Below, one piece after another: positions 1 to 39,912 of a stretch of 39,912 bases of DNA. The position numbers and the translations under genes are program-made. The stretch is from contig NZ_FOIT01000002.1 of NCBI RefSeq assembly GCF_900110815.1, forward strand, positions 1 through 39,912, given 5' to 3'. Each line of letters begins with the position of its first letter. The first letter of the stretch is position 1. Below the pieces are notes generated by a model. It did not search any database and was not told where the DNA came from. It saw only the letters and a program-made list of their open reading frames with translations. The DNA is from Aliicoccus persicus (GTDB lineage Bacteria > Bacillota > Bacilli > Staphylococcales > Salinicoccaceae).

Positions 1-2
1 TA

Positions 3-410
3 TTTACTCGTAAAATTGTGGGTTGGTCTATGGATACACGTATGAAAGATCAGCTCGTTATTGATGCTTTAAATCAGGCTGTTGGCAAGGAACAACCAGC
101 CCCAGGCTTAATTATTCATACGGATCAGGGATCACAATACACAGGTAGTCGATTTCAAACTTTACTACGCCAATATAATTTTAAAGCTAGTATGAGTCGT
201 AAAGGTAATCCTTATGATAATGCATGGATGGAATCCTTTTATAAAACTATAAAAAGAGAGCTTGTTCATGATGCCAACTTCTCATCAATAGAACAAGCTC
301 AATTAGAAATATTTAAATACATCGAAACATACTACAATACTAAAAGACTTCACTCTGCTCTTGGGTTCCTGTCCCCTAAAGAGTTTGAGTCTCTAAATGA
401 TAAGGATTAG
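3..410 (+). CDS. IS3-family transposase OrfB, 3' part (cut by window start)
   Basis: This is the C-terminal part of a DDE (rve-type) integrase domain. The frame is open to the window edge, so the start lies outside; the GTG at 18 is an internal Val, not a start. Visible are the second catalytic Asp in HTDQGSQYTG and the catalytic Glu in the NPYDNAWMESFYKTIKRE stretch, followed by the usual IS3 tail (YYNTKRLHSALGFLSPKEFE). The first catalytic Asp would lie upstream. The protein would cut and rejoin the ends of its element. It is only moderately similar to the transposase at 34805-36327, so it belongs to a different IS3 subgroup. The family call is firm; whether the element is intact cannot be judged. 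Confidence 0.93.
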   Translation, partial: FTRKIVGWSMDTRMKDQLVIDALNQAVGKEQPAPGLIIHTDQGSQYTGSRFQTLLRQYNFKASMSRKGNPYDNAWMESFYKTIKRELVHDANFSSIEQAQLEIFKYIETYYNTKRLHSALGFLSPKEFESLNDKD

Positions 411-524
411 CTAACAAAATTCTCTTAACTTTGTGTCTAGTTTTTCTTGACAATTCCAGTTTTCACTTTTTCAATTGTCTACTTAAGGGGGAGCATATCA
501 CTTTGTGGGTGCACCTTTTCATAT
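411..524. mobile_element. IS right end plus IS-end-like remnant
   Basis: Non-coding DNA after the transposase stop. A TGTC...GACA stretch at about 433-451 is the probable right terminus of the truncated element. Positions 478-518 (cttaag, gggagcatatcac, gtgggtgcacc) match in order the outer end of the IS at 36361-36410 (cttaag, ggtagcacatcac, ggtgggtga), which suggests a leftover end of a second, related IS. Confidence 0.5.
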
Positions 525-713
525 TCACTGATTTTTATTCTTTTCTCTACCATTCATCATAGCCATAATAAATCCAATCAACAGACCCATACCAAGTCCT
601 GTGAACACACCATAAGGAATATTATTCCACAGCAGTACGCCAACAAATACGCCGACTACTGCCCCTAGCACTACGCCTGCCATCAACGTCAAATAATCAA
701 AATTCTTAAACAA
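525..713 (-). CDS. small glycine-zipper membrane protein
   Basis: A 62-aa protein of unknown function. Residues about 8-55 form two hydrophobic helices rich in spaced glycines (GVVLGAVVGVFVGVLL; GLGMGLLIGF), with a charged tail (NGREKNKNQ). Glycine-zipper helices of this kind pack tightly in membranes. The TTG at 713 is chosen as the start because GGAGG lies 7 bases upstream; the nearby GTG at 717 is out of frame. The gene follows the one at 729-935 by 15 bases and has the same architecture, so the two look like a tandem duplication in one operon. No function can be assigned. Confidence 0.7.
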   Translation of the reverse strand: MFKNFDYLTLMAGVVLGAVVGVFVGVLLWNNIPYGVFTGLGMGLLIGFIMAMMNGREKNKNQ

Positions 714-728
714 GCACTTACCTCCACG

Positions 729-935
729 TCACTGCTTTTTATCCTTACTCGCCAAACTATTGAGTACTGATCCTAACCCAAGTCCGATCGCAATACCGAT
801 TGCCATACCTATCCCAATGCCAAGTGCAGTGTTGTCCATTACGAAGAATCCCAAAATTAATCCGATCACTCCACCGAATGCAGGACCTAGTGCTATGCCA
901 ATCGCAAGTTCTCTATTGCCTTCATTATTAGCCAA
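729..935 (-). CDS. small glycine-zipper membrane protein
   Basis: A 68-aa protein with a short polar N-terminus (MANNEGNREL), two glycine-rich transmembrane helices (ALGPAFGGVIGLILGFFV; GIGIGMAIGIAIGLGLG) and a lysine-rich tail (KDKKQ). The start is a TTG at 935, preceded by AAAGGAG. It is the first gene of a two-gene minus-strand operon with the similar 62-aa protein and is divergent from the hydrolase at 1066. The small protein at 34414-34626 has the same plan. Function unknown; not a recognised toxin or transporter family. Confidence 0.72.
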   Translation of the reverse strand: MANNEGNRELAIGIALGPAFGGVIGLILGFFVMDNTALGIGIGMAIGIAIGLGLGSVLNSLASKDKKQ

Positions 936-1065
936 GATCGTTCACTCCTTTAATTTAGTGTAAATGAATACAAACAATCATTCAACGCACACACATATTC
1001 ATCACAAAATAATAGAATTGGAGTGTTACAATTAAATCATATTATATAGAAGGAGTGGTTCACTT

Positions 1066-1590
1066 ATGAAATCTCTACTCATCATTGATGTTCAAAATGG
1101 ATTTCTAAATGGGCAAGACAAATTAGTTGAAGATACTGTAAAACTCGCAAAATTATTTAAGGACAATAATGACTTAGTCATTGCGATGAAGCACATTGAA
1201 GAGAACGAAAATGATCCTATTTATTTTGAATCAGACGGTGCAAACATACCAGATAAAATACTCGAAAACGTCGATGAAGTCATCGAAAAACGCTATCCGA
1301 TTTCTTTTAAAGAAACTAATTTAGACGATGTACTTAAATCGCACAACATTAAAGAGTTATATATCACTGGATTTAATATGGAATTTTGTATTCTATTTAC
1401 TTCCATATCTGCAGCAGACCGTGGATACGAAGTAACTGTTATTGAAGATTTATGTGGCACAGTTAATGGTGAAGATGCATATGAAATGCCTGGTCTTGAT
1501 ATCGTTGATTTTCTCGGTACTGTAATGGATTGGTCAGGTGTGATGGAAAATAAATATCTTGAAGAACTTGAATTCTCAAAGGACCTGTAA
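1066..1590 (+). CDS. isochorismatase-family cysteine hydrolase
   Basis: A 174-aa cytoplasmic protein of the isochorismatase/nicotinamidase fold. The putative triad is Asp8 (IIDVQNGF), Lys75 (EKRYPISF) and Cys108 (TGFNMEFCILFT). The length is usual for the small members, which hydrolyse C-N or C-O bonds of amides or vinyl ethers. The metal-binding histidines of true nicotinamidases are not evident, so the substrate is unknown. The ATG is preceded by AGAAGGAG at good spacing. It appears to be a single-gene unit, divergent from the glycine-zipper pair. Confidence 0.85.
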   Translation: MKSLLIIDVQNGFLNGQDKLVEDTVKLAKLFKDNNDLVIAMKHIEENENDPIYFESDGANIPDKILENVDEVIEKRYPISFKETNLDDVLKSHNIKELYITGFNMEFCILFTSISAADRGYEVTVIEDLCGTVNGEDAYEMPGLDIVDFLGTVMDWSGVMENKYLEELEFSKDL

Positions 1591-1667
1591 TAACCAAGAT
1601 GAAAACGCTACCGTATTTCTGGCAATCGTGGTAAAATCAGCTTACTAATATAATAGGAGAGAATGCC

Positions 1668-2456
1668 ATGAAACGATATTTACTAGCAAGTGTTTTATCG
1701 TTTGGGTTACTCGTTGCAACTAATCAATCCGTGGTGGCACAAGATGATACTGACGAAGACGTTGATGTTGAGGAAGAGGTAGAGGAAGAAGCTGTTGAAG
1801 AAGAGGAAACAGACGAACCTGAGGAAAATAAAGGTACCATCCAAAACCCTTATTTAATCGGTGAACTCGGTGAAATTGAAATGCGTACGAACTACTACCA
1901 TGATCCATTTTCTAGATTTTCAATGAGTCAAGACGGCAGCGAAATGGCTATGGAAGAATCAGAACTAGCCTTGGATGATCAATTTATGGCTGACCTTGCA
2001 GAAATGTTTAGCATGGATTCAGACATGAGATCAATCTACCCGCCTTATTATGATCCGATGACTTATGAGGGTACGGCACACTTGGAATTTACAGAAGTTT
2101 TACGCGGCGATGAAGCATTAGATTATTTAAATGCTCGAAACTTTTATGATTACTCGACTGGTGTTGATGATTTAGAATGGGCGGTATTCAATTTTACATT
2201 TGAATGGGCAGAATCCGATGATCCAAATAGCATCCACCCCTCAAACTATGAATTCACGACATTTGACATTACAGGAGTCAGTATAAATGCGAATGACTAC
2301 TACACATATTTTGATGGTGCATTCGAACAAAATGAAATGTATGTTGGTGGCGTGTTAAATGGTACGTTTGCAAAACTCGTACCTGCAGATGAACCTTTTA
2401 TGATTCGCTTTGGCGACAATTACACAATGCAGCATACGTTTTTTAAATTTGAATAG
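1668..2456 (+). CDS. acidic secreted protein, unknown function
   Basis: A 262-aa protein with a clear Sec signal peptide (MKRYLLASVLSFGLLVATNQ, likely cut after SVVA). A low-complexity acidic linker of about 40 residues (repeated Glu/Asp/Val) follows, then a roughly 190-aa globular part with no Cys and no lipobox. The globular region has many aromatic and acidic residues and no motif that I recognise. The ATG has AGGAGAG upstream, and a strong terminator follows at 2463-2492. It is probably released or loosely wall-bound. The acidity fits a salt-adapted organism. Not recognised as a known enzyme. Confidence 0.8.
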   Translation: MKRYLLASVLSFGLLVATNQSVVAQDDTDEDVDVEEEVEEEAVEEEETDEPEENKGTIQNPYLIGELGEIEMRTNYYHDPFSRFSMSQDGSEMAMEESELALDDQFMADLAEMFSMDSDMRSIYPPYYDPMTYEGTAHLEFTEVLRGDEALDYLNARNFYDYSTGVDDLEWAVFNFTFEWAESDDPNSIHPSNYEFTTFDITGVSINANDYYTYFDGAFEQNEMYVGGVLNGTFAKLVPADEPFMIRFGDNYTMQHTFFKFE

Positions 2457-2462
2457 AACATT

Positions 2463-2492
2463 AAAAACACCGAGAAGAACTCTCGGTGTTTT
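2463..2492. terminator. bidirectional Rho-independent terminator
   Basis: Perfect 11-bp stem (AAACACCGAGA / TCTCGGTGTTT) with a 5-base loop and A/T runs on both sides. It sits between the convergent genes ending at 2456 (+) and 2508 (-) and can serve both. Confidence 0.9.
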
Positions 2493-2507
2493 GTAATTTA
2501 TATTAAT

Positions 2508-3053
2508 CTATTCGCTGACATCGATATTTACAATCGCTCTGTCATGATTACTGTAGTCATACGTATTAATTTCTATTTCTAACAACTCAACATCATCTGG
2601 CACATTATATATAAGTTGCCCTCGTCCGTTTCTGCCTGGGTTAACTTCTGGTATCGAGTTCAAATGTGCATATTCTTCGATAATGTAATTATCACCATAG
2701 AAGCTTAAGTAATATCTTGGTGATTCAGGAATCGTCGATACGTTTGTATATTCAAAATCAATCACTAAGATGTTATCAGCTTCACCGTAATACTCAATGC
2801 TGTGTTCGTCTAATACTTCCTCAACTTCTGTAAAATAAGCATCTGTAAACGTATATTCGAAGACATCAAAAGTAAACGTTTCATTCAACTCATATTCTGC
2901 TGGATTCAGTGTCTCATCATTTGTTAAATCAGGATCAGAATCAATTTCTTCACATTCAAAATCCACACATTCGTCTTCAATAACGACCACATCATCAAAC
3001 ATGTTTGGTGTACTGGCTGCAAGTAACATGAGAAATGCTGTTGTAAATCCCAT
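2508..3053 (-). CDS. exported DUF4352-like paralogue A
   Basis: A 181-aa protein, one of four paralogues in the window (with 3097-3606, 9033-9527 and 9568-10065). The N-terminus is a short hydrophobic stretch (MGFTTAFLMLLAAS) without the usual Lys/Arg, then an acidic linker, then a beta-rich domain: NETFTFDVFEYTFTDAYF, VIDFEYTNVS, YGDNYIIEEY, NPGRNGRGQLIYNVPDDVELLEIEI. This layout resembles DUF4352/Ig-like extracellular domains; that assignment is inference. The ATG start is forced, because an in-frame stop lies five codons upstream, and AGGGG precedes it. It is second in an operon after 3097-3606. Confidence 0.78.
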   Translation of the reverse strand: MGFTTAFLMLLAASTPNMFDDVVVIEDECVDFECEEIDSDPDLTNDETLNPAEYELNETFTFDVFEYTFTDAYFTEVEEVLDEHSIEYYGEADNILVIDFEYTNVSTIPESPRYYLSFYGDNYIIEEYAHLNSIPEVNPGRNGRGQLIYNVPDDVELLEIEINTYDYSNHDRAIVNIDVSE

Positions 3054-3096
3054 AGCTTCATCCCCTTAATTATAGTTTAATCAGTAATCTAAAACT

Positions 3097-3606
3097 CTAT
3101 TCATCAACAACGATTCTTACAATTGATCGATCTATACCACCGTAGTTGGGGTCTCCCACTTCAACTTCTAATGTTTCAACACCGTCTGGCACTTCGTATA
3201 CAAGTTGTCCTTGTCTGCTTTGTCCAGGGTCAGCTGTAGGAATCGTATGCATGTTTCGATACTCTTCAATTTGAAAATTATCAGCATAAAAGTGTATATA
3301 ATAACTAGGATTTTCTGGGTAAGTCATTTGATTCGTATATTCAAAATCTATATACAATAAGTTCTCAGGTTCTCCATATAAGTCAATGGTGTATTCTTCT
3401 AATTCTTCATTCACATCAACATAGTAAGCATTCGTAAAGATAAATTCAAATCCATCATAAGTCACAGTCTCGTTCATTTCGCGTTCTTGTAACTGAAATG
3501 TTGAGTCTGATGTTGTATCAGAATCGGTTGAAATAATGACCGGATCAACAATGATTTTTGACACAGTGTACATAAGCAATATAAATATCGTAGGTGTGAC
3601 TCCCAT
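3097..3606 (-). CDS. exported DUF4352-like paralogue B
   Basis: A 169-aa member of the four-gene family. It has a short hydrophobic N-terminus (MGVTPTIFILLMYTVSKIIV), a Ser/Thr/Asp linker, then the shared domain (NETVTYDGFEFIFTNAYYVD, YIDFEYTN, YADNFQIEEY, DPGQSRQGQLVYEVPDGVETLEVEV). It is the first gene of the B-A operon. Its leader (aggggatgaaattATGGGAGTCA) is nearly identical to that of paralogue C. A 21-bp element upstream at 3639-3659 recurs before paralogue D. Probably membrane-anchored or exported; no enzymatic motif seen. Confidence 0.78.
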   Translation of the reverse strand: MGVTPTIFILLMYTVSKIIVDPVIISTDSDTTSDSTFQLQEREMNETVTYDGFEFIFTNAYYVDVNEELEEYTIDLYGEPENLLYIDFEYTNQMTYPENPSYYIHFYADNFQIEEYRNMHTIPTADPGQSRQGQLVYEVPDGVETLEVEVGDPNYGGIDRSIVRIVVDE

Positions 3607-3638
3607 AATTTCATCCCCTTTAGAAAAATTATACCCAT

Positions 3639-3659
3639 TTTAATTGTATAATTACTACA
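3639..3659 (-). promoter_or_regulatory. conserved element upstream of paralogue operon B-A
   Basis: On the plus strand TTTAATTgTATAATTAcTACA. It matches 10098-10118 at 19 of 21 positions, in the equivalent place upstream of the other paralogue operon. It contains a TAATTrTAyAATTA near-palindrome. The binding protein is unknown. A TATAAT at 3632-3627 (minus strand) is a possible -10. Confidence 0.5.
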
Positions 3660-3720
3660 ATCTATGTAAATGTGTAGGGTTTTTCATATAAGATGTAATA
3701 CTATTCTTTTAAATCATACA

Positions 3721-3759
3721 TTTACAAATCGTTTAGAAGACCTTAACTCAATATTTACA
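3721..3759 (+). promoter_or_regulatory. PhoP-box array (four direct repeats, 11-bp period)
   Basis: TTTACA at 3721, TTTAGA at 3732, TTAACT at 3743 and TTTACA at 3754 are spaced exactly 11 bp apart. This is the known arrangement of Bacillus PhoP sites (TTAACA-like hexamers with about 5-bp gaps). The last hexamer can double as the -35, with a TATATG-like -10 at about 3776. The array sits directly ahead of the secreted phosphatase, which implies induction by phosphate starvation. Confidence 0.7.
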
Positions 3760-3810
3760 TGTGATAACTAGAATATATATGTACAAAAAATATTCTAAAG
3801 GGAGCATACC

Positions 3811-5715
3811 ATGAAATCTTTAAAGAAATTGGCATTAGCATCAGTACTCGGTTCAGTTGTTCTTGCAGGTGTTTCAACAAGTGCTTTAGCTCAAGGTGAA
3901 GTGACTGAAGAAACACTAAACGCAAATTACGAGCGTGCAAACAATCCTGCTTATTCTGAAGAGGCAATCACAGAGAATGACGGTTTTGAATTTGATGAAG
4001 ACCATAATATCATTGCTGTAACAATCGGTGGAGAAACTGCTGAAGTTACTCAAGAAAATCCAGCTGTTGAAGACGCTTGGTTCAATAATACGCCGAACAG
4101 AATTACAACCAATTTAACGGCTGATCCTTCTACGTCTATGCATTTCCAATGGCATACGACAGAAGCCGATGAAGATGCAGTTCTATATGTTTGGGAAGAT
4201 GGTTCATCTATTGAAGAAGCAGTAGAATTTACACCTGAAATTTTAGAAATTGAGGATGCCTTCCATATCCAAACGATTGACAGTGGAAACTTTGTCTATG
4301 CAATCATGTGGGATGAAGAAGAAGACGAAGCAATGACAGATGACGATGAGCCATTCATTGCTGTTGATAACCCTGATGATGTTTTAGGATACTACACAGA
4401 TGAAGTCTTCACTGAAGACAACCTTTTATGGTTAGATAAAGGTTACGATAACTATTCACTTGCACTCCCTTACCCTGCTTTTACAGAAACAGCTTATAAA
4501 GCAACGGCTGAAGACTTAACACCAAATACTGTGTATCATTACGCTGTTGGTAATGTTGATGGTGAACTTTCAGAAGAAGCAACATTTACTACAGCTGCTG
4601 AAGACAGTGAAGATTTCACATTCATTCATTACACAGATACACAAAATGCATTCTCATCTGAACATCAACGTTCTGAAGCAGAATACTCAAGATCTACGGT
4701 TCAATCGATGTTAGATAATGAAGACGCACAAGAAGCGAAATTCGCATTGCTTTCTGGAGATATTGTCAATGATGACTGGAACGACACAGAGTGGGATTTA
4801 ACTTTAGATGCATTACTTCCACTTAACAATGCAATGCCACATTTATTTGTAACAGGTAACCATGACAATGAAAACTTCATTGACCATATCAATACTGACA
4901 ATGATGTTGAAGGCATGACTTCAGGTGTTGCATATACATCAAGATATAACGGTGCACAATTCATCGTGTTGAACACAGAGCAAGATAATGAATCAGATGA
5001 AGAATTTGCACCAGCTATTTTAGAGAATCAATTAGAATGGTTTGAAGCGCAGCTTCAAGCAGCACAAGAAGCACGTGAAAATGGAGAAATCGACTGGGTA
5101 TTCGTCACTTACCATAGACCATTATTCTCTTCTTCTTACCACTCATTAGAAGATGAAAATGTACAATTAGTTCGTGATGACTTAATGGCATTACTTGATG
5201 AATATGATGTAGATATGGTCTTCAATGGTCACGATCATAACTTAACTGTAACGAACGCTTTAGTTCATAATCCAGACGCTTTTGGTAATGCTGAAGTTGG
5301 AACACAAGGTGAAACAGACGGAGAGACTACAACATTTGCAAGCCCAGAAGGTACAGTGTTCTTTATCCCGAATACAGCGGGTACAAAAACATATGATGCA
5401 ATCTACAAAAACCAAGACTTCGAATGGATTCTTGAAGAAGAAGATATCAATGAAACGTACGAAGAGTTGTTTGACTATGAATTTACAGAAGATGACGTTA
5501 CGAGCTACAGAGAGTTGCTATCAACTGAAGAGCAACCATTCCGCTCATCATTCTATTCAGACGGTCACTCGAATGCGCGTGAATCAAACATGCAGCACTA
5601 CGGTGTAATCGATGTTACTGCTGACGCTGTAACATATAAGTTATACCAAGTTGTTGGTGAAGATTTAGAAAATCGTGAAACGACACTTCTTCACACGTAT
5701 GAAATAAATAAATAA
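3811..5715 (+). CDS. secreted metallophosphoesterase with PAP-like N-terminal domain
   Basis: A 634-aa extracellular phosphatase or phosphodiesterase. It has a signal peptide (residues 1-28, ending ALAQ), an acidic N-terminal region, and a fibronectin/purple-acid-phosphatase-like domain at about 90-265 (TTNLTADPSTSMHFQW; TPNTVYHYAVGN). A calcineurin-like catalytic domain follows at about 270-500, with YTDTQ, LLSGDIVND, VTGNHDNE, TYHRPLF and FNGHDHN. In the first motif Gln replaces the common His (DxH to DTQ), as in several PAP-related bacterial enzymes. There is no wall anchor. The ATG has AAAGGGAG upstream. The PhoP-box array and the terminator at 5735-5780 make it a single-gene Pho-type unit. 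Confidence 0.9.
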   Translation: MKSLKKLALASVLGSVVLAGVSTSALAQGEVTEETLNANYERANNPAYSEEAITENDGFEFDEDHNIIAVTIGGETAEVTQENPAVEDAWFNNTPNRITTNLTADPSTSMHFQWHTTEADEDAVLYVWEDGSSIEEAVEFTPEILEIEDAFHIQTIDSGNFVYAIMWDEEEDEAMTDDDEPFIAVDNPDDVLGYYTDEVFTEDNLLWLDKGYDNYSLALPYPAFTETAYKATAEDLTPNTVYHYAVGNVDGELSEEATFTTAAEDSEDFTFIHYTDTQNAFSSEHQRSEAEYSRSTVQSMLDNEDAQEAKFALLSGDIVNDDWNDTEWDLTLDALLPLNNAMPHLFVTGNHDNENFIDHINTDNDVEGMTSGVAYTSRYNGAQFIVLNTEQDNESDEEFAPAILENQLEWFEAQLQAAQEARENGEIDWVFVTYHRPLFSSSYHSLEDENVQLVRDDLMALLDEYDVDMVFNGHDHNLTVTNALVHNPDAFGNAEVGTQGETDGETTTFASPEGTVFFIPNTAGTKTYDAIYKNQDFEWILEEEDINETYEELFDYEFTEDDVTSYRELLSTEEQPFRSSFYSDGHSNARESNMQHYGVIDVTADAVTYKLYQVVGEDLENRETTLLHTYEINK

Positions 5716-5734
5716 GATAAACCCCAAAATTTTT

Positions 5735-5780
5735 AAACAAGCACTGGCAGATGGATAACATTTACCAGTGCTTGTTTTTT
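5735..5780 (+). terminator. Rho-independent terminator
   Basis: 12-bp stem (AACAAGCACTGG / CCAGTGCTTGTT) with a 17-base loop, followed by a T-run. It ends the phosphatase transcript. Confidence 0.9.
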
Positions 5781-5800
5781 ATGTCAATAATTAAAATGGC

Positions 5801-5846
5801 TTTACAAGATTAATCATATATTGTATGGTTGTACACACAAGTAACC
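5801..5846 (+). promoter_or_regulatory. promoter and possible operator of the GntR-ABC operon
   Basis: TTTACA (5801-5806), 17 bases, TATGGT (5824-5829). The segment GGTTGTACAC...AAGTAACC overlaps and follows the -10, where YtrA-type regulators usually bind. Autorepression is inferred from the family. Confidence 0.55.
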
Positions 5847-5901
5847 AACCTAACATGTGATTAATCATGATCCAGGTTTAAGAAAGGGGGACGCTGTATT
5901 C

Positions 5902-6270
5902 GTGCGTCCAATATTAGACGAATCACAACCGATATTTCAACAAATTGCACAGATAATTAGTAACGACATCGTAGAAGGTCATTTGAAAGAAGGAGAAAAA
6001 GCACCATCCGAAAATGAATTATCACGGTTTTACAATATAAATCGTGCCACGGTACGTAAAGGACTTGAATCCTTGGTTGATGAGGGAATCATCTACAAAC
6101 AGAGAGGAATTGGAATGTTCGTAAGAGAAGGCGCAAGAGAAAAATTGGTAAAGGAAAGGCAAAAACAATATCGGAATGAGTACATCATGCCTTTACTGGA
6201 AGAAGCAAAACGTTTGGAAATGAGCATTGATACAGTAGTCGAGATGATTAAAGAGGAGGAGAAAAAATGA
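5902..6270 (+). CDS. GntR-family regulator, YtrA subfamily
   Basis: A transcription factor of about 122 aa with an N-terminal winged helix (PIFQQIAQIISNDIVEGHLKEGEKAPSENELSRFYNINRATVRKGLESL) and a short C-terminal dimerisation helix. This is the YtrA layout, without a large ligand-binding domain. The GTG at 5902 is preferred over an ATG at 5857, because AAGAAAGGGGG ends 11 bases before it and the protein then starts just ahead of the DNA-binding domain (VRPILDES). It overlaps the ABC gene by ATGA. Such regulators repress their own ABC operon and respond to envelope stress in relatives; that is family knowledge. Confidence 0.88.
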   Translation: MRPILDESQPIFQQIAQIISNDIVEGHLKEGEKAPSENELSRFYNINRATVRKGLESLVDEGIIYKQRGIGMFVREGAREKLVKERQKQYRNEYIMPLLEEAKRLEMSIDTVVEMIKEEEKK

Positions 6271-7142
6271 TACATGTTGATAACATCACTTTTAGTTACG
6301 ATAAAGAAACTGTACTAGACGAACTTTCCTTCACAGAGTTAGAACCTGTAATCACAGGGCTTTGGGGAAGGAATGGTAGCGGTAAAACGACATTGATGAA
6401 ACTGCTCGCTGGATACGAAGAACCGGAACACGGAAAGATTGAAATACAGGGGAAACGTCCATATAACAATGCCGAAGCTGTTCAGAATGTTTGTTATATG
6501 CAGGAGGAACATCCATTCAGTTCAATCTGGAATGTACATGATGCCTTGCGATTTGGAAAATACTTTAATCCAAATTGGGATCAAGAAATGTCGGAGCGAC
6601 TTTTAAAAACTTTTCGTCTAGATAGAAAGAAAAAAATAACGAAACTTTCAACAGGGATGAAATCTGCACTTCAATTTATCATTGGTATTTGCAGTAACGC
6701 AGAGATCACCATCTTAGATGAACCGGTTAATGGATTGGATGCAGGAATGAGAAAGAAAATGTATAAAGTGTTGCGGGAAAGCCATGAAGAAAACCCACGA
6801 TTAATATTACTCACCAGTCATCATATCGGAGAAATTCAAAGCATTTTTGAAAAAATCATCGTGATAAAAGATGGAAACATAGTGTTCCATGAACTGATGG
6901 ATGAAACACGGGAGAAAGGCATCTGGTTATCCGGAAACAAAGATAAACTGGAAGAAAAAATCTCCGCAGAGAAGATATTGGAGCATGAAACAATGGGTTC
7001 AACAATGAAGGTCATGTTAGATGCGCATTACTCAAAAGAATGGAAAGAATTCGCTCATTCAAATGGTCTATCAATTGAAAAGGCGGAACTCCAGGATTAT
7101 CTATTGAATATGACAGAAGAAGAGGAGGAGATGTCCATATGA
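6267..7142 (+). CDS. ABC transporter ATP-binding protein (YtrB-like)
   Basis: A 291-aa nucleotide-binding subunit. Walker A is GRNGSGKTT (34-42), the signature is LSTGM (127-131), Walker B is ITILDEP (147-153), and the switch His is in LTSHH (about 185). A C-terminal extension of about 80 aa after the ATPase core is typical of YtrB-type exporters. It overlaps the regulator upstream and the permease downstream by four bases each, so the three are translationally coupled. The substrate is unknown; the GntR/YtrA pairing suggests a cell-envelope function. Confidence 0.9.
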   Translation: MIHVDNITFSYDKETVLDELSFTELEPVITGLWGRNGSGKTTLMKLLAGYEEPEHGKIEIQGKRPYNNAEAVQNVCYMQEEHPFSSIWNVHDALRFGKYFNPNWDQEMSERLLKTFRLDRKKKITKLSTGMKSALQFIIGICSNAEITILDEPVNGLDAGMRKKMYKVLRESHEENPRLILLTSHHIGEIQSIFEKIIVIKDGNIVFHELMDETREKGIWLSGNKDKLEEKISAEKILEHETMGSTMKVMLDAHYSKEWKEFAHSNGLSIEKAELQDYLLNMTEEEEEMSI

Positions 7143-7855
7143 ATTCTATGAAAGGTACAATCCGGTTAGTATACGAAGATGCACTTTGGTTTTTAGGGAA
7201 GTTCCTGTTTCTTTATATAACGATCCCTTTGATGATCGGTTGGATTCTAATCGAACTTATTTTTGGAATTCCCGATGATGCCACTGTAGCTATTTCTGTA
7301 CCTGCGTATCTTTTCATTTCTATGTTTGCTGTAATGGGGTTCCGGTCTCTTATTTCAGTCGCTGTTGCATTTGGAGGAACGAGAATCCAACTGCTCAAAG
7401 TCTTTTATGGAATGGGACTTGTAGCAGTATTTATGAGCATCTTGCTCTTAAATATACTCCAATATATTTTAATCGCAACGACTGTTAACAACCGTTTTAA
7501 CATTATGCATCCAGCAACGTTTACTGTAGAGGATTACAATTTTTTCTCTTATCTATGGATCGATTTGATGATTGCCTTGTTCTTATTTGGGATTTCATTT
7601 CTGATTTATTGCATTTCCTATCGCTTAGGTATGAAATGGAGTCTCGTCATAGTTACCATGTTAATTCTTAGTGGGATGTTTCTCTATTATGGTGGCGTAA
7701 TCGACTTGAGCAGTTTTGAATGGATTTGGAATAATAGTTTAGAACCGTTCATGTATATAACATTAGTTGGATTACTCGGTCTTGTTAGCCTCTTTGTGAC
7801 GTATCCTCTGATGCGAAATGCACCACTCAATAAATCTATATTTAACGCGAGGTAA
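7139..7855 (+). CDS. ABC-2-like membrane protein, permease partner
   Basis: A 238-aa polytopic protein with about six hydrophobic segments and no soluble domain. It is the third gene of the GntR-ABC operon. The ATG at 7139 overlaps the ATPase stop and has GAGGAGGAG upstream. The size and position fit the membrane half of a YtrB-type transporter; the sequence itself carries no diagnostic motif. A terminator follows at 7894-7935. Confidence 0.8.
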   Translation: MNSMKGTIRLVYEDALWFLGKFLFLYITIPLMIGWILIELIFGIPDDATVAISVPAYLFISMFAVMGFRSLISVAVAFGGTRIQLLKVFYGMGLVAVFMSILLLNILQYILIATTVNNRFNIMHPATFTVEDYNFFSYLWIDLMIALFLFGISFLIYCISYRLGMKWSLVIVTMLILSGMFLYYGGVIDLSSFEWIWNNSLEPFMYITLVGLLGLVSLFVTYPLMRNAPLNKSIFNAR

Positions 7856-7893
7856 TAAGAGAACAAGATTACTTTAATAAGACTCATTGCCAG

Positions 7894-7935
7894 AAATCCT
7901 GAGAATTGAATGATTCGATTCTCAGGATTTTTGTT
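7894..7935 (+). terminator. Rho-independent terminator
   Basis: AAATCCTGAGAAT pairs with ATTCTCAGGATTT across an 11-base loop, followed by TTTTTG. It ends the GntR-ABC operon. Confidence 0.9.
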
Positions 7936-8021
7936 TTATTTCACTGTAAGCTAGCCATTCAATAAAGTGATTCATGTATACTAGACTTGAATATCACTAT
8001 CTATCAAAGGGGCAATTCATC

Positions 8022-8189
8022 ATGCGATGTGGGACAGAGTGTTTTATCGTTACAATAGAACAAGATGATGCGCATATCACGAAAGAGTTGAGCGCTCGTT
8101 CTCAAATCGATGCTAGGAAGATTGTAAAAAAGCATTATGGTGATGGTGTGAACATAAAATCAGTCAGAAGGAAACAAACACATGGTTAA
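8022..8189 (+). CDS. 55-aa hypothetical protein upstream of PAP2
   Basis: A small, soluble, basic-tailed protein (MRCGTECFIVTIEQDD...SVRRKQTHG). The ATG at 8022 is chosen over 7974 because AAAGGGG lies 9 bases before it. The end overlaps the start of the PAP2 gene (8182) by 8 bases, so the two are probably co-translated. It contains two Cys (C3, C7) and an ITKELSARSQIDARKIVKKHYG stretch likely to be helical. No family recognised. Moderately likely to be real, based on the ribosome binding site and the overlap. Confidence 0.6.
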   Translation: MRCGTECFIVTIEQDDAHITKELSARSQIDARKIVKKHYGDGVNIKSVRRKQTHG

Positions 8190-8859
8190 AAAATTAGGCA
8201 TTACAGGAATTATATTTTTATTATTATTTGTATTCGTTACAATCGCAGTTATCACAGATAGTCTCTGGGTCAATCGATTCGACAATACTTTAACCACTCT
8301 CATACAAGGACAAGTCACAGAATCAGGATCCAGTTTTGTAGCAGTTGCAACAGATATCGCTGACTTTATGGCAGTTACTATACTGACCGTTGCTACTGTC
8401 GTCATACTGTTCGTGAAAAGAATGTATATCGCAAGCCTATGGTTCGGTTTTACTGTTCTGATTTGTGCTTGGTTCCTCATGGACACGATGAAAGTCATCA
8501 TTGGGAGAGAACGACCAGATGAGTTAGTTATTACAATGGAGACTTCCCTAAGTTATCCAAGTGGTCACAGCATTGCATCGGTGTTATTTTATGGATTCTT
8601 GGCACTCGGCTTAATACTGACTATGAAAAAAGCATCATACAAAATAATCGTTGGGATACTTGTTGCATTGATTGTCCTATTTGTCTTGGCATCTAGAGTG
8701 TATCTAGGTGTGCATTATCCGACTGATGTCATTGGTGGACTATTCTTTGGGCTGGCAAGCATATTTATTTCAGCGAGCCTTTATCAGTTGGCTTTACCTA
8801 GATTGCAACAATGGATGAAGAAGAAAAACTGGAAAGATCAGAGTCCGAGTTTGGGTTAG
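8182..8859 (+). CDS. PAP2-family membrane phosphatase
   Basis: A 225-aa membrane phosphatase with about six transmembrane segments. It carries the three PAP2 motifs in order: KVIIGRERP (KX6RP), SYPSGHS (PSGH) and SRVYLGVHYPTD (SRX5HX3D). Members remove phosphate from lipid phosphates such as phosphatidylglycerol phosphate, phosphatidic acid or undecaprenyl pyrophosphate at the outer membrane face. The exact substrate is not deducible. An AAGGA site precedes the ATG inside the upstream small gene. It lies convergent to the paralogue C operon, with the 51-bp repeats in between. Confidence 0.93.
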   Translation: MVKKLGITGIIFLLLFVFVTIAVITDSLWVNRFDNTLTTLIQGQVTESGSSFVAVATDIADFMAVTILTVATVVILFVKRMYIASLWFGFTVLICAWFLMDTMKVIIGRERPDELVITMETSLSYPSGHSIASVLFYGFLALGLILTMKKASYKIIVGILVALIVLFVLASRVYLGVHYPTDVIGGLFFGLASIFISASLYQLALPRLQQWMKKKNWKDQSPSLG

Positions 8860-8880
8860 AGAAATAATTAGCAGGAAGTT

Positions 8881-9019
8881 GCTACTTCGCGATATTATTT
8901 GAACCTAAAGTAGCAGGTTTGAGAAAAAGCTGCTACTTCACAGCCTTTTTCGAGCTTGAAGTAGCAGGTAAACTTTAAAACTGCTACTTCAACGCCTTTT
9001 TTCTGTCTGAAGTAGCAGG
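8881..9019. repeat. 51-bp palindromic tandem repeat
   Basis: AAGTAGCAGG starts at 8908, 8959 and 9010, exactly 51 bp apart. CTGCTACTTC, its reverse complement, lies between copies, and a partial copy begins at 8881. Each 10-bp arm can pair with the arm on either side, giving alternative hairpins. It lies between convergent genes (PAP2 and paralogue C) and could act as a terminator region or a REP-like element. Confidence 0.8.
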
Positions 9020-9032
9020 CTACAATGAAAAT

Positions 9033-9527
9033 CTATTCTTCGACAACTATATGAACAATAGCATTGTTGGATCTAACATATAGATCCGTTCCTATTTCAA
9101 TTTCTAGAAAATCGACATCATCTGGAACAGTATATACGAGTTGGCCATATCCACTTCTACCGGGGTTAACCATAGGCAAATGATGCGCAAGTTCATACTC
9201 TTCTACACTTGAGTTGACATCATAAGAACGTATGGATTGTCTCGGTGATGATGGATACACGCTTACATTCGTATATTCGAATTCAATAACAAATACATTA
9301 TCGGGTTCTTCAAAAAATACAGGCGTGTATGTATTTACAATCTCATCTGCCTCGATATAATAAGCATCCTTAAAGGTATATTCAAATGCATCGAAAGTAA
9401 ATGTTTCATTCATCTCATATTCTAATATTTCATTTGTCTGGTCTAATGTTGAATCATTGTTCGGTTCATCTGGCGTGCTAAAAACGCTAAGTGCGAGTAA
9501 CAGAAGTACAGCTGGTATGACTCCCAT
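9033..9527 (-). CDS. exported DUF4352-like paralogue C
   Basis: A 164-aa member of the four-gene exported family. It has a short hydrophobic N-terminus lacking basic residues (MGVIPAVLLLLALSVFST), an acidic linker, and the shared domain (MNETFTFDAFEYTFKDAYYIE, VIEFEYTNVSVYP, NPGRSGYGQLVYTVPDDVDFLEIEI). It is closest to paralogue A in the domain and shares its leader (gatgaaattATGGGAGTCA) with paralogue B. It is second in the D-C operon, 40 bases after D. Function unknown. Confidence 0.78.
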   Translation of the reverse strand: MGVIPAVLLLLALSVFSTPDEPNNDSTLDQTNEILEYEMNETFTFDAFEYTFKDAYYIEADEIVNTYTPVFFEEPDNVFVIEFEYTNVSVYPSSPRQSIRSYDVNSSVEEYELAHHLPMVNPGRSGYGQLVYTVPDDVDFLEIEIGTDLYVRSNNAIVHIVVEE

Positions 9528-9567
9528 AATTTCATCTCCCTATGGATTACTTATATTTACAACACAT

Positions 9568-10065
9568 CTATTCCTCAACAATGATTTTTACAATTGCCGT
9601 ATCAACAGTACCATCGTCGTTAAACGAAGCAATGTCAACTTCTAAAGATTCGACACCTTCAAGAATATCATAAAATCGGTGAAATTGCTCAGATTCTCCT
9701 GGTTCAACTTCAGGAAGATACATTGAAGGGTTGTAATCTGTGATTATAAAATTATCACCATAAAAGCTCACGGAAAAATTCTGTGTCTGGTTATCTGCCC
9801 CTACATTCTTAAACTCAAATTCTATCGCTAATAAGTTTTCGGGCTCTCCGAATATATCGATGATTTCTTCATCCATTACCTGTTCAACTTCTGTATAATA
9901 AGCATCTGTAATCGAAATTTCGAATCCATCATGAGTAAATGTCTCGTTCATCTCATATTCGAACGTCTTTCCTGGCTGAACTGTTACTACATCTGAATCA
10001 TGTTCATCAACCGTGTTTGACGCACTAAGTGCAAGTAACAAGAGTATCGATGGTGTAACTGTCAT
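9568..10065 (-). CDS. exported DUF4352-like paralogue D
   Basis: A 165-aa, more divergent family member (MTVTPSILLLLALSAS, then MNETFTHDGFEISITDAYYTE, IEFEFKNVG, YGDNFIITDY, EPGESEQFHRFY, VESLEVDI). The GRxGxGQL stretch of the others is replaced, so the ligand surface may differ. It is the first gene of the D-C operon. The ATG is preceded by AAAGGGG. The conserved 21-bp element sits at 10098-10118. It is divergent from the 28-aa peptide gene at 10184. Confidence 0.78.
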   Translation of the reverse strand: MTVTPSILLLLALSASNTVDEHDSDVVTVQPGKTFEYEMNETFTHDGFEISITDAYYTEVEQVMDEEIIDIFGEPENLLAIEFEFKNVGADNQTQNFSVSFYGDNFIITDYNPSMYLPEVEPGESEQFHRFYDILEGVESLEVDIASFNDDGTVDTAIVKIIVEE

Positions 10066-10097
10066 CCTCCCACCCCTTTTTAATGAATAATATCAAG

Positions 10098-10118
10098 TTT
10101 AATTATATAATTATTACA
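10098..10118 (-). promoter_or_regulatory. conserved element upstream of paralogue operon D-C
   Basis: TTTAATTaTATAATTAtTACA on the plus strand, 19 of 21 identical to 3639-3659. Both lie 33 bases upstream of the first gene of a paralogue operon. This suggests joint control by one unidentified factor. Confidence 0.5.
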
Positions 10119-10183
10119 GCTATTGTAAAAGGTTCTAATTATGATAATTTTCCATAATTGATTTCATCGATGGAGGTGTGAGA

Positions 10184-10270
10184 ATGGATGTAGGTTCTTG
10201 GATTGCATTAGGGGTCGCCTTAGCAGCTGCGCTTGGCGCATTTGGATTGTTTAAAAGGAAGAAACGCTGA
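10184..10270 (+). CDS. 28-aa single-helix membrane peptide
   Basis: A 28-residue peptide: MDVGSWIALGV, then an Ala/Gly/Leu-rich helix, then FGLFKRKKR. One transmembrane helix of about 18 residues is followed by a strongly basic tail, which would stay in the cytoplasm. GGAGGTG lies 6 bases before the ATG, a better site than many annotated genes have. Its stop touches the hairpin at 10274-10303. It could be a type I toxin-like peptide, a small regulator of a membrane protein or a secreted peptide; nothing in the sequence decides. Too short for most gene finders. Confidence 0.6.
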   Translation: MDVGSWIALGVALAAALGAFGLFKRKKR

Positions 10271-10303
10271 AAAATGATATGCTCCTAAAAGGGAGCATAT
10301 CAT
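10268..10303 (-). terminator. terminator of the oxoacid dehydrogenase operon
   Basis: 12-bp stem ATGATATGCTCC / GGAGCATATCAT with a loop of about 6. Read on the minus strand it is followed by TTTTT, as expected for the end of the operon whose last stop is at 10336. It overlaps the stop codon of the 28-aa gene. Confidence 0.8.
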
Positions 10304-10335
10304 ATATAAGAGACTAAAGATTTACTTGAATTTTA

Positions 10336-11511
10336 CTACTCACCACTTAACTCAACGAGCATGATATTTGGATTTTCGATCAACGATTTGAAGTAATTCG
10401 TGAACTGGATGGCATCGCCGCCATCCATCACACGGTGGTCAAAGGTTAATGTCACATTCATCATCGAACGGATGACGATCTCATCTGCTTCATTCACGAC
10501 TGGCATCTTCTTCGTCTTATGGAAACACATGAGTGCCACTTCTGGATAGTTAATAATCGGTGTCGCACCGATACTTCCCATCGGACCGACGTTACTAATC
10601 GTAAATGTACTACCACGCACATCTTGTGGTTGTAAGGTATTTTCTCTTGCCTTTTCATTCAATGTTTTTAACTCTGAATGAATCGTCCCCAGCGACTTAT
10701 CTTCCACACGATTAATCACCGGTACAATCAATCCTTCTTTCGTATCGACTGCTACACCCATATTCACATTTGGCTTCAGTTTAATCTGACTATTGTCCTC
10801 ATCGAGTTCCGCATTAAATATTGGAAACTTCTTTAAACTCATTGCGAGTGCTTTAATGAAGAAAGCAGCGACTGATATATTGTACGTCTCTTTTATATCT
10901 TCTCTATAAGCAAGCAGTTTTGTCATATCAATCTCTTCCATATGCGCAACGTGTGGGATCGTAAACAGTGACTTCGTCATATGTGCTGCGATCTGTTTAC
11001 GTCTGCCTTTGAATGGGATGAATTCAACATCTTCTTGTGTTGAAGAGGTTTGCTTTTCTTCTATTTGTGTTCCACCATTACTGAATGACTCCACATCTTT
11101 GACCGTAATTCTGCCATCTTTCCCTGTGCCTGTAATCGCGTCGATATCCACACCGAGTTCTCGTGCTACTTTTCGTGTGAACGGCGCTGCTTTAATACGC
11201 TTGGGTCCAGTGGTTGTTGATTGTTTATTATCTACTTCTTCAATATTTTTATTTTCAGGTTCGTTGTTTACATTGTCAGCCGCTTCTATTTCAAGAATCG
11301 TCGTACCAACTGGAATTGTTTGCCCTTCTTCAATGTGAATCTTTGATATTTTACCAGCGACCGGTGCTGAGAGTTCTGTGACCATCTTTTCTGTCTGGAG
11401 TTCTATAATCGGTTGGTCACGTTTGACTTCGTCACCCTCACGAGCGAAATAAGAGACAATGGTGCCCTCGGTCATGCCTTCTCCGATGTCATGCAATTTT
11501 ACTTCTACCAT
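10336..11511 (-). CDS. 2-oxoacid dehydrogenase E2 (dihydrolipoamide acyltransferase)
   Basis: A 391-aa E2 core protein. It has one lipoyl domain at 1-77 (lipoyl Lys42 in LQTEKMVTEL), a linker, a peripheral subunit-binding domain at about 103-140 (ARELGVDIDAITGTGKDGRITVKDV) and a catalytic acyltransferase domain ending with FDHRVMDGG (His about 359). It transfers the acyl group made by E1 to CoA. It is the last gene of the operon, 12 bases after E1beta, with AAAGGAGG before the ATG. By family it is BkdB-like (branched-chain). The neighbouring dehydrogenase and hpa genes make an arylpyruvate substrate plausible. No E3 gene lies here, so a lipoamide dehydrogenase must come from elsewhere. Confidence 0.93.
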   Translation of the reverse strand: MVEVKLHDIGEGMTEGTIVSYFAREGDEVKRDQPIIELQTEKMVTELSAPVAGKISKIHIEEGQTIPVGTTILEIEAADNVNNEPENKNIEEVDNKQSTTTGPKRIKAAPFTRKVARELGVDIDAITGTGKDGRITVKDVESFSNGGTQIEEKQTSSTQEDVEFIPFKGRRKQIAAHMTKSLFTIPHVAHMEEIDMTKLLAYREDIKETYNISVAAFFIKALAMSLKKFPIFNAELDEDNSQIKLKPNVNMGVAVDTKEGLIVPVINRVEDKSLGTIHSELKTLNEKARENTLQPQDVRGSTFTISNVGPMGSIGATPIINYPEVALMCFHKTKKMPVVNEADEIVIRSMMNVTLTFDHRVMDGGDAIQFTNYFKSLIENPNIMLVELSGE

Positions 11512-11523
11512 GGTGACCCTCCT

Positions 11524-12510
11524 TTAGAAATCCATCACGTATTGGATTTTATCCATCACGCGCTCTGGTGTTGGTAAGTACGCTTTTTCCAATGCCCAAA
11601 ATGGCACATGAACATCTGGTGCTGTCACTGTAGACACGGGTGATTTTAAGTACAAAAACGATGTGTCATTGATGATGCGGATAATATCATTTGATAAACC
11701 GCCTGTCTGCTGTGCTTCATGCACGATGACACATCGGTTCGTTTTCTGTACGGATGCTGCGATGATGTCTTTATCGATTGGGTACAATGTGCGCAAGTCT
11801 ATCACATCACAAGTAATGCCTTTTTCACGTGCTTGCTCAGCTGCTTTTAGTGCCACTTTCATCATGGCACCCCATGCGATTAACGTGACATCTTCACCTT
11901 CTTCAGCGAGATATCCTTTACCAATCTCTACTGTATACTTTTCTTCTGGCACATGATCTTTCGTGCCTCGATACAGTTTTAATGATTCTAAAAACAGTAC
12001 CGGGTCTGGATCTTCTATTGCTGAGATCAACAGCCCTTTCGTATCATATGCGGTTGATGGGCAGACGACTTTAATACCCGGCATATGGGTAAACAGTGCT
12101 TCCATACTATCCGAGTGGATTTCTGGAGCATGAACACCCGCGCCATACGGTGCTCTGATGACCATCGGTACGGTAAATTTACTCATCGTCCGGTAACGCA
12201 TGCGCGTTGCCTGGGTCATAATTTGTTCGAATGCAGGGTAAATAAATCCAAAAAACTGGATTTCTGCGACGGGTTTCATGCCATTCATTGCCATCCCGAT
12301 TGCGGCACCAACAATGCCCGCTTCTGAAAGTGGCGTATCCATCACACGTTTCTCTCCATATGTGTCTATGAGTCCGTCCGTTGCACGGAATACACCACCG
12401 TTCACTCCGACGTCTTCTCCGAGCACAACGACATTTTCATCTGATTTCATCATGACATCAAGGGCATCTTTCACCGCTTGGACAGGCGTTAAAATTCTCT
12501 CTTCACTCAT
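11524..12510 (-). CDS. 2-oxoacid dehydrogenase E1 beta subunit
   Basis: A 328-aa transketolase-like E1beta (ILTPVQAVKDALD, LGEDVGVNGGVFRAT, DTPLSEAGIVGAAIGMAMNG, MRAPYGAGVHAPE-like stretch, LIAWGAMMKVALKAAE). It forms the alpha2beta2 thiamine-diphosphate enzyme that decarboxylates a 2-oxoacid and acylates the E2 lipoyl arm. The start at 12510 (MSEERILTP) is chosen because AAGGAGG precedes it and it overlaps the E1alpha stop by ATGA; the longer frame from 12570 lies within E1alpha. The BCKDH-type sequence does not by itself separate branched-chain from aryl 2-oxoacids. Confidence 0.93.
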   Translation of the reverse strand: MSEERILTPVQAVKDALDVMMKSDENVVVLGEDVGVNGGVFRATDGLIDTYGEKRVMDTPLSEAGIVGAAIGMAMNGMKPVAEIQFFGFIYPAFEQIMTQATRMRYRTMSKFTVPMVIRAPYGAGVHAPEIHSDSMEALFTHMPGIKVVCPSTAYDTKGLLISAIEDPDPVLFLESLKLYRGTKDHVPEEKYTVEIGKGYLAEEGEDVTLIAWGAMMKVALKAAEQAREKGITCDVIDLRTLYPIDKDIIAASVQKTNRCVIVHEAQQTGGLSNDIIRIINDTSFLYLKSPVSTVTAPDVHVPFWALEKAYLPTPERVMDKIQYVMDF

Positions 12511-13583
12511 CCGTTTGCCCTCCTTGCAAAAAATGCCTTGAACGCTGCTTTTTGTTCTTCGATCGTCCACGGATTGACTTCAAACATATGATCATAGATG
12601 TCATCGATATTAGGTTTTTCCATTGATTCAAATTCTTTCACAGCTGCTTCGATTATCGATTCATTTTCTGATTCTATTGTTTCTATCCATCCATCCGATA
12701 AAAACCCAGCATCATTCATGAATTTCTCTAATCGATTGATGGGATCATTGAGTCGATGTTTTTCATTATCATCCTCACGATACTTTGTCGGGTCATCCGC
12801 CGTTGTATGTGCACCGTAGCGCCATGTTACCGCTTCAATAAGCGTTGGTCCGTCACCCTTTCGTGCTTTATCGACTGCTTTCTTTGTCTCAAAGTAAACC
12901 GCAAAGATATCGTTGCCGTCGATGCGCTTCCCTTCCATACCATATGCAATTGCTTTTTGAGCGATTGTCTCCGACTTCATCTGTTTCCAAATCGGTACGG
13001 AGATTGCGTATTGGTTATTTTGATTGAAAAATACGACTGGCGCGTTAAACACGGAGGCAAAGTTCATGCCTTCATGGAAGTCGCCTTCACTTGTCGCACC
13101 ATCACCGAAGTAACAGATAGTTACTTCTTGTTCGCCTTTATATGCACTTGCCATTGCGATGCCTGCACTGATCGGTAACTGTGTTGCGATTGGTACAGAT
13201 GGTGGGAGTACTTTCTTGCCGCTGTCGTCGATATTACCTTCTACTCTGCCATTCCAGTTTGCAATTAGATTGAAACTGTTTGTGAAAGTTATTGCGGCAG
13301 CATGATCACGATATGTGGGAAACATCCAATCATTCTCTTCGAGTGCATACGCACTCCCGACTTGTGCAGCTTCTTGTCCCCCAAACAGAGGATATGTTCC
13401 GATTCGTCCTTGACGTTGCATGTTGACCATCTTCTCGTCTAATGCACGCATTAATTTAAGTTGTTTGAGGAACTTCTCACAGAGTTCACGTGTGATCTCT
13501 TCTTTATATGAATCATCCAGTAACTTGCCATCCTGGTCAATGACTTGAATGAGCGGAAACTGTTCTGCAATTGACTGTGTCAC
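12507..13583 (-). CDS. 2-oxoacid dehydrogenase E1 alpha subunit
   Basis: A 358-aa E1alpha of the BCKDH/PDH family. The thiamine-diphosphate motif is clear (YFGDGATSEGDFHEGMNFAS...NNQYA), as are GQEAAQVGSAYAL near the N-terminus and the phosphorylation-loop-like YGAHTTADDPTKYR. The start is a GTG at 13583 after GAAAGGG. It is co-transcribed downstream of the amino acid dehydrogenase (13 bases away) and translationally coupled to E1beta. The usual Bacillus bkd partners (ptb, buk, lpdV) are absent, which argues against a standard branched-chain fatty-acid operon. Confidence 0.93.
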   Translation of the reverse strand: MTQSIAEQFPLIQVIDQDGKLLDDSYKEEITRELCEKFLKQLKLMRALDEKMVNMQRQGRIGTYPLFGGQEAAQVGSAYALEENDWMFPTYRDHAAAITFTNSFNLIANWNGRVEGNIDDSGKKVLPPSVPIATQLPISAGIAMASAYKGEQEVTICYFGDGATSEGDFHEGMNFASVFNAPVVFFNQNNQYAISVPIWKQMKSETIAQKAIAYGMEGKRIDGNDIFAVYFETKKAVDKARKGDGPTLIEAVTWRYGAHTTADDPTKYREDDNEKHRLNDPINRLEKFMNDAGFLSDGWIETIESENESIIEAAVKEFESMEKPNIDDIYDHMFEVNPWTIEEQKAAFKAFFARRANG

Positions 13584-13596
13584 AAAATCACCCTTT

Positions 13597-14733
13597 CTAT
13601 TCTTTCACTTGCCACTTCGGTCTGCGGTGTCGTGCAAAGAAATTATTACGGTTGCGCTGATCATCTAATACAGCTTGAACTCGGATACTCGCTGCTTCTA
13701 ACGTCGTTATATTGTTTGCATCGGCCTCTGCAAAAATTGATTCGAGTGAATTGAATATTGCTTTCGTTTCTTTTAGTACACGCTCATGGTTCGGCCCATA
13801 TAATTCATCCGCGACTTGAATTAATCCACCAGAGTTGACGATAAAGTCCGGTGCATAAACGATGCCTGCCTGCTTTAATTTCTCCGCTATCTCTTTTGTT
13901 TTCAACTGATTATTTGCAGAACCGACGATTGCTTTGACTTGTAGTTTTTCCAATGTTTCATCATTGATGATGCTACCCATTGCACATGGGACGAAAATAT
14001 CGGCTTTGACATCATAGATGTCATCTAACCCAACGATCGTTAATTGGCCAGTAAGATCTTTAGCTTCTTTCGTTAACTGTTCAATCGCTGATTCATTGAT
14101 GTCTGTTGCATATACTGTGGCACCGAGTTCAAGCAATCTTTGTGCAATTTTATAACCCACTTTACCCAAGCCTTGAATTGCATATGAATTTAACCCTAAA
14201 TCTTGATGATTGAATACATAATTACTTGTTGCTTCAAGTGCATAAAGTACGCCATGTGCTGTCGGAATTGAAGAATCTCCACTTCCTCCATATGCTTCTG
14301 GTATGCCATTAATGAACTGTGTCTCCTTCGCTGCTTCCACGAAATCCTCAGGCATCGTCCCCATATCTGTACCGGTATAAAAACGGCCGTTTAATGAATC
14401 TACATATTGACCAAATGCACGGAACAACGCCGGTGTACTATCAGTTTTAGGATCTCCAATGATGACGGCTTTACCACCACCAAAATCAAGTCCAGCTGCA
14501 GCACACTTATTTGTCATCCCCTCGGATAATCGAAGGACATCATCCAGTGCATCTTCAAAGCTTGCATATGGAAACATGCGCGTGCCTCCAAGTGCTGGAC
14601 CGAGTGTCGTATCATGTATTGCAATGATTGCCTTTAAGCCACTATGCGGATCATTGCATAAAACAACCTGCTCGTGATCTTTTATCTTTTCGAAGTAGTC
14701 AATCGTCTGTATTCCATCAATATTCTGTGTCAC
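13597..14733 (-). CDS. amino acid dehydrogenase, phenylalanine dehydrogenase type
   Basis: A 378-aa NAD-dependent Glu/Leu/Phe/Val dehydrogenase. It has LKAIIAIHDTTLGPALGGTRM, the catalytic-lysine region GLDFGGGKAVIIGDP, and the Rossmann GLGKVG. The segments GRFYTGTDMGTMPEDFVEAA and GGLIQVADEL follow phenylalanine dehydrogenases (GTDMGTNPEDFV, GGLIQVADEL), not leucine dehydrogenases (TAEDVGTTVEDM, GGVINVADEL); this comparison is from memory of the families. It would deaminate Phe or Tyr to the arylpyruvate. The start is the GTG at 14733 with GGAGG 9 bases upstream; an in-frame TTG at 14754 lies inside the thioesterase. It begins one base after the thioesterase stop. Confidence 0.88.
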   Translation of the reverse strand: MTQNIDGIQTIDYFEKIKDHEQVVLCNDPHSGLKAIIAIHDTTLGPALGGTRMFPYASFEDALDDVLRLSEGMTNKCAAAGLDFGGGKAVIIGDPKTDSTPALFRAFGQYVDSLNGRFYTGTDMGTMPEDFVEAAKETQFINGIPEAYGGSGDSSIPTAHGVLYALEATSNYVFNHQDLGLNSYAIQGLGKVGYKIAQRLLELGATVYATDINESAIEQLTKEAKDLTGQLTIVGLDDIYDVKADIFVPCAMGSIINDETLEKLQVKAIVGSANNQLKTKEIAEKLKQAGIVYAPDFIVNSGGLIQVADELYGPNHERVLKETKAIFNSLESIFAEADANNITTLEAASIRVQAVLDDQRNRNNFFARHRRPKWQVKE

Positions 14734-14734
14734 G

Positions 14735-15151
14735 TCATAATCCCTCCGTTGCAATTTTGTCTTGTATATTTTTTAATTGTTTTTCCATATAACCATTCGG
14801 TAACAACGCAATCGTCACCGTTCCTTTACCGATCACACCGATTTCATTTTTTACGACAACTTCTGTCGTGACCGTCTTCTCATTAAAATCTGTCAGCATC
14901 GCCACATTTTTCACAGCCGACCCAACTGGTGTCGGTGCGATATGTGTCATTGTGACTTTTGCTCTTGCTGATTCTTCATGTGATTCTAAAAACGGTAAAA
15001 TCAATTGTCGTGATACTTGCTCCATATGTTTGACCATTGATGCTGTTGAATATGCTGGATGAACAACTTCTTCATCGAATACCGCGAACATGTCTTCAGT
15101 TACTGTAATCTCCAGTGATGCTGACATGCCAACTTTCAATCCTGGCTTCAT
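14735..15151 (-). CDS. FlK-like hotdog acyl-CoA thioesterase
   Basis: A 138-aa hotdog-fold protein most like fluoroacetyl-CoA thioesterase FlK. It opens with MKPGLKVGMSASLEITVTE. The likely catalytic set is Thr in AYSTASMV, Glu in KHMEQVSRQL and His in VTMTHIAPTPVG, matching FlK Thr/Glu/His by position and spacing. It would hydrolyse a small acyl-CoA. As the first gene of the operon feeding from amino acid dehydrogenase and 2-oxoacid dehydrogenase, it is well placed to turn 4-hydroxyphenylacetyl-CoA into the free acid that HpaBC needs (inference). GAGGAGG precedes the ATG. A strong promoter and a cre site lie upstream. Confidence 0.82.
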   Translation of the reverse strand: MKPGLKVGMSASLEITVTEDMFAVFDEEVVHPAYSTASMVKHMEQVSRQLILPFLESHEESARAKVTMTHIAPTPVGSAVKNVAMLTDFNEKTVTTEVVVKNEIGVIGKGTVTIALLPNGYMEKQLKNIQDKIATEGL

Positions 15152-15172
15152 TGGTACGCCTCCTCATTGTTT

Positions 15173-15186
15173 TGCAAACGCTTTCA
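15173..15186. promoter_or_regulatory. cre site (CcpA) in leader of the leftward operon
   Basis: TGCAAACGCTTTCA fits the consensus TGNNANCGNTNNCA at every fixed position. It lies downstream of the promoter at 15253-15282 and just ahead of the thioesterase gene, where CcpA would block elongation. Confidence 0.72.
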
Positions 15187-15203
15187 ACATGTTTGAAAAA
15201 AAT

Positions 15204-15227
15204 GTGTAAAACGATACCGTGTTACAC
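15204..15227. promoter_or_regulatory. 24-bp dyad, putative operator
   Basis: GTGTAAAACG, four bases, CGTGTTACAC: ten-base arms with one mismatch. It sits between the promoter and the cre site of the thioesterase operon. The size suits a TetR- or GntR-type repressor, or it may fold as an RNA hairpin. Confidence 0.5.
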
Positions 15228-15252
15228 AAAAATCATATCGAAAGCCACATTC

Positions 15253-15282
15253 ATTATATTGGTCAATTGAAAACTGTGTCAA
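15253..15282 (-). promoter_or_regulatory. sigma-A promoter of the leftward catabolic operon
   Basis: TTGACA (15282-15277), 18 bases, TATAAT (15258-15253): both hexamers match consensus exactly. The leader is about 95 bases. Such a strong core promoter implies that repression sets expression. Confidence 0.75.
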
Positions 15283-15283
15283 T

Positions 15284-16162
15284 TTATTTCTGAAATAACG
15301 TGACAAAATGCGCAGCACTTTGAGGTAGTGTCCGTGACTTTAACCAGATGATTGCTGACTTTGAAACGAGTGCCGTATCATCGATTGGAACGGTAAATAT
15401 ATTGTTATACGTTCTTGATGCAAGTGCAGTTTCAGGGACGATAGAAATCCCGACACCTTTCGCAACTAACGTCAACAACATTTCAACATCGGGACAGACA
15501 ACGCGTACGTCTGGTTCTACTTTTGCACGTTTAAATCCTTCAATGATTGTTTCATATTGGCCTGAACCACTCACTCGTTTAAGTAAAAGTAGCGGTAATG
15601 ATTCTAAATCCTGAGGTGTCACTTGGTTTTGTGGAAGAAGGTCTTTGTATGACTCATGTGCGACAACGACGTAACGTTCATCCGGTAGATGAACGATATC
15701 AAAATCATCGAGTTGAATCGGTAAGCGCACGATAGCAATGTCAATCTCTCTCGATTTTAATAACTCGGATAATCGATACGAATCCCCATCCCTTATGTCG
15801 AATGTAACACGTGGGAAATACTCTTGAAAGTGTGCGATTTTATCTGCCACATGTTTAAATGATGACTTCACCGAGCCGATGGCAAGTTGCCCTGAGACGC
15901 CTGATGCAGTAGCTGACACTTCGTTCATCACATCATCAAACATATCAAATAAAAGTGCTGCTTTTTCATGGAGCACATGCCCGGCTTGTGTCAATTCCAT
16001 CTGTCTACCGTTTCGTTCAAATAGTTTTACACCAAGTTCCGCTTCAAGCCCTTTTAAACTTTGACTTAGTGGTGGCTGTGCGATATGTAGCTTCTTTGCA
16101 GCTCGCGTAATCTGTCCTTCTTCTGCGATCGTATTAAAATATTTCAGCTGTCTCATATCCAT
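15284..16162 (-). CDS. LysR-family transcriptional regulator
   Basis: A 292-aa LysR regulator. The N-terminal winged helix (MRQLKYFNTIAEEGQITRAAKKLHIAQPPLSQSLKGLE) is followed by a periplasmic-binding-like effector domain (GVSGQLAIGSVKSSF, IDIAIVRLP, LESLPLLLL, VAKGVGISIVPE). It is divergent from hpaB, with 122 bp between the start codons, and upstream of the leftward operon, so it is the natural local regulator of both arms. The effector is probably an aromatic acid such as 4-hydroxyphenylacetate (inference). The ATG at 16162 has GAGG 13 bases upstream, which is long; the internal ATG at 16156 is an alternative. Confidence 0.92.
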   Translation of the reverse strand: MDMRQLKYFNTIAEEGQITRAAKKLHIAQPPLSQSLKGLEAELGVKLFERNGRQMELTQAGHVLHEKAALLFDMFDDVMNEVSATASGVSGQLAIGSVKSSFKHVADKIAHFQEYFPRVTFDIRDGDSYRLSELLKSREIDIAIVRLPIQLDDFDIVHLPDERYVVVAHESYKDLLPQNQVTPQDLESLPLLLLKRVSGSGQYETIIEGFKRAKVEPDVRVVCPDVEMLLTLVAKGVGISIVPETALASRTYNNIFTVPIDDTALVSKSAIIWLKSRTLPQSAAHFVTLFQK

Positions 16163-16183
16163 ATTATTATCATATCCTCAATA

Positions 16184-16217
16184 TATACTTTTGATATATT
16201 ATATATATTTTTAATAT
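16184..16217 (+). promoter_or_regulatory. LysR box candidate and hpaB promoter region
   Basis: TATACTTTTGATA (16184-16196) has the T-N11-A shape with flanking dyad symmetry (AATATAT on both sides). It overlaps a possible -35 (TTGATA, 16191) with TAATAT at 16212. The region is very AT-rich, so chance matches are likely. Confidence 0.35.
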
Positions 16218-16252
16218 GCATTATCAAATGGTACACTGTGGGTGACATATTT

Positions 16253-16266
16253 TGAAAGCGTTTTCT
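16253..16266. promoter_or_regulatory. cre-like site before hpaB
   Basis: TGAAAGCGTTTTCT matches the cre consensus except for the last base. It lies just ahead of the hpaB ribosome binding site, the same arrangement as in the leftward operon, and suggests shared catabolite repression. Confidence 0.6.
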
Positions 16267-16284
16267 ATAAAGAGGAGGGGCAAT

Positions 16285-17760
16285 ATGCCAGCAAAAACCG
16301 GTAAGCAATATATTGAGAGACTAAAGGCAGCAAACAACAATGTGTATCTACATGGTGAACGTGTGGAAGACGTGACGACGCATCCGAAGTTTAAAGGTGT
16401 TATCGAATCAATGGCAAAGCTGTATGACATGCAACACGACAACCCTGAAAAGATGTTGTATACATCACCAACGACTGGTGACAAAGTAAGCAAGACGTTC
16501 ATGGTGCCAGAAACGATTGAGCAGCTGATTGAACGCAGGGAAGCCATTATGGAATGGCAGAACTATACGAAAGGTCTGATGGGTCGTGCGCCGGATTACT
16601 TAAATGCAGAAGTGATGACAATGACAAAAGCATTTGAATTTTACGGCCAAGGAGAGAACAAACAGTTTGCAGAAAACGCGTTACGATATGCAGAATACGC
16701 ACGCGAAAATGATATTACACTAACGCACACGCTCATTCACCCACAGGTGAACCGTGCGAAGATTCAAGCAGAACAAGAAGATGCGAACATGGCACTTCAT
16801 GTCGTTGAGAAAAACGATGAGGGTGTTGTTGTCAGTGGGATTCGACTACTTGCAACCCAAGCTGCAATCACAGATGAGATATTCGTCTTCCCTTCGACCG
16901 TTGTGAAATCTGGTGCGAAAGATGATCCATATTCACTTGCTTTTGCAATCCCGAATAACACGGATGGTTTAAAGTTCTTCTCTCGTGAATCGTTTGTTTA
17001 TGGTGAGGGAGAAGCAAACTTTAACCATCCCGTCGGTTCTAAGTTTGAGGAAGGTGATGCGATCGTATCATTCGATCACGTCCTCGTACCGTGGGATAGG
17101 ATCTTTATCTTGGAAGATTCTGATTTGTGTAACAAAGCATTTGCAGAAACGAATGCCGTGACGCACATGACACATCAAGTTGTCGCGAAAGATATCGCTA
17201 AGACGGAGTTTTTACTTGGCGTGACGTTGAAGTTGATGGATTCAATTGGCATCGATGGGTTCCAGCACGTACAAGATAAGGGCACAGAAATCATGTTGAC
17301 GCTTGAGGCGATGAAGTCACATCTCTACAAAGCTGAGCACAATGCCAAGCTCGACAAATGGGGCATGATGACGCCGGACTTTGAAGCGCTAAATGCGGCG
17401 CGTAACTATTTTCCACGCGTCTATCCGCGCATGGCTGAAATATTGAGAATTTTAGGTGCATCTGGGCTCATGGGTATTCCGACGTATGAAGACTTTAACA
17501 ACCCTGAAATTGGTGCTCAGCTAAACCGCGCACTGCAAGGTAAAAATGTTGAAGGGTTCGAACGCGTACAGTTGTTCCGCCTCGCTTGGGATATGACGAT
17601 GAGTGCATTTGGTTCACGCCAAACGCATTACGAATACTATTTCTTTGGTGACCCTGTGAAGATGGGCATGGCTTACTTCAATCAATACGATAAAGAGCCG
17701 TTAATGAAATCGGTCGACGACTTCCTGGCATCACAAAATGTTAAACGACCGAATTTTTAA
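16285..17760 (+). CDS. hpaB: 4-hydroxyphenylacetate 3-monooxygenase, oxygenase component
   Basis: A 491-aa FADH2-dependent hydroxylase of the HpaB/PvcC family. It adds a hydroxyl to 4-hydroxyphenylacetate to give homoprotocatechuate, using reduced flavin from the next gene. The family features visible are KTGKQYIERL, VYLHGERVEDVTTHP, HTLIHPQVNRAK, ATQAAITDEIFVFP, FDHVLVPWDRIF and SGLMGIPTYEDF. The start MPAKTGKQ at 16285 has GAGGAGGGG upstream; a longer frame from 16252 runs through the cre site and is rejected. It is the first gene of the hpa operon, 16 bases before hpaC. Confidence 0.95.
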   Translation: MPAKTGKQYIERLKAANNNVYLHGERVEDVTTHPKFKGVIESMAKLYDMQHDNPEKMLYTSPTTGDKVSKTFMVPETIEQLIERREAIMEWQNYTKGLMGRAPDYLNAEVMTMTKAFEFYGQGENKQFAENALRYAEYARENDITLTHTLIHPQVNRAKIQAEQEDANMALHVVEKNDEGVVVSGIRLLATQAAITDEIFVFPSTVVKSGAKDDPYSLAFAIPNNTDGLKFFSRESFVYGEGEANFNHPVGSKFEEGDAIVSFDHVLVPWDRIFILEDSDLCNKAFAETNAVTHMTHQVVAKDIAKTEFLLGVTLKLMDSIGIDGFQHVQDKGTEIMLTLEAMKSHLYKAEHNAKLDKWGMMTPDFEALNAARNYFPRVYPRMAEILRILGASGLMGIPTYEDFNNPEIGAQLNRALQGKNVEGFERVQLFRLAWDMTMSAFGSRQTHYEYYFFGDPVKMGMAYFNQYDKEPLMKSVDDFLASQNVKRPNF

Positions 17761-17776
17761 TTGAGGAGTGATCTAT

Positions 17777-18247
17777 ATGGATCCAAGAGAATTTAGAAAT
17801 GCGATGGGACGCTTCGTCACGGGTGTGACAATCATTACAGCTGAAGACGATGCCGGAACACACGGTATGACAGCAAACGCATTTATGTCCGTGTCACTTG
17901 ATCCAAAGTTGATTACAGTGTCGATCGATAACAAAGCGAATATGCTCGGTCGCGTGCGTAACGCTGGAAAATTTGCAGTCAACATTTTATGTAATCATCA
18001 GCAAGATGTTTCCATGCACTTCGCCAAACAATTGTTAAAGGAAGAACCGATAGAGTTTGGTGAGCTCAGCGGTGTGCCAATTATTAATAACGCACTGACG
18101 AATGTCGTCTGCGATGTCGAACGAGAAATTGAGCTTGGCGATCACACATTATTTGTCGGCGCAGTCAAAGACATCGTCATGAACGAAGGGCGACCATTAA
18201 CATTTTACAGCGGTCAATACGGCCAGTACGAAGTACCAAACGATTAA
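17777..18247 (+). CDS. hpaC: flavin reductase, HpaC component
   Basis: A 156-aa flavin-reductase-like protein (FMN-binding split barrel): FRNAMGRFVTGVTIITA, GMTANAFMSVSLDPKLITVSID, FAVNILCNHQQDVSMHFA, HTLFVGAVKDI. It supplies reduced flavin to HpaB. The ATG at 17777 has GAGGAG 8 bases upstream; the GTG at 17768 overlaps that site and is rejected. The adjacency to hpaB fixes the role. Confidence 0.93.
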   Translation: MDPREFRNAMGRFVTGVTIITAEDDAGTHGMTANAFMSVSLDPKLITVSIDNKANMLGRVRNAGKFAVNILCNHQQDVSMHFAKQLLKEEPIEFGELSGVPIINNALTNVVCDVEREIELGDHTLFVGAVKDIVMNEGRPLTFYSGQYGQYEVPND

Positions 18248-18260
18248 AGGAGTGAACCAT

Positions 18261-19757
18261 GTGTCAGAACAACACAACACACTGATAAAAGACTTATCAA
18301 CCGTTTTGCACTACATCGATGGTGAATTTGTTGCCTCAAAAAGTGGAGAAACATTTGAAAACATCAGTCCGTTTACGAATGAAAGTATGAATGATGTCTC
18401 TGCTGGTCAAAGCGATGATATTGACCGTGCTGTGCAAGCTGCAGAAGCAGCTTTTAAAGGTGAATGGGGTCAGATGAAACTTGAAGAGCGACTCTCTTAT
18501 ATATATAAAATTGGTGACTTGATTGAAGCAGAAGTTGAAGAAATTGCCTCGCTCGAGTCCTTGGATACTGGGTTGCCAATCCGACAGACACGGAAGATGG
18601 TCTCACGTGCTGCACTTAATTTCCGATTCTATGCCGATCAAGTGAAAAATCTGATGTTCGGTGAAGTTTATCCTGTAGATGATGAATTTGTAAACTACAC
18701 GACGAGAACACCTGTTGGTGTTGCGGGACTTATCACACCATGGAATGCACCGTTCATGCTTGAAACATGGAAGATTGCACCGGCGCTTGCGACAGGAAAT
18801 ACAGTTGTATTGAAGCCGGCAGAATGGTCACCACTATCAGCAAACCGCATTGCGGAAGTGATCGACCGTGCAGGATTACCAAAAGGTGTATTTAATGTGG
18901 TGCACGGCATCGGCGAAGTTGCAGGCGATGCACTCGTTAAACACAAGGGTGTTAAGCTCATCTCATTTACTGGTGAGACAAAGACGGGATCATTAATCAT
19001 GAAGCATGGTGCGGATACATTGAAGCGATTCTCAATGGAGCTCGGTGGTAAGAGTCCGATTATCGTGTTTGACGATGCAGACTTTGACCGTGCGCTCGAT
19101 GCAGTCGTATGGGGAATCTTCTCGTTTAATGGCGAGCGCTGCACAGCGAACTCAAGACTGTTTGTTCATGAAAATATATATGATGACTTTATGGCTGCCG
19201 TAAAAGAACGTGTCGGTAATATTAAAGTCGGAGATCCATTAGATGACGCAACTGAAGTCGGTCCACTCATCAAAACTGAGCACTTCGAAAATGTGAAAAG
19301 TTATATTGAACTTGCGAAAGAAGAAGGCTGTGACGTCATTCAAGGTGATGTACCGGAATCGATGTCACGCGGTAACTTCGTACCGCCGACGTTACTCATC
19401 GGTGCAGAGAGTCATATGCGCGTCGTTCAAGAAGAAATTTTCGGTCCTGTCATGGCCATCTTGTCATTTACCGATGAGGAAGATGTTGTGCGTCAGGCAA
19501 ATGACGTTGAATATGGTTTAGCGGGATATGTGTGGACCAACAACTTGGCGCGTGGACATCGTGTCGCACAAGCAATTGATGCTGGGATGCTTTGGGTAAA
19601 TTCTCAGAATGTCCGTGACTTGCGCACACCATTCGGTGGTGCAAAAAATAGCGGTATCGGACGTGAAGGCGGCTACTATGCCTTTGATTTCTATACCGAA
19701 ATAAAAATTATCCACGTGGCGATTGGGGATCACCACATCCCTCAGTTTGGTAAATAG
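18261..19757 (+). CDS. hpaE: 5-carboxymethyl-2-hydroxymuconate semialdehyde dehydrogenase
   Basis: A 498-aa NAD(P)-dependent aldehyde dehydrogenase. It has a TPWNAPF region, the FTGETKTG cofactor loop, the general base in ELGGKSP and the catalytic Cys294 in FNGERCTANSR. By family closeness (SEQHNTL..., DFYTEIK) and position it is HpaE, oxidising the ring-cleavage aldehyde to 5-carboxymethyl-2-hydroxymuconate. The GTG at 18261 is chosen: AAAGGAG lies 8 bases before it, while the ATG at 18259 is out of frame. It is 13 bases after hpaC. Aldehyde dehydrogenase is certain; the substrate comes from context. Confidence 0.92.
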   Translation: MSEQHNTLIKDLSTVLHYIDGEFVASKSGETFENISPFTNESMNDVSAGQSDDIDRAVQAAEAAFKGEWGQMKLEERLSYIYKIGDLIEAEVEEIASLESLDTGLPIRQTRKMVSRAALNFRFYADQVKNLMFGEVYPVDDEFVNYTTRTPVGVAGLITPWNAPFMLETWKIAPALATGNTVVLKPAEWSPLSANRIAEVIDRAGLPKGVFNVVHGIGEVAGDALVKHKGVKLISFTGETKTGSLIMKHGADTLKRFSMELGGKSPIIVFDDADFDRALDAVVWGIFSFNGERCTANSRLFVHENIYDDFMAAVKERVGNIKVGDPLDDATEVGPLIKTEHFENVKSYIELAKEEGCDVIQGDVPESMSRGNFVPPTLLIGAESHMRVVQEEIFGPVMAILSFTDEEDVVRQANDVEYGLAGYVWTNNLARGHRVAQAIDAGMLWVNSQNVRDLRTPFGGAKNSGIGREGGYYAFDFYTEIKIIHVAIGDHHIPQFGK

Positions 19758-19767
19758 GAGGGATACT

Positions 19768-20748
19768 ATGGATTTTAATGTAATGCGTACCGGTCGTGCT
19801 GTATTACATGTGACTGACCTTGAAGCTTCACGTGCGTTTTACGATGCGCTCGGATTCATTGAGACCGCAAGTGATGATGAGAATATATATTTCCGTGCGA
19901 TTGAAGACTTTGCTCACCACTGCTTGCATTTAAAGTTAGGCGATATACCTGCAGTGGAAACGATTAGTTACAAAGTCGGATCAGAAGAATGTCTCGATGA
20001 ATTACACACGTTATTTGTTGACCATGACCGAAATGTCAAATGGATGGAAAAAGGCACACAAGTCGGTATTGGCCGGACACTACGTGTAGAAGAAGTTTCT
20101 GGCATGACGATAGAATTTTATTTTGAGATGGAACATGTCGAACGCATGATGCAAAAGTTCCATCTGCACAAAGGCGCAAAAGTTCAGCGCATCGACCATT
20201 TTAACTGTGCAGTACCGGATGTAGACAAAGCGTATGATTACTATATTCATGAACTTGGCTTTAAATGTTCTGAATTCACTTCGATCAAAGGATCTGAACA
20301 TATTTGGGCGGCTTGGCTACATCGCAAGCCAGGCGTGCATGACGTTGCGTTTATGAATGCCGTCGGTCCGAGACTTCACCATATTGGATTTTGGCTGAAG
20401 GATCCGATGAGTCTCATTGATTGCTGTGATTACTTAGCAGCAGCAGGATATCGAGATTCGATTGAACGCGGACCAGGACGCCACGGGTTGTCCAACGCAT
20501 TTTTCTTATATTTACGTGACCCAGATGGGCATAGAATAGAGCTTTACAACGGTGACTATTACACAGGTGACTTTGATAACCAACCGATCGAATGGGATCT
20601 TGATGACCCTGCCCGACAAACTTTCTGGGGCCATGAAGCACCGGATAGTTGGTTCAATGAAGCATCTACCCTACTCGATTTAAATGGAAATGTCGTGCCC
20701 GTAAGCGAACCGAAACTAGCAAAAATAAAGCCAAATACAATCATTTAA
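19768..20748 (+). CDS. hpaD: homoprotocatechuate 2,3-dioxygenase
   Basis: A 326-aa type I (VOC-fold) extradiol dioxygenase. The metal ligands are apparent: His144 (RIDHFNCAV), His205 (GPRLHHIGFW) and Glu258 (DGHRIELYNGDYYTG), with spacing like the Brevibacterium fuscum enzyme. It opens the ring of 3,4-dihydroxyphenylacetate next to the hydroxyls. The ATG at 19768 has AGGAGGG upstream; the frame continues into the hpaE end, which is ignored. This is the VOC-type enzyme, unlike the LigB-type HpaD of E. coli. Confidence 0.93.
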   Translation: MDFNVMRTGRAVLHVTDLEASRAFYDALGFIETASDDENIYFRAIEDFAHHCLHLKLGDIPAVETISYKVGSEECLDELHTLFVDHDRNVKWMEKGTQVGIGRTLRVEEVSGMTIEFYFEMEHVERMMQKFHLHKGAKVQRIDHFNCAVPDVDKAYDYYIHELGFKCSEFTSIKGSEHIWAAWLHRKPGVHDVAFMNAVGPRLHHIGFWLKDPMSLIDCCDYLAAAGYRDSIERGPGRHGLSNAFFLYLRDPDGHRIELYNGDYYTGDFDNQPIEWDLDDPARQTFWGHEAPDSWFNEASTLLDLNGNVVPVSEPKLAKIKPNTII

Positions 20749-20763
20749 TTGGAGTGAATGCAT

Positions 20764-21672
20764 GTGAGTACAGACTATAGTGAAATTAAAGATAAACTGC
20801 GCGGATCAATTTGCCCAGTTATCACACCGTTCAAAGCAAATGGTGACATTGATTTTGAAAAACAGCGAGACTTAATCAACTTTCAAATAGAAAATGGATC
20901 TCATGGAATCTCTGTGACAGGAACAAGCGGAGAACCGAGTTCACTAACCGTTGAAGAGCGCGTTCAAGTGATGGAAAATGCGATGCAAGTTATCGATGGT
21001 CGCGTATCCTTTGCACCAGGTACAGGTTCAGTCAATCACGAAGAAACTCTATATTTAACAAAAAAAGCAAAAGAGATGGGTGCAGATGCTGCAATGGTCA
21101 TCGTCCCTTACTACAACAAACCGAACCAAGACGCATTGTACAAACACTTTAAACTAGTTGCAGATGCGGTCGATATTCCAATCATCATCTATAATATTCC
21201 AGGACGTACTGCCGTGAACATGGAAGTGTCCACGATGGCTCGCTTGGCAAAAGATTGTAATAACATTATCGGGGTGAAAGAGAGTAACAAAGACTTCGAA
21301 CACGTGAATCGAGTGTTGAAATATTGTGGTCGTGACTTTCTATTATTCTCAGGTATCGAGTTGTTATGCTATCCGATGCTGTCAATCGGTGGCGCAGGTT
21401 CAATTAGTGCAACAGCAAACGTTGAGCCGAAGCTCGTCGCAGAGATGCACGATGCATATTTTGCGGGCGACATCGAACGTGCACGTGACCTACACTTTCA
21501 GTTGATTAACTTGAACGACATACTATTGGCCGACACGAACCCTGCACCTGTTAAAGCAGCATTAGGCATGATGGGTATGATTGAACCCGTTTTACGCATG
21601 CCAATGGATGTACCAAAAAAAGAAATACAAGATAAAATTCGAGCTGTACTAAAAGACTATGGAAAGATTTAA
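20764..21672 (+). CDS. DapA-family aldolase, putative hydratase-aldolase of the hpa route
   Basis: A 302-aa class I (Schiff base) aldolase of the dihydrodipicolinate synthase superfamily. Tyr143 (IIYNIPGRT) and Lys172 (GVKESNKD) are the expected catalytic pair. The GTSGEPSSL loop replaces the GTTGES loop of true DapA. The GTG at 20764 is used because GGAG lies 9 bases upstream; the ATG at 20758 is too close. It lies between hpaD and hpaG1, so it should act on a ring-cleavage product and release pyruvate and succinate semialdehyde in place of HpaI. Because HpaH is missing, it may also hydrate 2-oxohept-3-enedioate, as NahE-type hydratase-aldolases do for their substrates (inference). Confidence 0.85.
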   Translation: MSTDYSEIKDKLRGSICPVITPFKANGDIDFEKQRDLINFQIENGSHGISVTGTSGEPSSLTVEERVQVMENAMQVIDGRVSFAPGTGSVNHEETLYLTKKAKEMGADAAMVIVPYYNKPNQDALYKHFKLVADAVDIPIIIYNIPGRTAVNMEVSTMARLAKDCNNIIGVKESNKDFEHVNRVLKYCGRDFLLFSGIELLCYPMLSIGGAGSISATANVEPKLVAEMHDAYFAGDIERARDLHFQLINLNDILLADTNPAPVKAALGMMGMIEPVLRMPMDVPKKEIQDKIRAVLKDYGKI

Positions 21673-21692
21673 ATTGACGAGGAGTGAGACGG

Positions 21693-22340
21693 ATGAACGT
21701 CGCAGAAATCGGCACTGTATACGGTACGCTACTAAATTTTAAAGGTGCGTATGATGCACTCGAACCACAAATGCATGATGAACCGTATAAAGCACCACCG
21801 AAAGCACCCGTTTTTTACATTAAACCGAAGAATACATTTGCGAGTGACGGAGACGTTATTGAGAAGCCTGTGGATGAGGCAATTGTGATGGGCGGTACGA
21901 TTGGTGTCGTCATGGGACAGAATGCGAGTCGAGTCGCACGTGACGAGGCGATGGCGTACGTTGCAGGGTTCGTTGTGGCAAATGATGTCGCCATCGCGCA
22001 CGATAACTTCTTCAGACCCGCTTACCCCAAACGTGCGCGGGATGGCTTTTTGCCACTAGGTGATTACAAAGATAAGTCAGAGATCCATGACATTAACAAT
22101 TTAGAAATTCAAATATTCATCAATGACGAAATCACACAAATATCAATATTATCTGACCTCATCCGTGATATCCCGACACTCATCCAAGATGCTTCTGAAT
22201 TTATGACATTATCCGCTGGAGATATTCTTCTCGTCGGAACGGATACAAATGCGCCATCAGCTGAGCCCAGAGATACTGTCAGAGTAGTCGTCCCTGGAAT
22301 CGGTACATTAGAAAACACAATTGGAGGTGGCAGACAATGA
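21693..22340 (+). CDS. hpaG1: HpaG1, N-terminal-half homologue (FAH superfamily)
   Basis: A 215-aa fumarylacetoacetate-hydrolase-superfamily protein corresponding to the N-terminal half of E. coli HpaG (PYKAPPKAPVFYIKPKNT, AYVAGFVVANDV, FFRPAYPKRARDGFLPLG). It should work in the decarboxylation/isomerisation of the carboxymethyl-hydroxymuconate-derived oxoacid, together with HpaG2. The ATG at 21693 has GAGGAG upstream. It overlaps hpaG2 by ATGA, so the two are made in a fixed ratio. In E. coli the halves are fused in one chain; here they are separate. Confidence 0.9.
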   Translation: MNVAEIGTVYGTLLNFKGAYDALEPQMHDEPYKAPPKAPVFYIKPKNTFASDGDVIEKPVDEAIVMGGTIGVVMGQNASRVARDEAMAYVAGFVVANDVAIAHDNFFRPAYPKRARDGFLPLGDYKDKSEIHDINNLEIQIFINDEITQISILSDLIRDIPTLIQDASEFMTLSAGDILLVGTDTNAPSAEPRDTVRVVVPGIGTLENTIGGGRQ

Positions 22341-23095
22341 AACATGCAATCATTTCCTACAAAGGACAAATATACAATGCCACAACCAACGATGAATCAA
22401 TCTTACAACTAGAAAATGGTGAATCAGTTTCAGTCGATGATGTGCAGTTTTTACCTCCGGTTAAACCACACACGATTTTCACTCTCGGACTAAATTATGC
22501 CGACCATGCGGCTGAGTTATCATTCAAAGAAGCACCAAAAGAGCCACTCGTCTTTTTAAAAGGACCGAACACACTCATCGGTCACAAAGAAAAAACAATT
22601 CGACCAATCGATGTTGAATTTATGCACTATGAGTGTGAGCTTGCAGTCGTTATCGGTAAACAAGGCAAACACATCAAAGCTGAAGACGCATATGACTATA
22701 TCAAAGGTTACACTGTCGCCAATGACTACGCCATTCGTGATTATCTGGAAAACTATTACCGACCGAACTTACGGACTAAAAATCGCGATACGTGTACACC
22801 TATCGGCCCCTACTTTGTCGATAAAAATGACATACCCGACCCGATGAACTTAACGCTCACGACAACAGTTAACGGCGAAGTCGTCCAGACCGGTTCAACG
22901 AAAGATATGATTTTCTCCATTTCCTATCTGATCGAATACTTGAGCAGCTTCATGACATTAAATGAAGGTGACATTCTGTTAACCGGGACACCTAAAGGTT
23001 CTGTCGATACAAACCACGGTGATGTTGTCCAGACCGAAGTCGAAGGTGTCGGTCGTCTTGAAAATACGATTATTGCACCTCGATGGGAGGCATAA
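22337..23095 (+). CDS. hpaG2: HpaG2, C-terminal-half homologue (FAH superfamily)
   Basis: A 252-aa FAH-superfamily enzyme, strongly like the C-terminal half of E. coli HpaG (GLNYADHAAELSFK, EPLVFLKGPNT, EFMHYECELAVVIGK, NDYAIRDYLENYYRPNLR, EGDILLTGTPKG). The acidic metal-binding set (His-Glu-x-Glu type, HYECE) is present. It catalyses 5-oxopent-3-ene-1,2,5-tricarboxylate decarboxylation and/or the following isomerisation. It is coupled to hpaG1 by overlap and ends just inside the ribosome binding site of hpaF. Confidence 0.93.
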   Translation: MKHAIISYKGQIYNATTNDESILQLENGESVSVDDVQFLPPVKPHTIFTLGLNYADHAAELSFKEAPKEPLVFLKGPNTLIGHKEKTIRPIDVEFMHYECELAVVIGKQGKHIKAEDAYDYIKGYTVANDYAIRDYLENYYRPNLRTKNRDTCTPIGPYFVDKNDIPDPMNLTLTTTVNGEVVQTGSTKDMIFSISYLIEYLSSFMTLNEGDILLTGTPKGSVDTNHGDVVQTEVEGVGRLENTIIAPRWEA

Positions 23096-23097
23096 TT

Positions 23098-23475
23098 ATG
23101 CCACATCTATACATCGAATATACAGACAACTTGGACATCGATATCACGCGCCTACTCTCAGTCAGCCAAAAAGCATTGCTTGAGTTTCCAGATATCATTC
23201 CTGTCGGTGGCCTTCGCATCCGTGCAGTAAAGCATACCGACTATATCATTGCAGATGGTCAGGCAAACGACGGTTTTGTTCATTTAATATTAAAGCTCGG
23301 GGCTGGCCGTACCGATCAAGTTAAGGACGAAATTACGCAACATCTATTTGATGCTGTGTCGAACGCGTTAGATGAAATATTCGATTCACAATCCATTGCC
23401 CTGAGCTTGGAACTTCATGAATTCACCCATCCGACTTTAAAACGAAACAACATTCACGCGCGTTTCAAAAAATAA
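23098..23475 (+). CDS. hpaF: 5-carboxymethyl-2-hydroxymuconate delta-isomerase
   Basis: A 125-aa tautomerase-superfamily protein. After removal of Met, Pro1 (MPHLYIEYTDN) is the catalytic base, as in CHMI. LRIRAVKHTDYIIADG and FVHLILKLGAGR support the family. The start at 23098 is set by GGGAGG 10 bases upstream and by the need for Pro at position 2; the frame from 23083 is rejected. It is the last gene of the hpa operon. No terminator is obvious before the T-box promoter at 23485. Confidence 0.92.
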   Translation: MPHLYIEYTDNLDIDITRLLSVSQKALLEFPDIIPVGGLRIRAVKHTDYIIADGQANDGFVHLILKLGAGRTDQVKDEITQHLFDAVSNALDEIFDSQSIALSLELHEFTHPTLKRNNIHARFKK

Positions 23476-23484
23476 ATTGTGTGC

Positions 23485-23490
23485 TATAAT
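23485..23490 (+). promoter_or_regulatory. -10 box of the argS T-box transcript
   Basis: A perfect TATAAT, with a weak -35 (TTTCAA) at 23463 inside the end of hpaF. The transcript would start near 23497, about 207 bases before argS. Confidence 0.55.
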
Positions 23491-23496
23491 AATTTT

Positions 23497-23690
23497 AATA
23501 TCATATTCAAGTAAAAGAGTAATTTGATCAGATAGCATAGCGAGCTGGGGTTGGTGGGAGCCTGGTGTATGTGTTCAAATGAACCGCATTACAACGATTC
23601 GGTGGCAACACCGTTAACAATTTGAGTTAATTTTAGAGTGGTACCGTGAGTAGCTCACCTCTTATATAGAGGTGGGTTATTTTTATTTTT
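23497..23690 (+). promoter_or_regulatory. T-box riboswitch upstream of argS
   Basis: A tRNA-sensing leader. The stem I apical part (AGCGAGCTGGGGTTGGTGGGAGCC, 23539-23562) carries the GGTG-type loop. The T-box sequence AGAGTGGTACCGTG lies at 23634-23647, and a terminator hairpin (ACCTC...GAGGT plus T-run) at about 23657-23690. A stem III-like hairpin CGGTGGCAACACCG lies at 23600-23613. CGC at 23585-23587 followed by A is a plausible arginine specifier codon. Uncharged tRNA-Arg should favour read-through into argS. Confidence 0.88.
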
Positions 23691-23703
23691 AGGAGGAATT
23701 TTG

Positions 23704-25362
23704 ATGAAGGATATCATCGCAAATGAGCTATACCAAATATTAAAAGAACATATGACATTAGAAGAAATTTTAGAAACGATTGAAGTACCCGCAGATACAT
23801 CACATGGAGATTTCGCATTTCCGACATTTAAGTTGGCAAAGATCATACGTCAAGCACCACCAAAGATTGCAGAAAATATCGCCGAACAAATCGACAGCCC
23901 TATTATCGATGAAGTGAAAGTTATCGGTGGATTTTTAAATTTCCATTTGGCACATGCTGCAGTGGCGAAGTCCATGCTAAAAGAGATTGCGAAAAATGAC
24001 TTTGGAATGTCTACATCGCTTCAAGATGAAACATTTGTCATCGATTTCTCGAGCCCGAATATTGCGAAGCCATTTTCTATGGGGCATTTCCGTGCAACGA
24101 TTCTCGGTGACGCACTGCAGAAAATATTAAAACAAAATAGTGCAGAAGTCATCGGCATCAACCACCTCGGCGACTGGGGTACACAGTTCGGTAAACTCAT
24201 CGTCGCATACCAAATGTGGGGCGATGAGGATGCAGTCCGAGCAAACCCGATTCCAGAACTGTTTAAATTATACGTACGCATTAATGCTGAAGAAAAAGAT
24301 AACCCGACACTTGCCGATAAAGGACGTGAGGCATTTTCAAAGCTTGAACAAGGCGATACAGAAATGCACGATCTTTGGTCATGGTTCAGAAGCGTATCAC
24401 TCGTCGCATTCGGTGTACTCTATGAACGCTTGAACATTCACTTCGATGTCATTCAAGGCGAAGCTTTTTATAATGATGCACTCGAACACGTCAATCAGTT
24501 GCTAGAAGAAAAGGAACTGTTAGAATTCGATGATGGTGCATATATCGTGCCACTCGAAGACTTGCCACCAGCACTGATTAAAAAGCGCGATGGTTCATCA
24601 CTGTACATCACACGAGACGTCGCCGCTGTCCTATACCGTAAGCAAAATTATAATCCGGATCATATATTATATGTCGTCGGTCACGAGCAATCCGTTCATT
24701 TTAATCAGCTGCGTGAAGTCATCAAAAAAATGGATATCGATGTCGATATCGAGCATGTTGCATTCGGCCTCATTTTAAAAGATGGTAGAAAGATGTCGAC
24801 AAGACGCGGCCAAGTGCTGTTGCTCGAAGACATTATTGATGAAGTGAAGCAACGCGTGCTTGAAGTGATGGAAGAAAAAGGCACCGCTATACAAGATAAA
24901 GACCAAGTTGCTGAGACACTTGCCATTGGCGCACTGAAGTATCATGACTTAAAACCAGATCGCAACAACAGTTATTCCTTCAACATCGACGATATGATTT
25001 CATTCGAAGGAGATACTGCGGTTTATATCAACTATACAAATGCACGTATCCAATCGATTTTAAAGAAACGCGAGCAAGTCATTTCACTAGATAATTTTAT
25101 CTATGAAGAGTCGATGTGGCCGCTGATTAATCATCTCTCAACATTCCCATCGGTCGTTGAGGATGCAGCGAAAAAGTATTCACCTTCACTGATCGCACGC
25201 TACGTTATGCAACTCTGCCGCCACTTCAATCCGTATTATGGCAACACGCGTATCGTCAGCTCGGTTAATGTAGACAGCCAAATGTTCTTGCTTGATCTCG
25301 TATCAAAAAACATCGTAGAAACGTTTCGTTTGCTCGGTATTGAAGTCGTTGACGCGATGTAA
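23704..25362 (+). CDS. argS: arginyl-tRNA synthetase, streptococcal type
   Basis: A 552-aa class I synthetase. It has FSSPNIAKPFSMGHFR with the HIGH motif as SMGH (125-128), GINHLGDWGTQFGKLIVAY, LYITRDVAAVLYR and the KMSKS loop as KMSTRRG (363-369). A C-terminal anticodon-binding helical domain ends LGIEV...AM. These variants follow the Streptococcus/Lactobacillus ArgS lineage and not the S. aureus type (HIGH as HIGHAR, KMSKR). The ATG at 23704 follows AGGAGG by 8 bases. Expression is under the T-box. A second, housekeeping ArgS elsewhere is possible. Confidence 0.95.
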   Translation: MKDIIANELYQILKEHMTLEEILETIEVPADTSHGDFAFPTFKLAKIIRQAPPKIAENIAEQIDSPIIDEVKVIGGFLNFHLAHAAVAKSMLKEIAKNDFGMSTSLQDETFVIDFSSPNIAKPFSMGHFRATILGDALQKILKQNSAEVIGINHLGDWGTQFGKLIVAYQMWGDEDAVRANPIPELFKLYVRINAEEKDNPTLADKGREAFSKLEQGDTEMHDLWSWFRSVSLVAFGVLYERLNIHFDVIQGEAFYNDALEHVNQLLEEKELLEFDDGAYIVPLEDLPPALIKKRDGSSLYITRDVAAVLYRKQNYNPDHILYVVGHEQSVHFNQLREVIKKMDIDVDIEHVAFGLILKDGRKMSTRRGQVLLLEDIIDEVKQRVLEVMEEKGTAIQDKDQVAETLAIGALKYHDLKPDRNNSYSFNIDDMISFEGDTAVYINYTNARIQSILKKREQVISLDNFIYEESMWPLINHLSTFPSVVEDAAKKYSPSLIARYVMQLCRHFNPYYGNTRIVSSVNVDSQMFLLDLVSKNIVETFRLLGIEVVDAM

Positions 25363-25457
25363 GTCTCCTCTCTTAAATTTACATTAAAAAATTATGTGAA
25401 TTATGCAATATTTATACAGAATTAGGGTATGTAAGTATAAATAAAGGAGGACAACCT

Positions 25458-26903
25458 ATGGTTGAGAACAAAGATCAGAATGAAGAAACAATAGAAGAAA
25501 GCGGAAGTAATAAGAAAAAGAAGAAAAAGAATACGGCTGGACTCAATGCCTTCGTCTTAATGTTCATCATCGTTATGGTAATCTCTATACTTACATACAT
25601 AGTACCGAGTGGTGAATTTGAACGAGAAGATGTCGATGGACGTACAGTCGTCATTCCAAACACATTTGAAGAAGTTGATGTAGAGAATTTATCCTTAATG
25701 GATATATTCATGAGTTTCCATACCGGTTTAGTTAACAGTGCCGATATCGTATTTACGGTCTTTATCTTCGGTGGTGCCATCGGGATTATGAACCGAACTG
25801 GTGCACTTGACTCGATGATAAAAAGACTCGTATCGCTCTTTAGAGATCGGGCGTATATATTAATTTCAGTACTCGTATTGGTATTTGCTTTACTCGGATC
25901 ATTAATCGGACTTGCTGAGGAAACGCTCGTCTATATTCCAATTATCATCCCGCTCATGATTGCATTTAGATTTGATGCAATTACCGCAGTCGGAGTCGTA
26001 TTTCTCGGCGTACTCGGCGTCGGTTTCACGTCAGCACTGACCAATCCATATACAGTAGGTGTTGCACAAACCATTGCTGAATTACCTTACATGTCAGGTT
26101 GGGAAATGCGATTACCAATATTCGTCGCCTTTTACCTTGTCACCATCTGGTATTTAATCAGACATGCGAATAAGGTGAAGAAAAATCCAGAACTTGCGAT
26201 TAACGGAAGTTATGATGCAAATAGTGGTGTCGATATCGATTGGGATTACAAGATGCCAATGCGTCACTTAATCTCTGTTATCGTATTTGCACTTGGTATT
26301 GGACTTTTAATTTATGGTGTTATCTCACACGGTTGGTACGTTGGTGAAATCAGTGCAGTTATTTTAGGTACTGGTGTTATCATGGGTCTCATCAGTCGTT
26401 TGAAACTAAATGAAATCGGTGAAGGATTCGTTAAAGGTGCCAGCGATATTGCAGTCGGTGCATTGATCATCGGTTTCGCACGCGCGATTGTCATCGTTAT
26501 GGAACAAGGTTATATGCTCGATGTCGTGTTAAATATTGCAAGTAGACTTCTTGACTCATTGCCAGTAGAAATCGCTGCAGTCGGCATGTTCATCACCCAG
26601 ATATTCATCAACTTCTTTGTACCATCAGGTTCAGGGCAAGCTGCATTGACGATTCCAATCATGGCTCCCTTATCTGACTTACTTGGTATAACGAGACAAA
26701 CAGCAGTGCTCGCTTTCCAACTGGGTGATGGTATTGCAAACATCATCGTTCCAACATTCGGCGTATTGTTAGCCGCGTTATCAATCGCCGGAATTTCATA
26801 TGGTAAATGGTTGAAGTGGGTATTACCTTACTTCTTAATTCAAGTCGGACTAGGTATAATTGTCATCATTATTGCGCAATATATTGAGCTAGGACCATTC
26901 TAA
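25458..26903 (+). CDS. YfcC-family membrane transporter
   Basis: A 481-aa carrier with a charged cytoplasmic N-terminus (acidic, then a Lys-rich run), then about 12 transmembrane helices. Recognisable are TYIVPSGEF, FGGAIGIMNRTGALD, GLAEETLVYIPIIIPL, TNPYTVGVAQ and FFVPSGSGQAALTIPIMAPL, the two-repeat pattern of YfcC/DcuC-like carriers. Substrates of this family are amino acids, peptides or dicarboxylates; arginine or ornithine is a guess from the argS neighbour. AAGGAGG precedes the ATG. It has its own 95-bp upstream region and a strong terminator at 26917-26953. Confidence 0.88.
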   Translation: MVENKDQNEETIEESGSNKKKKKKNTAGLNAFVLMFIIVMVISILTYIVPSGEFEREDVDGRTVVIPNTFEEVDVENLSLMDIFMSFHTGLVNSADIVFTVFIFGGAIGIMNRTGALDSMIKRLVSLFRDRAYILISVLVLVFALLGSLIGLAEETLVYIPIIIPLMIAFRFDAITAVGVVFLGVLGVGFTSALTNPYTVGVAQTIAELPYMSGWEMRLPIFVAFYLVTIWYLIRHANKVKKNPELAINGSYDANSGVDIDWDYKMPMRHLISVIVFALGIGLLIYGVISHGWYVGEISAVILGTGVIMGLISRLKLNEIGEGFVKGASDIAVGALIIGFARAIVIVMEQGYMLDVVLNIASRLLDSLPVEIAAVGMFITQIFINFFVPSGSGQAALTIPIMAPLSDLLGITRQTAVLAFQLGDGIANIIVPTFGVLLAALSIAGISYGKWLKWVLPYFLIQVGLGIIVIIIAQYIELGPF

Positions 26904-26916
26904 ACTGAATTTGTTA

Positions 26917-26953
26917 AAACCGCTTCAGCAATTTTATGCTGAGGCGGTTTTTT
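26917..26953 (+). terminator. Rho-independent terminator
   Basis: AAACCGCTTCAGCA pairs with TGCTGAGGCGGTTT (one G-T pair) across a short loop, then a T-run. It ends the YfcC-family transcript. Confidence 0.92.
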
Positions 26954-26990
26954 GTTGTGAAATTTTAGTTTTGGAGAGCTGGCGGGGACT

Positions 26991-27036
26991 ATGAGACACG
27001 CTCACGGACACGCAAACTAGATTTGCCGTCCATCAA
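26991..27036. repeat. solo copy of the 41-bp hairpin repeat
   Basis: ATGAGACACGCTCACGGACACGCA, an AT-rich centre, then TTTGCCGTCCATCA. It is a diverged unit of the array at 28000-28474, placed downstream of two convergent genes. Confidence 0.7.
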
Positions 27037-27045
27037 CCCCTAGAA

Positions 27046-27855
27046 TTACTTCCAACTCAAATAATTCAACATCAACAATAGAGCAAGTGCGACTTTACCC
27101 TTATCTTCAGACAATGGATAACCAAATTTAACGACTCGCACCTGGAAATCACGGAATATGTAATGGTATTTCACATCATTTCTAAATGAAGACAAATCGA
27201 GTAACCCGCTACCGTCGGTCTCGTCAAATAAAAGTTCACTTTTTACTCGAAACTTCTCCAATGTCTCGCCTGATCCGACAAATGCGTATCCTCGGAAACG
27301 AAGCAGCACTTTCAATTCATCAAACTCGACATGTCCAATCTGTCGACCGGTTGCATCCCAAATATCGACGACGGCACTTCGCCAACCACGCCGTTTAAAC
27401 GTCACAATGTGCTCACCAGTATGGTCATGAAAGTGATAGTTCAGCGGTGTCAGAAAATTAATGTTCGACAATAATGAAACCAGAAATGTGCTCACACCTG
27501 TAATCTCCATCGTCGAGCGTCCGATATATGCACCCCGTGTATTAAACAGCATCACGCGTTTAAAAAACCAAACATCGAACTGTGGAATCACTTCTTTAAT
27601 TTTTTCATAATCAAGCTCTGCCAAACCTTGATCATGTGGACGTGTCAACTTTGCAAAAACATAGCCGATAATTGCAACGAGTATTCCACCGCCACCGATG
27701 GAACCGACCGTAATGTATATGTTCCACATCACAACACTTTCTACAAAATCCAACCATTGCCAATGGATGAGTACAAAAATACCAACTACTATGGAAGAGA
27801 CGAGTGCGAATATCAAGCCGCCCCACATCGTGCGCATATATTTTTTGTGAATCAT
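27046..27855 (-). CDS. membrane protein with tubby/LURP-like domain
   Basis: A 269-aa protein. Two N-terminal transmembrane helices (GLIFALVSSIVVGIFVLI; ITVGSIGGGGILVAIIGYVF) are followed by a cytoplasmic beta-rich domain (FHDHTGEHIVTFKRRGWRSAVVDIWDATGRQIGHVEFDELK) that resembles the tubby C-terminal/LURP-one/scramblase fold. The fold call is inference from the repeated beta-strand pattern. GGAGG sits 7 bases before the ATG. It is a single-gene unit, flanked on both sides by 41-bp hairpin repeats. Function unknown; lipid or envelope sensing would fit. Confidence 0.7.
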   Translation of the reverse strand: MIHKKYMRTMWGGLIFALVSSIVVGIFVLIHWQWLDFVESVVMWNIYITVGSIGGGGILVAIIGYVFAKLTRPHDQGLAELDYEKIKEVIPQFDVWFFKRVMLFNTRGAYIGRSTMEITGVSTFLVSLLSNINFLTPLNYHFHDHTGEHIVTFKRRGWRSAVVDIWDATGRQIGHVEFDELKVLLRFRGYAFVGSGETLEKFRVKSELLFDETDGSGLLDLSSFRNDVKYHYIFRDFQVRVVKFGYPLSEDKGKVALALLLMLNYLSWK

Positions 27856-27999
27856 TCTATTTCCTCCATAACACTGTTAAACACAATTATACAAGACTCC
27901 CCACAACAAAAAACACTGAAATCAGCAGGTGCTTAGGTGGTATTTTTTGGATATTTGAGTATTGAGTAGATAGCGATTGTTTATTGTGACTTTGTGATT

Positions 28000-28474
28000 T
28001 GCTCACGGACACGAAAAAGGATTTACACGCCAATGAGACTCGCTCACGGACACGCAGATTGGTTTGCGTTCCAATGAAGTTCGCTCACTGACACGCAGAT
28101 TGATTTGCGTTCCAATGAAACTCGCTCACGGACACGCAGATTGATTTGCGTTCCAATGAGATCCGCTCACTGACACGCAGATTGATTTGCGTGCCAATGA
28201 GATCCGCTCACTGACACGCAGATTGATTTGCGTGCCAATGAAACTCGCTCACTGACACGCAGATTGATTTGCGTGCCAATGAGACCCGCTCACAGACACG
28301 CAGATTGATTTGCGTGCCAATGAGACCCGCTCACTGACACGCAGATTGATTTGCGTTCCAATGAAACTCGCTCACTGACACGCAGATTGGTTTGCGTTCC
28401 AATGAAACCCGCTCATAGACTCGAAAATGGATTTACACGCCAATGAAACCCGCTCATTGACACGAAATTAACAC
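28000..28474. repeat. 12-unit tandem array of a 41-bp hairpin repeat
   Basis: Units begin near 28000 and at 28041, 28082, 28123, 28164, 28205, 28246, 28287, 28328, 28369, 28410 and 28451, with a period of exactly 41. The core is CGCTCACTGACACGCA, an 8-base loop (GATTGATT), TGCGTGCCAATGAG. The outer units (28000, 28410, 28451) are the most diverged. Each inner unit folds as a 14-bp hairpin with two A-C mismatches, which become G-U pairs in RNA from the minus strand. There are no spacers, so it is not CRISPR. It lies in the 696-bp gap between rpsR and the tubby-like gene. Confidence 0.92.
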
Positions 28475-28504
28475 AACCACCATCCCACAATTAACCAACA
28501 TAAC

Positions 28505-28540
28505 AAAAAACACCCTCAACCGCTCTCGGGTTTTGGGTGT
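28505..28540 (-). terminator. terminator of rpsR
   Basis: On the minus strand ACACCC, AACC, a small loop, GGTT, GGGTGT, followed by TTTTTT. It lies 12 bases past the rpsR stop and before the hairpin array. Confidence 0.85.
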
Positions 28541-28551
28541 CTATCAATTCA

Positions 28552-28791
28552 TTAAGCTTCTTCTTTTACGTACGGTAACAAAGCCATGTGACGTGCGCGT
28601 TTGATCGCACCAGTCAATTGTCTTTGATACTTCGCTGAAGTACCTGTTACACGACGTGGAAGAATTTTACCACGTTCAGAAATGAACTTTTTAAGAAGGT
28701 CTACTTCTTTGTAATCGATATGTGTGATACCGTTTGCAGTAAAGTAACAAACCTTTTTACGGCGACGACCGCCTCTTCTTGGACCTGCCAT
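28552..28791 (-). CDS. rpsR: 30S ribosomal protein S18
   Basis: A 79-aa bacterial S18 ([51 protein letters not shown]), almost identical to staphylococcal S18, which binds S6 in the small-subunit platform. The start MAGPRRGG at 28791 has GGGAGG upstream; the frame from 28857 is a non-coding extension. In most Firmicutes rpsR follows rpsF and ssb; here neither is next to it. It has its own promoter (28907-28935) and terminator. Confidence 0.97.
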
Positions 28792-28906
28792 AGTTGTTGC
28801 CTCCCTTATTATAAATTTGAGATAGGGTGTGTGTGTCCTATATTCGCTCAAACTCATAATCGTTCATAAACGCGTAAGCTCTTAATATGTGATATGTGCG
28901 TTATTA

Positions 28907-28935
28907 ATCTTACATTGTCGTAGTCAAATTGTCAA
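28907..28935 (-). promoter_or_regulatory. sigma-A promoter of rpsR
   Basis: TTGACA (28935-28930), 17 bases, TAAGAT (28912-28907). It gives a leader of about 110 bases before rpsR. Confidence 0.75.
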
Positions 28936-28950
28936 TATAAAAACTTTACA

Positions 28951-29733
28951 TTACTTCCTACGTTTCGAATAGATAAACGCCACGACTCCGATGACGACAA
29001 CGACGAGCAATATCGTCAACATCAACACGATGTTTGTCAGAATCAAGTAGCCATCATCATCCATCGGTACGGCTGTGAACTGTCGTGAGATGAGTGGTGC
29101 GACTGAGAAAATTATGACCACGACTGAGAATAACCAATAGCGCATGAGGAGAAATGTGATGACTACTAGTGCCAGTACAACCCAACCGATGATGAACATT
29201 GTATCCGTTGAAGGGGTACCGATATTAACGAGTGACGTGCCTCGCAACGTTTCTGTTCCAAATATACCCACACCGACGAGTATGATGATATATGTGAAAA
29301 GAATGAGATATGCGATCATTGATATTTTATTTTTATCGTATTCGACAAAGCGCTTTTCAGTAATTTTGAGTATGATATATAAACCGTATGCACCGACAAC
29401 TGGGAACAATAAGACAAAAAGAATATACTCAAGTGTCCATGCGAATGTACCGTTCAGCAATTGTGGAATGGTCATTACACCAAATATTAAGATGAAAACT
29501 GCAATGATTGGACGAAATAGTTGGTGCGCACGTGGTAAGTCTCGTCCCACAACATTTGCGTAATTCTCTGGTCCACCACCGAGCACATCGACTGGCTTAC
29601 CTTGCTGATTTCCATATTCAAATTGCTGCGTCACACTCGCAACTTGTTGTGCGATGAATTCAGGGTGTTTTCCCTTCTCGACAAGTGCAGCCTCAAACCG
29701 TTTTATAAATTTCTCTTGAGATTCACTTAACAT
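28951..29733 (-). CDS. polytopic membrane protein with N-terminal HAAS-like domain
   Basis: A 260-aa protein. A soluble helical N-terminus of about 70 residues (SESQEKFIKRFEAALVEKGKHPEFI...DVLGGGPENYANVV) resembles the domain of DUF1129/DUF1700-type membrane proteins. About six transmembrane helices follow, and a KRRK tail. The ATG at 29733 (MLSESQEKF) has GGAGG 10 bases upstream; the longer frame from 29751 covers that site. It is monocistronic: rpsR has its own promoter right after it. Function unknown. Confidence 0.8.
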   Translation of the reverse strand: MLSESQEKFIKRFEAALVEKGKHPEFIAQQVASVTQQFEYGNQQGKPVDVLGGGPENYANVVGRDLPRAHQLFRPIIAVFILIFGVMTIPQLLNGTFAWTLEYILFVLLFPVVGAYGLYIILKITEKRFVEYDKNKISMIAYLILFTYIIILVGVGIFGTETLRGTSLVNIGTPSTDTMFIIGWVVLALVVITFLLMRYWLFSVVVIIFSVAPLISRQFTAVPMDDDGYLILTNIVLMLTILLVVVVIGVVAFIYSKRRK

Positions 29734-29855
29734 AAATGTACTGACCTCCATTTACACTTTCCAATGCCAACATTATAACATCTGATTCACACTAAATTTT
29801 CGTGTAAAAGTGTACATTTATGAACTTTATCTAACATTTTAGACATCATTAATCA

Positions 29856-30548
29856 TTAAGATTTTTTAGCCATAACTCTTACTAAGAACAACATGATAAA
29901 ACTGATCAGAACAATCGATGCGACCCACAGCCAGACGAGGGTATAGTTACCGGACTGCATCTCGACATAGATCGCTGTCGGTAGTGTTTGCGTACGTCCA
30001 GGAATATTTCCTGCAATCATCAATGTTGCACCGAACTCACCAATTGCGCGTGCAAAGCTTAAAATCCCACCCGAAATAAGTGCTGTCGCTACGAGCGGTA
30101 ACGTGATTTTGTAAAACACTTGGAAATTTGTCGCACCGTCAACTTGTGCTTGTTCTTGTACTTCTTTATCCACACCAGCAAAACCGACTTTAGCCGCTTG
30201 ATACATCAGTGGAAATGCGACAACCGAACTCGCTAATATTGCTGCATACCACGTAAAGATTATCGAGCGGTCGAATATCCAATCGATCATCGTACCGATG
30301 AACGATGAGCTACCAAACATCATCAACAAGATAAAACCAATCACTGTAGGCGGCAAAACAATCGGCAAAAGAAACAGCGTCTCGAGCACAATTTTCCCCG
30401 GGAAATCATGCTTGTTCATAAAGTATGCGGTTGCCGTACCGAGTATAAATACGATGATCATCGCTATGATTGCAACTTGTAATGATAGACCGACCGGTGT
30501 GAAAAAATCCGAAGCTGTTATATCAAATCTATTCAATAATGAATCCAT
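29856..30548 (-). CDS. modB: molybdate ABC transporter permease ModB
   Basis: A 230-aa permease with five or six helices and the EAA-type loop (EQAQVDGATNFQVFYKITLPLVATALISGGILSFARAIGEFGATLMIAGN), which is very close to ModB and CysT/CysW proteins; GEFGATLMIAGNIPGRTQTLP is typical of ModB. The ATG at 30548 is chosen, with AGAGGTG upstream, and overlaps the end of modA. No modC ATPase gene follows; the downstream gene is unrelated. The ATPase must be encoded elsewhere. Confidence 0.92.
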   Translation of the reverse strand: MDSLLNRFDITASDFFTPVGLSLQVAIIAMIIVFILGTATAYFMNKHDFPGKIVLETLFLLPIVLPPTVIGFILLMMFGSSSFIGTMIDWIFDRSIIFTWYAAILASSVVAFPLMYQAAKVGFAGVDKEVQEQAQVDGATNFQVFYKITLPLVATALISGGILSFARAIGEFGATLMIAGNIPGRTQTLPTAIYVEMQSGNYTLVWLWVASIVLISFIMLFLVRVMAKKS

Positions 30549-31305
30549 ACGCTTCAAACACCTCTAGTGCATCATCTGACTGAAGAAACTCATAAAATGC
30601 TTGCACCGCTTCGTCATCTGCACCGTCTGTCAGCAAACCGAGTGGATATTCAATCGCATCATGTGAATCTTCTGTAAATGTATCAACGATTACGACGTCA
30701 TCACTCGTTAAAGCGTCCGTTCTGTAAACGACACCTGCATCGACTTCTTCAACCTCAACATACTGTAGCACCTGACGGACATCTTCTGCATAGATGATAT
30801 TGTCTTCAATGTCACCCCAAATTTCATAGTATTCAAGTGCGGCTTTACCATATTCCCCTGCGGGTACTGATTCCGGTGTGCCAAGCGCAATTAAGTCTAC
30901 GTCTACGAGTTCTTCAATAATCGATAAAGTTTCGGCATCTGTCGGTTCGATCAAAACAAGGTCATTGCCTAAGTACGTCACGCGTTCTTCTATGAATCCA
31001 TCATCATCTAAATCATCAAAGTGATCCACATTTGCACTTAAGAATATGTCAGCTGGTGCACCTTGCTCAATTTGAATTTTTAGTGCACCGCTCCCACCGA
31101 AGTTCATATCGATTGAAACGTCTGGATTTTCCACGTTAAATAATTCAACAACTTCTTCCAAGCCATCCCGCGTACTTGCTGCTGCAGAAATCGTTACTTC
31201 ACCTTCAATATCACCATTTGAAGCCTCATCGTTATCTTCATCATCACCATTACACGCAGCGAGTAGTCCTACTGCCGTTATCGACATTAAAAGTCTCTTA
31301 TACAT
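30529..31305 (-). CDS. modA: molybdate-binding lipoprotein ModA
   Basis: A 258-aa extracellular solute-binding lipoprotein. The lipobox LLAAC places the lipid Cys at 18, followed by an acidic linker. The mature domain has VTISAAASTRDGLEEVVELF, NFGGSGALKIQIEQGAPADIFLSA and VEEVDAGVVYRTDA, the ModA signature regions that contact molybdate or tungstate. The ATG at 31305 follows GGAG and lies 4 bases after the Nudix gene stop, so it belongs to a Nudix-modA-modB operon. Confidence 0.94.
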   Translation of the reverse strand: MYKRLLMSITAVGLLAACNGDDEDNDEASNGDIEGEVTISAAASTRDGLEEVVELFNVENPDVSIDMNFGGSGALKIQIEQGAPADIFLSANVDHFDDLDDDGFIEERVTYLGNDLVLIEPTDAETLSIIEELVDVDLIALGTPESVPAGEYGKAALEYYEIWGDIEDNIIYAEDVRQVLQYVEVEEVDAGVVYRTDALTSDDVVIVDTFTEDSHDAIEYPLGLLTDGADDEAVQAFYEFLQSDDALEVFEAYGFIIE

Positions 31306-31309
31306 ATCA

Positions 31310-31765
31310 TCAGTCTCCAGTCATATACGCTTGATAATCTTCTAAAAATGTAACTGAACGTGCTGTTAAATCTTCCGGTAATTGCGACATGCTAAAGAAT
31401 TGCATATCTAAACTTTCTTCATAATCGATGACCAGTTCTCCCGAATACTTTTGAACGATAAAAACCGCAACAACCGCATAATACTGATCACCATTTTGTT
31501 CTGTCACAAATTGGTCTTTTCCAGAATAGACTTTCATTAAATCATATTCAAGCAGTGTCATACCAGTTTCTTCATATACTTCCCGCTTAACAGTTTCTTC
31601 ATAGCTCTCTCCAAGATCCATCAATCCACCAGGCAGTCCCCAGAGTCCACTCATTCTTTTCTGTAGAAGCACACGGTTTTCTGAGTCCGTAATAATCGCC
31701 AGTGCACCTGGTAAAATCAACGGATCAGTACCGATATGTGCACGTAATTTTTTATAATATTCCAT
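31310..31765 (-). CDS. Nudix hydrolase
   Basis: A 151-aa cytoplasmic Nudix protein. The full box is present (GLMDLGESYEETVKREVYEE followed by TGM, GX5EX7REUXEEXGU). It begins with ITDSENRVLLQKRMSGLWGLPGG. It hydrolyses a nucleoside-diphosphate derivative; the substrate is not deducible. It is the first gene of the operon with modA and modB, a partnership with no known functional link. Divergent from 31871. Confidence 0.92.
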   Translation of the reverse strand: MEYYKKLRAHIGTDPLILPGALAIITDSENRVLLQKRMSGLWGLPGGLMDLGESYEETVKREVYEETGMTLLEYDLMKVYSGKDQFVTEQNGDQYYAVVAVFIVQKYSGELVIDYEESLDMQFFSMSQLPEDLTARSVTFLEDYQAYMTGD

Positions 31766-31815
31766 GCTGTCACCTCTTTACTATTGTAAGTATCGCACAG
31801 ATAAATGGCCATCGG

Positions 31816-31845
31816 TTGTATTTTATCCATAAAATCATTTATAAT
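31816..31845 (+). promoter_or_regulatory. promoter of the secreted protein gene at 31871
   Basis: TTGTAT (31816-31821), 18 bases, TATAAT (31840-31845). Transcription would begin near 31852, which rules out the frame start at 31805. Confidence 0.6.
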
Positions 31846-31870
31846 AACTATATATGTTCCAAAAGTGAGG

Positions 31871-32656
31871 ATGATACTTATCGTAAAACGAATTTTATTG
31901 TTCGTACTCATCGCTTCGCTATACTTGTGTATTCGCTCGGAATCACATGCGCTAGCAGATAATCATGAGGGCTATGATGACTCAGGTAATGTCGATGTTT
32001 TATCGGATGCATTTATCAATGCGTATCTGTACAATTTCTCGCAATATGATTTTGCAAATGTTAAACGTGGCATGACTGTAGATGAAGTGAACCAATTATT
32101 TAATGCCAATGTTGAAAAAGTAGATCGTGCAATAGAGAATGACACTGAGGAATACCGTGTAAACGATATTGTTGTTGTCGTAGATGAAAATGAGGTTGAA
32201 AGCATTTATGTTGAACCTCAAAATGAAATAACAAGAGATGAAGTGTTAGAAGCTTACAACACACCGAGTGGAGAACGTAATAGCAATGAACTGGAACGTG
32301 GTGCATCCGCACTAGAGTACAAGATGCTACCAAGTTCGAATTTTAAAGTACTTGTTGTTTTTGACGATAATGATAACGTACTTTATATTACTCACACACT
32401 TGACCGTAGTGCATCTGTCGTCACATTAGAAAATGCCAACACGTTCATCGAACGTGGGTTGCAGCTCAATGAGTTAAGTGCAGAAAACTACACGTTTGAA
32501 ACGCCAACCACGACGGATGATGGTAAAATCAGAGTCGCGTTTCATGAAGGCGAACAACCTGGCTATCTATTGATTGCGCCAAATGGTGTACTTGATATTT
32601 ACACAGAAGATGATTCGCTCATCTCAACTGTAAATGTGCCGTTCTATGGAAACTAA
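31871..32656 (+). CDS. secreted protein of unknown function
   Basis: A protein of about 261 aa with a signal peptide (ILIVKRILLFVLIASLYLCI...SHALA). The mature part begins with an acidic stretch, followed by a region like the SmpA/BamE-type or PepSY-like two-helix module (FANVKRGMTVDEVNQLFN, EITRDEVLEAYNTP). That resemblance is weak. The start is uncertain: the ATG at 31871 directly follows GAGG, which is too close for a normal site, and the GTG at 31865 is the alternative. The promoter position excludes the upstream ATG at 31805. A terminator follows at 32659. Confidence 0.72.
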   Translation: MILIVKRILLFVLIASLYLCIRSESHALADNHEGYDDSGNVDVLSDAFINAYLYNFSQYDFANVKRGMTVDEVNQLFNANVEKVDRAIENDTEEYRVNDIVVVVDENEVESIYVEPQNEITRDEVLEAYNTPSGERNSNELERGASALEYKMLPSSNFKVLVVFDDNDNVLYITHTLDRSASVVTLENANTFIERGLQLNELSAENYTFETPTTTDDGKIRVAFHEGEQPGYLLIAPNGVLDIYTEDDSLISTVNVPFYGN

Positions 32657-32658
32657 TT

Positions 32659-32706
32659 AAAAAGACGCATATCCAGCTAATGACGAGCTAGATATGCGTC
32701 TTTTTA
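32659..32706. terminator. bidirectional terminator
   Basis: A 15-bp perfect stem (AAAAAGACGCATATC / GATATGCGTCTTTTT) between convergent genes ending at 32656 and 32708. Confidence 0.92.
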
Positions 32707-32707
32707 T

Positions 32708-33292
32708 TTATTCGAGTGGTGCACGTTTATATTTTTTTGGTCGCGATGTTCTCGCGCGTTGTAGCGTACGATAACCGTTGATGATGATACCTATGACCAT
32801 TAGTACGATCAACAATATGAATATCCACTCAGAAACGAAAGTCCATAATCCATCGGTGACTCGGTACATCAAGGATGTTGTCGATTCAAAAAATCCTAAA
32901 TCAAGTAGTCCATCCATAAAGTCTTGATTCCATAACTCTCGATTTTCATGCATATGATAAAGTATCATGATCCCAATAATAGAAAGTACTGTCGAAATGA
33001 CAAACATCGATACTGTCCATCTTTGGTGCACAAATTTAAAAATATTAATGACTAGAATGACGATAAGCAATAATGTCGTGAATGTAACGAAGTAAGCGGC
33101 ATATTCATTATCCACAAATGGCACGACCTCCGTATTCCCATTCTCAATACGCCAAACGCCAAAATAATCGAATAACGTATGAATTAGAATAAGAAAAACG
33201 ACCGCAATTATAGAACCAACCACAGGTTCTGCAATTGAAATATCACGCGGTTTATCATTATTTAAACTGACTTCTCTTTCGTATTTCGCCAC
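32708..33292 (-). CDS. four-helix membrane protein, unknown function
   Basis: A 194-aa membrane protein with four hydrophobic helices: PVVGSIIAVVFLILIHTLFDYFG, YFVTFTTLLLIVILVINIF, MFVISTVLSIIGIMILYHM and WIFILLIVLMVIGIIING. The tail is basic (RARTSRPKKYKRAPLE). The GTG at 33292 is chosen with AAGGGG 8 bases upstream; the GTG at 33301 abuts that site. Monocistronic and convergent with the secreted protein. No family recognised. Confidence 0.75.
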   Translation of the reverse strand: MAKYEREVSLNNDKPRDISIAEPVVGSIIAVVFLILIHTLFDYFGVWRIENGNTEVVPFVDNEYAAYFVTFTTLLLIVILVINIFKFVHQRWTVSMFVISTVLSIIGIMILYHMHENRELWNQDFMDGLLDLGFFESTTSLMYRVTDGLWTFVSEWIFILLIVLMVIGIIINGYRTLQRARTSRPKKYKRAPLE

Positions 33293-33449
33293 ATGACTCA
33301 CCCCTTAACTAATGGTATCCTAGTTAAACGTATACCCTAATTTTACTATTTTGAACAACATTTTCATTATTTTTTACTTGCTTTTTTATCGAATTGATAT
33401 GTAGTAAGATACAAATATACGAATCTTTATAGGAGGCGAGGAGAAAACA

Positions 33450-33692
33450 ATGAAAGTCATACAAAATTTTAAAAGAGAGACACGAAACTTCATTATCATC
33501 GCATTAATTGCAATTATTGTACTCAATTTATTCTTAGTTTACTTTGCGGAAACTGATCTTCAACATGTGTTATATGCGCTATCTTCAAGTGTGTTTGCAG
33601 TGGTACTCGGTATGTTCTTAGCAACGCCACGTTTTAAACTACCTAAAGAAGAAGAAACAGATGTAAACGATAAAAAGAAATCAACAAGATAA
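33450..33692 (+). CDS. small two-helix membrane protein
   Basis: An 80-aa protein with helices FIIIALIAIIVLNLFLVYF and LYALSSSVFAVVLGMFLA, and a charged C-terminal tail (KLPKEEETDVNDKKKSTR). AGGAGGCGAGGAG lies upstream of the ATG, giving a strong site. A terminator follows. Possibly a small regulatory or stress membrane protein; no family recognised. Confidence 0.78.
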   Translation: MKVIQNFKRETRNFIIIALIAIIVLNLFLVYFAETDLQHVLYALSSSVFAVVLGMFLATPRFKLPKEEETDVNDKKKSTR

Positions 33693-33713
33693 CAACCAAA
33701 AAAGTAAACCATA

Positions 33714-33752
33714 AAAATGCCCTCGAATCACCCAGAGATTCAAGGGCATTAT
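33714..33752. terminator. bidirectional terminator
   Basis: AATGCCCT(c)GAATC pairs with GATTC(a)AGGGCATT, with A/T runs on both sides, between convergent genes ending at 33692 and 33754. Confidence 0.9.
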
Positions 33753-33753
33753 T

Positions 33754-34275
33754 TTATTCGGTACGTGTTAGTCGATTTTTTATCTCACGCTTCAGAAGAT
33801 CACTAATACCTTCGATACTGTCTTCGGAATCAAAAGAAAACTTCGCACCATTTATGAATACTGTCGGAACTTTAGTTACTTCACGAGACTCAATATCAGC
33901 TCTTGCATGTTTAGAACGCTCACCAGATTCCTGATCTTCCTTCAAGAAAAGTTGGCGGTTCAATGTCGTTAATAGCACATCGTACGAAGAAGTCCATGTC
34001 TTTTGTGTTTTAAATAGTTCTCTCATATGTTTATATGATTTTTCAGGCTTCTCATAATTTAAGTGTGCGTTGGCTACTGTCCCTTTTAACAAGCGGCCAT
34101 TCGTACGATCATCATGTTTAATAACGTGCTTGAGTTCACCATTTTTAATATAGTCCTCAAACGTTGTATAAGCAGCTTCAAAATAATTGGCACAATATGG
34201 ACAACCGAGATTTATGTATGACTCTACAACAACCGGCGCATCAACCTCACCGATAGACAAATAATATTTTACCAT
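33754..34275 (-). CDS. DsbA-family thioredoxin-like protein
   Basis: A 173-aa thioredoxin-fold protein with an active site CPYC at 25-28 (YINLGCPYCANYFEAA), a helical insertion, and the cis-Pro loop KVPTVFINGAKF. There is no signal peptide or membrane helix, so it would act in the cytoplasm as a thiol-disulfide or 2-hydroxychromene-isomerase-like oxidoreductase. CPYC is a DsbA-like and glutaredoxin-like motif. The ATG follows an AGGAGTG site. Single-gene unit. Confidence 0.88.
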   Translation of the reverse strand: MVKYYLSIGEVDAPVVVESYINLGCPYCANYFEAAYTTFEDYIKNGELKHVIKHDDRTNGRLLKGTVANAHLNYEKPEKSYKHMRELFKTQKTWTSSYDVLLTTLNRQLFLKEDQESGERSKHARADIESREVTKVPTVFINGAKFSFDSEDSIEGISDLLKREIKNRLTRTE

Positions 34276-34413
34276 ATGGCTTCACTCCTCTTTTCATATC
34301 TTTACCCTAATACTATCATGTGCGTGCGCTTTTATTGTGACTTTTTGTTCAGAGATATATTTTATGAATTCTGATAAAATGTAATATATCATCATATGGA
34401 AGAAGGAATTAAT

Positions 34414-34626
34414 GTGTCTGCTAAAGAACAAGATAAATTAAAACGTGGACGGATCGAAGCTGGTATTCTAATCGGTGCCATTATTGGGATCGCTATTTTT
34501 GGACTGATTATTGGTACATTGCTTGATCAAGTGGTCCTATGGCTTATCATCACAGGCGTTGCTGGCGCAGCAGTCGGACTTCTAATTGCACTGAATTTAA
34601 ACAAAAAAGATAAACGAGTGGAATAG
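34414..34626 (+). CDS. small glycine-rich membrane protein
   Basis: A 70-aa protein with a charged N-terminus (SAKEQDKLKRGR), two glycine-rich helices (AGILIGAIIGIAIFGLIIGTLL; LIITGVAGAAVGLLIAL) and a basic tail (NKKDKRVE). The plan matches the pair at 525-935. The GTG at 34414 is preferred, with AGAAGGA 6 bases upstream; an in-frame ATG at 34396 lacks a site. Function unknown. Confidence 0.7.
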   Translation: MSAKEQDKLKRGRIEAGILIGAIIGIAIFGLIIGTLLDQVVLWLIITGVAGAAVGLLIALNLNKKDKRVE

Positions 34627-34771
34627 TGTTTATTTAAGTGTGTTTGCGCGTTTTGAGTGCCTATGACCTACTCTAATAGGTATGAAACCCTATACAAATA
34701 AAGAAATACAAAAATCACCCGCCAATTGACCTGATGTCACTTAAGTTTACAGTTGAATAAAATAAATTTTC

Positions 34772-34806
34772 CTGAGATTCGAATGCATTCGAATCTCAGT
34801 TTTTTT
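34772..34806. terminator. perfect 28-bp palindrome and terminator in the IS end
   Basis: CTGAGATTCGAATG and its exact reverse complement abut at 34772-34799, followed by TTTTTT on the plus strand. It would stop outside transcription from entering the transposase genes in antisense, and can also end orfB. Confidence 0.85.
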
Positions 34807-35696
34807 ATACTGCGATGTTGCGTAATTCAAACGGTGTTAATCCACTTAACACATCTTGTGGTCGTTCATTATTGTAAAAATGAATGTATGTATCAAGATC
34901 ATTAACGAGCTGTTGATAAGTTTGATACCCTTCAGATTTTCTAACAAGATGATAGCGTTCTGTTTTTAGCTTACCAAAGAATGATTCCATCGGACCATTA
35001 TCTATACACTTCCCAACCCGAGACATACTCTGTGTCATACCATGGGCTTTTAAGAGCTTTTTACATCCGTATGACGTGTATTGAAATCCACGATCACTAT
35101 GTATCATGGGTGAAGCACCTTTGTTGTCTGACAGTCCGGATTCAAGCGTTTCAAATACGAGTTTATTATTGTTAATGTGACTAAATCGATGTGCCACGAT
35201 ACTGTTATCAAATAAGTCTATAATTGCGCACATGAATATACGACGACCATTCTTCAGTTTAAATTCTGAAATGAATTGTCTGCCCAGAAGGTTTTCTGCT
35301 TTAAAATAACCAGACTTCATAGTACGTACCATTCTTTTTTTACGAGTGACCGATTTAAAATTCATGATGCGCATGATACGTAAGATACGTTTTGGACTAT
35401 ATGATGTGTTTAGTTGACGATTGACTAGATGCCTCATCATACGATATCCCGGCACACCTTTATGTTTGATATATAACTCAGCGATACATCTTGCGATGTT
35501 TTCGTTCTCAACTTCTGCTTTAGGCTTTAGTCGTTTCTTATATTTATAGTAGGCCTGTCGACTGATATTAGCGACTTCACACAGCTCAGAGATGGAATAG
35601 CCTTCACTGTGTAGTTCTGTGATTGCTTGATGAATACGTTGCCCTCGAACTCGGCTTACTTGTGTCTCCTCTCGAGTTCTTCCAACTTTTTTAAGA
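34805..35696 (-). CDS. IS3-family transposase OrfB (frameshift product)
   Basis: DDE transposase. The HTH_21-like N-terminal part (RQAYYKYKKRLKPKAEVENENIARCIAELYIKHKGVPGYRMM) is followed by the rve domain with catalytic Asp in CAIIDLFDNSIVAHRF, Asp in MIHSDRGFQYTS and Glu in NGPMESFFGKLKTE. The first good start, a GTG at 35455, would remove the N-terminal helices. The frame is open back into orfA, so it is most likely made by -1 frameshifting at 35696-35702 as an OrfAB fusion. All catalytic residues are present, so it looks active. Confidence 0.9.
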
Positions 35697-36327
35697 ATGC
35701 ATTTTCGACCTCTGCTCTTTTTCGTTTGCGTCGTTCGATCTCTAAATCTCTTTTCAATTGTTCCACTTCTGTTCGTTCATTATCTGATTTGCGATGACCA
35801 CGTCGATCTACCAAACCGAATTGACCTGAAGCCTGATACTTCTTCACGTATTGGTAAGCTTGTTGATATGTGACACCAAAGAGTTCGGCCAATTCACGAA
35901 AACTAACGTTATGGGTTTCATGGTACTGTGCAATCTTCAATCGTTCTTCGTATGTTGTTTTTCTGGATTTCACCATAGTGAGCTTATCTCCAAAGGTAGA
36001 CTTGAGTTGTTTACCTCTAGTATACTCCATTACCCTTCTCCTAACCGTTGTTTTTCCATGTATATTGTATTTAAGGGAAAGTGTACGATATCCAATATTT
36101 TCTTTTAAATACTCTAGAACGATCATTTCTTTAAAACCAGCTGAATACGTATTATGGCGCATTCGGACTTTTAATGACTCCACTCCCTTTTCATTATAAC
36201 TCCGCATCCACGACTTAATTGTGTCAGGACTAATATCAAAAAGTTCAGCTGTCTTTTTTCTATCTCCATGATTCAAATAATACTCAATGATCTGTATCTT
36301 CTCTTCAAAACTTCTATGTCGAGCCAT
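35656..36327 (-). CDS. IS3-family OrfA, double helix-turn-helix protein
   Basis: A 223-aa DNA-binding protein with two or three HTH units (SFEEKIQIIEYYLNHGDRKKTAELFDISPDTIKSWM; TYEERLKIAQYHETHNVSFRELAELFGVTYQQAYQYVKKY) and a C-terminal leucine-zipper-like coiled coil (RTEVEQLKRDLEIERRKRKRAEVENAFLKKLEEL). This is the IS150-group layout. It recognises the IS ends. The slippery run near its 3' end feeds into OrfB. Confidence 0.92.
   Translation of the reverse strand: MARHRSFEEKIQIIEYYLNHGDRKKTAELFDISPDTIKSWMRSYNEKGVESLKVRMRHNTYSAGFKEMIVLEYLKENIGYRTLSLKYNIHGKTTVRRRVMEYTRGKQLKSTFGDKLTMVKSRKTTYEERLKIAQYHETHNVSFRELAELFGVTYQQAYQYVKKYQASGQFGLVDRRGHRKSDNERTEVEQLKRDLEIERRKRKRAEVENAFLKKLEELERRHK
35696..35702 (-). 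other. -1 programmed frameshift site
   Basis: A AAA AAG on the coding strand, within the codons TTA AAA AAG of orfA. The orfB frame is exactly -1 relative to orfA and is open from here, as in other IS3 elements. Confidence 0.75.
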
Positions 36328-36427
36328 AAGAAAACCTCCTAAGTTTACAGATTTTTTATTTCATCTGTAAACTTAAGAGGTAGCACATCACAATTTCTGG
36401 TGGGTGATTTCATTGATTATATTATTA

Positions 36428-38581
36428 TCATTTACGACGAATCACTGTAAAGAAAATTAATGCAGCACCGACTAAAAGAAGTGCGATCGCACCGACTATT
36501 AGCCAAGGATTTTCTGCAAGCCCTGTATCTGGTAATACGCCACTCACTTCATCGTTACTGCTATCATCTGTGTCAGAGCGTCCAACTAAGTCGCTTAAGT
36601 TACGTTCAACTGTTTGTTCTTCTTCCAGTTCTTCAGCTGAGTCTTCTGCACTTTCTTCATCTACAGATTCTTCCGAACTCTCTTCAACTTCGTCTGTCTC
36701 TTCTTCTACTTCTTCATCTAATGCTTCTGTTTCTTCTACAGTCTCTTCTTCTTCAGTTTCTGCAGCAGGTTCTTCACTCTCACTGCGATTCGCTACCTCT
36801 GGCGGTGTATTGTTTTGAGGCACTTCTACAATATTATTCGATAAATTCACATTGTATTCAGATGTTGTTGGTTCTTCATCTGATTCAAAAGTAACTTCTA
36901 CATTTTCAACAGATTCCTCAGCATCTTCTGATTCTTCAGTTGCTTCTTCTTCGACAACTTCTTCAACCGATTCAGTTAAAGTTTCATCTTCCTCTTCTGT
37001 AACTTCCGTTTCGCCTTCTTCAACGACTTCCTCTTCTGTAACTTCCGTTTCGCCTTCTTCAACGACTTCCTCTTCCATTGTCACGTCTTCTTCAACAGTC
37101 ACTTCTGTACCTTCTTCAACCGTCGTGTCCACTTGCTCTGGCGGTGTCATTGTTGCTAGTTTATCTGATTGTTCTACTAGAGCTTCTTCAGCAATCCGTT
37201 TTTCTTCAGCACGTTCTGCAACAGTATTCTCTAACTCTACTTGTTGCTCTGTTAATGGATTTAACAATATATTCACTTCATCCATCTGTGGTTGTAATTC
37301 TTTAATAATTACATTTGCTTCTGCAATCTCTGCTTCGAGTTGCTCACGTAACGCTGGATCTGTCGTTGCTTCAAGTTCAATTGTCTTTTCTTCGATAAGC
37401 GTTTCTGCTGAACGATATGGTTCTACAACTGCAGCATTTTCTAATTCAACACGCTCTATTTCAGCTTGGTTTGCTGCAAGTGAATCACTTGCTTCAGACT
37501 GTGCTTGGCGCTTTTCTTCAACTTCTGCGCGTAATGTTTCTACCAATTGCTCATTTTCTTCGTATTCCTGGGCAAAGTCCTCGTCAATCGCTGTCTCTTC
37601 AACGACTTCCTCTTCTATAACTTCTTCCTCAACAATCTCTTCTTCAACAACTTCTTCCTCAACGGGTACCTCCGCTACGATCGTCTCAAAGGCTTCTGGA
37701 TTATTATCTTTCTGATAAAACTCATAGTTCCAATATGAATTCGCTAACCCTTCAGCAGATAATCCATTTTTAGCACTATAGTCCGTCGTATAGAATAATT
37801 GTACAAAATATACTTTACTACTTACTGATGGATCATAATAGAAACCAAGTCCTACACTATCCCATGCCGGATCAACCATATTTTGATAATGTCCAGGACT
37901 GTGTAATAAGTCATCAAACACTTGTGCTTCAATACTTGTCGCTGTACTTGGATATGCTTGTGCCATGTTTTCTCCGACAGCATGAACGTTAGAATCATCG
38001 GGATTAAATGATAAATATTGTGTAATAATATTATCTCCCTCAGGATTTTGGTGTGCAAAGTAGCCATTTTGAATCATATCTTGGCTCTTTGAAAAGGCAT
38101 AGCCACTCGCGTCCAAGTTAATAGACACTGGTGCTAAACCATGTTCATATCTCAGCTGATTAATTTTTGCTAAATGGCTGTATGCCCAAGACTCATTCCC
38201 ACTTGCAACTTGTCCTTGGTGTACTTGTCCAATGTCAAACCCAGTGTTGTGAATTTCACCTTGAGATAGTGTCGAATAATAACGACCAATTCTCGTCTCA
38301 GAGTTTGCGATCGCACGGTTGTTACCTAAAGCACGTGGTAACACACTTGCATCAATAACATCTGTGTAAGTATTTTGATAACCAAATAGGACGACGCCAT
38401 GATTTGGTTTGATTAGATTTTCTTTAGATACAGACTGTGAACCATCCGGTGAGTAAAAAACAACATTTCCAGACTCATCCACATCGTATGACTGTGCGTA
38501 TGTCGTTTCAGCGATAAGGCCAGTAAATGCAACCATTGCTACAAGTACTGTCAGCAAAATTTTATAAATATTGTTATGCAT
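36428..38581 (-). CDS. LPXTG wall-anchored CAP-domain protein
   Basis: A 717-aa surface protein. It has a signal peptide (KILLTVLVAMVAFTGLIAETTYAQ) and a CAP/SCP domain at about 130-275 (LAKINQLRYEHGLAPVSIN, YFAHQNPEGD, GENMAQAYP, LLHSPGHYQNMVDPAWDSVGLGFYY). A Glu/Val repeat stalk, a helical coiled-coil region (about 335-475) and a second long acidic Glu-rich stalk with two identical 14-residue repeats (TEVTEEEVVEEGE) follow. It ends with the sorting signal LPDTG, a hydrophobic helix and RRK. The start MHNNIYK is set by AAAGGAG; 38605 is upstream of that site. Sortase would link it to peptidoglycan. The IS begins 18 bases past the stop. Confidence 0.92.
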   Translation of the reverse strand: MHNNIYKILLTVLVAMVAFTGLIAETTYAQSYDVDESGNVVFYSPDGSQSVSKENLIKPNHGVVLFGYQNTYTDVIDASVLPRALGNNRAIANSETRIGRYYSTLSQGEIHNTGFDIGQVHQGQVASGNESWAYSHLAKINQLRYEHGLAPVSINLDASGYAFSKSQDMIQNGYFAHQNPEGDNIITQYLSFNPDDSNVHAVGENMAQAYPSTATSIEAQVFDDLLHSPGHYQNMVDPAWDSVGLGFYYDPSVSSKVYFVQLFYTTDYSAKNGLSAEGLANSYWNYEFYQKDNNPEAFETIVAEVPVEEEVVEEEIVEEEVIEEEVVEETAIDEDFAQEYEENEQLVETLRAEVEEKRQAQSEASDSLAANQAEIERVELENAAVVEPYRSAETLIEEKTIELEATTDPALREQLEAEIAEANVIIKELQPQMDEVNILLNPLTEQQVELENTVAERAEEKRIAEEALVEQSDKLATMTPPEQVDTTVEEGTEVTVEEDVTMEEEVVEEGETEVTEEEVVEEGETEVTEEEDETLTESVEEVVEEEATEESEDAEESVENVEVTFESDEEPTTSEYNVNLSNNIVEVPQNNTPPEVANRSESEEPAAETEEEETVEETEALDEEVEEETDEVEESSEESVDEESAEDSAEELEEEQTVERNLSDLVGRSDTDDSSNDEVSGVLPDTGLAENPWLIVGAIALLLVGAALIFFTVIRRK

Positions 38582-38651
38582 ATCGAAAGTTTCTCCTTTG
38601 CACACGCTTCTTAATATTACTATTGTATAACAAATTGGCTATTTTTCAATG

Positions 38652-38692
38652 GAAAACTCCTAAATCGAGTATTTTTCACGCGATTTAGGAGT
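38652..38692 (-). terminator. terminator between the two wall-protein genes
   Basis: ACTCCTAAATCG pairs with CGATTTAGGAGT (12 bp); on the minus strand TTTT follows. It ends the LPATG gene at 38723 and separates it from the CAP gene. Confidence 0.85.
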
Positions 38693-38722
38693 ATACCATC
38701 TTGTTAATTCAACTGTTTCACT

Positions 38723-39912
38723 TTATCTTCTTCTGAAGAATAATGCAAATAATCCTATACCAAACAGTGCGATTGCACCGGCAATTGGTATACCGATATT
38801 ATTCATTAAGCCCGTTGCTGGTAAGTCCTCATCTTCATCTGCTGCAACTTCTTCATCTGAACCATCAGAATCTTCTGGTTCAGCTACGACAACTTCGTGG
38901 TCAGATCCACCTTTAACAGTTTTCGTCGTTGGATCATACACAAGTGTTACAGTCGTTTCGTAAGTCTCACCATCTTCTGCAGTGAATACGACATTGAGCA
39001 CAGTACCACTGCTGAAGTATGGAATTGTACCTTCAAATAATCCATCTTCACCTGCAACAATTTCAAATGATTGGTCACCGCTTGAAATTGTAACCGTTGC
39101 GCCTGGAAGTGTAATACCTGACGCTGTTAAACGCTCACCCACAGTACCTTCAATATACACACCAGAGTCTTCAATACTCATAATCAATTCGTTATCATCA
39201 CGTGGTTCAGGCATATCTTCAACTTCTGATTCATCCAATGTACCACCGATAATCTCAGCCTCAGTCACTACATCATCTTCTAAATCACGCTGACGCGATT
39301 CGTTTGTCTCGTTTGCCTCACGGACGAGACGGTCGATCATTTCTTGACTATCCGCTTCATTAATCTGTGAGATAAAGAGCGCGAGTGTCTCTTCATTCAA
39401 GTACTCTAATGCTAATATTTCTTCTTTCGCTGCTTCTTTCTCCGCTGCTAATGGGTCTTCCTCTTCTTCAGCTTGGTCATCATTAATTCTTTCAGCTTCA
39501 GTCACGATTGCTTCAATATCTTCAGATGAATCAGCTGAATCGATATCTTCTTTCATCGTTTCTTTCGTTTCATCAGAAACATTTTCAAGTGCATCGATTG
39601 TTTCTTTCGCTGAATCTTTCTCTTCTTGTAGAGGATCTTCAGCCTGTTCATCATTCACAGACACCGCTTCTTCAACGATATCATTGATGTCTTGCGTACT
39701 TTCCGCCTCATCGATGCGCTCATTAAATTCTGCAACTTGATCTTCATCTAGATTTTCATAACCAGCAATCGTTTCTTTCGCTTCGTCTTTCTCATCCTGT
39801 AAAGGATCTGGCGCTTGGTCAGCATCAACTTGAGCTGCTTCTTCTAATATAGAAGTAATTGTCAGAGATGAATCTGCATTTTCAATTTGCTCATTAAAGT
39901 CTGCACGTTGAT
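38723..39912 (-). CDS. LPXTG surface protein with GA-like helical repeats (5' end outside window)
   Basis: The frame is open to the window edge, so the N-terminus is missing; the GTG at 39664 is an internal Val. At least four repeats of about 50-60 aa are visible, each with AKETI...L.NL..E......I.EA.....I..IV.EA and linked by DPLQ(D/E)EKD. They resemble three-helix GA/albumin-binding or DUF1542-type modules (inference). An Ig-like/CNA-B-like domain (ITLPGATVTISSGDQSFEIVA...YETTVTLVYDPT) follows, then an acidic stalk, LPATG, a hydrophobic helix and RRR. Sortase-anchored; probable adhesin or ligand binder. Very acidic. Confidence 0.9.
   Translation of the reverse strand, partial: QRADFNEQIENADSSLTITSILEEAAQVDADQAPDPLQDEKDEAKETIAGYENLDEDQVAEFNERIDEAESTQDINDIVEEAVSVNDEQAEDPLQEEKDSAKETIDALENVSDETKETMKEDIDSADSSEDIEAIVTEAERINDDQAEEEEDPLAAEKEAAKEEILALEYLNEETLALFISQINEADSQEMIDRLVREANETNESRQRDLEDDVVTEAEIIGGTLDESEVEDMPEPRDDNELIMSIEDSGVYIEGTVGERLTASGITLPGATVTISSGDQSFEIVAGEDGLFEGTIPYFSSGTVLNVVFTAEDGETYETTVTLVYDPTTKTVKGGSDHEVVVAEPEDSDGSDEEVAADEDEDLPATGLMNNIGIPIAGAIALFGIGLFALFFRRR

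Follow-up and report, generated by a model that had tools for sequence, protein, structure and literature searches.

Does one enzyme carry out the last two steps of 4-hydroxyphenylacetate degradation in Aliicoccus persicus? The window, the whole 39,912-nt stretch of DNA that was analysed, carries an hpa operon in which the place of HpaI is held by a protein of the DapA family. According to the original prediction all hpa steps are encoded except the 2-oxohept-3-enedioate (OHED) hydratase HpaH, and the DapA-type protein might both hydrate OHED and cleave the product, 4-hydroxy-2-oxoheptanedioate. The gene content agreed with the first part: HpaB, HpaE, HpaD and HpaG2 scored over their NCBIfam cut-offs, HpaF was recognized by Pfam, and only HpaH was lacking.

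The operon, delimited with NCBIfam and Pfam profiles, extends from 16252 to 23475 on the (+) strand and has the gene order hpaB-hpaC-hpaE-hpaD-hpaI-hpaG1-hpaG2-hpaF (Table 1). hpaI is separated by 10 nt from hpaD and by 11 nt from hpaG1. HpaC stayed under the cut-offs of the HpaC models, of which HpaC_Thermus was the best, and HpaG1 fell 0.65 bit short of the TIGR02305 cut-off. The terminator was called by a consensus scan, in which the total number of such signals was no higher than chance.

Table 1. Genes and signals of the hpa region (positions in the window)
Feature	Position	Strand	Evidence
LysR-type regulator, divergent from hpa	15284-16162	-	LysR models matched; homologues in 65/80 loci
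hpaB, 4-hydroxyphenylacetate 3-monooxygenase oxygenase	16252-17760	+	TIGR02309, 834.9 bits (cut-off 480.2)
hpaC, flavin reductase partner of HpaB	17768-18247	+	PF01613; HpaC_Thermus, 123.5 bits (below cut-off)
hpaE	18252-19757	+	TIGR02299, 804.5 bits (cut-off 638.35)
hpaD, 3,4-dihydroxyphenylacetate 2,3-dioxygenase	19723-20748	+	TIGR02295, 443 bits (cut-off 321.4)
hpaI, DapA type, proposed hydratase-aldolase	20758-21672	+	TIGR02313, 519 bits (over cut-off)
hpaG1, FAH-fold subunit without E-x-E metal motif	21684-22340	+	TIGR02305, 228.0 bits (cut-off 228.65); alignment
hpaG2, OPET decarboxylase / HHDD isomerase, FAH-fold, E-x-E motif	22337-23095	+	TIGR02303, 388 bits (cut-off 276.4); alignment
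hpaF, 5-carboxymethyl-2-hydroxymuconate isomerase	23083-23475	+	PF02962 (CHMI), 132.7 bits
Putative terminator 3′ of hpaF	23648-23682	+	15-pair stem, T-rich tail

The hpaI reading frame starts with ATG and encodes 304 amino acids. An in-frame GTG at 20764 lies 9 nt past a GGAG (20751-20754), whereas the ATG is only 3 nt past it. Because of this spacing the GTG, the start used in the original prediction, is the better fit and may be the true start. Similarly, hpaB may start at the first Met downstream of the TTG, and the start of hpaD is probably the ATG at 19768 (the TIGR02295 profile begins at residue 19).

Other features of the neighbourhood were also recorded. A divergent block (10336-15151, - strand) encodes a FlK-type thioesterase, a Glu/Leu/Phe-type amino acid dehydrogenase and the E1 alpha, E1 beta and E2 components of a 2-oxoacid dehydrogenase; it may feed the hpa pathway by converting tyrosine, through 4-hydroxyphenylpyruvate and a CoA ester, to 4-hydroxyphenylacetate. 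The same block was found near hpa genes in Sporosarcina limicola (L110) and in Oceanobacillus sp. J11TS1 (L037, where the stretch ends before E2). Just past the hpa operon an arginyl-tRNA synthetase gene (23701-25362, + strand; 553 aa, TIGR00456) adjoins a YfcC-like transporter gene. Two pairs of similar, small, secreted-looking paralogous proteins with the pattern NETFTFD.FE..F.DAYY are encoded at 2508-3606 and 9033-10065 (- strand), and IS3-kind transposase-like genes lie in two reading frames at 34805-36327 (- strand).

The hpaI product belongs to the DHDPS family (PF00701, 290.6 bits). The cut-off of TIGR02313 (HpaI-NOT-DapA), which it exceeded, is 396.7 bits; the KdgD model gave 104.6 bits (cut-off 373.95), and TIGR02311, the model of HpcH-type HpaI, did not match the protein. 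The Schiff-base lysine and the tyrosine that had been predicted for the occupant of the HpaI position are K174 and Y145, both invariant in 114 homologues. The AlphaFold model (mean pLDDT 91.1) aligned to DapA structures with Z scores of 41-43, and the 50 matches listed were all DapA-type entries. In the phylogenetic tree the HpaI group and DapA formed separate clades, with supports (ultrafast bootstrap/SH-aLRT) of 94/73 for HpaI and 94/80 for DapA. NahE of plasmid NAH7, 28% identical to the DapA-type HpaI, was placed far outside on a very long branch; since the tree carries a long-branch warning, the deep branching order is not firm. The earlier comparison with NahE thus failed as a grouping, the sequence being nearer to DapA, but held for the Schiff-base Lys/Tyr that the two proteins have in common. 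NahE is an analogy of chemistry, not of family.

The genome sequence of the host (2.06 Mb in 8 contigs, estimated completeness 99.53%; nearest hits include Salinicoccus) was searched with the HpaH model TIGR02312, a check that had been set beforehand. There was no match at E ≤ 1e-3 anywhere in the genome, which eliminated an HpaH hidden outside the operon; as a control, all seven plasmid records with other hpa clusters gave matches to this model over cut-off. HpcH-type HpaI (TIGR02311) was likewise not found in the genome. Three FAH-fold proteins are encoded: HpaG1, HpaG2 and an unlinked one on another contig (C6, L169), none of which is matched by TIGR02312. The unlinked protein was considered as a candidate hydratase and rejected: it matches PF01557 and retains the FAH E-x-E motif.

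At 1e-5 the host genome contains no DapA-family protein besides HpaI and no DapB (TIGR00036), the latter search giving matches in 11 of 14 control genomes. With neither a second DapA-family gene nor dapB, the DapA-type HpaI does not appear to be a lysine enzyme in this organism, which apparently makes no lysine by the diaminopimelate route. These data bear on the view that the protein is an ordinary DapA (4-hydroxy-tetrahydrodipicolinate synthase) lying in the operon by chance. The full DapA catalytic set, the nearest solved folds and a score over the cut-off of the general dapA model (TIGR00674, 298 bits) would fit such a view. Nevertheless, we regard it as extremely improbable: dapB is absent, relatives have a separate true DapA, HpaI forms its own clade with an invariant Ile-Glu at DapA positions 187-188, and 46 of the 47 genomes with HpaD also have it.

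The last figure comes from 399 Bacilli genomes that were sampled evenly. TIGR02313 was over cut-off in 47 of them and HpaD also in 47, 46 genomes being common to the two sets (Fisher p 4e-58, or roughly 1e-26 when counted by genus; since the genomes are related, such values overstate their independence). None of the 399 genomes had an HpaH match, whether at E ≤ 1e-90 or by the model cut-off; this search had no positive control match, the same model being over cut-off in plasmid records. HpaH over cut-off was absent from 49 genomes with the DapA-type gene, 20 of which lacked any homologue at 1e-3, and from 39 named genomes reached through loci, 21 of which lacked any homologue. The two sets overlap by at least one genome, and combined they comprise about 87 genomes without HpaH over cut-off and about 41 without a homologue.

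MhpD-type hydratases, HpaH homologues below the cut-off, were present in 29 of the 49 genomes; the host is not among these. Such genes were commonly paired about 2.7 kb apart, and several adjoin the gene of an aldehyde dehydrogenase that shares 46-50% identity with HpaE. By comparison with catechol meta-cleavage operons, this arrangement suggests that the pairs encode the hydratase and the decarboxylase of meta-cleavage.

Two genomes of the sample departed from the general pattern. In one (G327) hpaI, hpaG2 and hpaE were found and HpaD was not detected at 1e-80. The other (G239) was considered as a counterexample, with HpaD and without the DapA-type gene, and was rejected: its HpaD-like protein, encoded beside a flavin reductase, is only 38% identical, and there is no HpaE or HpaG on the short stretch around the gene, so the protein looks like a paralogue. 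Second HpaD-like dioxygenases, 38-41% identical and accompanied by flavin reductases, occur at four loci: L211, L212 (genome G226), L213 (G039) and L210 (G239). In G226 and G039 the contig with the second dioxygenase also encodes an MhpD-type hydratase, and G226 has in addition a protein of 339 aa that is similar to NahE at its start. These loci possibly represent another ring-cleavage pathway in Bacilli.

The surroundings of the DapA-type gene were compared in 112 loci, 80 of which reached as far as 10 kb to either side of it and the others about 1.5 kb. HpaE and/or HpaD were encoded near the gene in 109 loci; homologues of HpaH, MhpD or HpcH-type HpaI were near it in none of the 112. The common ORF families of the 80 long loci were hpaB, C, D, E, F, G and I, LysR (65 loci), a RibF-like protein, GntR (27 loci) and transporters. 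The RibF-like FAD synthetase gene, present in 32 of the 80, probably supplies flavin for HpaBC.

If the DapA-type HpaI were an aldolase only, hydration would have to be performed by another protein. HpaG2 and HpaF of the same operon are two such candidates. HpaG2 combines the E-x-E metal motif with the FAH fold, which is distantly like that of MhpD/HpaH, HpaF is a member of the tautomerase family, in which some proteins hydrate, and the genes are conserved in Bacilli operons (hpaG in 71 and hpaF in 63 of the 80 loci). However, both enzymes have pathway steps of their own, and such enzymes coexist with HpaH in bacteria that possess it (PMC12718150; plasmid loci); HpaG1 lacks the metal motif. 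We consider hydration by HpaG2 or HpaF unlikely.

A conserved, unassigned operon gene was also sought as the hydratase, and clustering of the 80 loci yielded none. Catabolic steps are usually clustered. A non-homologous hydratase encoded elsewhere would have to be unlinked to hpa in nearly all Bacilli, and this makes it quite unlikely, even though a member of an unknown family would be invisible to homology searches and the host genome, in 8 contigs, is 99.5% complete. No other candidate hydratase emerged, either in the operons or by HpaH homology in the host genome.

Outside the Bacilli both arrangements were found. Eight plasmid hpa loci without the DapA-type gene (Deinococcus deserti, D. 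radiodurans, Rhodococcus, Paenarthrobacter, Rhizobium, Ruegeria, Photobacterium, Arthrobacter) have HpaH: it exceeded the cut-off in all seven records searched in full, and in Arthrobacter tblastn detected it. In 6 of the 8, on the stretch read, HpcH-type HpaI is encoded beside HpaH. In two control genomes, Thermus composti and Deinobacterium chartae, both TIGR02313 and HpaD exceeded their cut-offs, and the HpaH model found no match. Among plasmid records with a DapA-type protein at 1e-60, that of Embleya was the only one shared with the best 60 of 128 HpaE records; here the DapA-type gene stands beside HpaE and HpaD, and HpaH is not over cut-off in the 5.7 Mb record. As the Embleya protein scores 330.6, under the TIGR02313 cut-off, its membership is based on clade and context. 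Both arrangements, pair and single gene, thus occur within Deinococcota and within Actinomycetota. The substitution of one DapA-type gene for the hpaH-hpaI pair is class-wide in Bacilli and recurs in these two phyla in lineages apart from one another, a distribution that may reflect few transfers and so few independent replacement events.

In the Embleya megaplasmid cluster (L144, 8166-13707) the DapA-type gene, hpaE and hpaD follow a gene for a fused FAH-RraA protein (PRK12764, 723.5 bits), which stands in for HpaG/HpaF. A Rhodococcus koreensis plasmid (L145, 9488-12298) encodes a 45% identical DapA-type protein beside a FAH protein and a flavin reductase, with no hpaE or hpaD nearby; it perhaps serves a related pathway with another substrate. 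Paraburkholderia 'hpaI_2' (39%) lies outside any hpa cluster and was therefore left out of the count.

Spontaneous, or at least not rate-limiting, hydration of OHED would account for the missing HpaH with no need for a further activity of the aldolase. This is very unlikely in view of the retention of HpaH in bacteria with HpcH-type HpaI. Moreover, in Acinetobacter the hydration of OHED was measured as a distinct, Mn-dependent enzyme step (PMC12718150).

The proposal of a bifunctional DapA-type HpaI was examined at the level of the active site. Thr44, Tyr107, Tyr133, Arg138, Lys161, Gly186 and Asn248 of DapA correspond to T56, Y119, Y145, R150, K174, G199 and N261 of HpaI, and R150, Y145, K174, Y119 and N261 are kept in 114 of 114 HpaI-type sequences. 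The position of DapA Thr45 is occupied by S57 (Ser or Thr overall, Thr in 40 of the 114), and that of Ile203 by Ile or Val. An invariant difference concerns Asp-Asp at DapA 187-188, replaced by Ile-Glu in all 114 sequences, which by inference would mean that the amino group of aspartate semialdehyde no longer fits. The active site looks DapA-like, with no added residue clearly marking a hydratase.

In crystals of DapA with pyruvate and succinic semialdehyde the adduct is bound to the lysine and its carboxylate to Arg138/Asn248; in E. coli DapA the hydroxyl at C4 of the adduct also contacts Ile203 (PMC11201819). The residues for pyruvate and for the Arg138, Asn248 and Ile203 contacts are retained in HpaI. 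Chemically, this adduct is identical to the Schiff base that the HpaI substrate, 4-hydroxy-2-oxoheptanedioate, would form. The deoxy form of this substrate, alpha-ketopimelate (saturated 2-oxoheptanedioate), is an inhibitor of M. tuberculosis DapA (IC50 21 uM), and a crystal structure shows it in the active site (PMC4977564). From these structures, the DapA fold is known to hold a C7 diacid at the lysine.

We suggest the following mechanism. Formation of the iminium would turn C3=C4 of OHED into a Michael acceptor, with the far carboxylate held by R150 and N261. Water would be added at C4, Y145 and the Thr-Tyr relay (T56, Y119) acting as acid/base; water addition of this type is known in the DHDPS superfamily for NahE. 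The bound 4-hydroxy intermediate would be the same adduct as arises in E. coli DapA when pyruvate combines with succinic semialdehyde, and its retro-aldol cleavage would give succinic semialdehyde and the pyruvate enamine, which would then be hydrolysed. Both activities and their order are what we infer; gene content, HpaH absence, the replacement pattern and the residues are what we observed.

Taken together, the sequence data make it likely that the product of 20758-21672 is a bifunctional 2-oxohept-3-enedioate hydratase / 4-hydroxy-2-oxoheptanedioate aldolase replacing the HpaH-HpaI pair. We put forward with somewhat more reserve, but still as probable, that this is a second, independent origin of a hydratase-aldolase in the DHDPS superfamily, from a DapA-like ancestor, by which two metal-dependent steps of the homoprotocatechuate pathway were fused into one Schiff-base enzyme, standard in Bacilli and found also in some Deinococcota and Actinomycetota. 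If true, the gap in this textbook pathway is closed for the whole class Bacilli, and a fold of lysine biosynthesis has replaced two metal enzymes by one. The TIGR02313 annotation would change from aldolase to hydratase-aldolase, and automated annotation would no longer report a missing hpaH or an incomplete pathway for Bacilli and Thermus.

Annotation had already predicted the aldolase half, as the TIGR02313 model exists at NCBI. The DapA-type HpaI is a member of this family, with the same operon context throughout Bacilli; the family name (2,4-dihydroxyhept-2-ene-1,7-dioic acid aldolase) covers only the aldolase and not the hydratase step or the loss of HpaH. As to the predicted hydratase half, among the open-licence literature we found no paper proposing or testing a DapA-type hydratase-aldolase in the 4-hydroxyphenylacetate pathway. 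HpaH (MhpD family) and HpcH-type HpaI of E. coli, Deinococcus, Rhizobium and Rhodococcus serve the same two steps from the same place in the cluster, but they are two unrelated proteins instead of one. HpaH (PMC12718150) and HpcH-type aldolases are metal-dependent, whereas DapA-type enzymes use a lysine Schiff base.

DapA/DHDPS itself (2EHH of Aquifex, 4EOU of E. coli) has the fold and all catalytic and adduct-binding residues in common with HpaI; it works in the opposite metabolic direction and belongs to a separate clade, and the HpaI substrate has no amino group, the site differing by Ile-Glu at 187-188. NahE resembles HpaI in the Schiff-base Lys/Tyr and in the proposed chemistry (Schiff-base formation, hydration at C4 and retro-aldol cleavage), but it has Ala for R150, Trp for Y119 and Phe for S57, and its substrate is aromatic, not a dicarboxylate. 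KdgD and KdaD, also of the DHDPS superfamily, catalyse a step of the reverse kind, in which water is removed at C4 via a Schiff base (PMC13398020); unlike the reaction proposed for HpaI, theirs is a dehydration without aldol cleavage and acts on other substrates.
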